Below are positions 1 to 64,000 of a stretch of 64,000 nt of DNA, in pieces; position 1 is the stretch's first letter; each line of letters starts with the position of its first letter. The stretch spans positions 868,001-932,000 of the forward strand of contig OX637805.1 in the NCBI GenBank assembly GCA_951802425.1, written 5' to 3'. Made by a program: the position numbers and the translations under genes. This DNA is from Clavaria fumosa (lineage: Eukaryota; Basidiomycota; Agaricomycetes; Agaricales; Clavariaceae). The notes under the pieces are model-generated. The model was not told the DNA's origin, ran no database searches, and worked only from the letters and a program-made list of their open reading frames with translations.

Positions 1-11
1 ATCCCTCGGCC

Positions 12-284
12 ATGTACGAAGCTTTTGGAAAACGGCTCGTGCTCCCGTTTTCCTCTAATATCTTCGAGGAATTGGAGACGTCTCGCGGCAGCAGTTGGCA
101 GTACGAACTGCAACAACTCAAGTATAGCAATCAGCACTTGTTGGAGGAAATTGCACTTCTGGAGAGTCAGACTGCTTTACAATCCTCCGCTCCACCTCCA
201 AGTACATGCCATCTTGCCTCGTTATCCCCTTCACACACGGAATGGCCGCCGATATTAACACATGTTGATCCAGCATCATATTAA
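12..284 (+). CDS. Unrecognised short ORF, possibly a gene 3' end
   Basis: An open frame of 90 codons begins near the window edge. The protein is hydrophilic with a Leu/Glu/Gln-rich middle that could be a short coiled coil, followed by a Ser/Pro-rich tail. I recognise no domain. It may be the last exon of a gene starting outside the window, or a chance ORF. No function is proposed. Confidence 0.2.
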   Translation: MYEAFGKRLVLPFSSNIFEELETSRGSSWQYELQQLKYSNQHLLEEIALLESQTALQSSAPPPSTCHLASLSPSHTEWPPILTHVDPASY

Positions 285-703
285 TCGTTCAGTGAAGCCG
301 TCAGGGAACTTCCTTTAGACCCTTGCTGCTATAGCATACATTTCGACAAGCACTCCACAACTGACTACTCTTCAAGAATTCTTCATACGCATCATACACA
401 CACGCCATGTAGATTTACGGAGGTTCAGTTCCACTTGTACTGAGTTTTTGGAATCATTTCTTGTGCGCACAGAAACCACATTATTGAGGGATTAAGAGTG
501 CGTTCGGAAGCACTTTGCCTTGATGCAAGGTTGCTGCAAAATCTCTATTTTGCACTTGTGAGACAGAGACAGAGTTCTTGAGGATGATATTCAACTTGTT
601 TCTGCCAAACACTACTGTTGTGTGATCAGCCTCAGAGTGACCAGAGCTCATGCCCAGAGCTCTTGACATGGCATGGCAACAGTCTCTGATTCACTCCTCC
701 AGA

Positions 704-997
704 TTATAACTTGATAGCAGCTACAGTCTTGGTACTACCACCAGAGACCTCACTCCCAACAAGAGCATTCTCACACACAGTCCAGGCAACAGGTTTTGGA
801 TTGTTGTTGCCCCAGTTTCCTGTGAATTTCTGCTTGATCAGAGTCTTGATGAGGAGTGCTTTGTCACCAACAGTCCATTTTGTTGAGGTTTTGTCCTTTT
901 CTTTCATCATAATGAGAGTGTGAAGGTGAAAGGTGTGTGTGTGACTGAAGAGTTTTGGGGGTACAAAGAGGTGCGACACTGCACTCAACTTTGTCAC
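704..997 (-). pseudogene. Myb/SANT-like domain fragment
   Basis: The frame contains a block resembling the Myb/SANT-like domain found in many repeated basidiomycete proteins and in some DNA-transposon accessory proteins: a Trp near the start (KWTVGDKALL), a Trp-Gly-Asn-Asn-Asn-Pro stretch, a second Trp (AWTVCENAL) and a Gly-Gly plus Lys-Thr motif before the expected third helix. Such domains are helix-turn-helix DNA binders. The frame stops right after the third-helix start, and the downstream sequence (to about 480) has further stops, so this is a remnant. The family call is from memory of the pattern and not certain. Confidence 0.35.
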
Positions 998-2856
998 ATT
1001 GCAATCTCAATCTCATTTCTCAATCTCATTATGTGACAAGCCTCACTGAACACACCTCTGCTGCATGCAAAATTTTGAGATCACAAGATTTTTTTTTGGC
1101 AGGTGTTGCTGTGTGACAAACCTGTGCCAAGCACACTCTAAACAACATTGGAAAGCTTTTGAAGAATTGATTGGTCAGTAGCAAGTGAATAAATAGGTTC
1201 AGTGACAGCAAAGAAATATTCATCACAAGAAATGTAAAAGAACATTTTGTTGCAAAAGCAAAGGTGATATAAAGGCATTACAACCACTTGAAAAGTAGTT
1301 GGCACAGCTCTATATTCAAGTAAAAATAAAAATAACCATTACACACCAAATTCTTGGTGGATTCAGATGTTATGCCTGAGGAATTGGTCAAGCTTCTTGT
1401 ACTACTTTGATTATAATTATTTACTGGTCACACTGTTTACTTAGGGCTGTTAACCACCTAGGGCATAGACACTCCTAAAGTCCCCAGAGTATGCAGGCTT
1501 ACAGTCAACCTATGGATTTAATATAAAGTGGCCATACACATGCCTTATATCAATAATATGTCTTGATGGCTTACCATACAGGATGTCAAGGGACCAGTAT
1601 CATGGTAGCCACTTATTTTTTTAAATTGACAGTGTAATTGGTTGATTCAATCCCAAACCTTTTTCTTTAGGGTGCATTTGTTATGCAGTAATGCCTGCCA
1701 AAAAAAGTCAAAATTCTATGTGTGGCACACTTACATGCTACATAAGAAATTCCAATCAAGACAACTCTGGTATCTGAAACCATCCTAATAGTCTGTCTTA
1801 ATGACACATTTTGTTGCAGGGAGCAGCATCCAAGAGTGAGGTGAATGTTGTGGCCAGGTCACTTGTTGAGAAACAGGAAGGTAAACACAAAATCAAGACA
1901 GAAGACTTAAGGTCCTCAAGATGGGGGCAGTGTTGTGAGTCCTTCCATTTATGGAAGGATTGTTCATTCCTCTGTCCAGCAGGGATTTTTGTTCATTCAT
2001 TCATTCATGCTGTACACTGTGGTAAAATTGTTCCTTTTTGGGTGGAGTGATTTGAAACTCAATTCAATGCATCTTTCATATCTCAATACTCACTGCATGG
2101 AATATTGCCAAATTTTGACAGCACATGGGATCCTACTAGAAGACCATGTAATAATATTTTTTATGAATTTGGCAAATTTATTGAAGTTGAGAGAGTGAAT
2201 CCATGTCATACTGTTTTCAACTCTGGGTACATAAGCCTTTCAGTTGTGCTGCCTCCTCTCATTGTTGCCCATCCATGCCATTGTACTCTGAGGGCTTCCT
2301 GTGACTGTATCAAGCCTTTCTTAGATCCCTAAAGTACCAGGAAGTGGTGGAGAGTTCACATTTTTTGGGCTCTGGAAAAGCTGTGTTATCTCATTCATTT
2401 CTTGACAGATTCAAATTTCATTCAACTTTCCTCAAATCTGCCTTTTGATTGTGCCCCTATACACCTGGTTCCATCCATTCCTGAGATATCCATACCATTG
2501 CCTGTGCACCATTATCAAGATTCCTCCACAATCCCTGCATTAAATCACAGGTGCTTACTCACATTCGACGCACCTATTCTGGGCCTATCCATCAATCTGC
2601 TTATCATAAATATCAGTGAGGATCTGACTTGTCCATTCACATTTTTCACTTAAAGATCAAAAATCATTGGACTAAAATCTCTTGCTTTACTATGCATCAG
2701 TTGTGGATGTATCACCCATCATCCTATGTACATTTACATGCTCTATCCACTAGACCTTACCCCAAATTGATCTGACAACTTTTTTTTCTTTTCTTTCTTC
2801 TTTTTTTTGTTTTGAATCTCATTTATACTCATTTTGGGGCTATGCCCTATGTTAGA
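998..2856. other. Sparse AT-rich DNA without a supported gene
   Basis: Only short unconvincing ORFs occur here (for example 1811-2050 and 2402-2653). I see no family motif, no RNA gene and no long repeat. A polypyrimidine run lies at about 2780-2814, just before the solo LTR. The stretch may be old, decayed repeat or intergenic DNA. Confidence 0.5.
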
Positions 2857-2861
2857 GTATG

Positions 2862-4349
2862 TGTTAGGGCCTGTCCCATCTCGATAGTAGTGCCAGAGAT
2901 CGACTTGTTGGTGACCTATGCTGGAAACTCGCTAAGACCAATCAACTGTAGAGCACAGTCGAGAATGCTCAGTCCCGGAAGGTCGCGAAGACGTCTGAGA
3001 AGATGTAAGAGCGAAGAAAGACAAGTATAAAAGAGGAAGACGTTGTTAGGAAGGTCACGAAGTCGGTAGACGAAGTGTAAAGGAGGAAATTGACGAGGAG
3101 GGGGGAAATGGGTGACGCTGAGAGGGTTGCGAAGTTGACCAATGAAGCGTGAAGAAAGAAATAGATGAGGTGGGAGAAAGTGACAACGCTGAGAAGGTCG
3201 CAAGGTCAACCGATGAAGCGTAGAGAAGGAAGAAGACGAGGTGAAAGAAATAGACAATGTTGGAAGGGTCGCGGTGGTCGCGACGGTGTTGAGGAATGTG
3301 TCGGTGAAGGCGATGACTTTTGCCAACCGACGGGTGAACCTGTAGGGTTCTAAGATCAGTACCAAGACAAATAATAGAGAATACTTGGATTGCGCGAGTT
3401 GTACGAGCGCAGAGGGCGAGTTAGAACAGAGTAGAGTGTGTCTTGGCGATCTTGTGGTCACCAAGAGAGACAAGACCTATCAATCGCGATGGTTCCAAGC
3501 TCAAAGGGCGTACTAGCCTCAAGCTTAAACCAATGTGCGTCAATATCAAGTCTGGAGTACCATAAGTACATGCGAGACCTTATATACATATGTAGAGAGA
3601 GTATAACGAAAAAGGGAAGGTACAGAGGTCGCCAGGCGACAAGACTATAGTAGTACGGGGTATGTTTAGTCGTAAAGTGACTGGGCGCGTATTCTACTAA
3701 GGTCACGAGGGGTTAGGTATGCATAGGTAAGGTCGCGAAGATGACCTGTCATGGGTCGCGACCTAGTTAAATAAGTATATACGTCGCTATAACTATGGAG
3801 GGATTCTCGGATCATAAGTAACGTAATTATAGACGACTGAGAGGAAGAAGGGACGCATATTTGAAGTGTACATACAGCTGACCGTTGGTGGCGCATTTGA
3901 GTGTTAAGGTCGTGAGATCATAAGAGTGATCACGTGGGTGACGCTAGTGACGCAGGTGACCTATGGGCGGGTAGTCATGTGGGTAACGCTGGTAATGCAA
4001 GTAACGGTCGTAACGCTGGTAACGTATTGGCGCTGGTAGTGGTAGCGCCGGGGGTGCCGCACGGCAAGTCACATGCTGGTGGAAGTAGATGCGTATCAGT
4101 GTGTCGCGCATAGGATTGGTGGGTCCGGGTGAAGTATGCGTGTAGGATGAAGTACTAGGAAGCATCGCGAGTACAGCATGGTGGTTGCGAGTGTTGTGTG
4201 AGCGCGGGGGAGGTTGGAGAGGCTTCCGGAAGGAGACAGCGGGTCCCGGAAGTGTGTAGAGGGACTCGTGAGGTTGTAGAGGGTCGTTGAGAAGCTCGTG
4301 GATGTGGGTGAAGTCGGCTTGGGCAAGGAAAAATGAATGGGTCCTGACA
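2862..4349 (-). repeat. Solo LTR of gypsy family A (copy A1)
   Basis: The LTR begins TGTTAGGGCC and ends GGTCCTGACA, and is flanked by a perfect 5-bp target duplication GTATG (2857-2861 and 4350-4354). Its orientation is the same as the full-length A element at 54718. Length is 1488 bp. It contains the family's TCGCGA motifs, several decayed to TTGCGA or TCACGA, and a degenerate tandem array of about 75-bp units (about 2985-3300). No internal region remains, so it formed by LTR-LTR recombination. The long ORFs inside it are not considered genes. Confidence 0.9.
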
Positions 4350-4354
4350 GTATG

Positions 4355-4573
4355 CTACATGTGGCCTGACTCTGTTACTAAGTAAGAATGACTTGACATG
4401 AGCTCTGGGCTGCTGTGCAGTGCCATCGCACATGATGTGCTTGGTGTGTGTGGGGGTGAGGGTGTGGAGGTGGGAAAAGTAGGTAAGAAGGGGGTCTCCA
4501 GGTGCATTAAAAAACCCCCAGCATGGGGGAAAAAGCTACTGGTGCCCAGTTGAAGTGTATCTACAAGGGGGAG
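4355..4573. other. Short unassigned segment between LTR A1 and element F
   Basis: This continues directly from 2856 once the A1 insertion is removed. No ORF is recognisable. It ends in ACAAGGGGGAG, a purine tract directly before the F LTR. That would look like the 3' polypurine tract of an upstream element sharing this LTR, or may be chance. Confidence 0.35.
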
Positions 4574-4939
4574 TGTGAGTCCTGTCTTTGGGTGGTTGTT
4601 AGACTCCTTTCACCTCACCTCACCCCTTTCACATGTCACACCCCCTTTTCCACCCTTCACACCATGCATACCCCCTTTTCCTCTCGCCGGTCACGTACCG
4701 CATGCTCTCCCCCCTTCTATGCTATCATATAACTCATGCCGCACCTCGCTGCCTACACATGTCGGTTCCCTTTCACTGTGACTTATCGTGACTCACACCT
4801 TTGTACTATATAAGTAGCTGTTTCAGTAACACCTGTCCCCAGGTTGTTACTCCCTATCACATATTCTTTCTGCTCTCGTTCGACTGACTTTCACCTTAGT
4901 TCCTTGAACAACTGGGAGTCAGCTCAACTGTTGTTGACA
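4574..4939 (+). repeat. 5' LTR of gypsy element F
   Basis: The right end (TTGTTGACA, 4931-4939) is fixed by the adjoining self-primer binding site. The left end (TGTGAGTCC at 4574) is inferred from the TG start after a purine tract and is less certain, because the 3' LTR of F has been lost. A TATA box (CTATATAAG) lies at 4806-4814, and the predicted RNA start is near 4841. Confidence 0.6.
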
Positions 4940-4950
4940 AGTAACAACCT
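4940..4950 (+). promoter_or_regulatory. Self-primer binding site of F
   Basis: AGTAACAACCT, immediately after the LTR, is the exact reverse complement of AGGTTGTTACT at 4841-4851, about 30 bases downstream of the TATA box, that is, at the expected 5' end of the F RNA. This is the arrangement used by S. pombe Tf1, where the RNA 5' end folds back to prime reverse transcription. Confidence 0.65.
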
Positions 4951-4969
4951 CTCCCCCACCTACCTCCTC

Positions 4970-5601
4970 ATGGACCTAGGCACCCCCACCCCTGCCCAAG
5001 CCAAAGCAAGGCTTGCGAATTCGGAGAAGACACCCTGGCATACTTTTGGACAGCATACGAATGATCCATCAGGAGGAGAGCCCTCCTTGGACTAGACCAA
5101 GATACTGACTTCGAACAATTGACACCACCGAGCACCCCGTACCGAGCTTACGAAAGCTTTCAGTATTCGAGACATTCCGAGGCTGCCCAGTTGGCGCCCC
5201 AATACCACTTTGCCACGAGGAGAATCCTAGTGCCACAGGATTTCGCATGAAACAACCTGCTGACCATTAAACACGCCCCTGAGTGGCAAACATTCTGAAG
5301 AATGCTCACAGAGAAGCTACAGGTTGTAGCTGACGAACAAGAACAGATTGACAAACAGACTGAATACCTACAAGGAACTGAAGACTTCGTGGATTTTGCT
5401 AGCAAAAGCAATTACCAAAGCACCTTAGAAGAACTCGAAAACCCCACACATTTGTCTGTTGCAATACAGACTGACGAAACACCACCGACACATCATTCCT
5501 CCGAGGCCCAGACCGACCTCACGTTCGCTGGATTCCAAGACCGACTACAAGTAGACATCTTCCAAGACCCACTGTGCATCTACCTGGAAGAGTTAGACTA
5601 A
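4970..5601 (+). pseudogene. ORF0 upstream of gag in element F (broken)
   Basis: A reading frame of about 210 codons lies between the LTR and gag. It starts MDLGTPTPAQAK at 4970, shifts frame near 5090, and then reads to 5601 with two TGA codons (about 5247 and 5296) that probably replaced Trp or Arg codons. The C-terminal part contains LSVAIQTDE, similar to HVSVVIQTE in the ORF0 of element I. The protein is acidic and hydrophilic, with no recognised domain. It ends 4 bases before the gag ATG, so it would be the first cistron of the genomic RNA. Function unknown. Confidence 0.5.
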
Positions 5602-5605
5602 AGAA

Positions 5606-6904
5606 ATGGCTGACGTAGCCCCCAATGCCGTTCCCGAACCCCCTGCCGCACCCACAGCAGCACCCATTACACTCACTTTGAAGATCGCCCCCTATGACGG
5701 AAAAAGAGAAGGCTTCCAGACTTTTCTCAGAAGCCTGCACCTCGAGTTTCGAGTAAATGCCCACAAATACCCCACAGATTTCCTCAAAGTGGTGTTCACC
5801 CTAAGCCACATGACAGAAGACTATGCTGCCAAGTGGGCTAACCAAGCCGCTACTGTACTCCTGGAAGATGGAGGTGAGGACATCATCTGGGCAACCTTTG
5901 AAGCAAGAATGAGGGAAGCATTCTCCCCCATTGAAGATCAAGCGCTTGGGGTACACAAGTTGAACACCTTCAGGCAGATCCAGATGGACGCAGCGCAATT
6001 CTTCCAAAAGTTCGAAACACTTATGAGCCAGGCTGGCTACAAAGAGGATACCCATTGGAACGTCATACATGCCCTGCTAATGAGAGCGGTACACCCGAAA
6101 TTACTAGAGAAAATCCTTGCCTGCGCAGAGCAACCCGCGGACTACCAGGCCTTCCGAGTATTGACCATTCGCCTGGACAGGCAGCATCAACTTTACACAG
6201 CGGTGCAGAGGGAAATGCAGGCACAAACGGGAGCTCAACCCACCTGGAACCAACCTGTGCAACGCCAACCCCCACAGAACCGCTTCTGGTGCTCGCCTCA
6301 GTGGCAGCCACAGACCATATGGGAAGGGCCAGGACAATGGGACCCAGCACCACCATAGCCGCAACGTGCACAGTGGCAGCCACCTGCACAACCACAACAA
6401 CAACAGCAGCAGCAACAGGCACCACCCCCAGGACAATGGAACAGGCAAGCCCCACCTGGCACCAGGCAAGGTACCCCGATGGACACAAGCCAAGGAACCG
6501 GCCCCTGTCATCCTTTAATTTGCTACAACTGTGGGCAGGTTGGTCACCCCACTCGAATATGCTCTGAGCTGCCCCAACGCTGTGCCACCCCCCAACAGCA
6601 AGCGAGACTTGGCAGCGCATTCGAGATGCACTCTCCCCCTGGATATTATACGCCTCCCCCTCTCTCTCCCTACCCTGTCCCCGCATACCCTGCTTCGCAC
6701 CCAACCTCCCTAATGTCATTCAATCCCTTGTACACAGCCTCGATGGCTGGACAGAATGACTTTGAAGAAATGGAGAACACAATTGCGCAGTTGAGAGACC
6801 AATTGCATATCCAACAGAGGCCCAGGGCACCGACACCTGGACCGGAGACAACTGCAGCAACGTCGAATACTGGAGACCAGGATTTTCAGCAGGGATCCAT
6901 TTGA
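5606..6904 (+). pseudogene. gag: Gag of gypsy element F, one premature stop
   Basis: The frame encodes the structural capsid/nucleocapsid protein of a Ty3/gypsy retrotransposon. Residues 1-220 form a retrotransposon-gag capsid domain (YDGKREGFQTFLRSLHLEF and the following helices). A Pro/Gln-rich linker follows, then a CCHC zinc knuckle CYNCGQVGHPTRIC around 6520-6565. A single TAG at 6356-6358 splits an otherwise continuous 432-codon frame. A poly-Gln tract lies in the linker (about 6385-6420). The gag stop (6902-6904) overlaps the start of the pol frame, which lies in a different frame. Confidence 0.8.
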
Positions 6905-9308
6905 GTGCTAAAACCGGATCCTTATATATTGTCCCTGCCCGTCGCCATGTAAAGCAGTTTGCACATGATATACCGCTATTCCCATTGTCAAAAGAGGCTG
7001 AGAGGGCTAAGCACACCCTCAAGGACCTCACCTCTAAGAAGCTCCCAGGATATAACAATGACATGGACTGGGACACCGATCCCAGGACCACATATGGGAA
7101 AGGAGGAGAACGACAACTGGATATGCCAGGATTTATAACTACACTGGACACCAAAGAGACCTACGACATCAAACTGTTAGTGGACTCTGGCTGCACAATG
7201 TCTGTTATGGACCTGGAATGGGCCACCGCTAGGAAAATAAACCTCACGAAACTTGAAACTCCTATAATATTCAAGAATATCAATGGAACCACGAACATAT
7301 CAGGGGCCTTCAAACATTCGGTGGCCCTACGACTGAATGTTGGGGGTCATGTCGAAATTAAACAGTTCCTATTGGGACGAGTTACCGGCCACCCGGCGAT
7401 CCTGGGACATGATTGGCTTCGATACCACAACCCTAGTATCCAGTGGTTTGAGAAGTACATCCGTTTCAACAGATGCAAAAAGAAAGACTGCCACATCATA
7501 GACTATGGCTATGGTTTCCGAAACCTACATGACATGGCAACTGCGCCCGATTGGAAGACCCTATACCCCCAAGTGTTTGCTGGAAAGACTGGTCAGAAGT
7601 TACCCAAATCTCTACCAGGGATTGATTATGAAATCAAGTTCAAAAATGACCCTGGTTTCTTGTGTTCGAAGGTCTACCCACTTACCAACAGGGAAGACGA
7701 GGCTTTAAAAGTGTGGCTCAAAGAAAATTTGGAGAATGGACGGTTAGTGTGGGGAGAGTCAGACTATGTTAGCCCCATCTTCTTCAAAGATGTGAGAAGG
7801 CCAGATAGGCCAAAACCTCGAGATGGTGCCCAGGGAGGGTCACCAGAAGCTAACAAAGTGTTAGCTGGGCCGGAGGCACTCAGTAAGAGATGTATTCAAG
7901 GCATAGGAATGTACAAAACATGACATACCTGGGCCAGAGGCACTCAGTAAGAGATAACTCTACTGATTGCCTCTGACACAGGTCTTCAGCCGCTTTTTGG
8001 CCAAATAGAGGTAAACAATGTCCAGAATAGGTATCTATTATGTAAACAGAGTTCCTCATCATCACAGAACTCAACAAGACAAGGGAGACAAATTGCAGCC
8101 CATTATCAACTATAAACAGCTCAACTTGTTTTGCATAAAAGACATATATCTGCTACCCAGGATTGATGAAACTGTGGCAAGCCTGAAGGATGCCAAAGTG
8201 TTCACAAGTCTTGATGTAGAATGGGGCTACTGGAACGTTGCGATGGCCGAATGGGTGCAGAAACTCGCTGTGATAATTACAAAATACGGAACGGTGTGGC
8301 CCACTGTCATGCAGTTTGGACTGATGAATGCACCATCAGTCTTCCAATGGCGCATGAATTATATCCTATGCATGTTAGTGGCCACTGGAAAAGTATTCGT
8401 ATACATCAACGATATCCTCATTGTGACAAAAACACTTGAGGAACATCAGCACCTGTTACATGAAGTGTTTAAGGTGCTACGGGACAACGACCTCTGCATA
8501 CGAGAATCCAAGTGCAAGTTAGAACAATCGGAAGTTACATTCTTAGGGTTATTAATCTTGAAAGGAAACATTCAACACTCGCCCAAGAAGTGCAGGGGAA
8601 TAGCTGACTGGCCTACGCTGAAGAACAAGCATGCCCTCCAAAAGGGAATCGGACTATTGAACTACTTCCGAAGGTTCATACAAGGATTCGCTACTATTGC
8701 TAAACTGCTCTATGAACTCTTAAGCGACAACATGCCGTATATATGGACGGACCAACAGAAACGCGCCTGGAAACGTCTAATCGAGATATTGCAAAGTGAC
8801 GTGGTCTTAGCAATCCTGCAGGACGAAGGCAAATGGAAGATAGAAGTGGACACGAGTAACTACGCTACCAGAGGAGTACTGTCACAACAACAGGCTGATG
8901 GTGTCTGGTGACCAGTGGACTTTATCTCAAAGACTTTCTCCCTGGCGGAGATGAACTATGCAATGTACGATAAAGAGTTCCTGGCCATTATTTGAGGACT
9001 AGAGGAGTGGCACCACTATCTATTGGGTGCCAAAGAACCCTTTGAAATCCATACTGACCATGCAAACCTTCAATACTTTCAGAAAAGTCAGAAGCTAAAC
9101 CCCAGACAAATGCGATGGCATTCAAAACTACAATGCTTCAACTATGAATTAAAGTATAAGCCTGGAAAAACAAACATGAAGGCCGATGCACTGTCCCGGC
9201 GTCCAGAGCACTGGGAGGGGACAGACAAACATGAAAAACCCACAGCACAAGTCTTCCCAGCTCACCACCTTGCTAGATCCCCAAACCAACAATCGACCAG
9301 CTACTACT
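6901..9308 (+). pseudogene. pol: Pol of gypsy element F (protease, RT, RNase H), truncated
   Basis: Pol lies in a different frame from gag. In order: an aspartic protease with DSGCTMSVMD (Asp codon at 7182) and GHDWL; the RT N-terminus; an inserted LTR of family G (7793-8076); the rest of RT; and an RNase H with TDHANLQYF and the ADALSRRPE motif. The RT active-site box reads Y-I-N-D (8402-8413), so the first catalytic Asp is lost. In-frame TGA codons occur at 8909-8911 and 8993-8995. Integrase and the 3' LTR are missing because the element is cut off at D1 (9309). This is a dead element, closest in style to element B. Confidence 0.85.
7793..8076 (-). repeat. Solo LTR of copia family G inside F pol
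   Basis: This 284-bp LTR is almost identical to those at 17833-18116 and 19890-20173. It starts TGAGAAGG and ends CTCAACA on the plus strand. It interrupts F between the RT residues SPIFFKD and DKGDKLQP. The flanks (AGATG and AGACA) are an imperfect target duplication. The LTR contains an internal direct repeat around the words CACTCAGTAAGAGAT. Confidence 0.8.
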
Positions 9309-10667
9309 TGTTAATAGAATCTGGTTGTCGGTGTGCTGATCGGTGAGGATCCTATCGAAGGACGACGACAGTGACGATGAGCGAAGTCGAGTCGGTAGCG
9401 GCAGTGGTAAACCGGGGCACAAAACTGGATAACCAGATGGGTATCTACTACATCTGGTGAGCTACTTATATACTACTGCAGTCATGTGATAGCTATTAAT
9501 AACTACCAATGGCATTAGTACCTCTACATAATCACATGACGTTCTTACTAAGGGGCCCGGTCTGATGACTAAAGTGAAATGAATAAGCGCTTATCTGATC
9601 GATGGCTGAGATAGCCAATTCCAACACTCCCCCGTAATCGAATCCATCGATCAGTCTTCAGGCGGGAGCGGTGGTGACAGCGGGCGTGCGGGCACGGCGG
9701 CGGTCTCGATTGGATTGCGCAATTCGGTGGCCTCGGCGGCGATGGTCGTGGAGGCAGCATAGAGTGGCGGCGGTGGATAATAGTAGGGGGCTGGTCCAAG
9801 CGGCGGCGGGAAGTAAGGGGCGGCAGGGGGTGGCGCCTCGAAGGGGCGCTGAGCCCGTCGCTTCTTGTTCTGCGCGATGCGGCGTCGGACGGCGGAGGGG
9901 TCAGTGGTGCGGCAATCGGATGCCGTATGACCACGAGCGTGGCACTTGTCACACTTGGCGTAGCGCGCAGGTGTGGTAGAGGTGCCTCGGGTGGCTCGAC
10001 CTGTGGAGGGAGCTACGACGCTAGCACGGGCAGCGGCGACGGTGGTCTCAGCGTCAACGAGGCGGGTGCGGGTGTCGGACATGTTCGTATCAAGTTCGTC
10101 GAGTAGGGCGTTTGTGTCGTCCATACGCCGCTCAAGCTGAGCGAGGCGCTCGAGTATCGATGCGAAGAGAGAGTTGACTGACGCGCGCCATGTGGTGATC
10201 AGCGAAATAACCCAAACGATGATAGCAGAGGGGGTGCTGGTCGGGCGCGTGGAAAGTAAGTTGTCCAGTTCTTGTGGCCGGCTTCGGGTCGTGTCGGTCG
10301 AGTGGGACGAAGACATTATCGAGGAGGCGCACAGGTTGGTATCTGGTTATGTTAATAAAATCTGGTTGTCGGTGTGCTGATCGGTGAGGATCCTATCGAA
10401 GGACGACGACGGTGACGATGAGCGAAGTCGAGTCGGTAGCGGTAGTGGTAGTCCGAGGCACAAAACTGGATAACCAGATGGGTATCTACTACATCTGGTG
10501 AGCTACTTATATACTACTGCAGTCATGTGATAGCTATTAATAACTACCAATGGCGTTAGTACCTCTACATAATCACATGACGTTCTTACTAAGGGGCCTG
10601 GTCTGATGACTAAAGTGAAATGAATAAGCGCTTATCTGATCGATGGCTGAGATAGCCAATTCCAACA
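9309..10667 (-). mobile_element. D1: gag-only mini LTR retrotransposon
   Basis: Two 318-bp LTRs (9309-9626 and 10350-10667) flank a 723-bp interior. A polypurine tract (minus strand TACGGGGGAG) adjoins the 3' LTR at 9627-9640, and a self-primer site (10341-10349) adjoins the 5' LTR. The interior holds a single ORF and no pol. The flanks do not match: on the left is element F (plus), on the right a different gypsy fragment (minus), with no target duplication. This copy therefore marks a recombination junction. Confidence 0.85.
9651..10316 (-). CDS. Gag-like CCHC protein of D1, altered C-terminus
   Basis: The 221-residue protein has a hydrophobic segment near residue 35 (IIVWVISLIT), a heptad-rich region suggestive of a coiled coil (SILERLAQLERRMDDTNALL), and a CCHC knuckle CDKCHARGHTASDC (Cx2Cx4Hx4C) at about residue 125. 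A basic stretch (NKKRRAQR) and a Pro/Tyr-rich tail follow. It probably binds RNA and may form particles with helper proteins. Compared with the copies in D3 and D6, a small deletion near the end shifts the frame and replaces the last 20 or so residues. Confidence 0.7.
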   Translation of the reverse strand: MSSSHSTDTTRSRPQELDNLLSTRPTSTPSAIIVWVISLITTWRASVNSLFASILERLAQLERRMDDTNALLDELDTNMSDTRTRLVDAETTVAAARASVVAPSTGRATRGTSTTPARYAKCDKCHARGHTASDCRTTDPSAVRRRIAQNKKRRAQRPFEAPPPAAPYFPPPLGPAPYYYPPPPLYAASTTIAAEATELRNPIETAAVPARPLSPPLPPED

Positions 10668-10905
10668 GTTAAGTCCATGAAACAATTGGTGCATCCTGAG
10701 TCAATCAGGACCTTAACACCTCCCCATTCGGCCATAGTTAGGGTCTCAAAGTGCGCCAGTAGAGTTAGCTCTCTCTTCTGCCTCTTTGGTTTCTCTTCTG
10801 CATCCTTTACTGTGGCTCTGTCCTCAAGTTCATTTGCGCTCCGGGCATGTCTCCATTGCAAGATTGTATATTTTGGTATACTTGCTAAGATAGGCTGCAT
10901 CCACT
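10668..10905 (-). pseudogene. Fragment of a gypsy Gag-Pol (protease region)
   Basis: On the minus strand the frame reads PKYTILQWRH followed by VLIDSGCTNCFMDL, almost the same as the protease region of element B (IPRYTILQWRH and DSGCTNCFMDLE). Only about 80 codons remain, cut by D1 on one side and by unassigned sequence on the other. Confidence 0.7.
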
Positions 10906-11159
10906 CGCTGCTACATCACATGATCTAAATGATGAGAAAGCATGACATTTGGACCAAAAACCTATCTCCTCTACTAAAAAGGACTTATTGATGAAAGTAA
11001 GACCTAGGATCATTACAAAAATCAATTCCCCTGAGATCCTAGGTTCAATTTTGGGCAAAAAAGGGCAAATGCCCAACAAGATACATTTTTTGTCCGAGTG
11101 CCAATATACCCCTAAGCAGACTAGGTCCAATTAGTTCTTTTTTTTTCTCTCTCCGCACC
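10906..11159. other. 5' flank of the DDE transposase
   Basis: This is AT-rich sequence without an ORF. It ends in a pyrimidine tract (TTCTTTTTTTTTCTCTCTCC) directly before the transposase ATG, typical of a fungal core promoter. The left terminal inverted repeat of the DNA transposon probably lies here, but without the right end I cannot define it. Confidence 0.4.
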
Positions 11160-13507
11160 ATGCCAAAGCGCCGACTCTGTAATGTTGTCAACCTAGGCAG
11201 ATGGGCAGTCCCAAAGACTGACAAAGAAAATGTATGAGCATTGATAATCTGGACTCACTGCTGAAGATATCATTGTGCACGAAACAGACATCTGAAAAAA
11301 CTGATCATTCACCCCATTCGAGTTCTAAGAAAAGGAAGCAAAGGCTCGCAAAATGGCAGGCATCCACACCGAATGAGGCCACACCTCAGAGACTTCCTTT
11401 GCAAGACATTTTGGTGGATCCTGCACGAGCCAATCTGCTGAGTAACCTGCCAAGTAACCAATCAGTTTCGACACTCGAGCCAGAGCCGCTCCATGCCGAC
11501 ATCTTTGCAAACAAGAGTGTGGCCATCATGGACCATGACAGCATAGGGGACATAACGACGAGTGTTGACAAATTGCCCAATAACACACCAGGCATTGGCA
11601 TGTTTTCACCGCCGCCAACTGCTGAAGAAGCACATTCAGCACTCAATGATATCACGCACATTTTGAAGCCTGCACGAAAGACAGGCCATGGGTACAAGGA
11701 TCCTCACCTCGACCTGGTACTGCACTTGCGTTTGGAACACATGAAGCAATTCTTGTGGACCTACATCAACCCTCAATCAGAAACACATGGAAAATGGATG
11801 GTGTCATCGCTGCAGACCGCTTCTGCCGTCCAGCAAAAGCCCTGGTATGGCCGAATTCTCCGGGATCGAACCAGAGCATTTGTAGATGACCGAGACGACC
11901 TTCCATTCAATGTCTATGGCGCAGGGAATGAATCATTGCTCGACAAAGACGAAGGACTCGCACACGATATCCATGTACACTTACAAAGTATCGGAAAATA
12001 TGTCCGGGCAATGGACATTGTCAATTTTCTTGATACACCAGCCATGCGCGAAAGAACTGGCATGAAAAGGCAGATCAACGTTGCAACGGCACAGCGGTGG
12101 ATGAAGAAACTGGATTACCATTGGTCTAAGAACCCAAAAGGCCAGTTTGTTGATGGACATGAAAGAGAAGATATTGTGGCATACCGTCAGCAGGTGTTTC
12201 TTCCGGCATGGCATGAGTTGAAAGGTAGAACTTGGAAATGGAGTGTTGAAGGAGGGGCAGACAGTTCGAACAAGCCATCAAATCATGATCCAGACATCCG
12301 ACACATTGTTCCATGGTGCCAAGACGAATCCACGTTCTATGCAAATGATTGGCGACAAACACGATGGGTGCATAAAGATGAGAAAGCCATACCACAGCCA
12401 AAGGGGGAGGGCGCCTCGCAGATGGTTTCTGACTTCGTTTCAGCTGATCACGGATGGTTGCGGTCACCAGATGGGACAGAAGAAGTGCGAGTCTTGTTCA
12501 AAGCCGGAAAGAATCGCGATGGTTATTTCACCAATGTGGACATTCTTGAACAGGTGCATCATGCTATGGACATACTTCAGAAACACTATCCCAACGATGA
12601 TCATGTTTTTATCTTCGACAATGCTTCCACTCACCTCAAACGAGCTGATGATGCACTCTCCGCACGAAAAATGCCCAAAGGAACCTCCAGCCCTGATAAC
12701 AATTGGGGAGTCGAAGTCAACATGATTGACAAGCACGGAAAGCCTGTTTATGGTCCGAATGGAAAGTTGCTCAAACAGAAGATACGAATGGGAGACGCAA
12801 CTTTTGCTGACAGGTCAAAACAATCGCTTTATTTTGAAGCCAGACATCCAAAGGCAGGTCTCTTTGAGGGAATGGCTGCCATTTTGCAAGAACGAGGACT
12901 GGTTACCGAGTCAAAGTTACAAGCGGAATGCAAGGACTTCAAATGCGCACTGGGAGCTACACAGTGTTATTGTCGCCATGTGCTGTATAATCAGCCAGAC
13001 TTCGTTCAAGTCCAGTCACTCCTTGAGACTGTCTGCAATGCTCACGGGTTCTGGGTCATCTTCCTGCCTAAGTTCCATTGCAAACTCAATTTCATTGAGC
13101 AGTGTTGGGGGTATGCTAAACGTGTTTATCATCATTACCCATCATCATCCAAGGAGGCTGATCTTGTTGGAATTGGGTTATCTCACCCATCGATCAGATA
13201 AGCGTTTAGTCAATTCTCTTTAGTCATCAGTCTGGGCCCCCTTAGTAATACAGTCATGTGATTACTTTGAGGTACTAACGCCATTGGTAGTTATTATTAG
13301 CTATCACATGACCACAGTAGTATATAAGTAGCTCACCAGATGTAGTAGATACCCATCTGGTTATCCAGTTTTGTGCCCCGGACTACCACTACCGCTACCG
13401 ACTTGACTTCGCTCATCGTCACCGTCGTCGTCTTTCGATAGGATCCTCACCGATCAGCACACCGACAACCAGATTCTTATAACAGATCTCTCACACAATG
13501 TTCTCTC
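11160..13507 (+). pseudogene. IS630/Tc1-like DDE transposase, truncated and LTR-interrupted
   Basis: A long frame (11234-13164) encodes a DDE transposase of a kind common in agaricomycetes. It has an N-terminal low-complexity region, a helix-turn-helix region (about residues 225-310, including VATAQRWMKKLDYHW) and a catalytic domain with Asp in WCQDESTFYAND, Asp in VFIFDNASTHLKRADD and Glu in KFHCKLNFIEQCWGYAKR. A short frame from ATG 11160 (MPKRRLCNVV) overlaps the main ATG by ATGA and may be the original N-terminus after a frameshift. A solo LTR D (13165-13484) interrupts it. After the duplication GATCT about 20 bases of the gene continue (13490-13507) and then join copia G sequence, so the C-terminus and right end are lost. 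Confidence 0.8.
13165..13484 (+). repeat. Solo LTR D (copy D2)
   Basis: The 320-bp LTR runs from TGTTGGAATT to CTTATAACA, with perfect target duplication GATCT (13160-13164 and 13485-13489). It belongs to the LTR subtype with AATACAGTCATGTG and TTTGAGGTAC, shared with the solo LTRs at 18880 and 51956 but not with the full D copies. Confidence 0.9.
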
Positions 13508-13834
13508 AGCGATGTTCTCATCTTAACATTGCTGACCTCAAGCTTATGCACCTCCACAAGATTGTCTCAGGGATGACTATCCACTCTCAGAGTGCCCCTG
13601 ACCCAATCTGTGAGCCTTGCATCCTTGGGAAGCAACATCGTCATGACATTCCCAAGACTGCCACATCCAGGCAGTCCAGGCTTCTTGGACTTGTTCACTC
13701 TGATGTGAAGGGCCCTCTTCCTGTAGCTAGCAGGGAGGGGTATTGCTATTGGCAGACCTTCATTGATGACAAGTCCAGATACCTGATTGTTGCTTTCCTG
13801 AGGCGCAAAAGTGAGGCTCTCAATGCCTTCAAGC

Positions 13835-14028
13835 AGTACAAGGCATTGGTGGAGAACCAGCTTGATTGCCACATCAAGATGTCCAGGGATGACAAAGGAG
13901 GGGAGTATATCTCCAAGGAGTTCAATGAGTTAGTACAAGGCATTGGTGGAGAACCAGCTTGATTGCCACATCAAGATGTCCAGGGATGACAAAGGAGGGG
14001 AGTATATCTCCAAGGAGTTCAATGAGTT
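13835..14028 (+). repeat. 97-bp tandem duplication in copia G1 integrase
   Basis: Two adjacent copies of a 97-bp unit start at AGTACAAGG (13835) and again at 13932. The unit covers the integrase residues around HIKMSRDDKGGEYI. Since 97 is not a multiple of 3, the duplication shifts the frame. Confidence 0.9.
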
Positions 14029-15980
14029 CTGTGCAGACCATGGTATTATGCATCAGCACACTGAGCCTAATGAGCCTCACCAGAATGGAGTTGCAGAGCA
14101 GTCAAATAGAGACATTGCTGCCTCCACCACTGCGCTCCTGGTTCAGGCCAAACTCCCTCCCTCCTTCTGGCCCCTTGCTGTTGCAGCCTATGTGCACACC
14201 AGGAACAGGACTCCGTCTGCTGCCCTTCAGGGGGACACCCCTTATCATATTTGGACAGGGAAGAAGCCAGACATCTTGCATTTCAGAATCTTTGGTTGCC
14301 TGGCCTATGTGCTGGTGCACAAAGAAAAGAGGAAAGCTTTGCAACCTCACTCCAAGAAATGCATCTTTGTTGGCTACCCTGAAGGTGTCAAAGCATGGAA
14401 GTTCTGGGATCCTGTCAGCAAGCAGATTATCATCAGTAGCCATGCAGCCTTTGATGAATGATGTTTCCCTGGCACTTACTCTGGTCCTATTCAGCTTGCC
14501 TCTGATTCCCTCCCTCCTGTGGTTGGCCCACCCTCTCCTAAGTCTGTGGTGGTGCTCCATCAAGGGGGTGATGAGGATGAGCAGGACTATAATGTACCAC
14601 CTCCACCAGTGCCCATGGCTGCTCAAAATGATGGTTCTGCTACTGTGCCTATTGAGCCAGCTCCTGCCCTAGCTCCTGCACCCTCAAGACGCTTGAATCC
14701 ACCCAGAATGGCTCGTCCTAAGGGCTCCCTCAATGAGAATGTCCTCCATGGTCATCAGAAGTCTCCCACTCCTCCTCCTCAGCTACCTTCTCCTTCTCCT
14801 GCTAGCAGTGATGATGAGCTTCTGCTCACTGTTCCCATGGTCTCTGAACAGGAGCATGCTGATCTGGTCATGACTGGTCTCCAGTATCTTATGCATGATC
14901 AGACACATGATTTCCTTACCATGGATCAGGCTTGGGAGTTTGCACTCCAGTCTGTTGAGCATGCATTCAAAACTGCTTCACATGATGGAGAGCCTAGTTC
15001 TTACCATGAGGCTATGCAGAGAACTGCAGAGGAGAGAAATCTGTGGCACAAGGCTGCTGTAGATGAAATCCAGGCCTTGGTGGACAATGGGACCTTTGAG
15101 CTTGTTAAGCTGCCCCCAGGGCAAAAGGCTATAGGCAGCCGATGGGTGTTCAAGGTCAAGAGAAATGCAGATGGGTCTGTGGAGTGCTACAAAGGTCGTG
15201 TAGTTGCCAAGGGCTTCTCTCAGCGCCCAGGCTTCGATTTCACTGAAACCTTTGCTCCCACTCCCAAATGGGCTGCTCTCAGAGCCATTCTGGCACTGGC
15301 TGCTTTTGAGGACCTCCACCTTGAGAGTGTTGATATCTCCTCTGCATTCTTGAATGGAGATCTCAAGGAGGATGTCTTCATGCAATCAGCCAGAGGGCTT
15401 TGTGGAGAAGGGCAAAGACTGGGTGTGGCATCTCAAGAAGTCTATCTATGGCTTAAAGCAGGCTGGGAGATGCTGGCACCAAAAGCTCAATCAGGTCCTT
15501 GAGAGCATGGGCTTCAAGAGGATCACTTGTGAGCACAGCATCTGGGTGTACCAGCAGGGAGATGCAAGGGTCATTGTCCCAGTCTTTATAGATGACATGA
15601 CCATTGCTGCTAAGTCTATGGAGACCATTGAGGAAATTAAGTCTGGTCTTAGGAAGCACTTCAAGCTTCGAGATCTAGGACCTACCTCATGGCTGCTGGG
15701 TGTGGAAATATCCAGAGACCGCCCCAAGCACTCCATTACACTCTCCCAAAACCAATACATCCATACCCTGCTTGAATGCTTTGGACTGTCTGAGTGCACA
15801 CCTGTCTCCACTCCCCTAGACCCTGGGACCAAGCTCAGTGCCTCTATGTCACCCACCACACCTGAGGAGACTGAGGAGATGTGCTCTGTGCCATACCTCC
15901 AGGCTGTGGGCTCCCTCATGTACCTGGCTGTTGCCACTCGTCCAGATATTGCCTATGCAGTGGGTGTTCTTGCAAGGTTT

Positions 15981-17371
15981 TGTTAGAGGAATCTGGTTGT
16001 CGGTGTGCTGATCGGTGAGGATCCTATTGAGGGACGACGACGGTGACGAAGAGCGAAGTCGAGTCGGTAGCGGTAGTGGTAAACCGGGGCACAAAACTGG
16101 ATAACCAGATGGTAGTTCTACTACATCTGGTGAGCTACTTATATACTACTGCAGTCATGTGATAGCTATTAATAACTACCAATGGCGTTAGTACCTCTAC
16201 ATAATCACATGACGTTCTTACTAAGGGGCCCGGTCTGATGACTAAAGTTAAATGAATAAGCGCTTATCTGATCCTATCTGATCGATGGCTGAGATAGCCA
16301 ATTCCAACACTCCCCCGTAATCGAATCCATCGATCAGTCTTCAGGCGGGAGCGGTGGCGACAGCGGGCGTGCGGGCACGGCGGCGGTCTCGATTGGATTG
16401 CGCAATCCGGCGGCGCAATTCGGTGGCCTCGGCGGCAATGGTCGTGGAGGCGGCATAAAGTGGCGGCGGCGGATAGAAGTAGGGGGCTGGTCCAAGCGGC
16501 GGCGGGAAGTAAGGGGCGGCAGGGGGTGGCGCCTCGAAGGGGCGCTGAGCCCGTCGCTTCTTGTTCTGCACGATGCGGCGTCGGACGGCGGAGGGGTCGG
16601 CGGTGCGGCAATCGGATGCCGTATGACCGCGAGCGTGGCACTTGTCACACTTGGCGTATCGACCGGGTGTGGGGGTGCCTCGGGTTGCTCGACCTGTAGA
16701 GGGAGCAGCGACACTGGCACGGGCGGCGGCGACAGTGGTCTCGGTGTCGACGAGGCGGGTGCGGGTGTCGGACATATTCGTATCGAGTTCGTCGAGGAGG
16801 GAGTTGACGTCGTCCACGCGTCGCTCAAGGAGAGCAAGTCGCTCGAGTACCGATGTGAATAGAGAGTTAACTGAAGCGCGCCATACTGTGATCAGCGAGA
16901 TCACCCAGCCAATAATGGCGGAGGGAGCGCTGGCGGGGCGTTGCGACAGTAGTTGGTCCACGTCTTGTGGCCCGCTTCGGGTCGTGCCGGTCGATGAGGA
17001 CGAAGACATTATCAAGGAGGCGCACAGGTGTTTATCTGGTTATGTTAGAGGAATCTGGTTGTCGGTGTGCTGATCGGTGAGGATCCTATTGAGGGATGAC
17101 GACGGTGACGAAGAGCGAAGTCGAGTCGGTAGCGGTAGTGGTAAACCGGGGCACAAAACTGGATAACCAGATGGTAGTTCTACTACATCTGGTGAGCTAC
17201 TTATATACTACTGCAGTCATGTGATAGCTATTAATAACTACCAATGGCGTTAGTACCTCTACATAATCACATGACGTTCTTACTAAGGGGCCCGGTCTGA
17301 TGACTAAAGTTAAATGAATAAGCGCTTATCTGATCCTATCTGATCGATGGCTGAGATAGCCAATTCCAACA
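15981..17371 (-). mobile_element. D3: complete gag-only mini LTR element
   Basis: Two 329-bp LTRs (15981-16309 and 17043-17371) appear to differ at about one position (GGGACGACG against GGGATGACG). They are flanked by perfect target duplication GGTTT (15976-15980 and 17372-17376), inside copia G1. The self-primer site is at 17034-17042 and the polypurine tract beside 16310. The near-identical LTRs and intact ORF indicate a recent insertion. Its LTR has a short extra duplication (CTTATCTGATCCTATCTGAT) not found in D1, D5 and D6, so it is a distinct subfamily. Confidence 0.92.
16341..17015 (-). CDS. Gag-like CCHC protein of D3 (intact)
   Basis: The protein is 224 residues long. It has a Ser/Thr-rich N-terminus, a hydrophobic segment, heptads suggesting a coiled coil (ERLALLERRVDDVNSLLDEL), the Cx2Cx4Hx4C knuckle CDKCHARGHTASDC, a basic patch and a Pro/Tyr-rich tail ending in an Arg-rich helix (RRRIAQSNRDRRR). 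There is no protease, RT or integrase. This fits an RNA-binding Gag that lets the element package its own RNA while borrowing enzymes in trans. The ORF begins MIMSS; the second Met aligns with the D6 start. Confidence 0.75.
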   Translation of the reverse strand: MIMSSSSSTGTTRSGPQDVDQLLSQRPASAPSAIIGWVISLITVWRASVNSLFTSVLERLALLERRVDDVNSLLDELDTNMSDTRTRLVDTETTVAAARASVAAPSTGRATRGTPTPGRYAKCDKCHARGHTASDCRTADPSAVRRRIVQNKKRRAQRPFEAPPPAAPYFPPPLGPAPYFYPPPPLYAASTTIAAEATELRRRIAQSNRDRRRARTPAVATAPA

Positions 17372-17832
17372 GGTTTAGTAAGAACCCTGGTCTGGCTCAT
17401 TGGAAGGCAGTGAAGCACCTGTTTCGCTACCTGAAAGGGACTATGGATCTGAAGCTTACCTATGCACCAGATCCTAGTTCACCTGAGCTGTTCACTACAT
17501 TCAGTGATGCAGACCATGCAGGCAATCCTGACAATGGCAGGTCTACTGGGGGCTATGTGGTGAAGATGGGCACATCCACCCTGTTGCTTGATAGTGCATC
17601 TGCCCTTGCTGTTGCTAAGAATCCTGAACATCATGGCAGGATGAAGCACCTGGATTTGCGCTTTTATTGGCTCAGAGATGAGGTTGATAAGGGAGCCATA
17701 TCTCTGAAACATGTTGGGACTGCAGCTATGGCAGCAGACATCTTGACCAAGGCTCTTGGCAGAGTCAAGGTCATGGAGATGCTGGAGATGCTTGGATTGA
17801 AAAGATGAGAGAGTTGCCTCATCAAGGGGGTG

Positions 17833-18116
17833 TGTTGAGTTCTGTGATGATGAGGAACTCTGTTTACATAATAGATACCTATTCTGGACATTGTTTACCT
17901 CTATTTGGCCAAAAAGCGGCTGAAGACCTGTGTCAGAGGCAATCAGTAGAGTTATCTCTTACTGAGTGCCTCTGGCCCAGGTATGTCATGTTTTGTACAT
18001 TCCTATGCCTTGAATACATCTCTTACTGAGTGCCTCTGGCCCAGCTAACACTTTGTTAGCTTCTGGTGACCCTCCCTGGGCACCATCTCGAGGTTTTGGC
18101 CTATCTGGCCTTCTCA
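17833..18116 (+). repeat. 3' LTR of copia G1
   Basis: The 284-bp LTR runs from TGTTGAGTTC to GGCCTTCTCA, directly after the G1 pol end and its purine tract. The following bases AATCG start element I gag, into which G1 inserted. The left partner of the target duplication is lost together with the G1 5' end. Confidence 0.85.
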
Positions 18117-18537
18117 AATCGTCGACCAGGTCCAGTTCTGCCTTGCGCATCAGGGTTTCGAATAATGTGAAGAACTCCGCGGCCTCCAGTGTACCCTGCT
18201 TTAGTTTCGTGATATCGTTCAGGGCAGTCGCAGTGATGTTAGGATTGTCGAAGGCCCTCCGCAAGTCTGTAACAAAATCCTCCCACATCCCTGCTACTCC
18301 GGCATTCAGTATCTCGTCAGCTCGCATGATCGCCCACTCCACGGCAAACCCTTCTCCAGTAATCTTGCTTAACGCAAACAGAATCTTGTTGAGGTCACTG
18401 CCTCAGAGTCCCTGGTTTCCCAGGAACTGTAGTCGGAGGGACCTAAGGAAGGTTCGGAAATTCTTCTTGTTGCTCTCAAATGCAGCAATGGCTAGGTCCA
18501 GCCTCGGCATTTGGGCTGCGGGGACGGGGTCTGCCAT
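18117..18537 (-). pseudogene. gag: Gag N-terminal half of gypsy element I
   Basis: From ATG at 18537 (MADPVPAAQMPRLDLAIAAF) the frame encodes a retrotransposon-gag capsid domain like those of F and B (NFRTFLRSLRLQFLG, then ITGEGFAVEW). One TGA interrupts it near 18400. It ends where the copia G1 LTR inserted (18116). The rest of element I is not in the window. Confidence 0.75.
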
Positions 18538-18577
18538 TTCGGGTGCGGGTTCGGGCGGTGATGGATTCGCGTTGGGG

Positions 18578-19552
18578 TCATGGTTCCGGAGTCGCGGGTG
18601 ACTGTGGTGGTGGTGGTGATGGTGCTGGTCGGACTAGGTGCTCGTCTAAACTTGCGAAGTCTACGGGGGGTTCAGTATGAACTGGCAGTGCTGGGGGGAT
18701 GGGGTTGATGGGGCAACAGACAAAGGCAAGGGGTCTATATTCGTGGACGATGAACTGTTCGATTCCGATGAGACTAAGCTCGGTCTGGATCACCACGGAA
18801 ACGTGCGTGGGTTCGTTCATTGGCTCGTCATTGTCAGAGTTCATGTAGTCCTCGAGGTCATCGAGGTTGATGTCAATGGTGTTAATAGAATCTGGTTGTC
18901 GGTGTGCTGATCGGTGAGGATCCTATCGAAGGACGACGACGGTGACGATGAGCGAAGTCGAGTCGGTAGCGGTAGTGGTAGTCCGGGGCACAAAACTGGA
19001 TAACCAGATGGGTATCTACTACATCTGGTGAGCTACTTATATACTACTGTGGTCATGTGATAGCTAATAATAACTACCAATGGCGTTAGTACCTCAAAGT
19101 AATCACATGACTGTATTACTAAGGGGCCCGGACTGATGACTAAAGAGAATTGACTAAACGCTTATCTGATCGATGGGTGAGATAACCCAATTCCAACAAA
19201 TGGTGCTGTGGGCTGGTGACCTTTCTCCTGAGGTCGCAGAATCTGGTAGTGCAGCTGCTAGGGCTTCTCTCAGTCTCTGTTGTCGTCTGCTCTGCTCCTG
19301 TGCGTATAACCTTCCGAAGTAAGGTGCGAGTCTTCTCTCCTCCTCAATAATCCAAAGTTCAAAGGGGCATAACTCTCGAGGTCTCAATACTGCAGTCTCC
19401 ATCTCCGAAATGTCGGATTCCATAGGGGTGTCCGGGTAGATCTCTGCTCTTACACAGGTGTCAAAGTACCTTACCCAGTATTTGTCTTCTCCAAAATCTA
19501 GGACCGTGGTGAGCCACTCATCTGTAATGTCTTTGTTACGCATTGGGTACAC
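18578..19552 (-). CDS. ORF0 of gypsy element I (intact once a solo LTR D is removed)
   Basis: Removing the solo LTR D (18880-19198) and one copy of AATGG restores a continuous 216-codon frame from ATG 19552 to the stop at 18578. The protein starts MYPMRNKDITDEW, is rich in Glu and Arg in the middle (EERRLAPYFGRLY), has an acidic segment (DDLEDYMNSDNDEP), then HVSVVIQTE and a Pro-rich end. No known domain is recognised. The position just upstream of gag, the similar length and the IQT[DE] motif match ORF0 of element F. Function unknown; it could be an accessory or regulatory protein of this gypsy lineage. Confidence 0.55.
18880..19198 (-). repeat. Solo LTR D (copy D4) in ORF0 of element I
   Basis: The 319-bp LTR has perfect target duplication AATGG (18875-18879 and 19199-19203). 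It belongs to the same subtype as D2. Confidence 0.9.
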
Positions 19553-19662
19553 CAGGGCGATTCTCTTGTTGTTCTGTTACACACAATGGGTAGGGGAAAA
19601 AAGGGGAAGCTAGGCCAACCAGGGTGAACAGGGTTGAGGTAGCTGGGGGTGGACATTGAAAT

Positions 19663-19889
19663 TGTGTCAGTCCAGTTCCCTAACAGAAGTGCAAGGGGGA
19701 AGGTAACTCGATTTCAATGTGGGGAACTATGCTCATTACATGGGCACTATATATACTAAGGGAGGGGGCAGCATGGCGGATGAGTCATAAATGGGGGAAC
19801 GAGGCTACACACACTGAGTCGCGTGGGATAGGGGAGGCAGTATAGGGAAAAGAGATACCAAATAGAGAGAGTAGCGGCGAGGCACGGAT
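19663..19889 (-). repeat. Partial 5' LTR of gypsy element I with self-primer site
   Basis: ACATTGAAAT at 19653-19662 adjoins the LTR edge (TGTGTCAG at 19663). Its reverse complement ATTTCAATGT lies at 19711-19720, about 30 bases downstream (minus strand) of the TATA box TATATATAG (about 19748-19756). This gives the self-primer site and the LTR end. The LTR is cut at 19889 by copia G2. The leader between the LTR and ORF0 is 19553-19652. Confidence 0.55.
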
Positions 19890-20173
19890 TGAGAAGGCCA
19901 GATAGGCCAAAACCTCGAGATGGTGCCCAGGGAGGGTCACCAGAAGCTAACAAAGTGTTAGCTGGGCCAGAGGCACTCAGTAAGAGATGTATTCAAGGCA
20001 TAGGAATGTACAAAACATGACATACCTGGGCCAGAGGCACTCAGTAAGAGATAACTCTACTGATTGCCTCTGACACAGGTCTTCAGCCGCTTTTTGGCCA
20101 AATAGAGGTAAACAATGTCCAGAATAGGTATCTATTATGTAAACAGAGTTCCTCATCATCACAGAACTCAACA
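19890..20173 (-). repeat. 3' LTR of copia G2
   Basis: The 284-bp LTR has the same ends as the other G LTRs. CACCCCCTTGATG next to 20173 is the polypurine tract on the minus strand. Confidence 0.9.
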
Positions 20174-20197
20174 CACCCCCTTGATGAGGCAACTCTC

Positions 20198-20758
20198 TCA
20201 TCTTTTCAATCCAAGCATCTCCAGCATCTCCATGACCTTGACTCTGCCAAGAGCCTTGGTCAAGATGTCTGCTGCCATAGCTGCAGTCCCAACATGTTTC
20301 AGAGATATGGCTCCCTTATCAACCTCATCTCTGAGCCAATAAAAGTGCAAATCCAGGTGCTTCATCCTGCCATGATGTTCAGGATTCTTAGCAACAGCAA
20401 GGGCAGATGCACTATCAAGCAACAGGGTGGATGTGCCCATCTTCACCACATAGCCCCCAGTAGACCTGCCATTGTCAGGATTGCCTGCATGGTCTGCATC
20501 ACTGAATGTAGTGAACAGCTCAGGTGAACTAGGATCTGGTGCATAGGTAAGCTTCAGATCCATAGTCCCTTTCAGGTAGCGAAACAGGTGCTTCACTGCC
20601 TTCCAATGAGCCAGACCAGGGTTCTTACTAAACCTTGCAAGAACACCCACTGCATAGGCAATTTCTGGATGAGTGGCAACAGCCAGGTACATGAGGGAGC
20701 CCACAGCCTGGAGGTATGGCACAGAGCACATCTCCTCAGTCTCCTCAGGTGTGGTGGG
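20198..20758 (-). pseudogene. pol: Copia G2 pol, C-terminal part
   Basis: This encodes the end of RVT_2 and a shortened RNase H (TTFSDADHAGNPD, then directly MGTSTLLLDSASALAVAKNPEHHGR). Compared with H, about 45-50 residues, including the segment with STTEAEYIA that holds an RNase H catalytic Glu, are missing in frame at about 20419-20440. The same deletion is in G1. It continues upstream at 29105 after removal of H. Confidence 0.85.
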
Positions 20759-21062
20759 TGTTGAATGTGATAGCCCATCCTTCCTTCACATTAGTTTCAC
20801 CTTCCTAAGTTGTATAGTTGCCCAGGGCTCTTTCCTTTCACCCTGAGGCATTATGTAACTGTTGTTGCTTATGTAAGCATAGATACTTCGCCACAGAGTC
20901 CAGTTTCAGTCCCTCAGTGACTTGTACTGGACTCTAGGTGAGTGTCCCCTCATGTACTTCATTTACCTATGTACTTTTACTAATTTAGTGACTTGTACTG
21001 GACTAGTCATCCAGTGAGGCTCTAGGAGCCCTGTACACTCATCTACATAGGTCTCCTTGACA
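20759..21062 (+). repeat. 5' LTR of copia H
   Basis: It starts TGTTGAATGTG and ends CTCCTTGACA, and differs from the 3' LTR mainly by a 2-bp gap (ACTAGTC against ACTCTAGTC). It contains a direct repeat of AGTGACTTGTACTGGACT. Confidence 0.93.
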
Positions 21063-21074
21063 GATTATGAGACC
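21063..21074 (+). promoter_or_regulatory. Primer binding site of copia H (tRNA-Met anticodon arm)
   Basis: GATTATGAGACC directly follows the 5' LTR. Its complement GGTCTCATAATC resembles the anticodon arm of eukaryotic elongator tRNA-Met (GTCTCATAATC, anticodon CAT), as I recall it. Copia and Ty5 elements use an internal half-tRNA-Met in this way. The same site adjoins the G2 5' LTR. Confidence 0.6.
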
Positions 21075-21919
21075 CGGCCTCTGAGCGCAAAAGTCGACTA
21101 TATCTCGAGAACTACTGCTCTGATTGCCTCGCCGTTTCGACCAACGGATTCTACGCCTTCCATTACCCCGGAATACGGAGTTTTACGTCGTTAGCTGCTC
21201 GGACTGGCTCGCAGTGCGCCTGTCTCCACCTGAGACATTGTTCTCCTATTTCTCCAACATCTCATATCTTGGGATCCTGATTACGGATTCACTCCAAACT
21301 CTGTCAGACGCCTTGCGCCTACTGCATCCACCGTTGTACCAAGTTTCACACCGATCCGACCATCCGTTCCCGAGATCTGGCACTGTGCCCATTTCGCCTC
21401 CCAGACCATATCCCAGAGTTGTGAATATCTCAGTAACCACTGCTAGGATTCCCTTGATTCTTTGTGGACCCGGCCTACCATATTGTTTCCACCAGCACGC
21501 GGAGTTTAGCACGATTCGCATCAGTCGTTCGTCCACAATCGTCGTTTCCCATTTTGCCTCACAGACGCCCTCCTGTGACAAAATTCATCGTATCTCAACA
21601 ACGTCTTATCGTACCCATTTGCCATTTCGGGTGCCCATACTACACATCGACGCCCATCAGCTCCCCAAGTTCGCAGTAAATCGCATCAGTCGTTCCCTCG
21701 CAATCGCCAATTTCATCATTGCCATTCAACTCCACCCATTTCGAATTTTCGTCATATCTCACTCAGGACCACAGCTATCACCAAGCCCTTTGGCCCATCG
21801 ATAGAGGCCCTATAGCCCCACCAGCCTACGGAGTTCGCGCAAAATCGCACTATCCCTTCCCTCGCCATCGCGATTTTTGTCACCCCTCTATTTCGCATTT
21901 TTAGTCCTTTGTTGGAGAG
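21075..21919 (+). other. Leader of copia H
   Basis: An 845-bp untranslated leader separates the primer site and gag. It is pyrimidine-rich with recurring words around ATATCTC. A 226-codon frame (21124-21804) has no domain and a biased composition, so I do not call it a gene. Confidence 0.5.
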
Positions 21920-24900
21920 ATGTCTGGTTCTATCCCAGATTTTCCTAAGCTGTCTGACAGCAATTATAAGGAGTGGAAGACTATTATGAAGTCTTCCCTC
22001 CAGGCTCTTGGAGTGTGGAGAGTGGTGACTGGAGAGAGGACTAAGCCTGGTCCAGAGTCTGCAGACCTGGACAAGTTCTTACAGGACTTTGACAAGGCTG
22101 CTGGGTGGTTAAAGATGAGGGTTGAGACGAGCCAGATGGCTCATTTTGAGGGGTTTGAAGATGATCCCAAGGAGATTTGGGATAGGTTGGGTGCTGCCCA
22201 TGTCTCCAAGAAGCCAGCACTTCGCTTTAATGCCTATGCTGAGCTCTTCTCCATCACAAAGGGGACAGAGGAGACTTTGATTGGGTTGATGGGAAGGATT
22301 GAGAGTGCTATGCAGGCAATTCGCTCTTTGAGGCCTGACAGCTTTACTGTGGCAGAGTTGGATGATGAATTGCAGGCCATGGCAATGATTCGTGCCCTCC
22401 CAGCCGAGTACCAGGCCTTTCGCTCATCTCTCATGCTCCTGGACAAGATTGATAAGAGGACACTCCAGGAGGCCTTCAAAAACGAGGAGATCCAGCGCCA
22501 GCAGGCAGAGAATGCTTCCCCTGCCTCCCCAGCTCGTGCCCTCGCTGCCTCCACCTCTGGGGCAAAGCAGAATACTCCCAGACCTCGCACCTTGTATAAT
22601 TGTGACTTCTGTGGAAGAGTTGGACACACCATGGATAGGTGCAAGCAGTTTGCTGCTGCTCAAAGGGAGGCCAGATGGAAGGCTCAGGGACAGGGGATGA
22701 GTGGAAGGACTGGGAATTCTGGACAGCAAGCTGCTCCAGCCCAGGAGTTTGCAGGGAATGCAAGTCTTTGCTCCCCTGAATCTTTGGGAAAGACTGACAT
22801 GGAATGGACTGCAGACTCAGGTGCCTCAGCTCACATGACTCCAAACAGGCACTATATCCATCAATATTCACCTTATTCTGTTCCTATTCGTTTGGCTGAT
22901 GGAAATGTGGTCTATTCAAAGGGAGTAGGTGTGGTGCACTTTATACCTGATGTAGGAGGCAAGGATGCGAAGATTTTGACATTTACTCATGTCCTGCATG
23001 TTCCAGACCTTGACAGCAGTCTCCTGTCCATCCTATACCTCACCCGCCACTGCCACTATGTTGTGTCCATTGATTCTTTGTTCCTGTACTTTGGACAGAA
23101 TGGCCAAGTCAAATTCACTGCCTCTATTCACCCCAACAACAATGCTTCCCTCAATGGCAGAACTGAAGTAGTGAGAGAGCAAGCCTGCTTGTCAGCAACA
23201 CCTCCTATGGATTATGCTCTGTGGCATCGTCGTTTTGTTAATAGAATCTGGTTGTCGGTGTGCTGATCGGTGAGGATCCTATCGAAGGACGACGACGGTG
23301 ACGATGAGCGAAGTCGAGTCGGTAGCGGTAGTGGTAGTCCGGGGCACAAAACTGGATAACCAGATGGGTATCTACTACATCTGGTGAGCTACTTATATAC
23401 TACTGCAGTCATGTGATAGCTATTAATAACTACCAATGGCGTTAGTACCTCTACATAATCACATGACATTCTTACTAAGGGGCCCGGTCTGATGACTAAA
23501 GTGAAATGAATAAGCGCTTATCTGATCGATGGCTGAGATAGCCAATTCCAACACTCCCCCGTAATCGAATCCATCGATCAGTCTTCAGGCGGGAGCGGTG
23601 GCGACAGCGGGCGTGCGGGCATGGCGGCGGTCTCGATTGGATTGCGCAATCCGGCGGCGCAATTCGGTGGCCTCGGCGGCAATGGTCGTGGAGGCGGCAT
23701 AGAGTGGCGGCGGTGGATAATAGTAGGGGGCTGGTCCAAGCGGCGGCGGGAAGTAAGGGGCGGCAGGGGGTGGCGCCTCGAAGGGGCGCTGAGCCCGTCG
23801 CTTCTTGTTCTGCGCGATGCGGCGTCGGACGGCGGAGGGGTCAGTGGTGCGGCAATCGGATGCCGTATGACCGCGAGCGTGGCACTTGTCACACTTGGCG
23901 TAGCGCGCAGGTGCGGTGGAGGTGCCTCGGGTGGCTCGACCTGTGGAGGGAGCTACGACGCTAGCACGGGCAGCGGCGACGGTGGTCTCAGCGTCAACGA
24001 GGCGGGTGCGGGTGTCGGACATGTTCGTATCAAGTTCTGTTGGAATTGGCTATCTCAGCCATCGATCAGATAAGCGCTTATTCATTTCACTTTAGTCATC
24101 AGACCGGGCCCCTTAGTAAGAATGTCATGTGATTATGTAGAGGTACTAACGCCATTGGTAGTTATTAATAGCTATCACATGACTGCAGTAGTATATAAGT
24201 AGCTCACCAGATGTAGTAGATACCCATCTGGTTATCCAGTTTTGTGCCCCGGACTACCACTACCGCTACCGACTCGACTTCGCTCATCGTCACCGTCGTC
24301 GTCCTTCGATAGGATCCTCACCGATCAGCACACCGACAACCAGATTCTATTAACATAACCAGATACCAACCTGTGCGCCTCCTCGATAATGTCTTCGTCC
24401 CACTCGACCGACACGACCCGAAGCCGGCCACAAGAACTGGACAACTTACTTTCCACGCGCCCGACCAGCACCCCCTCTGCTATCATCGTTTGGGTTATTT
24501 CGCTGATCACCACATGGCACGCGTCAGTCAACTCTCTCTTCGCATCGATACTCGAGCGCCTCGCTCAGCTTGAGCGGCGTATGGACGACACAAACGCCCT
24601 ACTCGACGAACTTGATACGAACATGTCCGACACCCGCACCCGCCTCGTTGACGCTGAGACCACCGTCGCCGCCGCCCGTGCTAGCGTCGTAGCTCCCTCC
24701 ACAGGTCGAGCCACCCGAGGCACCTCCACCGCACCTGCGCGCTACGCCAAGTGTGACAAGTGCCACGCTCGTGGTCATACGGCATCCGATTGCCGCACCA
24801 CTGACCCCTCCGCCGTCCGACGCCGCATCGCGCAGAACAAGAAGCGACGGGCTCAGCGCCCCTTCGAGGCGCCACCCCCTGCCGCCCCTTACTTCCCGCC

Positions 24901-27900
24901 GCCGCTTGGACCAGCCCCCTACTATTATCCACCGCCGCCACTCTATGCCGCCTCCACGACCATTGCCGCCGAGGCCACCGAATTGCGCCGCCGGATTGCG
25001 CAATCCAATCGAGACCGCCGCCATGCCCGCACGCCCGCTGTCGCCACCGCTCCCGCCTGAAGACTGATCGATGGATTCGATTACGGGGGAGTGTTGGAAT
25101 TGGCTATCTCAGCCATCGATCAGATAAGCGCTTATTCATTTCACTTTAGTCATCAGACCGGGCCCCTTAGTAAGAATGTCATGTGATTATGTAGAGGTAC
25201 TAACGCCATTGGTAGTTATTAATAGCTATCACATGACTGCAGTAGTATATAAGTAGCTCACCAGATGTAGTAGATACCCATCTGGTTATCCAGTTTTGTG
25301 CCCCGGACTACCACTACTGCTACCGACTCGACTTCGCTCATCGTCACCGTCGTCGTCCTTCGATAGGATCCTCACCGATCAGCACACCGACAACCAGATT
25401 CTATTAACAAGTTCGTCGAGTAGGGCGTTTGTGTCGTCCATACGCCGCTCAAGCTGAGCGAGGCGCTCGAGTATCGATGCGAAGAGAGAGTTGACTGACG
25501 CGCGCCATGTGGTGATCAGCGAAATAACCCAAACGATGATAGCAGAGGGGGTGCTGGTCGGGCGCGTGGAAAGTAAGTTGTCCAGTTCTTGTGGCCGGCT
25601 TCGGGTCGTGTCGGTCGAGTGGGACGAAGACATTATCGAGGAGGCGCACAGGTTGGTATCTGGTTATGTTAATAGAATCTGGTTGTCGGTGTGCTGATCG
25701 GTGAGGATCCTATCGAAGGACGACGACGGTGACGATGAGCGAAGTCGAGTCGGTAGCGGTAGTGGTAGTCCGGGGCACAAAACTGGATAACCAGATGGGT
25801 ATCTACTACATCTGGTGAGCTACTTATATACTACTGCAGTCATGTGATAGCTATTAATAACTACCAATGGCGTTAGTACCTCTACATAATCACATGACAT
25901 TCTTACTAAGGGGCCCGGTCTGATGACTAAAGTGAAATGAATAAGCGCTTATCTGATCGATGGCTGAGATAGCCAATTCCAACACGTTTAGCACATCAGA
26001 ACATGGATGGAGTAATGAGAATGGCCAGGGATTCTTTGGTCACTGGACTTAGGCTGCAGTCCAAGTCTTTACCAACTGGGTTTTGTGAGCCATGTCTAGC
26101 TGGAAAGATGCATGCCAATCCATTCCCTTTGTCCCAGCACAGGGCTACTGAGCTGTTGGAACTGGTGCATTCTGATGTTCATGGTCCATTGAGTGTTAGA
26201 ACACACTCTGGATATCGCTATTGGGTCACATTTATTGATGATGCCTCAAGGTTCTGGGTGGTTTACTTGCTAAAGGCAAAGAGTGAAGTGTTTACTGCAT
26301 ACAAGCAATTTCAAGCTTATGCAGAGAGGTATTTGGGATGCAAGGTCAGGACAATTAGAGATGACAAAGGGGGGGAGTACATGTCCAATGCCTTTCTACA
26401 TGACACTTTGGCTGAAGGTGTGCAGAGACAGCACACAACCAGAAATCGTCCTCAGCAGAATGGTGTGGCAGAGCGAGCCAATCGCACTATACAGGATGGA
26501 ATAACCACCCTGCTGCAGGAATCTGGGTTACCTGTGCAATTCTGGGGAGAGGCACTTGCAGCCTTTGTGCATGTGAGGAATAGATGTGCCACTTTAACTC
26601 TGAATGGTGTAACACCATACACTCTGTGGCACAAGAAGAAACCTGATGTGTCCCATTTGAGAGTCTGGGGTTGCCAGGCATATGTGCATGTGCAGAAGGA
26701 CAAGAGGTCACTTCTTGGTTCACACATGGAGAAATGCATCTTCATTGGATATCCAGAGGGCTACAAGGGTTGGAAGTTTTATAACCCTACCACCAAGAAA
26801 ACTGTGATCAGTGAGAGGGCTGAGTTTGATGAACATTACTTCCCTCATAAGAGACATCACCAGCAGGACAGTTTGCCAAGGGTAACCAACACTCCAGTCC
26901 CTGGGGCAGTCTCTGAGTATATCCAAGTAATGGATGAGCATGATTTGGATGCACATGGTAATCCTATGGCAATCCCTCCAGTGAGAGAGGAGTCTCCAGT
27001 TCCTGAGGTTCGCACTCCCAGTCCACCACTTGCTCTGAGACGAGAGGCTCGTCTCAGGAGGCCTCCTGGTGAATGGTGGAAAGTTAAACCTGAACCTGAA
27101 CCCATGGTTGAGGGGACTTCTTCACCCCCAGGAGATGAGCTGAACCTAGGAGAGAATGAGGAGGAGGAGGAAGTGGAGGAGAAGGAAGTGGTTGAATTTG
27201 CTGGTCTTGCTTCTGGAGCAGACCCACACAACTATGCACAGGCAATGAAATGTCCTGATGCTCATCTTTGGCAGAAGGCATGTGAGGAAGAGTACCAAAT
27301 GCATTTGGAGAATGGTACTTGGGAATTAGTGAAGTTGCCTCCTGGAAGGAAGGCCATTGGATCAGGATGGGTGTTTAAGGTGAAAAGGAAGGCAGATGGG
27401 AGCATTGAGAGATACAAGGCTCGTTTTGTGGCCAAGGGATATAGCCAGAGGCCTGGACTGGATTACACTGAAGTGTTTGCTCCTACCAGTCGTGCTCCTG
27501 CTATCAGGCTTATCTTGGCACTGGCAGCCATTGAGGACATGCATTTGCATACTGTGGACATATCTCATGCTTTTGTGAATGGGAAGTTGGATGAAGAGAT
27601 CTACATGGAGCAACCACAGGGATTTGTGCAACCTGGTTATGTGTGCAGGCTGAATCGCTCCCTCTATGGCTTGAAGCAGGCTTCAAGAGTTTGGAATAAG
27701 ACTCTTCATGCTGCATTCTCAAAGATGGGATTTAAGCGATCAGAGTCAGACCATGGCATCTATGTCTTTGTGAAGGATGATGTTCGCATTTTTGTGCCTG
27801 TCTGGGTAGATGACATTACATTTGCATCAAAATCTCAGTCATCCATCAATTCATGCATTCAGGAGTTGGGGAAGCAGTTTGATCTCAGGAATTTGGGTCC

Positions 27901-28780
27901 CACCACTTATCTGTTGGGCATAGAGATTAAGAGAGATCATGCAAATCACTCAATTTCATTATCCCAGAAGCAGTATATCCTAGATGTGTTGGAAAGATTC
28001 AAGATGTCTGACTGTCATCCTGTCTCCACTCCCATTGATCCTGGATTGCGATTGGACAAAGACATGGGTGCCAGTACTCCTGAGGAGATAGCTGCAATGA
28101 AAGAAACTCCATATTTGAGTGCTGTTGGTGCTTTGATGTACTTGGCTGTGTCCACCAGACCAGACATTGCATATGCATGTGGTGTCCTTGCAAGATTCTC
28201 ATCTAATCCTGGTCCTCCACATTGGAAAGCAGTGAAGCATGTGATGAGATATGTAAAGGGGACTATGGATGTGAAGTTGACCTATGGTCCTTCATCCTCT
28301 GGTGAACTGTTCACATCATTTTCTGATGCTGATTTTGGAGGGTGCAAGCAGTCTGGCAAGTCCACCAGTGGGTACTTAATTAAAGTTGGGACTGGTGCTG
28401 TAAGCTGGAGAAGCAAATTGCAGCCAATTGTGGCCTTGTCTACCACAGAGGCTGAGTATATTGCTGCAGTTGAGGCTGGAAAGGAGATGATATGGATGCA
28501 CAACATTCTTAGTGAATTTGGGTACAAACCCAGTTTGCCATCCAAGTTGAGAGTTGACAACCAGTCTGCCATGAATGTGGCAAAGAACCCTGAGCACCAT
28601 GGTCGCATGAAGCACCTGGATTTGAGATTGTATTGGCTCAGGGAGAAAGTGGAGGCTGGAGTGATTTCACTCTCATATATACCTACTACAGAGATGCCTG
28701 CAGATATTCTGACTAAAGGGTTGCCTAGGGCACAGGTGGAAGTATGTAGGCATCTCATGGGACTTCAGGAAGAGATGTGA
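21920..28780 (+). CDS. Copia H Gag-Pol polyprotein (interrupted by D5)
   Basis: Coding is 21920-23235 joined to 25990-28780, 1368 residues, with the join in frame. Gag occupies residues 1-250 (starts MSGSIPDFPKLSDSNYKEWK, a copia-type UBN2-like fold) with CCHC knuckle CDFCGRVGHTMDRC at about 228-241. The protease active site is DSGASAH at about residue 299. GAG pre-integrase (LWHRR, LAHQNMDG) is split by D5. Integrase has HSDVHGPL, FIDDASRFW and DDKGGEY to NGVAERANR. RVT_2 has WVFKVKRKADGSIE, SLYGLKQASRVW and the catalytic VWVDDIT. RNase H has FSDADFGG, STTEAEYIA and DNQSAMNVA. All catalytic residues I can check are present. The purine tract AAGGGGGAG precedes the 3' LTR. Confidence 0.9.
24038..25409 (+). 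mobile_element. D6: complete gag-only LTR element inside D5
   Basis: LTRs are 24038-24355 and 25092-25409 (318 bp each, apparently almost identical), with target duplication AGTTC (24033-24037 and 25410-25414). The TATA box GTATATAAG is at 24191-24199. ATCTGGTTA (24226-24234) is complementary to the site TAACCAGAT (24356-24364) right after the LTR. The polypurine tract TTACGGGGGAG precedes 25092. D6 inserted into a copy of its own family in the opposite orientation. Confidence 0.93.
24389..25060 (+). CDS. Gag-like CCHC protein of D6 (intact)
   Basis: The protein is 223 residues long and serves as my reference copy for the family. Order: Ser/Thr-rich N-terminus; hydrophobic IIVWVISLIT; predicted coiled coil (residues about 50-105, LERLAQLERRMDDTNALLDEL); Ala/Thr linker; knuckle CDKCHARGHTASDC; basic NKKRRAQR; Pro/Tyr-rich segment (PAAPYFPPPLGPAPYYYPPP); C-terminal Arg-rich helix. 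No enzyme domains occur anywhere between the LTRs. Capsid-like folding is not obvious from sequence. Confidence 0.75.
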   Translation: MSSSHSTDTTRSRPQELDNLLSTRPTSTPSAIIVWVISLITTWHASVNSLFASILERLAQLERRMDDTNALLDELDTNMSDTRTRLVDAETTVAAARASVVAPSTGRATRGTSTAPARYAKCDKCHARGHTASDCRTTDPSAVRRRIAQNKKRRAQRPFEAPPPAAPYFPPPLGPAPYYYPPPPLYAASTTIAAEATELRRRIAQSNRDRRHARTPAVATAPA

Positions 28781-28793
28781 GATCAAGGGGGAG

Positions 28794-29099
28794 TGTTGAA
28801 TGTGATAGCCCATCCTTCCTTCACATTAGTTTCACCTTCCTAAGTTGTATAGTTGCCCAGGGCTCTTTCCTTTCACCCTGAGGCATTATGTAACTGTTGT
28901 TGCTTATGTAAGCATAGATACTTCGCCACAGAGTCCAGTTTCAGTCCCTCAGTGACTTGTACTGGACTCTAGGTGAGTGTCCCCTCATGTACTTCATTTA
29001 CCTATGTACTTTTACTAATTTAGTGACTTGTACTGGACTCTAGTCATCCAGTGAGGCTCTAGGAGCCCTGTACACTCATCTACATAGGTCTCCTTGACA
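28794..29099 (+). repeat. 3' LTR of copia H
   Basis: The 306-bp LTR is followed by the target duplication GTGGG and then by copia G2 on the minus strand. Confidence 0.93.
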
Positions 29100-29104
29100 G
29101 TGGG

Positions 29105-32100
29105 TGACATAGAGGCACTGAGCTTGGTCCCAGGGTCTAGGGGAGTGGAGACAGGTGTGCACTCAGACAGTCCAAAGCATTCAAGCATGGTATGGATGTA
29201 TTGGTTTTGGGAGAGTGTAATGGAGTGCTTGGGGCGGTCTCTGGATATTTCCACACCCAGCAGCCATGAGGTAGGTCCTAGATCTCGAAGCTTGAAGTGC
29301 TTCCTAAGACCAGACTTAATTTCCTCAATGGTCTCCATAGACTTAGCAGCAATGGTCATGTCATCTATAAAGACTGGGACAATGACCCTTGCATCTCCCT
29401 GCTGGTACACCCAGATGCTGTGCTCACAAGTGATCCTCTTGAAGCCCATGCTCTCAAGGACCTGATTGAGCTTTTGGTGCCAGCATCTCCCAGCCTGCTT
29501 TAAGCCATAGATAGACTTCTTGAGATGCCACACCCAGTCTTTGCCCTTCTCCACAAAGCCCTCTGGCTGATTGCATGAAGACATCCTCCTTGAGATCTCC
29601 ATTCAAGAATGCAGAGGAGATATCAACACTCTCAAGGTGGAGGTCCTCAAAAGCAGCCAGTGCCAGAATGGCTCTGAGAGCAGCCCATTTGGGAGTGGGA
29701 GCAAAGGTTTCAGTGAAATCGAAGCCTGGGCGCTGAGAGAAGCCCTTGGCAACTACACGACCTTTGTAGCACTCCACAGACCCATCTGCATTTCTCTTGA
29801 CCTTGAACACCCATCGGCTGCCTATAGCCTTTTGCCCTGGGGGCAGCTTAACAAGCTCAAAGGTCCCATTGTCCACCAAGGCCTGGATTTCATCTACAGC
29901 AGCCTTGTGCCACAGATTTCTCTCCTCTGCAGTTCTCTGCATAGCCTCATGGTAAGAACTAGGCTCTCCATCATGTGAAGCAGTTTTGAATGCATGCTCA
30001 ACAGACTGGAGTGCAAACTCCCAAGCCTGATCCATGGTAAGGAAATCATGTGTCTGATCATGCATAAGATACTGGAGACCAGTCATGACCAGATCAGCAT
30101 GCTCCTGTTCAGAGACCATGGGAACAGTGAGCAGAAGCTCATCATCACTGCTAGCAGGAGAAGGAGAAGGTAGCTGAGGAGGAGGAGTGGGAGACTTCTG
30201 ATGACCATGGAGGACATTCTCATTGAGGGAGCCCTTAGGACGAGCCATTCTGGGTGGATTCAAGCGTCTTGAGGGTGCAGGAGCTAGGGCAGGAGCTGGC
30301 TCAATAGGCACAGTAGCAGAACCATCATTTTGAGCAGCCATGGGCACTGGTGGAGGTGGTACATTATAGTCCTGCTCATCCTCATCACCCCCTTGATGGA
30401 GCACCACCACAGACTTAGGAGAGGGTGGGCCAACCACAGGAGGGAGGGAATCAGAGGCAAGCTGAATAGGACCAGAGTAAGTGCCAGGGAAACATCATTC
30501 ATCAAAGGCTGCATGGCTACTGATGATAATCTGCTTGCTGACAGGATCCCAGAACTTCCATGCTTTGACACCTTCAGGGTAGCCAACAAAGATGCATTTC
30601 TTGGAGTGAGGTTGCAAAGCTTTCCTCTTTTCTTTGTGCACCAGCACATAGGCCAGGCAACCAAAGATTCTGAAATGCGATATGTCTGGCTTCTTCCCTG
30701 TCCAAATATGGTAAGGGGTGTCCCCCTGAAGGGCAGCAGATGGAGTCCTGTTCCTGGTGTGCACATAGGCTGCAACAGCAAGGGGCCAGAAGGAGGGAGG
30801 GAGTTTGGCCTGAACCAGGAGTGCAGTGGTGGAGGCAGCAATGTCTCTATTTGACCGCTCTGCAACTCCATTCTGGTGAGGCTCATTAGGCTCAGTGTGC
30901 TGACGCATAATACCATGGTCTGCACAGAACTCATTGAACTCCTTGGAGATATACTCCCCTCCTTTGTCATCCCTGGACATCTTGATGTGGCAATCAAGCT
31001 GGTTCTCCACCAATGCCTTGTACTGCTTGAAGGCATTGAGAGCCTCACTTTTGCGCCTCAGGAAAGCAACAATCAGGTATCTGGACTTGTCATCAATGAA
31101 GGTCTGCCAATAGCAATACCCCTCCCTGCTAGCTACAGGAAGAGGGCCCTTCACATCAGAGTGAACAAGTCCAAGAAGCCTGGACTGCCTGGATGTGGCA
31201 GTCTTGGGAATGTCATGACGATGTTGCTTCCCAAGGATGCAAGGCTCACAGATTGGGTCAGGGGCACTCTGAGAGTGGATAGTCATCCCTGAGACAATCT
31301 TGTGGAGGTGCATAAGCTTGAGGTCAGCAATGTTAAGATGAGAACATCGCTGATGCCACAGAGAGAGGTCCATGGGACAGGTGCTGGCAGCCTTGGCACT
31401 GTCTGCTTGGTTGGGCACTATGGCATGACCATCAAGGTACCCAACATTATGCATGTTGACTGTGGCTGTAAAAGCCATCTGACCACCATGAAAGAAAGAG
31501 ACTAGATTTTTCTCTATGGACACAGAGTATCCCTTTGATCTAGTAAGGTGGAACAGAGACAGCAAATTGCTGCCCAAGTCTGGTACATGCAAACAATCAT
31601 GGAACACAACAGGGCACATCTTTATCCCATTCACAACAGGCTGGAATTCAACTGATCCCAAACCTGCAGAGTAGACAATAGAGTGGTCAGCAAGTTGAAT
31701 TGCAACCACATGTGGGATGTATGAATGAAACCAATGATGATGGGGGGTCATGTGTGATGTGGCACCTGTGTCAGTATTCCATTGATTGCAAGCAGGAGAT
31801 TTCAGCCAAAGAGCATGATTAGAGGAAGTGAGAGCACTTGCATGGCCAGCAAATTCAACATGGGCTGAGTTGCCCTGTTGCACAGGGGTATCCTGAGTTG
31901 CTTCTTTGGCAACATGTTGCTTAGGCAATCCTTTCTTGCCCTTCCCTTTTGCACTCTGCTGTCCCCTTCCTGTCACCTGTGCTTTAGCTAGCTCTGAAGC
32001 CTGCCGCTTTCTGAAACAGGTGTCCTCAGCATGGCCAGGAATGCCACAGAAGAGGCAGGACAAGTGGGAAGGGTGAATGTGGAAGGTCTAAGTGCCTTAA

Positions 32101-32530
32101 CATCCTGGAGTGCCTTATCTGCCCTGGCCATGAGAGAAGGTAAACTCTCATTCTCTTCTTTTCTGATGTTGAAAAGGGCATCATAGGCATTGAAACAGGC
32201 TCCAGGATGTTTTTGGAGGTGCACAGACTCCAGCTTTTTCCACATGGCAACAGGGTCACCCTTGAGATCCTTAACATGGACCTTCTGACTATCCTCTAAA
32301 CCAAGCCAGATCTCCCCAGAAGCCCTAGCAGACTTCCTTCTCCAATCACTCAGCTCCTTCTTCTCCTCTAAAGAGGGTGTGGTAGGGTCCACAAGGCTTG
32401 GCTGCACACAAGAGCCATCCACATACTCCCACAATTCCTTGGTGCTGAGATAGGCTTCCATATTGTCAGCCCATTGTCCCCAGTTGGTGTTGTTAAGACA
32501 GGGGAAGGTGTTTTTGTTGTCAGAAGACAT
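29105..32530 (-). pseudogene. Copia G2 gag, protease, integrase and RT part
   Basis: Reading leftward from ATG 32530 (MSSDNKNTFPCLNNTNW): a copia-type Gag N-terminus, then a deletion that joins FTL to the knuckle CLFCGIPGHAEDTC out of frame (about 32060), removing the middle of Gag. Next come a protease-like region (NTDTGATSHMTPHHH, with Thr in place of Ser after the catalytic Asp), GAG pre-integrase, and integrase with HSDVKGPLP and DDKGGEY to NGVAERSNR, up to a TGA at 30495-30497. RVT_2 continues after this stop and after a one-base insertion near 29575. The stop and the insertion are the same as in G1. The remaining pol lies at 20198-20758 beyond H. Confidence 0.85.
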
Positions 32531-33668
32531 GATGGTGATAGATGGTGGTAGGAAATGAAAAATGGGTGAAAAAAGCGAAATATGTGGGTATGGGAGCATG
32601 TGGACAGGTTCCTGGTACTATGAGGTCGAACGTCAGGCCTGGTTTCTAATCAAACACCAGTCCACTCTCAGATTGACAAAATTGGTGTTAGCAGTGGTAG
32701 TTGATAGTGGAGCAACTTCCAAATGGAAGGGGAGGCAACTGTAAACCCGCCAGCCCAATCTCCCTACACACTGCGTACAGAGAGAGGTGCAAAGGCAACT
32801 GGGGTAACACTCAAAATGAGGCCCAGGGAGGTAGCACTTCACTGTATGTCACCTTGTTCTAGTCTCTCTTCAGTAGACCAATGTCCAACTGTACTAACAG
32901 TTAAACCCAACAGAAGATGATGGAAGGACAAATTGGGTGTTACCCAGAAGCAGAGTTGAAAGACCAGCAGAGAGAGGCGGTCGATGGGGTGAATTTTGCA
33001 CACGCGATATGGATCGTCTTCACTGTCCAGGTACCAGGAAGGTAGACCAGAAATTTGGTCGATGAGGCGATTCTTGCGCGCACAATAGCGGTCGAAGGGG
33101 ACGCGATAACCTTATAAAAAGGTGTGGTGTGGTAGAACAGCTTCTTGCGAAGAGAATGAGCTCTAGGTGAGCTGATGGCGATGGGAATTGAGCAGGATAT
33201 GATCAAAACACTGAGGGGTCCAAATTCGAAGTTGGAAAGTTGAAAAATGCAAATAACTCTGGAACGGTAGGTCGGATAAATTCAGGGATGATATGGGCTG
33301 AAATAGCTTGTCGAGGCGCACCAGACTGCTGCGGGAAATGTCTGCAGCAGAGCAGTGGATAGTGGAATATAAGGGATTTTGTTGAAATCACAAGAATTGA
33401 TGTAGAGCGCGAACGACTAGTCGGATCGAGATGTCAGAGGGAGCGGAATTGTTCTCCCAGACAAGGCGAGCGCGGCGAATACAAATAGTAGTGGGGTTTA
33501 CTTCGTAGAAGTCGAGATATCGCACCAAAAAGTACCCCTGCACCGAAAAGTGGCTGATCCAAGTGATCCAAAGTGATCCAGGAGGTCCAGGTAGGTGAAT
33601 ATGGGGTTTTTTAGGGTGCAGAATCGATTGGTGAGGTCAGATAATCAATCAGAGTAGCCTAGAAGCCA
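32531..33668 (-). other. Leader of copia G2
   Basis: A 1.1-kb stretch between the primer site and the gag ATG has no supported ORF. Like the H leader it is long and contains the word ATATCTCGA. Confidence 0.5.
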
Positions 33669-33680
33669 GGTCTCATAATC
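33669..33680 (-). promoter_or_regulatory. Primer binding site of copia G2
   Basis: On the minus strand GATTATGAGACC directly follows the 5' LTR, identical to the site in H although the LTRs of G and H are unrelated. It is complementary to a tRNA-Met anticodon arm. Confidence 0.6.
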
Positions 33681-33963
33681 TGATAAGGCCAGATAGGCCA
33701 AAACCTCGAGATGGTGCCCAGGAAGGGTCACCAGAAGCTAACAAGTGTTAGCTGGGCCAGAGGCACTCAGTAAGAGATATATTCAAGGCATAGAAATGTA
33801 CAAAACATGACATACCTGGGCCAGAGGCACTCAGTAAGAGATAACTCTACTGATTGCCTCTGACACAGGTCTTCAGCCGCTTTTTGACCAAATAGAGGTA
33901 AACAACATCCAGAATAGGTATCTATTATGTAAACAGAGTTCCTCATCATCACAGAACTCAACA
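33681..33963 (-). repeat. 5' LTR of copia G2
   Basis: The 283-bp LTR starts TGATAAGGCC and ends CTCAACA on the plus strand. It is slightly more diverged from the other G LTRs than they are from each other. Confidence 0.9.
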
Positions 33964-34157
33964 GTAGTATATAAGTAGCTCACCAGATGTAGTAGATACC
34001 CATCTGGTTATCCAGTTTTGTGCCCCAGTCTACCACTGCCGCTACCAACTTGACCTCACTCCTCATCATTGCTGTCATTGTCTCTCGATAGGATTGTCAC
34101 CGATCAGCACACTGACCACCAGATTCTATAACAGGGTGAGATAACCCAATTCCAACA
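33964..34157 (+). repeat. Scrambled LTR D remnants
   Basis: The 3' half of an LTR D (33964-34133, from GTAGTATATAAG to TTCTATAACA) abuts the G2 LTR. A 24-bp piece of an LTR D end in the opposite orientation (34134-34157, GGGTGAGATAACCCAATTCC then AACA) follows. The first piece has many substitutions and is older than other D copies. Confidence 0.75.
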
Positions 34158-34847
34158 CTATATTAGCAATGTTGCCTTCCATAACTGCCTTATAGGGTTT
34201 AGGCTTCCTGATCATCCTGTGTGCCTGGTCCTCCATAATGTGTCTGAACTTCATGGCTGCATTGGGATACATTGTTTCGTTGTGGGCAAGTGGGACCTGG
34301 GGCGGAGGCAGGAAGAAAACTGCATGAAGTGCTCAGCTTTTGTCCTCCTCATTCATCATTGCTATGCTCTGGCCTGTTCCACATGGTGTTTTGAGGTTGG
34401 GGAGGCAGGTGCAGGTTCCATCGCTGCTGCTCAAGTTGATGTACTTGTGGATGGCCCAGATGGTCTGATCTGTAGCATTGTCAAGCCAGCTTTTCCAGTG
34501 GTCCTGTTTGCTTCATTTTATTAGTTGTGCATAGGTGTTCCTAGCTTGTCATGAGTCTTCGTGTACTGGGTGTGCTGGAGTGAGTCTGAGTGCATAATGT
34601 TGGAATCAAAGCTGCCGAGCAATGATCATCTGATGGATAGCATATCTGATTGATGGATCCTTATCAAACCTGTATGATTTGTAACATCCTAGTAGCACTG
34701 CCTTGTAGCACTGCCTTGGGACATGTGTATTTAGGTAGCAATGATGGGGCTGGATACCCCATCAGATTATGGACTATACACCAGGAATCCTTCCTTTGTT
34801 GAGCATGCCCTTTAGTCCCCTCGACAACATCTCCCTTTATGACAGGT
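34158..34847. other. Unassigned DNA with a possible D-like solo LTR
   Basis: No supported gene; the 102-codon frame at 34219-34524 has no recognisable domain. From 34599 to about 34844 the sequence runs TGTTGGAATC to TTTATGACA and includes GTATTTAGGTAGC and GATACCCCATCAGATTATGG, which parallel the TATA and RNA-start regions of LTR D. This may be a distant D-like LTR, but there is no matching target duplication. Confidence 0.3.
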
Positions 34848-34979
34848 GCCCCGCAAATTGACTCAAACCAAAAATTCTACACATATGACTGACAACTCAG
34901 CTTCTGGGCCATTGCCCCGCAAACCAACTCAAACCAAAAATTCTACACATATGACTGACAACTCAGCTTCTGGGCCATT
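34848..34979. repeat. 66-bp tandem duplication
   Basis: Two adjacent units begin GCCCCGCAAA at 34848 and 34914 and differ at a few positions (AATTGACTC against AACCAACTC). They lie at the end of the LINE remnant. Confidence 0.9.
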
Positions 34980-35346
34980 GCCCTAGCTTTAGATAGGTCC
35001 TTGTTCCACCACCTCTTTGTGTGTGGGCAGATCCTCACCATTGGTACCGCTCTTTCTGTGGCCTGCTGTAGGGCATTCTCGATGTTTCGGACCACCTTGT
35101 CCATGTCTTGGGTCATGGTTATGTGTGGTGGGGGAGGCTCCCGTTCGATTGCATCGTCCCAGCTGTGTTGCAGTACATTAGCATGTCAATGAGCAAGTGT
35201 GAGAGGAAAACATTGTCTGGTCTGGACCAGCTCTTTGTTGAGGAGAGCTGGAGTGTGGGAATGCCTTTGGGCAGACCGAGGTCTGTTATGGGCCAGTGTT
35301 GGTGGTTAAGGGTTAAGGAAGAAAAAAAGTGGAGTGTGACGCGCAT
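34848..35346 (-). pseudogene. LINE (non-LTR) endonuclease-RT linker remnant
   Basis: On the minus strand the sequence reads TLQLSSTKSWSRPDNVF, characteristic of the end of the AP-endonuclease domain of fungal Tad-like LINEs. After a frameshift it continues MTQDMDKVVRNIENALQQAT and then TKRWWNKDLSKARAMAQKLS, the segment linking endonuclease and RT. No RT catalytic region remains. A 66-bp tandem duplication (34848-34913 and 34914-34979) repeats the last residues. Confidence 0.65.
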
Positions 35347-35484
35347 GGCCTTTTGACCCTCAAAAAATTTTCAGACTCCACTCAACATGCTGCGAAACTC
35401 TGAGACTAACTCATTATGGAGGACACATGTTCACGCAGACTTTGGCCACAGGGTCTCAGGGGTTTGACCCTAAGAGGGGGATAC
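35347..35484 (+). mobile_element. 3' terminal interior of a second C-type element (C2)
   Basis: This matches, in reverse, the 43872-44010 region of element C (words TTTGACCCTC, ACACATGTTCACG, GGGTCTCAGGGG). It ends in the polypurine tract AAGAGGGGGATAC directly before the C2 LTR. In a complete element this would be the upstream region of the antisense gene. Confidence 0.75.
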
Positions 35485-35947
35485 TGTTATGACCCCATCC
35501 GATCACATAAGCACAATCCCTGCTCCGGACTCCAGATCTGCACCAACTCTGGCCATCTCCAATCTGCTCCTCCACAACTCTGCATCCTCTGCTCCATGCT
35601 TTCCTCGGACTCTGTTCCACCATACTTTGGACCTTTCAGACTTCATTCTAGAACCTTCTCCCTCCATCCCCTCATTCTGTTTACCATTGGGAGGATGCCC
35701 TTGACCCATGGGAGTCATTTTCTGTTGTTGTTTCTTTGTTCCATGAAAATTGCACAGGCACTTGTGGTGAAACCCTCCTAGTAATTTGATATATACTATG
35801 TTTCAAGTACTCCTATACTCCTGTCCTTGCAGTATAAGATCCCACCTGTATCTCCCTGTTCTGCAGTTCGAATATTAACATCTCTTGATCCTAAACATCT
35901 CTGAGCTTTCGTCCTCATTGTCCTCAACATTCTCCATGTCATCTGAC
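35485..35947 (+). repeat. LTR of C2, first segment
   Basis: The LTR starts TGTTATGACCCC and is interrupted by solo LTR A2. It continues at 37440-37554, is interrupted again by element C (37555-51916), and continues at 51922-51955 up to solo LTR D7. Removing the insertions and one copy of each target duplication gives a colinear partial C-type LTR. Confidence 0.8.
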
Positions 35948-37434
35948 TGTCAGGACCCATTCATTTTTCCTTGCCCAAGCCGACTTCACCCACATCTACG
36001 AGCTCCTCGACGACCCTCTACAACCTCGCGAGTCCCTCTACACACTTCCGGGACCCGCTGTCTCCTTCCAGAAGCCTCTCCAACCTCCCCCGCGCTCACA
36101 CGACACTCGCGACCACCATGCTGTACTCGCGACGCTTCCTAGTACTTCATCCTACACGCATACTTCACCCGGACCCACCAATCCTATGCGCGACACACCG
36201 ATACACATCTACTTCCACCAGCATGTGACTTGCCGCGCGGCACCCCCGGCGCTACCACTACCAGTGCCAATACATTACCAGCATTACGACTGTTACTTGC
36301 ATTACCAGCGTTACCCATGTGACTACCCACCCATAGGTCACCTGCATCACTAGCGTCACCCACGTGATCGCTCTTATGATCTCGCGACCTTAACACTCAA
36401 ACACGCCACCAACGGTCAGCTGTATGTACACTTCAAATATGCATCCCTTCTTCCTCTCAGTCATCTATAATTACGTTACTTATGATCTGAGAATCCCTCC
36501 GTAGTTATAGTGACGTATATACTTATTTAACTAGGTCACGACCTGTGACAGGTCATCTTCACGACCTTACCTATGCATACCTAACCCCTCGCGACCTTAG
36601 TAGAATACGCGCCCAGTCACTTTACAACTAAACATACCCCGTACTACTATAGTCTTGTCGCCTGGCGACCTCTGTACCTTCCCTTTTTCGTTATACTCTC
36701 TCTACGTACGTATATAAGGTCTCGCATGTACTTATGGTACTCCAGACTTGATATTGACGCACATTGGTTTAAGCTTGAGGCTAGTACGCCCTTTGAGCTT
36801 GGAACCATTGCGATTGATAGGTCTTGTCTCTCTTGGTGACCACAAGATCGCCAAGATACACTCTACTCTATTCTAACTCGCCCTCTGCGCTCGTACAACT
36901 CACGCGATCCAAGTATTCTCTATTATTCGTCTTGGTACTGATCTTAGAACCCTACAGGTTCACCCGTCAGTTGGCAAAGTCATCGCCTTCGCCGACACAT
37001 TCCTCAACACCGTCGCGACCACCGCAACCCTTCCAACATTGCCTATTTCTTTCACCTCGTCTTCTTCCTTCTCTACGCTTCGTCGGTCGACCTTGCGACC
37101 TTCTCAGCATTGTCACTTTCTCCCACCTCGTCTATTTCTTTCTTCACACTTCGTTGGTCAACTTTGCGACCCTCTCAGCGTCACCCATTTCCCCCCTCCT
37201 CATCAATTTCCTCCTTTACACTTTGTCTACCGACTTCGCGACCTTCCTAACAACGTCTTCCCCTTTTATACTTGTCTTTCTTCGCTCTTACATCTTCTCA
37301 GACGTCTTCGCAACCTTCCGGGACCGAGCATTCTCGACTGTGCTCTACAGTTGATTGGTCTTAGCGAGTTTCCAGCATAGGTCACCAACAAGTCGATCTC
37401 CGGCACTATTATCAAGATGGGACAGGCCCTAACA
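35948..37434 (+). repeat. Solo LTR A (copy A2)
   Basis: The 1487-bp LTR runs from TGTCAGGACC to GGCCCTAACA, with perfect target duplication CTGAC (35943-35947 and 37435-37439), inserted in the C2 LTR. The TATA (GTATATAAGG) is near 36710, followed about 35 bases later by AGACTTGATATT. Downstream (about 37015-37320) lie degenerate units of about 75 bp, several containing a TCGCGACC-like core. Confidence 0.92.
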
Positions 37435-37439
37435 CTGAC

Positions 37440-37554
37440 CAACTCCAGCTAACTCCAGCAGACTCTGACAAGTTTTGGAGTTTGACTTCTGTTCTGTTTC
37501 TCTTCTGGGCATTGTTTCTGTTTGATAAATAGGGACACATATATATGTGGTGGC
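37440..37554 (+). repeat. LTR of C2, second segment
   Basis: This continues the C2 LTR after A2 (ACTCCAGCTAACTCC to ATATATGTGGTGGC), colinear with the reverse of the element C LTR (around TTTGATAAATAGGGAC). It ends with GTGGC, the target duplication of element C. Confidence 0.8.
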
Positions 37555-37560
37555 TGTCAC

Positions 37561-37850
37561 TGTTAGGATCACTTATGTAAGCCATCCCAAAGTGCAGTTG
37601 TGGAGAAACTGGGGAGGGTTGTTGGAAGGTCACATGACCTGTGGCTGGGTCGGATTATGTAATCATGTAAGATCACATGACCTGGGCCTGGGCGCATCAC
37701 GTGATCCGAGGGTCCGAGCGTGGGAAAGTCGGCAAGTGCCGAAGCGTTCGCTATAAGTACTTTCGCTTTTCCTTTTTTGTACTCTTTTCCCCTTATCTTA
37801 GTATTGTCGTCATGACCTTACGCTTAAGTTGTGTGAGACCCAGTCTGATA
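37561..37850 (+). repeat. 5' LTR of B
   Basis: The LTR starts TGTTAGGATC and ends CAGTCTGATA, so it lacks the usual CA end. Upstream of the TATA (CTATAAGTA at 37751-37759) are three E-box-like words: GGTCACATGACC (37628-37639), ATCACATGAC (37672-37681) and ATCACGTGAT (37696-37705). Confidence 0.93.
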
Positions 37851-37851
37851 T

Positions 37852-37862
37852 AATACTAAGAT
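37852..37862 (+). promoter_or_regulatory. Self-primer binding site of B
   Basis: AATACTAAGAT, one base after the LTR, is the exact complement of ATCTTAGTATT at 37795-37805, about 44 bases past the TATA start. Confidence 0.65.
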
Positions 37863-38424
37863 CTGCCTGTCCGCCCTAGCCCCGTGTCCTAACCCGGCTA
37901 GCCTGGACCCTTAATTTCAAACTGTGACATGTTGTCACAGCTCAGCCCCTATCATCCTCTTCTCCTTTACCCTGCCCGCGGTGTGTAACAGAACTGCGCG
38001 AAATTTTTACTGTGTGTAGATACATGTGACCAGACCAGGAGGAAGTCAACTGTGACCCTCCCCAAGTGATACTGAGTGCCCAAGGCCCGGAACTTTGTTT
38101 TACAGCTACGTACCAGTGAATCGTGTAGTGTACAGGGCAAGGAAAGGCCCCTACATAGTCTTTCTGTAGTTTCCTGGTCCAGTGGACAGGGCCCTTGCTC
38201 TGTGACCATTGTCAGAAGGGCGCACGGGCAACTCATTAGGAGTTGTGGAGCGACCACCTGGGACACCATTTGGGCCCCACATTAACAAAAGTTTCATAGA
38301 ATAAGAGTTCTATAGGTACATAAGTACACAGAAGAGCAGCCTAAGAGGACAGGACTGTTAAGAGATCGAAGAAATCCTGAGTGCCCAAGGCCTGGAACTT
38401 TATTTACAGCATCCAGGGCCTGTG
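37863..38424 (+). other. Leader of B
   Basis: No ORF0 is evident, unlike F and I. Two imperfect 33-bp direct repeats occur (38073-38105 and 38378-38410; TGAGTGCCCAAGGC then GGAACTTT), and both run into TTTACAGC, which looks like a 3' splice site. The second lies just upstream of the gag ATG. Confidence 0.5.
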
Positions 38425-41400
38425 ATGGCAGACCATGTCGCCCCGCCTGTAGCCCAACCTATGAGGCTTGACCTATCTGTTGCCCCCTTTGATGGGCAGA
38501 AAAGGAACTTCCGTACATTCCTCCGATCCCTTCGCCTCCTGTTTATGGCGAACCCGACTGTCTATGCTGTGGACCTGGTGAAGGTCCTTCTTGCTCTGAG
38601 CAAAATTACTGGAGAAGGATTCGCTGCAGAGTGGGCGAATATGAAGGCGGAAGAGATCCTGGGTAGTGGCGAGGCCGGAACCTGGGCAGAGTTTGTGGAG
38701 GAGATGAAGCGCGCATTTGATGACCCGAATGACCATGCGACTGCCCTTGCCGATATTGCAGGGCTGAAACAGGGTGCCATGACAGCACCAGAGTTCTTCG
38801 CGAAATTCGAGACGCTGTTCCGATGGGCGAAGTTGAGTGCAGAGAAGGACTCAGGAATCCTAGTCCATTGGCTGGAGTTGAACCTGAGTAGGAGGCTGGT
38901 GGAGAGAATCTATGGTGTCTCCCCAATGCCAGAGACATATGGAGAATGGAAGGTGCTGGCTGAGAGGCTTGATGCCCAGCAAAGGTGACTGGATGGGATA
39001 CTCACGGAATGGACACCACGACCCACTGTGACCCCCGTGCGACCCACCACGACCCTACCGCGACCTGCCATGACCATTTCGCGACCTCTTGTGACCCCTC
39101 TGCTGTGTACTCCAGATGTGGCCATGGCCCGAGGATGGGCCCCTGCTGATGAGAGATGTTGTTTCCGATGCCACCAGACTGGCCATGCTGTCTGTTTCTG
39201 CCCCCTGCCTGATACGCGTCTGCAGGTCCCAAGGGCCCAAACCCGGGCAGCACCATGTGCCCCCCAAATGGCGGAGGGATATGAGAAAGAGATTGCACGG
39301 CTCCGAGCCTGCATAGAGCTGTGTGAGAGAGAGAGGAGGACTCCCACTGGGGAGAAGAAGTGTGCCAGCCCCCTTTCCGTCCCTGTGCCTGCTGCAAGTA
39401 TACCCCGATATACTATCTTGCAGTGGAGACATACCCAAATTGGGGCTGAGGTGAAGGAGGAAGTGAGACTGGCAGAGCGCCTAACCAGAGTGTGGCCAGA
39501 AGTGCGGAAACATGTGCCACGAGAGCTAGCCATCCAGGTGCACTTGGAGGCTTTCAGCACTGGCAAAGGGACCACAATGAAGGCCCTTGTCGACTCAGGG
39601 TGCACCAACTGCTTCATGGATTTGGAGTGGGCAAAAGGAGTGGGACTGGAGCCATCTCTCCTGCTGAACCCAATCACCATGTATAATGTGGATGGGACAC
39701 AGAACAGGAATGGAAAGGTCTGGTATGGGATAGAGGTGCTGGTGAGAGTTGGTGACCACCAGGAGCGGATCCACTTTCTGCTGGGAAAGACCCAGTCCCA
39801 CAAGGTCATCCTTGGGCATGACTGGCTCAAGCGGCATAACCCGGATATCGACTGGCAGAAGGCAGAGCTGAGCCTTACCCGCTGCCCCCCACAGTGTTCC
39901 CCATCCCCTCGAGCCTCTGCACCCCTGAAAACGAGTACCCTCGCATCCACGAGTATTCTGGACACCCATTTTCCCAACTCTGGCCCTACCCCCGATTGGC
40001 CCAGCCACTACCCTTTAGTGTTTAGTGAAGCGAAGTGGGATGAACTTCCCTGCTCCCAACCAGACTTCGATATTAAGATCGAGTTCAAAAAGGACCCTGA
40101 GCACCTCTCCTCCAAGCTGTATTCTCTGACACAGCAGGAGATGGTGGAGATGAACCGTTGGGTGGATGAGCAGCTTGCTTCTGGACGAATCCGGCCCTCA
40201 AAATCCCCGTATGCCAGCCCCTTCTTCTTCAAACATGAGAAGGACAAACTGCGGCCAATCATCGACTACTCAAGGCTGAATGCACACCTGATCAAGGACA
40301 AGTACCCCCTCCCCCGCATCCGAGACACAGTGGATGTGCTTAAAGGAGCATCGATCTACTCTAAGATTGATGCAAAGGGAGGTTTCCCATCTATGCAGGT
40401 CTGGCCCGAGCACCAGCACTGCTGTGCCTTCCTGACACCCCGTGGACTCTTCGAACCAGCTGTCATGTGGTTTGGACTGCAGAATGCCCCTGCTACCTTC
40501 CAACGCTTCATGAATCATGTGTTGAGGGAGGAGATTGCAGGAGGACATGTGAGGGCCTATGTGGATGATGTCATTGTGTTTGCAGAGGACTTGGCTACAC
40601 ACCGGTACTGGATGGATCGGGTCTTGAGGAAGTTTGGAGAGAATGGGTTGTGTCTCAAACTCAGTAAATGCGAGTTTGAGAAGAGTGAGATCATCTTCCT
40701 GGGGATGAAGATCTCCCACAACAGACTAGAGCATGATCCGGCCAAGGGTGCGGCAGTCCGAGATTGGCCACGTCCTAAGAATGTGAAGGATGTCCAGAGG
40801 TTCAATGGGATGCTGAACTACCTCTGCCAGCACATCCCGAATCTTTCTGCCCAGGCAAAGCCACTCTTCCGGCTGACTGGGAATGTTCCATGGAAATGGG
40901 AGGAGGAGGAGGAAGCAGCCTTCCAAGATCTCCGCCAGGCACTTGTATCAGCCCCGGTCTTGGCTCTGCCTCAGGACAAAGGGAGATGGAAGGTAGAGAC
41001 AGATGCAAGCAACCTGGCAACTGGTGGAGTGCTCTCGCAGCAGCAGACAGATGGAACCTGGAGAGTTGTTGACTATATCTCCAAGGCCCTCACTGCAGCT
41101 GAGAAGAACTACGATGTGTATGACAAGGAGTTCTTGGCTGTGATTCGGGCACTTCGCGAGTGGCGAGCATACCTCATTGGAGCAGAGGAGACGATCGAGA
41201 TCTGGACAGACCATGCAAACCTCCAGTACTTCCGGAAGCCCCAGAAGTTGAAGCCGAGGCAGGTTCGTTGGGTTGGGGAGCTCCAGTGCTTTGACTTCGA
41301 GATCAAGTATCGCACTGGCAAGTCGAATACAAAGGCAGATGCACTCTCCCGGAGACCGGACTATGGAGAGATGGTGGAGGAGGATGCACCGGTGCAGGTT

Positions 41401-42873
41401 TTCCTGGAAACGGAAGTCTGTGTGTCATTCACATCAGAAATGGAGACGCTACTCCAGGAAAATAGCGCGGTACACATACAGAAGCCGGAGGAGCTTGATG
41501 ATGAGTGGACACGAGATCGTGCTGGACTCTGGCAAAAGGGGATAGTCACTTGGGTCCCCCTAGGAGCTCGTGAGGCCATTCTCGAGTTTGAGCATGACCT
41601 CCCTGCTGCTGGACACCCTGGGCCCCGGAAGTTGAGAGCAGCACTAGTGAAGGGTTATTGGTGGCCAGACATGGTAAAAGATGCGGATCGGTATGCCCAG
41701 GGGTGTGAGACATGCCAGCAGATGAAGCCCGACTGTACCAAGCGTGCTGCCCCACTGCACCCCCATCTGGTGCCCGATGGTCCCTGGTCAGTGATCTCAT
41801 GGGACATAGTCGGTCCCCTCCCCCTCTCCTGTGGACATAATGCCATCCTTGTTATTGTCGACAAATTCATGAAATGGACACTGCTCGAAGCGATCGGGCT
41901 TGACCTCACAGGACTTGGAGCGGCGCGTCTCCTCCAGGATCGAGTGTTTCGTGACCATGGAGTCCCTCACAAGGTTGTGAGTGACTGGGGGTCCCAGTTC
42001 GTGTCCCGCTTCATGAAGGAGTTCTACTCCATGATCCGGGTAAAGGCAAATCCAAGTACTGCCTTTCATCCACAGACTGATGGACAGACGGAACGGGCGA
42101 ACCAGGAGATGGAGATCTATCTCCGGGCTTACGTGGACCATCTCCAGGATGACTGGGCTGAATGGTTGTCCACTGCGGAGTTTGCTCTTAATAATCGTGA
42201 GCACTCAGTGACAGGACAGACACCTTTCTTCCTCGATTATGGACGACACCCATGGAATGGGGGGCTCCGGCCACCTTCTGAGGTGAACCCGGCAGCGGAC
42301 GAGTGGATGGCTAAGCTCATGGAGTCTCGAAGAGCAGCCAAGGAGGCAATGGAGAAAGCGGTGGCAGCGATGAAGAAGAGCTACGATAAGGGGAAACGCC
42401 CAAGTCGGGAGTACTCTGAGGGAGATCTGGTCTGGCTGGATACTAGAAACTTGAAGATGGACTGGCCCTGTAAAAAGCTTGACAACAAGAGAGCAGGCCC
42501 CTTTGCAGTTGAGGAGAAGGTGGGACCTGCTGGGTATTGCCTCAAGCTCCCTCGGGCCTGGCGCATCCATCAGGTCTTCAATGAGTTGCTGTTGACACCA
42601 TACCACCCCCCTTCCTTCCCTTCTCAGAACCTGCCTCCCCCTCCACCCCCTACGATTGATGATGACCACCTGGAGTATGATGTGGAGGCGATCCTTGATG
42701 TTAAGAAGGTGGGGCATGGAGTGAGATACCTGGTGAAGTGGTTGGGATACCCTGTAGAGGAGAACACCTGGGAGCCACAATGGAACCTCACCAATGTGGC
42801 ACTGCTTCTCCAGGACTTCTTCCTTGCTCACCCTGACAAGGCCAAGCTAGCTGGTCGGGACGCCCAGCCTTAA
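38425..42873 (+). CDS. gag-pol: Gag-Pol of gypsy B, single frame with one UGA
   Basis: From ATG 38425 one frame of 1483 codons runs to 42873, broken only by UGA at 38986-38988. Gag capsid domain before the stop: FDGQKRNFRTFLRSLRLLF. After it: knuckle CFRCHQTGHAVCFC (about 39158-39202); protease DSGCTNCFMD (Asp codon 39592) and GHDWL; RT with FGLQNAPATFQ and YVDD (40558-40569); RNase H with TDASNLATGG and DALSRRPD; integrase HHCC (HDLPAAGHPG to CETCQQ, about 41593-41730) and core with Asp in SWDIVGPLP, Asp in VVSDWGSQF and Glu in DGQTERANQE; and a C-terminal chromodomain (about 42670-42840, VEAILDVKK, RYLVKWLGYP, NTWEP), which in related elements binds histone marks and guides insertion. The codon after UGA starts with C (UGA-CUG). 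The stop may be read through or be a recent mutation. Confidence 0.9.
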
Positions 42874-42884
42874 GAGGGGGGTGA

Positions 42885-43174
42885 TGTTAGGATCGCTTAT
42901 GTAAGCCATCCCAAAGTGCAGTTGTGGAGAAACTGGGGAGGGTTGTTGGAAGGTCACATGACCTGTGGCTGGGTCGGATTATGTAATCATGTAAGATCAC
43001 ATGACCTGGGCCTGGGCGCATCACGTGATCCGAGGGTCCGAGCGTGGGAAAGTCGGCAAGTGCCGAAGCGTTCGCTATAAGTACTTTCACTTTTCCTTTT
43101 TTGTACTCTTTTCCCCTTATCTTAGTATTGTCGTCATGACCTTACGCTTAAGTTGTGTGAGACCCAGTCTGATA
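42885..43174 (+). repeat. 3' LTR of B
   Basis: Polypurine tract AAGAGGGGGGTGA (42872-42884) lies directly upstream. Differences from the 5' LTR are ATCGCTT against ATCACTT and TTTCACTT against TTTCGCTT. Confidence 0.93.
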
Positions 43175-43179
43175 GTCAC

Positions 43180-43871
43180 GGTCCTAACAAGGTTAGCGGC
43201 GAAGGGGTTAGCAGAGTGGAGCGGAGATGTTCTATTGGAGTCCGGTCGGAGTCCGATATCAGTGAAACGGAGAAGTAAACAAGAGGAAGGAGACTTATGG
43301 GACTGCGGCCTCAACGTATGTGTTGTGCCACCACGTATATACTTGTCCCTATTTATCAAACAAGAACAATACCTAAGAGAGAATCAGAACGAAGGTCAAA
43401 CTCCGAAGTGATCGGAGTCCGTTGGAGTGGGTTGGAGTTGGTCGGATGACGTGGAGAACGTCGAGGACGATGAGGACGAAAGCTCAGAGATGTTTTTGGA
43501 ATCAAGAGACGTTATATTCGAACTGAGGAGCAGGGAGATACAGGTGGAAACTTATACTGCAAGGACAGAGTATAGGAGTAATGTGAAACAATGTACTTAT
43601 CAAATTACTAGGAGAGTTTCACCACTTGTGCCTGTGCAATTTTCATGGAACAAAGAAACAACAACAAAAAAGCAACTCCCATGGGTCAAGGGTATCCTCT
43701 CAATGGTAAACAGAATGAGGGGATGGAGGGAGAAGGTTCTGGAACGAAGTCCAAATGGTCTGAAGGCCGGCGGAGTGAAGTCCGATGAAGGTGTGGAGCG
43801 GATCGGAGTTGGTAAGGAGTTCGGAGTCCGGAGCGGGGGTCGTGCTTATGCAAGTGGATGGGGTCGTAACA
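43180..43871 (-). repeat. 3' LTR of element C (main part)
   Basis: This continues the 6 bases at 37555-37560 and ends GGTCGTAACA. It is shorter than the 5' LTR mainly by a 25-bp gap near 43799. Next to it, 43872-43884 (GTATCCCCCTCTT) is the polypurine tract on the minus strand. Confidence 0.88.
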
Positions 43872-43884
43872 GTATCCCCCTCTT

Positions 43885-44107
43885 AGGGTCGAACCCCTGA
43901 GACCCTGTGGCCAAGGTCCGCGTGAACACATGGCTCCCATAACAAGTTAGCATCAGAGTTTCGCAGCGTCTCGAGCGGAGTCTGAAAAAATTTTGGGGGT
44001 CAAAAGGCTGTGCACGTCGTGCAACACTTTTTCTCTTCTTTAACCTGCTACCATCATCACTAGCCCCTAGCACAGGCAATCTATACTTTTTTTCTTTAAA
44101 AACCTCA
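43885..44107 (+). promoter_or_regulatory. Putative promoter region of the antisense gene in C
   Basis: 223 bp lie between the polypurine tract and the ATG of the antisense gene. It holds a pyrimidine-rich stretch (ACACTTTTTCTCTTCTTTAA) and TTTTTTCTTTAAAAAC just before the ATG, as in many fungal promoters. The left part is conserved in the C2 fragment at 35347-35484. Promoter activity is inferred. Confidence 0.4.
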
Positions 44108-45112
44108 ATGTCGCATAACCTGAGCACACCTGGAGCGGGGCCCAGCCGGCCTCCTCGCCCTCGACCACGCCCCGTGGCCGCCGTCCCCGCGCAGTTGCAT
44201 GTGGAGGATGAGGACCCTGAGATCGCGGTCCTCATGTGCCAGATCAAGGCACTGAAGGACAAGAAGGCGCGGGAGGAGGAGGAGCGGCAGAAGCGGGAGG
44301 AGGAGGAATGGAAGAAGAGGGAGGCCGCGGACAAGGTGTGGCAGGAGGAGATGGAGAGGGCGAGGGCGGTGGAGGTGAAGCGGAGGGCGGAGGAAATCGC
44401 GAAGGCGCAGGGGACGGGGAGGAAGCGGACGCCAGCCACGGAGTCGGACACGGAGCGCACGGACTGCGCGCGATGTGTCCGGCTCGGGATGGGGTGTGTG
44501 TGGCCGAGCGGAGGGCGGGGCACCGCGTGTGTTGCGTGTGCGGCGGCGAAACAGTGGTGCGGGGGCGGAGAGGCAGAGGGGCCAGAGCAGAAGAAATTCC
44601 GCTCCGCACGGTTGAAGAAGACCGTGGTGGAGGAGGAGGAGGAGGTGAAGGAGGTGCGGGCGCCACGGGCAGACGTGGACAGAGCGGAGGCAGAGCGGAC
44701 CGGGGTGGTAAGAACCATCTACGAGTTGGTGGTCTGCGGGGTGTTCGAGTTGGAGGAGTGGCGGAAGGAGGCAAGGGCGGAGCGGAAGGAGATGAGGGCG
44801 GAGCGGAAGGTGGTGGCGGAGGATCGGAAGATCCTCTGGGAATTTCTGATGGGGAAGCAGGGAGCAGGGGAGGAGAAGGAGGAGGCGGAGAAGATGGTGG
44901 TGGAGGTGGCGGGTTTGGAAAAGGGGGTGGAGACAGAGGTGGAGAAGAAGGAGGTGGAGGAAGTGGGAGCAGAGAAAGAAGCGGAGGCAGAGAAGGAAGC
45001 GGAGGTGGAGAAAGAGGTGGAAGTGGAGGAGGGAGAAGTTAGAGCAGAGTCCGGGCTTAAGGAGCCCGAGGGAGTTTTACAAGCGTTGCCCAGCTCGCCC
45101 CCCTCCGCCTAA
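44108..45112 (+). CDS. Antisense Zn2Cys6-like coiled-coil protein of element C
   Basis: The 334-residue protein is encoded opposite to gag-pol, between the chromodomain end and the 3' LTR. Residues 1-35 are Pro/Arg-rich. Residues 45-100 are charged heptads (KALKDKKAREEEERQKREEE), a likely coiled coil. Residues 120-151 hold six Cys with spacing C-x2-C-x6-C-x10-C-x2-C-x6-C (CARCVRLGMGC, then TACVACAAAKQWC), which fits the fungal Zn(II)2Cys6 consensus. From 165 on are further Glu/Lys-rich helices. There is no gag-like or enzyme motif. The frame is intact although pol in the same element has several lesions. It is probably a nuclear DNA-binding protein; target and role are inferred. It differs from typical transcription factors by lacking the Lys/Arg-rich loop and the fungal middle homology region. 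The overlapping frame at 44236-45042 is a low-complexity shadow. Confidence 0.7.
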   Translation: MSHNLSTPGAGPSRPPRPRPRPVAAVPAQLHVEDEDPEIAVLMCQIKALKDKKAREEEERQKREEEEWKKREAADKVWQEEMERARAVEVKRRAEEIAKAQGTGRKRTPATESDTERTDCARCVRLGMGCVWPSGGRGTACVACAAAKQWCGGGEAEGPEQKKFRSARLKKTVVEEEEEVKEVRAPRADVDRAEAERTGVVRTIYELVVCGVFELEEWRKEARAERKEMRAERKVVAEDRKILWEFLMGKQGAGEEKEEAEKMVVEVAGLEKGVETEVEKKEVEEVGAEKEAEAEKEAEVEKEVEVEEGEVRAESGLKEPEGVLQALPSSPPSA

Positions 45113-45564
45113 AAAAATAAATAATTTATCTACATTATTATTTGTTTCTTATTTATTTATAAATTTTATAAATTTTTTGTTTTATCTCTGAACTTGAGTG
45201 AAGTAAGCGGAATGAAAGAAAATAAAGTAAGACAAGACAGAGAAGACGAAGAGAGATTTGGAGATGGACTTGGGAGAAAAAATAAAAAGTTTGGAGTTTT
45301 TGGAGAAAGGAATGGAGAGAGAGACAGAGAGACGGAGAGACAGAAATACAGATTTATTTTTATTTTTTATTTTTTGTTTCAGAGAAGACGGAGAAGCGAG
45401 AGATGGGTAGTATAGAACAGAAAATGTACGTAAGGAGAAGCATAAGAGAGATTTCGGGGTATCGGAGTGAACAGAGAAAAAAGACAGAATTGTATTGAAT
45501 GGAAAATGTATGTAAATAGAAGCATAAGAGAAATTTCGGGGTATCAGAGTGAACGGAGAAAGGT
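45113..45564. other. AT-rich convergent 3' region in element C
   Basis: The segment lies between the stop of the plus-strand gene and the stop of the minus-strand pol. The first 70 bases are almost pure A/T with AATAAATAATTT, a plausible polyadenylation region. A direct repeat follows (AATGTACGTAAGGAGAAGC near 45423 and AATGTATGTAAATAGAAGC near 45507, each followed by ATAAGAGA and TTTCGGGGTATC). Confidence 0.5.
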
Positions 45565-48500
45565 CTAGAGGGTATTGAGAGGTCCGGGCTTGTTCGGATA
45601 AGCTTGGTGGAAATCCGAAACGGCCTCAGAGGCATGAACAAGTTCCATAGCGGGAAGCCAGGATGTTTCCTCATTGGATCCTTCGTATCCGGACCACCGC
45701 ACCAGGTATAGGAGTTTGCAGGTGCGGCATTTGTCGATCTTGGAGTCGAGCACTTCGGAGATTTCGTGCTCTAAGTCTCCATCAATCTCTACTGGAGGAG
45801 GCGGGGTGATGGTACGATTCGGAATTGTATTCGGAGTGACTGGCTCCAGCATGGAAATGTGGAAGATGGGGTGGACGGCTCGCATGGCCTCGGGGAGTTG
45901 GAGTACGAAGGAGTGCGAACCGGCCTCTCCGATGATTTCGAAAGGTCCGAGGAACTTGTCGGAGAGTTTTTTGGAGGGTCTGGTTGTATGGAAAAACTTT
46001 GCCTTAACGTATACTCGGTTTCCGACCTTAAACTCCGGTGCCGGAGTCCGACATTTGTCCGCCGGACCCTGATAGCGACTCTGCGCTTCGGCGATTTGGT
46101 TATGGAGTTCTTGGTGCAGCTGATCCAAGTCTACAGCGAGCTCTCAGGCACGGACTGAAGTTACTTTGCATTCGGGGAATACCAAGATATTCGGATGATA
46201 ACCCTTGTTCGCGAAGAATGGAGAAACCCCAGTGGTGGCGCTCAGGGCATTGTTGTAGGCAAACTCGGTGAGGGGCAGAAGCTGCGACCAGTTGTCCTGC
46301 TGGTAATTGCAGTAACAACGGAGGTACTGTTCCAATGTCTGGTTAGTCCGCTCCGTCTGTCCGTCGCCCTCCGGATGATATCCGGAGGTGAAGTGTAAAG
46401 TCATGTCCAGGACTTTACCCAACAAGCGAAAAAAACGGGAAACGAACTTGGAGCCGCAATCAGAGGTGACATGCGACAGAACTCCATGTTTCGAGAAGAC
46501 GTGGAATACGAATAGACGGGCCAACTCCGTGGAGTTCACTTCGTCAGTCATCAGGATGAAGATCCCCTGCTTCATAAACCTATCAACAACCACCAATATT
46601 GCGGTAAAACCAGAGCTCTCAGGGAGTTGCTCAATGAAATCCATTGAAATGGAATTCCACGGTTTCTCGGGTATGGGCAGCTGCTTGAGCGTTCCATACA
46701 GCTTATGCCGAGGGGCTTTTGCCATACCACAAGTTGTGCAAGATTTGCAAAAGTCTGATGTGAATCCTTGGAGTTTCGGCCAGGTATAATCCCTGAAGAC
46801 CAAGGCCGTAGTCTTGGTCCTACCGAAATGTCCGGCGAGCGGGTGATCATGTCTTGCATGTAAAACGCGGAGTCGGAGGTCATTGACGTCCGGTACATAG
46901 ATCCGTCCGTGCTCGTGGAGAAGTCCGTCGTCGTCCATGGACCACTTAGGGTCCGCGGAGTTCGAGCAGAGGTCTTCTAGGATCAAGCAAGAGTCCAGAC
47001 CGGATGTCCTCTCGGAGTTGATGATTGTCAATCACAAACGACGCGCGGAGTGCGGGTACGTAAAGCGACGAAGCTCGGAGAGACAATATCAATTGTTCGC
47101 TGGAGAACATCAGTCGGAGGTTTTGCGGATTGACGCGGGCATAGTCGCTATCCCCCTCTTTGGGATAGACGTCCCACGTCTAGTCAACGCATCGGGTTTC
47201 ATTCCGAGGCACCCAGGGCGGAATTGGATCACGAAATTGAACTGGGAAAGGAACTCCGACCACCTGGCTTGATGCCGGGTGAGCAAGCGGACCGTGGAGA
47301 AGTACTCTAGGTTCTTGTGGTCAGTAACAACGTCGACTGGAATTTCAGAACCTTCGAGATAGTGCCTCCAAGCGGTAAACACCTCAAATATAGCGAGGAG
47401 TTCCTTATCGTGGGTGTCATAGTTCAGTTTGGAGATGCCTAGGGTGTGGGAATGAAAAGCGATGGGATGGACTTCACTGTTGGAGGCAACCGTAGAAAGT
47501 ATCGCAGCGACAGCGTAGTCCGAGGCGTCTGTTTCAACTATCAGCGGAGCTCCAGGAATGAAGTGCAAGAGGATCGGAGCCATGGAGAACGTGGTTTTTA
47601 GATAGTCAAACGCAGACTGGCAATCATCAGACCATTGCCACTCGATGTTTTTATGTGTCAAGCGGTTCATTGGAGCGACAATCTCAGAATAGCCATGGAC
47701 GAAGCAGCGGTAGAAATTGGCGAACCCGAGGAAGGACTGGACATCCTTGACCTTCCGCGGGGTCGGCCAGTCCTGTATAGTTTTCACTTTAGCTGTGTCC
47801 ATAGAAAGTCCAGATGGAGATAAAACAAATCCGAGATACTCCATGGTTTCAGTGTGAAATTCACACTTAGCCGGGTTCAGGAAGAGACCGTGCTTCCGGA
47901 GCCTTCGGAGTACCTCTCGGACGTGCTCAACGTGTTGTTTCGGATCCTCGGAGTAAATGAGGATGTCGTCGAGGTAGACGACCATGAACATGTCGAGAAG
48001 GTCAGAGAATATGTCATTCATAAAGTGCTGGAATGTGGCGGGTGTGTTTGTGAGCCCGAAAGGCATCACACACCATTCAAAGGATCCGTATCGGGTGCGG
48101 AATGCGGTCTTCCATTCATCACCCTCAGCGATATGGACCAGGTGATACACGTGTTGGAGGTCAAGTTTTGTATAGATTCGGGCTTTTCCTGGAACATCGA
48201 GAAGATCTTTAGTCAGTGGGAGCGGATAACGGTCTTTTTTGGTCAATTTATTGAGACCACAGAAATCAACGCATAATCGGAGCGTTCCATTCTTCTTCCA
48301 GACAAAGAGCACAGGTGCTCCGTGCGGAGAACAGCTCGGACAGATAAATCCGATGTGGAGGTGTTCGTCCAGAAACTCGCTGAGTTCGCTGAGTTCGGAC
48401 TGCGACAGAGAATAGACTGCACCTGGCGGAGGGGATTGGCCATCCAGCAGGTTGATTTTTAGATCATACGGTCGATGCGGAGCAAGGGTGTCTGCCTTCT

Positions 48501-49974
48501 TTTTACTGAAGACATCTGGAAAGTCCCTGTACTCCTCCGGAATGGAGAGGAGATCCTGGGGGGTGGTGTCGGGAATGTTGAACGAAGCGGAGGCCGCGCA
48601 CATGGACTCGCTCAACAACGTCATGCCAAAGACTTGGGATCCGCGAAGTCCACAAGCCATGGCGAATGCAGCAGCATTCACAAAGGAAACCTTGGGTGTC
48701 TCCTGGAGAGACGGAGTAGACGGAAAGGTCAGAGATGGAGTCAAAGATGGAGACAGAAGCCGAGATGGAGACGGAGTCCGGGCTTGGTTCGGAGTCACTG
48801 CAGATGACATTTGAACCAGAGTGCATGGAGCGGAGATAGACAGAGGGACAGAGGTGGACAGAGGGACAGAATGGAGAGTGCTGGCCGGTGCACCCTCCGG
48901 ATCAGATTTTGGAGATTTTTTCTCATTCATAGATGGTCTGGGCTTTATCTGGCCAGTAGTCCAGTCAACCAGCGGGTTGTTTTGGAACAGCCAATTCATT
49001 CCCAAGATCACATCACTAGAGGGATCAAGATCAGTAACTACAAACAAGGCGTCGGTCGGATCCATGGCGGAGAGCCGAATGGATAACCAGACTGCTTCGG
49101 TAACCCATACGGAGGTAGTGTTGCCACAGCTATGACTAGTAGCTGACTAATAGCCATAGCCATAGCTGATTGTAGCTGTAGCCTAGCTGGCAATCAGCTA
49201 TGGCTACAAAGCAGCTATGACTATGGCTATTGATATTTCCATAGCTGATAGCTGCAGCTAAGCTATGGCTAGGTTTGATGTAAAGTTTCAAGTGAAATAA
49301 GTTGAGAATAGCACTTTATCTTTCAAATATTTCACCATTAAATGCTCTATTATCTTGTTAGCCATGCTGTAACTCACCTTTTTATCCCTGCTGTGCTGAC
49401 TTTATCATTCTTAGACTTGTTGCATATGAACCAGCTTATGAACTGACAGTGACAGGGGTTGTAACTGATGATAGTAGTGGCATTGCACTATTAGTCAAAG
49501 TAGCAGTACTGCAGTGTCATGGCCACCAGGGCATTACAGCAGTGAGAATGAACACATAATTATAATATAAGAGTTGGCAGCTAAGTCATGACTATAGTCA
49601 GCTAAACTCACTAGCTGCAGCTATGACTACAGCTAAGACAAATTGAGACCAGCTAGAGTAGTCACTAGCCGCAGCTGGTCTAGCTGGCTCGTGACTAGTC
49701 TAGCTGCGGCAACACTATACGGAGGTGGTCCCATTAATAAAAACGACCTCCTGAGGGGTCACCGGAGTTTTCGGAAGACAGAAACGAGAAGCAAATTTGG
49801 CGTCAATGAAACAAAGTTCAGCACCAGAGTCTATCATTGCTTTGAATGGAGAAGAAATAGAAGGAGAGGAGGCAAGAAGGGAAAGAGAACGATGAAAGGA
49901 AAGGGTATCGGGTATAGGTTTAGTATGATCGGAGTCGGAGCAGCCGGAGAGTCATACTGTGCTCTCTGGGCTGC
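45565..49974 (-). pseudogene. pol: Pol of gypsy element C, chromodomain type, with MITE
   Basis: Order on the minus strand: protease with MIDSGAELCF (about 49830), interrupted by a MITE at 49116-49717; RT with LRLCVDFCGLNK, MPFGLTNTPATFQ and the intact YLDD box (47110-49065 frame); RNase H (ETDASDYAVAAIL, DALTR); integrase (HARHDHPLAGHF, CKSCTTC, DGQTERTNQ, 46144-47031); C-terminal GPY-type region and chromodomain (EVLDSKIDKCRTCKLLYLVR, WSGYEGSNEETSW) ending at 45565. TGA at 46144-46146 looks like an Arg CGA changed to TGA. Frameshifts lie between 47031 and 47110. Otherwise the gene is well preserved. Confidence 0.88.
49116..49717. mobile_element. hAT-like MITE in element C protease
   Basis: The 602-bp element has terminal inverted repeats TAGTGTTGCC(A/G)CAGCTA and a perfect 8-bp target duplication TACGGAGG (49108-49115 and 49718-49725). 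Both are typical of hAT elements. The subterminal parts are packed with variants of AGCTATGGCT and TAGCTG on both strands, as expected for transposase binding sites. There is no ORF, so it is non-autonomous. Excision would restore the protease frame. Confidence 0.88.
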
Positions 49975-51153
49975 TTAATCTTTTTTTTTTGGCACGGAGT
50001 CATCTCCGTCGGAGGTGATTTGTGCAGCGCTGGCACTGGCCTGCGAGGTCCGCTTACGACACTCGTTGGCTTTGTGGCCTGCTATTCCGCAGAATAGGCA
50101 CAGATTATTATCGAAACGCCATTGGTGTTCCTCTGGAGTCAGTTTTCCATCCTGACCCAGATGAGCTTTCTTTGTGTTGCTGGGGCTACCGGAGTTAGTG
50201 GAGCCCTCAGCGGCCTTTGGAACGGAGTTTCCGGAAGTTGAACTGGAGTTCACCGGATGCTTTTCTGATGGTTTCTCGGGCTTGTTATTAGCGCCGGAAG
50301 TGTTCAGGGACTTGGAATTATCCGAAGTCTCCTTTTTGATGGTGTTGTTAGGCATCGGAGCCTTAACGGAGTCCCGAGAGATCTCCTGCTGCCGAGCCCA
50401 ATAACGACCATCAATCGCACTGGCTTGCTCGCGGAGTCCGTGGAGCATGTCCGCGCGGTTAACGCGGGCCAGTTCGTCCTTGATGCGGCTGGCAAGTCCT
50501 TTGTAGAACTGCCGCTGCAACACATATTCATCCCAATGGACAATGGACGCGAATCTGTTGAACGAAATGGTATATTTCGTCAACTTCTGGTCCTCACGCA
50601 TCCGGAGGCATTTGAGTTCGAACTCTGCCTCATGGATCGCGTCGTAAGGACCAAAGTTCTCTGTAAGTTAAGCAACGAACATCTTATAGTTCGAAAGGAC
50701 TGGATGGCCTTTGCCATCCAGGATCATTGGTTCAAACCATTCCAGGGCGAAGCCCCGGAGAAAGGAAAGGACATAGTGTACCTTATGAGAATCAGATTTG
50801 AATGCTCTAGGGCGATCAAGGAAGTTCAATTGGCATTGGACCAAGAAGCTTTTCAACTTCTTAGCATCCGAGCCATCGAAGGTATTGGGGTCTCGTGGTT
50901 TAACCGTCTCCGGGTGCTTGTTGGCGTCAATGATCTTCTGAAGGAGACGCACCGGAGTTAGTTCGCGTTTGGCTTGAGATGTCGGAGGTTCATTTAGCTT
51001 GTCGTCATCGTCAGTGACCGAGGGATCTGACTCTTCGTCGTGGTCTGGAGGTCCAGACACACTCGGAGTCGGAGTATTGTCGGCCGGTTCTGGAATGTCG
51101 ACGTCGTCGGCAACAGGAGGTGGAAGTCGAGCACCGGAATGTGTAGTAGGCAT
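49975..51153 (-). pseudogene. gag: Gag of gypsy element C, one stop
   Basis: From ATG 51153 (MPTTHSGARLPPPVAD) a 392-codon frame runs to 49975, broken by a single TAA at 50668-50670. It contains an acidic N-terminus, a capsid domain (PNTFDGSDAKKLKSFLVQCQ, then FALEWFEPMI), a Ser/Asn/Lys-rich linker and a knuckle CLFCGIAGHKANEC (about 50053-50094). Confidence 0.85.
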
Positions 51154-51180
51154 TGTTAAGTTTGTATATACGAGGTTTGA

Positions 51181-51192
51181 AGTTCGAATATA
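51181..51192 (-). promoter_or_regulatory. Self-primer binding site of element C
   Basis: Plus-strand AGTTCGAATATA, one base from the 5' LTR edge, equals the predicted RNA 5' end, whose complement TATATTCGAACT is at 51533-51544 in the LTR. A TATA (minus strand AGTATAAGTT, 51569-51578) lies about 30 bases upstream. The match is 12 of 12. Confidence 0.7.
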
Positions 51193-51193
51193 C

Positions 51194-51916
51194 TGTCACA
51201 GTCCTAACAAGGTTAGCAGCGAAGGGGTTAGCGGAGCAGAGTGGAGATGTTCTATCAGAGTCCGGTCGGAGTCCGATATCAGTGAAACGGAGAAGTAAAC
51301 AAGAGGAAGGAGACTTATGGGACTGCGGCCTCAATGTATGTGTTGTGCCACCATGTATATACTTGTCCCTATTTATCAAACAAGAACAATACCTAAGAGA
51401 GAATCAGAATGAAGGTCAAACTCCGAAGTGATCGGAGTCTGTCGGAGTGGGTCAGAGTTGGTCGGATGATGTGGAGAATGTCGAGGACGATGAGGACGAA
51501 AGCTCAGAGATGTTTTTGGAATCAAGAGACGTTATATTCGAACTGAGGAGCAGGGAGATACAGGTGGAAACTTATACTGCAAGGACAGAGTATAGGAGTA
51601 ATGTGAAACAATGTACTTATCAAATTACTAGGAGAGTTTCACCACTTGTGCCTGTGCAATTTTCATGGAACAAAGAAACAACAACAAAAAAGCAACTCCC
51701 ATGGGTCAAGGGTATCCTCTCAATGGTAAACAGAACGAGGGGATGGAGGGAGAAGGTTCTGGAACAAAGTCCGAACGGTCTGAAGGCCGGCAGAGTGAAG
51801 TCTGATGAAGGTGCGGAGCGGAGCGCACAGAGTTATGGCGGAGCAGATCGGAGTTGGTAAGGAGTTCGGAGTCCGGAGCGGGGGTCGTGCTTATGCAAGC
51901 GGATGGGGTCGTAACA
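51194..51916 (-). repeat. 5' LTR of element C
   Basis: The 723-bp LTR runs from TGTCACAGTCC to GGTCGTAACA on the plus strand, followed by the target duplication GTGGC (51917-51921). It contains several CGGAGTCCG palindrome-like words. Confidence 0.9.
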
Positions 51917-51921
51917 GTGGC

Positions 51922-51955
51922 ACAACACATACGTTGAGGCTGCAGTCCCGTAAGT
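51922..51955 (+). repeat. LTR of C2, third segment
   Basis: ACAACACATACGTTGAGGCT and what follows continue the C2 LTR after removal of element C. It is cut at 51955 by solo LTR D7. Confidence 0.75.
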
Positions 51956-52183
51956 TGTTGGAATTGGGTTATCTCACCCATTGATCAGATAAGCATTTAG
52001 TCAATTCTCTTTAGTCATCAGTCCGGACCCCTTAGTAATACAGTCATGTGATTACTTTGAGGTACTAATGCCATTGGTAGTTATTATTAGCTATCACATG
52101 ACCACAGTAGTATATAAGTAGCTCACCAGATGTAGTAGATACCCATCTGGTTATCCAGTTTTGTGCCCCGGACTACCACTACC
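51956..52183 (+). repeat. Truncated solo LTR D (D7)
   Basis: It starts TGTTGGAATTGGG and belongs to the D2/D4 subtype. It stops at CCACTACC, where the E LTR begins, so E probably inserted into it. Confidence 0.85.
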
Positions 52184-53018
52184 TGTTAAGATCTGATTCT
52201 TTGCTTCAAAGCAGGAGTAGGAGGGGTAGTGTAGAGGAGACGAAAAAGGAGGGTGGCAAAGGCGAAGCCGGTCGGAGTCCGGATCGGAGTTGCACAAGGA
52301 CTTCTCCTCTTACACAAAAGGAGAAGGACTAGAAGGAGGTCAAAGGGTTGGGACTATGGCCTCAACTTATGGGTTGTGCCACTGCGTGTATACATGTCCC
52401 AATTTAACCTTGCTGGTACTTTGCTTTCCAGGACAAGGAAGGATGAAGTCCGAAGGGAATCGCCCGGAGTCCGTCGGAGTCCGCTGGAGTTTTGCGGAAC
52501 TCATCGGGACTGTCGAGAACAGTGAGGACGAAGTCCCTTAACGCACAGACCAAGTGACAAGGACCAGAAATAACGTTAATATTCCAACTGAGGATCATGG
52601 AGATACATGGGGGTTTATATGCTACTAGGGTAGGGCATAGGGCAGACTGTGAAACATGAATATATCAAATGTACATAGTAATTTCACCTGAGGAGTGGGA
52701 AGGCATAGGTGATACATGTAAGACAAAGAATAAGTTCCCATGGGCAGTGGGCATCATCCCAATGGTTGCTAACCATGGACTAGCACCAGGGAACATACTA
52801 GAAACAAAGTCCATATGGTCCGAAAGACCGATATCGAAGTCTGACAAAAGTCCGGACCGGAGTTTCGGACCCCAGAGCGGAGTCGGAGCAGAGGTGCCGG
52901 AGTTGGAGCGGAGATGCGTCGGAGATGCATCAGAGGTATTTCAGAGGCACTAGGAAGTGTATCGGAGGTATTTCAAAGTGATTAAGGGTGTTCTGGGTGA
53001 CTGGATAGGACTGTGACA
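52184..53018 (-). repeat. 3' LTR of gypsy element E (relative of C)
   Basis: The 835-bp LTR runs from TGTTAAGATC to GACTGTGACA, with the C-type polypurine tract (GTATCCCCCTCTTAGGGTCG) at its right edge. It is only partly similar to the C LTR but equally rich in CGGAGT and its extended form CGGAGTCCG. Its left flank is solo LTR D7. Confidence 0.75.
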
Positions 53019-54717
53019 GTATCCCCCTCTTAGGGTCGAGCCCTCAAGACCCTTAAGTCACTGTATTTCACTATGTGGGTTGGAGAGAGTTGGAGTTGGA
53101 GAGGGTGGAACTGGAGCTGGAGTTGGAGTTGGAGGTCTGGAGCAGGTTGGAGATGGTGCAGATGGGTCAGAGGGTGTTGGAGATGTGAAGCAGAGGTGTG
53201 TGTCAGGACCCATTCATTTTTCCTTGCCCAAGCCGACTCCACCCACATCCACGAGCTTCTCGACGACCCTCTACAACCTCGCGAGTCCCTCTACACACTT
53301 CCGGGACCCGCTGTCTCCTTCCGGAAGCCTCTCCAACCTCCCCTGTGCTCACACGACACTCGCGACCACCATGCTGTACTCGCGATGCTTCCTAGTACTT
53401 CATCCTACGCGCATACTTCACCCGGACCCACCAATCCTATGCGCGACACACCGATATGCGTCTACTTCCACCAGCACGTGACTTGCCGCGCGGCACCCCC
53501 GGCGCTACCACTATCAGCGCCAATACGTTACCAGCATTACGACCGTTACTTGTGTTACCAGCATTACCCATGTGACCACCCGCCCATAGGTCACCTGCAT
53601 CACTAGCGTCACCCACGTGATCGCTCTTATGATCTCGCGACCTTAACACTCAAATGCGCCACCAACGGTCAGCTGTATGTACACTTCAAATATGCGTCCC
53701 TTCTTCCTCTCAGTCATCTATAATTACGTTACTTATGATCTGAGAATCCCTCCGTAGTTATAGTGACGTATATACTTATTTAACTAGGTCGCGACCTGTG
53801 ACAGGTCATCTTCACGACCTTACCTATGCATACCTAACCCCTCGCGACCTTAGTAGAATACACGCCCAGTCACTTTACAACTAAACATACCCCGTACTAC
53901 TATAGTCTTGTCGCCTGGTGACCTCTGTACCTTCCCTTTTTCGTTATACTCTCTCTACGTACGTATATAAGGTCTCGCATGTACTTATGGTACTCCAGAC
54001 TTGATATTGACGCACATTGGTTTAAGCTTGAGGCTAGTACGCCCTTTGAGCTTGGAACCATTGCGATTGATAGGTCTTGTCTCTCTTGGTGACCACAAGA
54101 TCGCCAAGACACACTCTACTCTGTCCTAACTCACCCTCTGCGCTCCTACAACTTGCGCGATCTAAGTATTCTCTATTATTCATCTTGGTACTGATCTTAG
54201 AACCCTACAGGTTCACCCGTCGGTTGGCAAAGTCATTGCCTTCACCGACACATTCCTCAACACTGTCGCGACCACCGCGACCCTTCCAACATTGTCTATT
54301 TCCTTCACCTTGTCTTTTTCCTTCTCTACGCTTCGTCGGTCGACCTCGCGACCTTCTCAGCATTGTCACTTTCTCCCACCTCGTCTATTTCTTTTTTCAC
54401 GCTTCGTTGGTGGACTTTGCGACCCTCTCAGCGTCACCCATTTCCCCCCTCTTCGTCAATTTCCTCCTTTACACTTCGTCTACCGACTTCGCGACCTTCC
54501 GGGACCGAGCATTCTCGACTGTGCTCTACAGTTGATTGGTCTTAGCGAGTTTCCAACATAGGTCACCAACAAGTCGATCTCCGGCACTACTATCGAGACA
54601 GGACAGGCCCTAACAGTGTGGAGCTGAGAGAATCGGAGTTTGGGAGCTTCGGAGTTTTTGAGCAGAGGTGTGGAGGTGAGGGAGTCAGAGTTTTGGAGAT
54701 TCAGAGTGGAGGTACAG
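53019..54717 (-). mobile_element. Interior remnant of element E, split by solo LTR A3
   Basis: 53019-53195 and 54621-54717 are colinear E interior next to the 3' LTR, in the place that corresponds to the antisense promoter region of C. Both parts are Gly/Glu-type repeats of GGAG words (TTGGAGTTGGAG). No ORF remains. The right side is cut by the full-length A element at 54718. Confidence 0.6.
53201..54615 (+). repeat. Solo LTR A (copy A3)
   Basis: The 1415-bp LTR has perfect target duplication GTGTG (53196-53200 and 54616-54620), inserted in E. It is one repeat unit (about 75 bp) shorter than A2 in the tandem array near 54480. Confidence 0.92.
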
Positions 54718-56186
54718 TGTTAGGGCCTGTCCCGTCTCGATAGTAGTGCCGGAGATCGACTTGTTGGTGACCTATGTTGGAAACTCGCTAAGACCAATCA
54801 ACTGTAGAGCACAGTTGAGAATGCTCGGTCCCGGAAGGTCGCGAAGATGTCTGAGAAGATGTAAGAGCAAAGAAAGACAAGTATAAAGGAGGAAGACGTC
54901 GTTGGGAAAGTTGTGAAGTCGGTAAACGAAGCGTAAAGGAGGTAATTGACAAGGAGGGGGGAAATGGGTGACACTGAGAGGGTCGCGAAGTCGACTGATG
55001 AAGCGTGAAGAAAGGAATAGACAAGGTGGGAGAAAGTGACAATGCTGAGAAGGTCGCGAGGTCGACCGACGAAGCGTAGAGAAGGAAAAAGACAAGGTGA
55101 AAGAAATAGACAATGTTGGAAGGGTCGCGGTAGTCGCGATGGTGTTGAGGAATGTGTCGGTGAAGGCAATGACTTTGCCAACCGATGGGTGAACCTGTAG
55201 GGTTCTAAGATCAGTACCAAGATGAATAATAGAGAATACTTAGATCGCGCAAGTTGTAGGAGCGCAGAGGGTGAGTTAGGACAGAGTAGAGTGTGTCTTG
55301 GCGATCTTGTGGTCACCAAGAGAGACAAGACCTATCAATCGCAATGGTTCCAAGCTCAAAGGGCGTACTAGCCTCAAGCTTAAACCAATGTGCATCAATA
55401 TCAAGTCTACAGTACGAGAAGTACATGCGAGACTTATATACGTGCATACAGAGAGTATAACGAAAAAGGGAAAGTACAGAGGTCACCAGGCGACAAGACT
55501 ATGGTAGTACGGGGTATGTTTAGTTGTAAAGTGACTAGGCGCGTGTTCTACTAAGGTCGCGAGGGGTTAGGTATGCATAGGTAAGGTCGCGAAGATGACC
55601 TGTCACGGGTTGTGACCTAGTTAAATAAGTATATACGTTGCTATAACTACGGAGGGATTCTCGGATCATAAGTAATGTAATTATAGACGACTGAGGAGAA
55701 GAAGGGACGCATATTTGAAGTGTTCATACAGCTGACCGTTGGTGGCGCGTTTGAGTGTTAAGGTCGCGAGGTCATAAGAGCGATCACGTGGGTGACGCTA
55801 GTGATGCAGGTGACCTACGGGCGGGTAGTCACATGGGTAACACTGGTAACGCTGGTAACATATTGGCGCTGGTAGTGGTAGTGCCGGGGGTGCCGCTCGG
55901 CAAGTCACGTGCTGGTGGAAGTAGACACGTATCAGTGTGTCGCGCGTAGGATTGGTGGATCCGGGCGGAGTATGCGCGTAGGGTGAAGTAGTAGGAAGTG
56001 TTGCAAGTACCGCATGGTGGTCGCGAGTGTCATGTGAGCGCGGGGGAGGTTGGAGAGGTTTCCGGAAGGAGATAGCGGGTTTTGGAAGTGGGTAGAGGGG
56101 TACGCGAGGTGGTAGAGGGTCATCGGGAGGACCCTAGATGTTGGTGGAGTTGGCTTGGGTAAAGGAAAAATGAATGGGTCCTGACA
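54718..56186 (-). repeat. 3' LTR of element A
   Basis: The 1469-bp LTR starts TGTTAGGGCC and ends GGTCCTGACA. Right of it TTACCCCCCC is the polypurine tract on the minus strand. The plus-strand copy of the RNA start (AATATCAAGTCT) lies near 55399. Confidence 0.92.
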
Positions 56187-56302
56187 TTACCCCCCCTTCA
56201 AGCCTCGAGCCCTGCGAGAGTGGAGATCACGTGATGATTAGTCAGCACGATGTTTGTTGATCAGGTCATGACACCCGAAATTTTTCTCTAAGTCCAACCA
56301 CC
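56187..56302 (+). promoter_or_regulatory. Putative promoter of the antisense gene in A
   Basis: Only 116 bp separate the LTR from the gene's ATG. It contains the palindrome ATCACGTGAT (56226-56235), directly followed by GATTAGTCA, resembling bHLH and bZIP sites. The segment is conserved in position with the C and E elements. Promoter function is inferred. Confidence 0.4.
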
Positions 56303-58411
56303 ATGGTCTCTGCTTTCATCAAACAACACAAAACCGAAACCAACAAGGACGAGAACGAGGTCGCGCGCAAAATGCGCATTTTCGATGAAACGGAACCCAG
56401 CCTCAATCTGGGGATCCTAGAAGACGCGCTGGCCCATCAAAAGGCTGAGCAAGAGCGATGCGTGCGTCTTTGCGAAGCCGCAGGCCGCCGCAAGACGCGG
56501 GGCAACGTCGCGAGTATGAGTAAGACTGCAAGCGACGTTGTGGAGTCAAGCGGGGCGGTGGAGAACGTCGCGGGCGAGGCTGACCTGTCGCCCGCGGACT
56601 TCCTAAAAGCTTGGAAGAAAATAGGGTCAGTGATGGAGAACAAAGAGTGGAACGAAAGGGAGCGAGAGGTGCGTAATAGTAGTTCTCATTCCCATTCATT
56701 TCTTCTGATTGTTACATTCCAGGATTGCGATAACTGCGTCGCAAAGGGCCAACAGTGTGTGTGCAGCACTGCCGGCAAGTGTCGCCAGTGCGCAGAGGAC
56801 CATGGGAAGTGTTCCTGGGTCCAGGAATTTCGTCGATGGCGCGTCAAGGCCGAATTCGGGTGGAGCGACGTGCGAATCGATGAGGCTCTGCGGCGGGCAG
56901 AGGCACCAGGATCAGCTGCGACAGTGACCCCAACAGTCACGAGTCGAGTGGGAGCCAAACTCCCCACTATTACGATTCCGGGGACCCCAATGCGAGCAGT
57001 ACGCGGAAAGCGAGCAAGGACAAGGTTGCGGTCGCCGACGCCTGGTCTGTCAACAAGGAGGCGAGTGGCGAAGCCGTCGTCATCGAAGGGGTTGGTGGAG
57101 GGAGAAGGAAAGGTTGCGGGGACCTTGGTCCCCAGGACGGATCTGGAATGGGAGCTCGCAACGCTCCGTCAGCAACTTGCAGAACCCATGAAGAAGATAG
57201 CGTGGGTATACAAGTCGCATCAGGAGACGGAATTGGAGGTAGAATTGGTAGCGGCTAAGCGTGAGTTGGAGGCGTTACGGTGGGGCAAGAAAGGTGAATA
57301 TCAGTTTGTCCTGGTTCCTGTAGTTTCATACTGAGCTCACGACTTTTATTGGCAAAGGCAAAGAGGTCGCGGAAGTCGCGGAATTGACGACGCGGGCTGA
57401 GGGAGCAGAAAAGGAGTTCGAGGCACTCCATGGGGAGTGGCAAGGTAAGTTTTTACTCGAATTGTTGCCTTGTAGATTGACTTCCGTGTGATTCAGACCA
57501 AGAAGTCGAGTTGAGAAACGTGCGCCGGGAGTTGGAGAAGTTGCGGAAGGAGAAAGAGGGTAAGTGAAATAGTCGCGAGTATGAAGTTGACTCATTCGTG
57601 TCTATAGGATTGTTAATGGGGGCGGAGGGGACGTGCAAGGAGTTCGAGGAGGTGAGCAGGGTGATTGCAGTGATGAAAAAGGAGGCGGAAGGTCAGTCAT
57701 CATTCTACTCTGTGAGATCGCGAATTAATCTTCTTATTGGTTTAGGTTGGAGGGTGGAGTTGGGGGACGTCCGGTGAAGATTGGAAGAGACCGAAGAGTC
57801 GGAGAACAGTAAGTTTTAGTGGTCACGGGTATGAAGGTGGACTAATCTGTTATTTGTGTTTATCTAGACCATAAGGTCGAGCTGGAGGAGGCTGAGGAAT
57901 CGGAACGAAGTAAGTTCCATAGTCGCGAATATAACACAAACTAATCTTTGTTTTGTAGGTTTGTTCGTGACTGTAGAGAGGATGGAAAAGGAGTTGAAGG
58001 CGTCGAGGGAGCAGGAAAAAGGTAAGTCCTCGCGGGTTTTGTTTTTAGCAACAAACTGAAGATTGGTTTTTAGAGTTGTGCGACCAATGTGCGAGTATGG
58101 TCGGTGAGCTCCGCGAGGCTCGCTTTCAAGGACGGCGAGGCCTCGAGACGGTCTTCTTCGCCTATGAAGACCTTTTGATGAAGTCGCCGAAAGAACTCCC
58201 ATCGTGGGTAGAGCAATGGGCAGAGCAGGAGCAACGTCGCGTGAGGAGGGAGCTGTTGGATATTCCAAGGGTGGACAATTGGGGTTTTGAGTTGAAGGCT
58301 CCCGAGGCTGGAGAGGAGGAGAAGGGGGAAAAGGAAAAAGTCGCGAGTGAGGAAGGCGGGGAAGGAGTAGAAAGGTCGCGAAAGGAGAAGGAAAAAGCTC
58401 GCGACCAGTAG
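56303..58411 (+). CDS. Antisense multi-exon Zn2Cys6-like coiled-coil gene of element A
   Basis: The gene starts MVSAFIKQHKTETNKDENEV. Exon 1 probably ends at 56668; a 54-bp intron (56669-56722, GTGCGT to CAG) follows, optional because it keeps the frame. Exon 2 opens with the cysteine cluster C-x2-C-x6-C-x7-C-x2-C-x6-C (CDNCVAKGQQC to CRQCAEDHGKC, 56726-56812), which fits the Zn(II)2Cys6 consensus. A basic region (GKRARTRLRSPTPGLSTRRR) and Glu-rich heptads come next. From about 57293 on, six or seven further GT-AG introns of about 50 bp separate short exons coding Glu/Lys/Leu heptads. The last exon (from about 58075) reads LCDQCASMVGELREARFQGR and ends KEKARDQ at 58411. One exon near 57775 has a TGA. 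Introns in this direction would survive retrotransposition, because the genomic RNA is the other strand. Role inferred: element-encoded nuclear DNA-binding protein. Confidence 0.65.
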
Positions 58412-58509
58412 ATAAAAGTTTTCTTGTTGTATTTTTATTGCGTATATATGAATTGCTGTGAAGTCCGAAGTGAGAAAGTGAAGAAAAAATGAGAAAGAGG
58501 CGAGGAAAT

Positions 58510-61500
58510 TTATTGAGTTGCGTGAGTTGTGCGAGGTTTTTCTGGGTAGGTCGCATGGAAGTCCTGGAGGAGTTCCTTCAATCCGGAAAGTGACTCTATT
58601 GGTTCCCAGGTGTCGTCCTCGGGTCCATAACCTTCCCAATGTACGAGGTAGAGCACTTTCCTACCCCTCCTTCGAGAATCTAGTATGTCGGCGACTTCGT
58701 AATGTTGTTCGCCGTCAACCTTGATAGGGGGCAGGGGTTGCTGTTGCCGCTGGGGGAAAGCGTTGTCGTAGACCTTTTTGAGTAACGAAACATGGAAGAC
58801 GTCGTGAATTTCTCGCATCGATTTCGGTAACTGGAGACAATATGCGTGAGTCGAAACTTTCGCGAGTATGGGGAAAGGTCCGGCTCGTTTCGAGTCCAAT
58901 TTCTTCATCAGTCTCTTCGTTTTCACATTCCGCAAGTCTAACCACACCTTCGTTCCTTCTTTCCAGTCCGGTGTAACCTCTCTCTTCCTGTCCGCAAAGC
59001 GCGAGTAGGCCTCGTTCGCGACCTTGAGTTGATCTTGTAAGTGCTGATGGAGCATCTTGAGATCGGTCGCGACCATGTGGGCTTCATGCGCAGGTATCCC
59101 TTCGAGGGAAATTGTGAGTCTTGGGTGGTATCCCTTGTTCGCAAAGAACGGGGAGACACCAGTCGCGCTGTGGGGGGTGTTGTTGTATACGAACTCAGCG
59201 AGCAGAAGTTGGTGGGTCCAGTCGTCCTGTTGGTAGTTTGTATAGATTTGTATATATTGCTCCAAGATCTGGTTGACTCGTTCGGTTTGTCCGTCGGTCT
59301 CAGGATGATAGGCTGTGGAAAGATTTGAAGTAATATCCAAAGCCTGACATAACGAAGACCAAAACTTAGAAACGAATAATCTTCCTCTATCTGACACTAT
59401 GTCCGCGGGTAGCCCATGCTTTGAGAAGATGTGGGTGACAAAATGTTGAGCTAACTCTTTCGCAGTGTCGGTAGTGTTGGTGGAGATAAAGATTGCTTGG
59501 TTCGTAAGTCAGCAAATGACAACAAGAATCGAGTCAAAGGTCGCGGAGAGGGGGAGGGCTTCGATATGGTCCATCAAAATCGAAGACCAAGGTCGCTCGC
59601 CTATGGGCAAGGGTTTGAGGAGTCCATAGGGTTTGTGCCGGACGGGTTTTGCCCTTGCGCAGGTGTGACAACCACGGACGTAGACGGTTACGTCCTTTCG
59701 GAGTCCTGGCCAGAAAAACAACCTGTTCATTAGCTGGGTTGTCTTTCTTATACCTGGATGTCCTCGTAGTTTGTGGTCGTGATTGGAGCATAAGATATCG
59801 AATCGGAGGGAGTCGTGATCGGGGACGTATATTTTACCGTTACGAAGTAGTAGTGAGCCGTCAGGCGAGAGCGAGAACGCCTTGTCGCGACCTTGTGAAG
59901 CACCCTGTGATTTCTTGGAGAAGTAGGAGTCGCGAGGGGCATGTCGAATTCGCAAAATCAGGGCTTCTTCGTTGAGGATAACGGTTGCTCGAAGTAGTTC
60001 CGGCGGTATCGCGACCTTGTTGTTTTGCGCATTAGTCGCGGGTTGGTCGGACTTCTTCGGGTAGACATCGGGTCGTCGCGTGAGGGCATCTGGCTTCGCG
60101 CCTAACTTTCCTGCTCGATAATGAATAATATAATCGAAACTGGAAAGATTCTCTGCCCAGCGGGCTTGTCGGCAGCTGAGTTGCTTCGTGGTGGTGAAAT
60201 ATCGTAGGTTGTTGTGGTCTGAAAAGACCTGAATTTGGTATCGCGCACCTTCGAGGTACGCTCTCCATTGCTTGAACGCATCGTGTATCGCAAGGAGCTC
60301 TTTGTCGTAAATGTCATAGTTGAGCTCTGCGGCAATCATTGTACGTGCGTGGAAAGCGATGGGACGTAGCTCGTTAGTCGCGGGATCGGTTTGGGAGAGA
60401 ATGGCCGCTATGGCGTAGTCGGAAGCGTCGCATTTGAGGGTAATGGGGTGGTTGGGGTCATAGTGCCGGAGGACGGGAGCTTCGGTAAAGGCTTGTTTGA
60501 GGATATCGAAGACTTCTTGGCATCGTGGGCTCCACTTCCAAGGCGTGTCCTTGCGGAGGAGTCACGTAAGTGGAATAACGATGCCGGAATAGTTATCTAT
60601 GAATCTTCGATAGAAATTAGCAAAGCCTAAAAAGCTCTGAAGGTCGCGGATCTTCGTGGGTATGGGCCAACTTAGGATGGCCTGTATCTTCAAAGGATCC
60701 ATGGCAATTCCGTCGGGGGACACTATAACTCCAAGGTATTCGACCGTCGTGGTGTGGAAATCACACTTCTCGGGTCACGCATGTAAGTCTGCCTTGCGTA
60801 GATGTCATAGGACCTCTCGGACGTGGTCGCGATGCTGTTCGAGGTTGTCCAAGTAGATTAAGATGTCATCGAGGTAGACTACTACGTTGATGTCAACCAG
60901 ATCGTGAAAGATATCGTTCATAAGGTGCTGAAAGGTCGCGGGTGCGTTCGTGAGTCCAAACGGCATGACAAGATATTCGAACGTGCCGTAGCGAGTGCGG
61001 AACGCAGTTTTCCACTCGTCTCCTTCAGCTATCCTCATGTTGTTATACCCAACACAGAGGTCAATCTTCAAGTAGATTTTGGCCGAGCGTAATTGGTCGA
61101 CAAGGGTCTCAATTCGAGGAATGGGGTAGCGATTTTTGCGGGTGATTTTGTTGAGACCTCGATAGTCGACACAGAGATGAAGGCTTCCATCTTTCTTCTT
61201 CGCAAAGAGTACTGGTGCACCTGCGGGGGATTTCGATGGCCGAATGAAGCCTTTGTCCAACATGTTGTCCAAATAATCTTTCAACGTTTTTAACTCCACT
61301 TCTGACATGTTGTACAGCTTCCCGTGAGGAGGTGTTTTGCCTTCCTCAAGTTCAATTCGGTGGTCGTAGTCGCAGTGTGGAGGTAATTCCCAGGCTAGAT
61401 CTTCAGAAAAGACGTCCAGGAAGTCGTGATACTCGTGCAGGACTGTTTCTTCGGGTTTCGGAGGGGGTTGAGTGGTCGCGGAACTCGCGAGTATGGATTT

Positions 61501-62190
61501 GTTGTCGTAGGGGTTGCTCGCGGGTTGGAAGTATAGGAGACCTATAAATTCTCCTTGTTGTTCCAATCGACGAAGCGTGATAGCCTTGACCAATTGAACT
61601 TGTGGGGGTTTAGAGGGTTTCGGTGCCGAGTTCGCGAGGTCAGGGGAAGGTTTACTCAGGGGTTTCATGTCCAAAAGAGTGAGAGGGATAGTCGCGGAGC
61701 AGGCTGTCTGTCCGAAACTGAAAGTGAGGTTGGTCCAATCGATCCTAGGGTTCCAGGTTCGCAACCAATCGAGCCCTAGAACCACAGGAGTGAGAGGATG
61801 AGTTTTAGTGATGAGGAACTTAATGGATTGGATAGTATCGTCAGGGAATTTCGTATTAGCGTGGACGTAGTGGGTTATATTGGAGCTGGAGGAACTTCCG
61901 TCGAAGTATTGAAGTGGTAGAGGTTGCGGAAGTGGCATTAAGAGGTTTGGACAGGAGTTCGCAAGGGTGAAATCGATGAAATTCATTGATGCGCCACAAT
62001 CAATGAGAGTATTTAAGGGAATCGAGCTGAAATCTGGTATTTGTGTCTTTATGAGGAAGGATTGGGAAGACTGGGAAGCAATGGGAGTATTAGAAAGGTC
62101 GCGAGGAAACTGAGGGGAAGAGAAACTAGTCGCGGCCCACGTGAGTATGGGGGTTGGATCATCGTGACTCAGAGTTCCCCCGGAAGCTCC
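58510..62190 (-). pseudogene. pol: Pol of gypsy element A, chromodomain type
   Basis: Minus-strand order: protease ([15 protein letters not shown], about 62000, with Cys where Ser is usual in DSGA, then [13 protein letters not shown]); RT ([33 protein letters not shown], intact YLDD near 60850); RNase H (KCDASDYAIAAIL, TRRPD); integrase (HDHKLRGHPG, CHTCARAKP, DRGRLFVSKF, DGQTERVNQ); and chromodomain (EVADILDSRRRGRKVLYLVH, WEGYGPEDDTWEP) ending at 58510. All main parts share one frame with single stops at 60805, near 60560 and at 59509. Pol starts in a different frame overlapping the end of gag. Confidence 0.88.
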
Positions 62191-63724
62191 TGAGTCGCTT
62201 CCTCGTTTAACTCTTCGTGCGGGTCATCCACATCTTCTTCCACTTCTTCCTCGACTTCGTATTCTTCCTGTAATTCTTCCTCTCCTTCCTCTAATGTGAA
62301 GACGGCTCGTCTGGCTACTCGTCGATCGGGGCAAGCAGCGCTGTAGTGTCCGGGCTTTCCACATCTCATACAGAGATTTCCCTGATGACGACGTTCTCGT
62401 TCCTCATCGCTAAGGGGGATGTAGGGCGAGTTCGGATTCGGCTGGCGAGGCAGATTGGCGGGTCGCGGTGAAGTCGCGGGGTTCCCTGCGGCTGGTTGGG
62501 CGTTGTAGGATTATTTCCAGCGGCGGGGTAAGGTCGCAACGTCGCTTGGTAATTGTGATTTCCGCCTTGTTGAGCCAAAGGGCGATTTCCGCCTTGTTGA
62601 ACAGGGGGACGAGGAGTAGGAGGGTTAGCGCGGAATTGAGTTCAGCAGGTCTCACTCTCATACTCCCAGTGCCTCTGGTCAATTTGCATTGCCAAATCAC
62701 GAAGTTCTTGATACGTAGTGGGTTGTGGAATGACTTTCATGGCCTCTTTGATGCGTGTGGACATTGAGCGATAGAGTTTGGATTGTAAGGCGGCCAAGTT
62801 CCAGTTGGATTCGAAAGCGAAGGACTCGAAACGGATGATGTGGTTCGAAAACCGTTCGTTTTCGCCCATCTGCAACAAGCGAAGGTTCTGGTCGGCTTCA
62901 ATCTGCATGTTGACCACTCCAAACATCCCTCCAAACTCGCGGATGAATCCTTCCCAGGAATGTAGAGCCAGGTGTTCGGCATTGAATTGAAGGAGGGAGG
63001 TGTAGTGGCTCTGCGCGGTGTCCGTGAGGTAAGAGGCAGCGAAAGTAACCCTCTCGTGATCTCCTTGGAAGGTTACGGGCTTGGCGAAGAAAGTCATTAG
63101 GCATTCCGTGACGAAAGGTTTCCACTTGCGTCGGTCATGACCATTGAACAGTTCGGGACGCCTGGTGTCGAGCTTGGATTCTCGAGCGAAGGTGTCTCGG
63201 GCCGATGGTCCTTCGGAGGGAGGGGCCTGGTAATAGTAGTGGTGATGGTGGGTTCCAGGCACCTCATCTCGAAGCGCGGCGGCGGGGTGTGGGGGCATAG
63301 GGGGGACCGGAGGGACCTGCGGAGCTTCAGTCTGTGATGGAGGGCGAGATGCTGGTCGCGTCTCCATCTGGGGTACTGGTTGCGCTTCCGGTTGTGGAAT
63401 GCGGAAGGGCTCGACCGGAATCTCGAGGCGAGGGGCAGGTTGAAGCGTTGCTTCGGTCCCTATAGGGTCGCGAGGGAATGCCCTACTCGGAGTAGTGGCT
63501 GGCTGCATCCACGTAGGCCAGCTACTGCGAGGGGCGGTGTACCTTGGGATCCTGGAGACAATGGCTGGTCACTCATCGGGCATGGCAGGATTCGCGAAAT
63601 TCTGAAGAGATTGAGCCACGACCTGGAAAAGCGGGGCCATATCCTGGGGTCCTCTGGTGGGTTGAACCTGTCTTGGAGGTCGCGAGGGGGTATCCAGGTC
63701 GGGAGGAGTGTGACTGGAAGACAT
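62169..63724 (-). pseudogene. gag: Gag of gypsy element A
   Basis: ATG 63724 gives MSSSHTPPDLDTPSRPPRQV, a Pro-rich N-terminus with a TGA near 63572, a HHHHYYYQ tract, and a capsid domain (FNGHDRRKWKPFVTECLMTF to QIDQRHWEYE). A TGA follows at 62642, then a Gln/Asn/Pro linker, the knuckle CMRCGKPGHYSAAC (about 62325-62367) and an acidic tail ([14 protein letters not shown]). It is broken by at least two stops and frame changes. Confidence 0.82.
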
Positions 63725-63767
63725 AATGGTTTGTGTTATCTGGGTGTTGAGTGGTGGGGTGAGGGGG

Positions 63768-63779
63768 AGACTTGATATT
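63768..63779 (-). promoter_or_regulatory. Self-primer binding site of element A
   Basis: Plus-strand AGACTTGATATT, one base from the 5' LTR, equals the predicted RNA 5' end. Its complement AATATCAAGTCT is at 63956-63967 in the LTR, about 30 bases from a TATA (minus strand GTATATAAGTCT, 63989-64000). The match is 12 of 12. Confidence 0.7.
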
Positions 63780-63780
63780 A

Positions 63781-64000
63781 TGTTAGGGCCTGTCCCGTCT
63801 CGATAGTAGTGCCGGAGATCGACTTGTTGGTGAGTTAGGACAGAGTAGAGTGTGTCTTGGCGATCTTGTGGTCACCAAGAGAGACAAGACCTATCAATCG
63901 CAATGGTTCCAAGCTCAAAGGGCGTACTAGCCTCAAGCTTAAACCAATGTGCGTCAATATCAAGTCTACAGTATGAGAAGTACATGCAAGACTTATATAC
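63781..64000 (-). repeat. 5' LTR of element A (partial, with internal deletion)
   Basis: It starts TGTTAGGGCC. After TTGGTGA (63833) the sequence jumps to GTTAGGACAGAGTAG, which in the 3' LTR lies about 440 bp further on (near 55270). The whole tandem array is deleted, apparently by recombination between short GGTGA words. It continues beyond the window. Confidence 0.85.

Follow-up and report, generated by a model that had tools for sequence, protein, structure and literature searches.

The question raised by this locus is whether a retrotransposon may encode a protein that recognises its own family through a short word repeated along its sequence. The locus, referred to here as element A, lies at the end of the window (the whole stretch of DNA that was analysed, 64,000 nt), is rich in the hexamer TCGCGA, and carries an additional gene on the opposite strand.

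Structure of element A

Element A is a Ty3 chromovirus on the minus strand, in which Pfam matches to gag, RVT_1, RNaseH, Integrase_H2C2, SH3_Tf2-1 and Chromo are flanked by an LTR pair, and the pol frame of the window copy contains four in-frame stops. The features are as follows (motif counts of the 3' LTR were taken over 54718-56187).

54718..64000, on to about 64763 beyond the window, minus strand: element A, Ty3 chromovirus copy (LTR matches, Pfam domains)
54713-54717 and window-equivalent 64764-64768: flanking 5-bp repeat TACAG (sequence reading)
54718..56186, minus strand: 3' LTR, the motif-densest region, 8 TCGCGA, 10 GTCGCG versus 0 CGCGAC
54926..55129: 71-bp tandem repeat of the LTR, 2.2-2.4 copies, holding GGTCGCGA
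56190..56196, minus strand: polypurine-tract-like run, 7 G on the element strand, adjoining the 3' LTR (sequence reading)
56303..58411, plus strand: antisense gene in the interval between pol and the 3' LTR, 7 TCGCGA, relatives in the genome
56303-57334, plus strand: 343-aa open frame of the antisense gene
56669-56722, 57560-57607, 57809-57867 and 57910-57958, plus strand: candidate introns of the antisense gene
56726..56812, plus strand: zinc-cluster-like module of the antisense protein, C-x2-C-x6-C-x7-C-x2-C-x6-C
57560..57607, plus strand: candidate intron with TCGCGA at 57573, similar to the intron at 57910
57910..57958, plus strand: candidate intron with TCGCGA at 57923
58510..59397, minus strand: integrase C-terminal part, SH3_Tf2-1 and chromodomain (Pfam), 3 TCGCGA
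59509..60339, minus strand: RNase H and integrase zinc-binding domain (Pfam), 3 TCGCGA
60805..61986, minus strand: reverse transcriptase ORF (Pfam), 3 TCGCGA
62642..63508, minus strand: gag ORF (Pfam), 1 TCGCGA
63781..64000, on to about 64763, minus strand: inner part of the 5' LTR (LTR match), without about 500 bp of the 3' LTR

Abundance and distribution of the word

We counted 28 copies of TCGCGA in 54718-64000 and 57 in the full 64,000-nt window, so the first-pass annotation, which had claimed more than 20 copies in about 9.3 kb, was correct, and all nine positions that it named are among those counted. Dinucleotide shuffles of element A gave a mean of 3.1 with none of 300 shuffles as high as the observed count, and Markov models predicted 6.8 (order 2) and 16.0 (order 3) copies, both exceeded by the observed 28 even though the order-3 model already includes pieces of the motif itself. 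The 48.76 Mb of the genome contain 12,877 copies, or 2.64 per 10 kb, and 8,393 of the reversed word; the density was 24.2 per 10 kb in A-like DNA (88 kb) in comparison to 1.9 in the other genome DNA compared (105 kb). The second chromovirus of the window, element B (43175-51918, 8.7 kb), holds 2 TCGCGA, where about three had been given earlier, and 0 GTCGCG, and it gave no match in the genome search with the antisense gene. The pile-up is family-wide and family-specific, and is found in both coding and non-coding DNA. One other TCGCGA-rich locus (L003) is not A-like but GC-rich, with open frames resembling an ordinary gene, and GC-rich host genes thus also contain the word.

The counts per region were 8 for the 3' LTR, 7 for the antisense gene, 3 each for the INT-chromo, RNaseH-INT and RT ORFs, 1 for the gag ORF and 2 for the leader, with one inter-ORF site at 62099, which agrees with the earlier description of sites in the LTR, in pol, and in exons and introns of the antisense gene; 13 sites lie in 58412-63780, and the 5' LTR, running beyond the window, adds five further sites. 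In gag-pol, shuffles that preserve both codons and dinucleotides gave 5.4 TCGCGA in comparison to 10 observed (9 of 500 shuffles equal) and 5.9 sense CGCGAC in comparison to 13 observed (0 of 500 equal), so that the claimed enrichment persists against such controls, at about two-fold in gag-pol. Under codon- and dinucleotide-preserving shuffles, the GTCGCG/CGCGAC pair ranked 1/81, 2/64, 1/72, 3/65 and 17/70 among hexamers in five copies.

Local duplication, through the 71-bp LTR repeat and the look-alike introns, accounts for some of the sites, and most sites lie elsewhere. The pile-up could accordingly be regarded as a neutral by-product, in which local duplication and ancestral word bias were spread by copying with no reader involved: three LTR sites fall within the 71-bp repeat units, the two similar introns of the antisense gene both contain the word, and a high-order Markov model absorbs much of the count (order 3 expects 16 of 28). 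We consider this quite unlikely, since the majority of the sites are outside repeats, TCGCGA with its two CpGs is among the most mutable words here and yet the most enriched, and changes other than CpG transitions are absent from the gag-pol sites, as described below.

Form of the motif and strand bias

The motif is better described as a TCGCGA core, which reaches its highest density in the LTR in the form (A)AGGTCGCGAG; TCGCGAGTATG is a minor variant. The context of the LTR sites reads near GAAGGTCGCGAGG, and GTCGCG is the stronger word, with 40 occurrences in comparison to 5 for its complement in 54718-63780. The extended form proposed at first, TCGCGAGTATG, is indeed present at four sites (56508, 57573, 58860 and 61485, the last having been placed near 61487), but the GTATG extension is found in just 4 of the 28 sites, and we rejected TCGCGAGTATG as the main motif for this reason. 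It has 113 matches in the genome in comparison to 19 for the reversed control, many of them in pairs about 2,625 bp apart, as copies of the two pol sites of element A would give. A candidate probe form of the site is AAGGTCGCGAGG.

The word is strand-biased in element A (GGTCGCG 26 versus CGCGACC 5). A strand-specific motif of RNA type was considered and rejected, because gag-pol shuffles keeping codons and dinucleotides already predicted a bias of equal size (means of 5.9 versus 2.1 by strand, with 13 versus 4 observed). The bias of the LTR (GTCGCG 10, CGCGAC 0) lies outside this gag-pol prediction. Within the ORFs, TCGCGA is read in two frames and CGCGAC in every one of the three, in line with the earlier claim that the motif occupies several frames.

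Conservation and decay of the sites

In an alignment of six copies, 44 positions carry TCGCGA intact in one copy or more, and 83 of the 101 altered motif sites in these copies were products of CpG transitions only. CpG transitions make up 25 of the 27 LTR-pair substitutions. For gag-pol, changes other than CpG transitions were found in 0 of 94 motif cells in comparison to 23 of 215 cells of other NCGCGN words (Fisher p 2e-4); for all regions, the figures were 18 of 183 and 73 of 373, respectively (p 0.003). CpGs within motif sites were mutated almost as frequently as the remaining CpGs, and protection of motif CpGs from mutation was rejected, because the gap is slight and may be an ascertainment effect.

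These results bear on a somewhat unlikely alternative, namely that the LTR holds an enhancer for a host transcription factor, where sites built up as the 71-bp repeats formed and stronger promoters were selected, the excess in gag-pol stems from older sequence and codon habits, and the antisense gene serves otherwise. The LTR sites are the densest (8 in 1.47 kb), lie in a single orientation, share the extended context and are carried in the 71-bp repeats, and codon- and dinucleotide-preserving shuffles absorb part of the gag-pol excess (5.4 of 10), all of which speak for such an enhancer. However, a two-fold excess in gag-pol is left after these shuffles, and a promoter-only role does not predict the complete lack of non-CpG changes (0/94) at gag-pol sites.

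The copies L040, L041, L043 and L047 are enriched in the same word, which persists even where the antisense proteins have diverged at a third of their sequence or beyond. An altered motif was looked for among the diverged subfamilies, in L042-L051, and rejected: decayed copies there show words such as AGGTTG, GTTGCG and GTCACG, which are consistent with CpG decay of the same word. No second motif was found in L042-L051, among which the most diverged copies are so decayed that one might have been missed.

The antisense gene and its protein

The extra ORF, which runs against gag-pol in the stretch from pol to the 3' LTR, is retained in many copies, with 125 matches of the gene in the genome, and two protein matches were found outside this genome; no relatives in viral contigs were confirmed. 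The six cysteines of its module are kept at fixed spacing in at least 15 of 17 aligned sequences at every position, and the pooled pN/pS of 0.19 (16 sequences) indicates purifying selection. The spacing fits that of the Zn(2)-Cys(6) binuclear cluster, C-x2-C-x6-C-x5..12-C-x2-C-x6..8-C. Pfam Zn_clus was the family matched by most members (7 of 16, all below the curated cut-off, best E 0.17), and the module of the window member had no match to Zn_clus. The structural model of the module (mean pLDDT 69.7) gave six Foldseek matches against PDB (350,542 chains, E<=10), all of them to GAL4, HAP1 or Pho7 at E 4-8.7 and none significant, and no matches in VIA. As modelled, the protein appears to resemble these factors in how its cysteines are spaced, in two short helices that follow the CxxC pairs, and in a basic linker and a coiled tail; unlike them, it stays below the Pfam threshold, its first loop has fewer basic residues than typical Zn(2)-Cys(6) clusters, and the proposed word TCGCGA is not a CGG pair. 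The earlier claim of a self-encoded gene is supported in that the family keeps an antisense gene whose zinc-cluster-like module is conserved and evolves under purifying selection. The product is a probable DNA-binding protein of nuclear type, in which this module is accompanied by a basic region and a tail predicted to form a coiled coil.

Comparison with known systems

HBZ of HTLV-1, encoded by an antisense gene from the 3' LTR side, acts as a regulator in the nucleus and dimerises through a coiled-coil region. The antisense gene of element A resembles it in starting at the 3' LTR side and in its putative coiled-coil nuclear product, but HBZ is a bZIP protein of a human retrovirus and is not known to be related in sequence. 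Excerpts of PMC7264820 and PMC11963269 mention HBZ and describe plant LTR retrotransposons (Grande with gene23, RIRE2, Retand with TRP28) whose additional antisense ORF has the position and orientation of the extra gene of element A, downstream of pol and before the 3' LTR; Retand also has predicted DNA binding and tandem repeats nearby. These excerpts contain no mention of a family-specific word saturation. Unlike element A, these elements live in plant hosts, and neither the 343-aa frame nor the 16 module sequences matched TRP28 (PF04195) in Pfam at E<=10.

The first-pass annotation had likened element A to VANDALs of Arabidopsis, in which the VANC protein acts on family-specific motifs. Of this reading, the family-specific pile-up across coding and non-coding DNA and the conserved antisense gene are supported; against the comparison stand the undiversified word, the gag-pol sites and the motif CpGs that mutate nearly like others. 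An LTR-centred regulator may be at work instead, or an enhancer read by a host factor. Both systems have a short family-specific over-represented word, proposed to be read by a protein, with some sites in short tandem repeats. VANDALs, however, are DNA transposons, while element A is an LTR retrotransposon with Ty3 domains, one shared word in coding and non-coding DNA, and its gene on the antisense strand. As described in excerpts of PMC5735166 and PMC10398659, VANDAL targets are non-coding tandem repeats that vary considerably among related TEs, with different words in relatives (YAGTATTAY versus AGTTGTCC/AGTTGTAC). An over-represented short motif is found in the A family. The LTR part fits a non-coding tandem arrangement, but the 7 sites of the antisense gene and the 13 sites of 58412-63780 do not; nor does the motif change alongside the diverged protein, as L040, L041, L043 and L047 keep the word; L050 and L051, being decayed, say little here.

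Anti-silencing of the VANC type proper, where the protein would bind the word and strip methylation or silent chromatin off the family, would explain a self-encoded probable DNA-binding protein with a family-specific motif over most of the element, and copies that escaped methylation would benefit, given how strongly CpGs mutate in this family (25 of 27 substitutions between LTRs). It is nevertheless distinctly unlikely, given that the motif has not diversified among subfamilies, sites lie within coding DNA, there are only about 2.4 tandem copies, and motif CpGs mutate almost as frequently as others.

Possible self-recognition by the family

The pile-up together with the element's own antisense gene suggests that the element recognises itself. 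The reading that we prefer, with a probability of roughly 0.4, is that a self-encoded zinc-cluster protein may bind the TCGCGA sites and so regulate or de-silence its family. The analysis shows word enrichment, family restriction, site conservation, the conserved antisense module and its purifying selection, while zinc binding, dimerisation, the antisense protein as the TCGCGA reader, and the sign and target of the regulation are what we infer. Element A belongs to a large Ty3 chromovirus family with an extra opposite-strand gene between pol and the 3' LTR. Under our preferred reading, the product of this gene, as a dimer, would bind the palindrome TCGCGA at the core of the sites, with AGGTCGCGAG as the best form. 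The family has accumulated such sites most densely in the LTR and more sparsely along gag-pol; at the LTR sites the protein would govern how the family is transcribed, and at the sites of the body it would mark or open the whole element, like an anti-silencing factor.

It would go further, and is in our view unlikely, that a retrotransposon family in a CpG-hypermutating, probably basidiomycete genome evolved its own recognition system, with a zinc-cluster protein from the antisense gene and some 44 TCGCGA sites in LTR, gag, pol and introns, as a retrotransposon's independent invention of what VANC does in a DNA transposon. Through the two CpGs of every site, the antisense protein could then sense methylation, keeping only unmethylated young copies active. 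Since the candidate target word sits in the element itself, a binding assay could test the role of the antisense gene directly. Should binding be confirmed, self-recognition through motif accumulation would have arisen in retrotransposons besides VANDAL transposons, and with a word that its two CpGs make costly to retain where the genome mutates CpG.

Structure and relatives of element A

Gag, reverse transcriptase, RNase H, the integrase zinc domain, a Tf2-1 SH3 domain and a chromodomain were found by Pfam in separate ORFs of element A, and the TACAG repeat was read from the sequence at both of its flanks. The 5' LTR lacks about 500 bp that are present in the 3' LTR. The features are as follows:

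54718..64000, continuing outside the window, minus strand: element A, Ty3 chromovirus (Pfam domains, LTR pair)
54718-56186, minus strand: 3' LTR of A (LTR match)
from 63781 to about 763 bases beyond the window end, minus strand: 5' LTR of A (LTR match)
56303-57334, plus strand: 343-aa open frame of the antisense gene (ORF reading)

For the reverse transcriptase ORF, the named relatives among the best 120 of 7,407 matches include Termitomyces, Moniliophthora and Trametes, together with plant and animal records; on the strength of the named fungi the host is probably a basidiomycete. Three more A-type LTRs without internal regions lie in the window (2861-4352, 35946-37437 and 53201-54500, with 6, 7 and 9 TCGCGA, respectively). 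Minisatellite-like DNA rich in CGGAGT/GGAGTT adjoins A (2770-3600 of L009, the locus continuing A), and similar words occur on its left flank.

Abundance of TCGCGA

The first-pass annotation had described A as saturated with TCGCGA, and this was confirmed: 28 occurrences were counted in 54718-64000, while dinucleotide shuffles of 54718-63780 gave an expectation of 3.1 (0 of 300 reached 28) and the genome-wide density is 2.64 per 10 kb (48.76 Mb, 17 contigs). Markov models of order 1, 2 and 3 predict 3.1, 6.8 and 16.0 occurrences in A, respectively. Among the DNA compared, A-like stretches held 214 TCGCGA in 88,474 bp and the remaining DNA 20 in 104,726 bp, 6 of these 20 coming from L052, a locus chosen for its TCGCGA cluster. 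Chromovirus B, the comparison element, has 2 in 8.7 kb, against about three in the first-pass annotation, and neither GTCGCG nor CGCGAC occurs in those 8.7 kb. GTCGCG occurs 40 times in 54718-63780 of A versus 5 for its complement, and GGTCGCGA 3,465 times in the genome versus 1,738 for the reversed word. At L052 439-719 (C1:483039-483319), a 93-bp unit with two TCGCGA is present in three copies that are 98% identical, and no similarity of this unit to A was found.

In the LTR the excess is about 29-fold (8 observed, 0.28 expected); LTR sites have a longer context near GAAGGTCGCGAGG in common, internal sites mainly the core. An LTR enhancer read by a host factor is also compatible with the data, and we consider it a somewhat unlikely explanation.

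The coding excess was evaluated in the four gag-pol ORFs of A by 500 shuffles each, with synonymous codons alone or with dinucleotides also kept. Plain synonymous shuffles gave 3.4 TCGCGA against 10 observed and 3.9 sense CGCGAC against 13 observed (0 of 500 reached either count); with dinucleotides kept the expectations were 5.4 (9 of 500) and 5.9 (0 of 500), and for the other-strand word GTCGCG 2.1 against 4 observed (29 of 500). The GTCGCG/CGCGAC pair ranked 1/81 among hexamers in A, 2/64 in L040, 1/72 in L043, 3/65 in L047 and 17/70 in L041, the latter four being relatives of A, and TCGCGA ranked 10, 1, 9, 9 and 14 in the same order. Based on these shuffles and ranks, the enrichment survives the codon-preserving control: the excess in coding DNA is real, about two-fold, and weak in L041.

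History of the sites across copies

When A was aligned with five relatives (L040, L041, L043, L047 and L049), 44 positions were found where one or more of the six copies have an intact TCGCGA. After one ascertaining copy per site was dropped, 82 cells (one site in one copy) were intact; CpG transitions alone explained 83 altered cells, and the remaining 18 carried other changes. Changes other than CpG transitions affected 18/183 TCGCGA cells in comparison to 73/373 other NCGCGN cells (Fisher p 0.003), with 0/94 versus 23/215 in gag-pol (p 2e-4), 9/60 versus 15/53 in the LTR (p 0.11) and 9/29 versus 35/105 in the antisense gene (p 1.0), all p values being optimistic, since copies that are related do not supply independent cells. 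CpG deamination was somewhat lower in motif sites than elsewhere (LTR 27 versus 36%, antisense gene 20 versus 27%, gag-pol 24 versus 28%), for which ascertainment may be the source.

CpG transitions account for 25 of the 27 substitutions between the two LTRs of A (54718-56186 versus 63781-64000 plus L009 2001-2763); copy A is therefore young yet heavily CpG-mutated. CpG mutation in this genome, as seen in this pair, is RIP-like or methylation-driven, and CpG-biased mutation is likewise described for Rhizoctonia solani AG8 (PMC4014442). Since about 44 double-CpG words were kept in the active lineage under strong CpG mutation, we take the data to argue for selection on the sites. That the word is a neutral by-product appears improbable.

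The antisense gene and a possible reader

The 343-aa frame has 125 genome matches at E<=0.1 (identity 33 to 100%), some being two exons of one copy, and only two proteins match it in a large protein collection. Between copies that share about 85-94% identity with A in their reverse transcriptase and integrase ORFs, the antisense protein is about 52-81% identical; across 56303-57334 and L040-L051 its evolution is much more rapid than that of gag-pol in the copies concerned, the cysteine module excepted. This six-cysteine module is the most strongly conserved stretch; an alignment of 17 sequences shows no change at C2, C5, C12, C20 and C30 and almost none at C23. Its pooled pN/pS is 0.19 (16 sequences); of nine pairs, six with finite dS gave 0.04-0.19 and three were saturated, and among five close copies the module had a ratio of 0.37, compared with 0.64 for the sequence downstream of it. 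By eye, a basic stretch and then a heptad-like tail follow the module, and the gene of A has an apparent stop in a later exon; other genome matches also carry stops. The candidate introns within 57560-57958 resemble one another (GTAAG...TAGTCGCGARTAT), a pattern that duplication of exon-intron units could have produced. Several matches lie less than 60 kb from contig ends (C1:5284331, C4:9578, C5:7754, C12:11813, C1:20779 and 58834); some of these are near-identical copies on different contigs and are perhaps subtelomeric duplications.

In the open-licence literature, no report was found of a fungal LTR retrotransposon with an antisense ORF or of an LTR retrotransposon with an antisense Zn2Cys6 gene, none by title of a TCGCGA-retrotransposon system of this kind or, among the matches listed, of a basidiomycete chromovirus with an antisense zinc protein, and the sole match for a fungal Ty3-gypsy element with an additional open reading frame concerns rice. 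For VANC proteins, PMC5735166 and PMC10398659 describe binding to words of the YAGTATTAY or AGTTGTCC type, which lie in non-coding tandem repeats and differ from one related element to the next. VANC-type anti-silencing in the strict sense would likewise pair an element's own protein with its own word, in A a word that also lies in coding DNA, and we judge it improbable.

The proposal of self-recognition or anti-silencing is supported in part, and the host-factor account competes with it. The palindromic core suits a dimeric reader, and the tail of the antisense protein is predicted as a likely dimerisation tail. Conservation of both TCGCGA and the module across subfamilies, with the rest of the protein drifting, fits one reader and one word. 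From sequence, we tentatively put at roughly 40% the probability that A encodes its own reader of TCGCGA with a regulatory or de-silencing effect.
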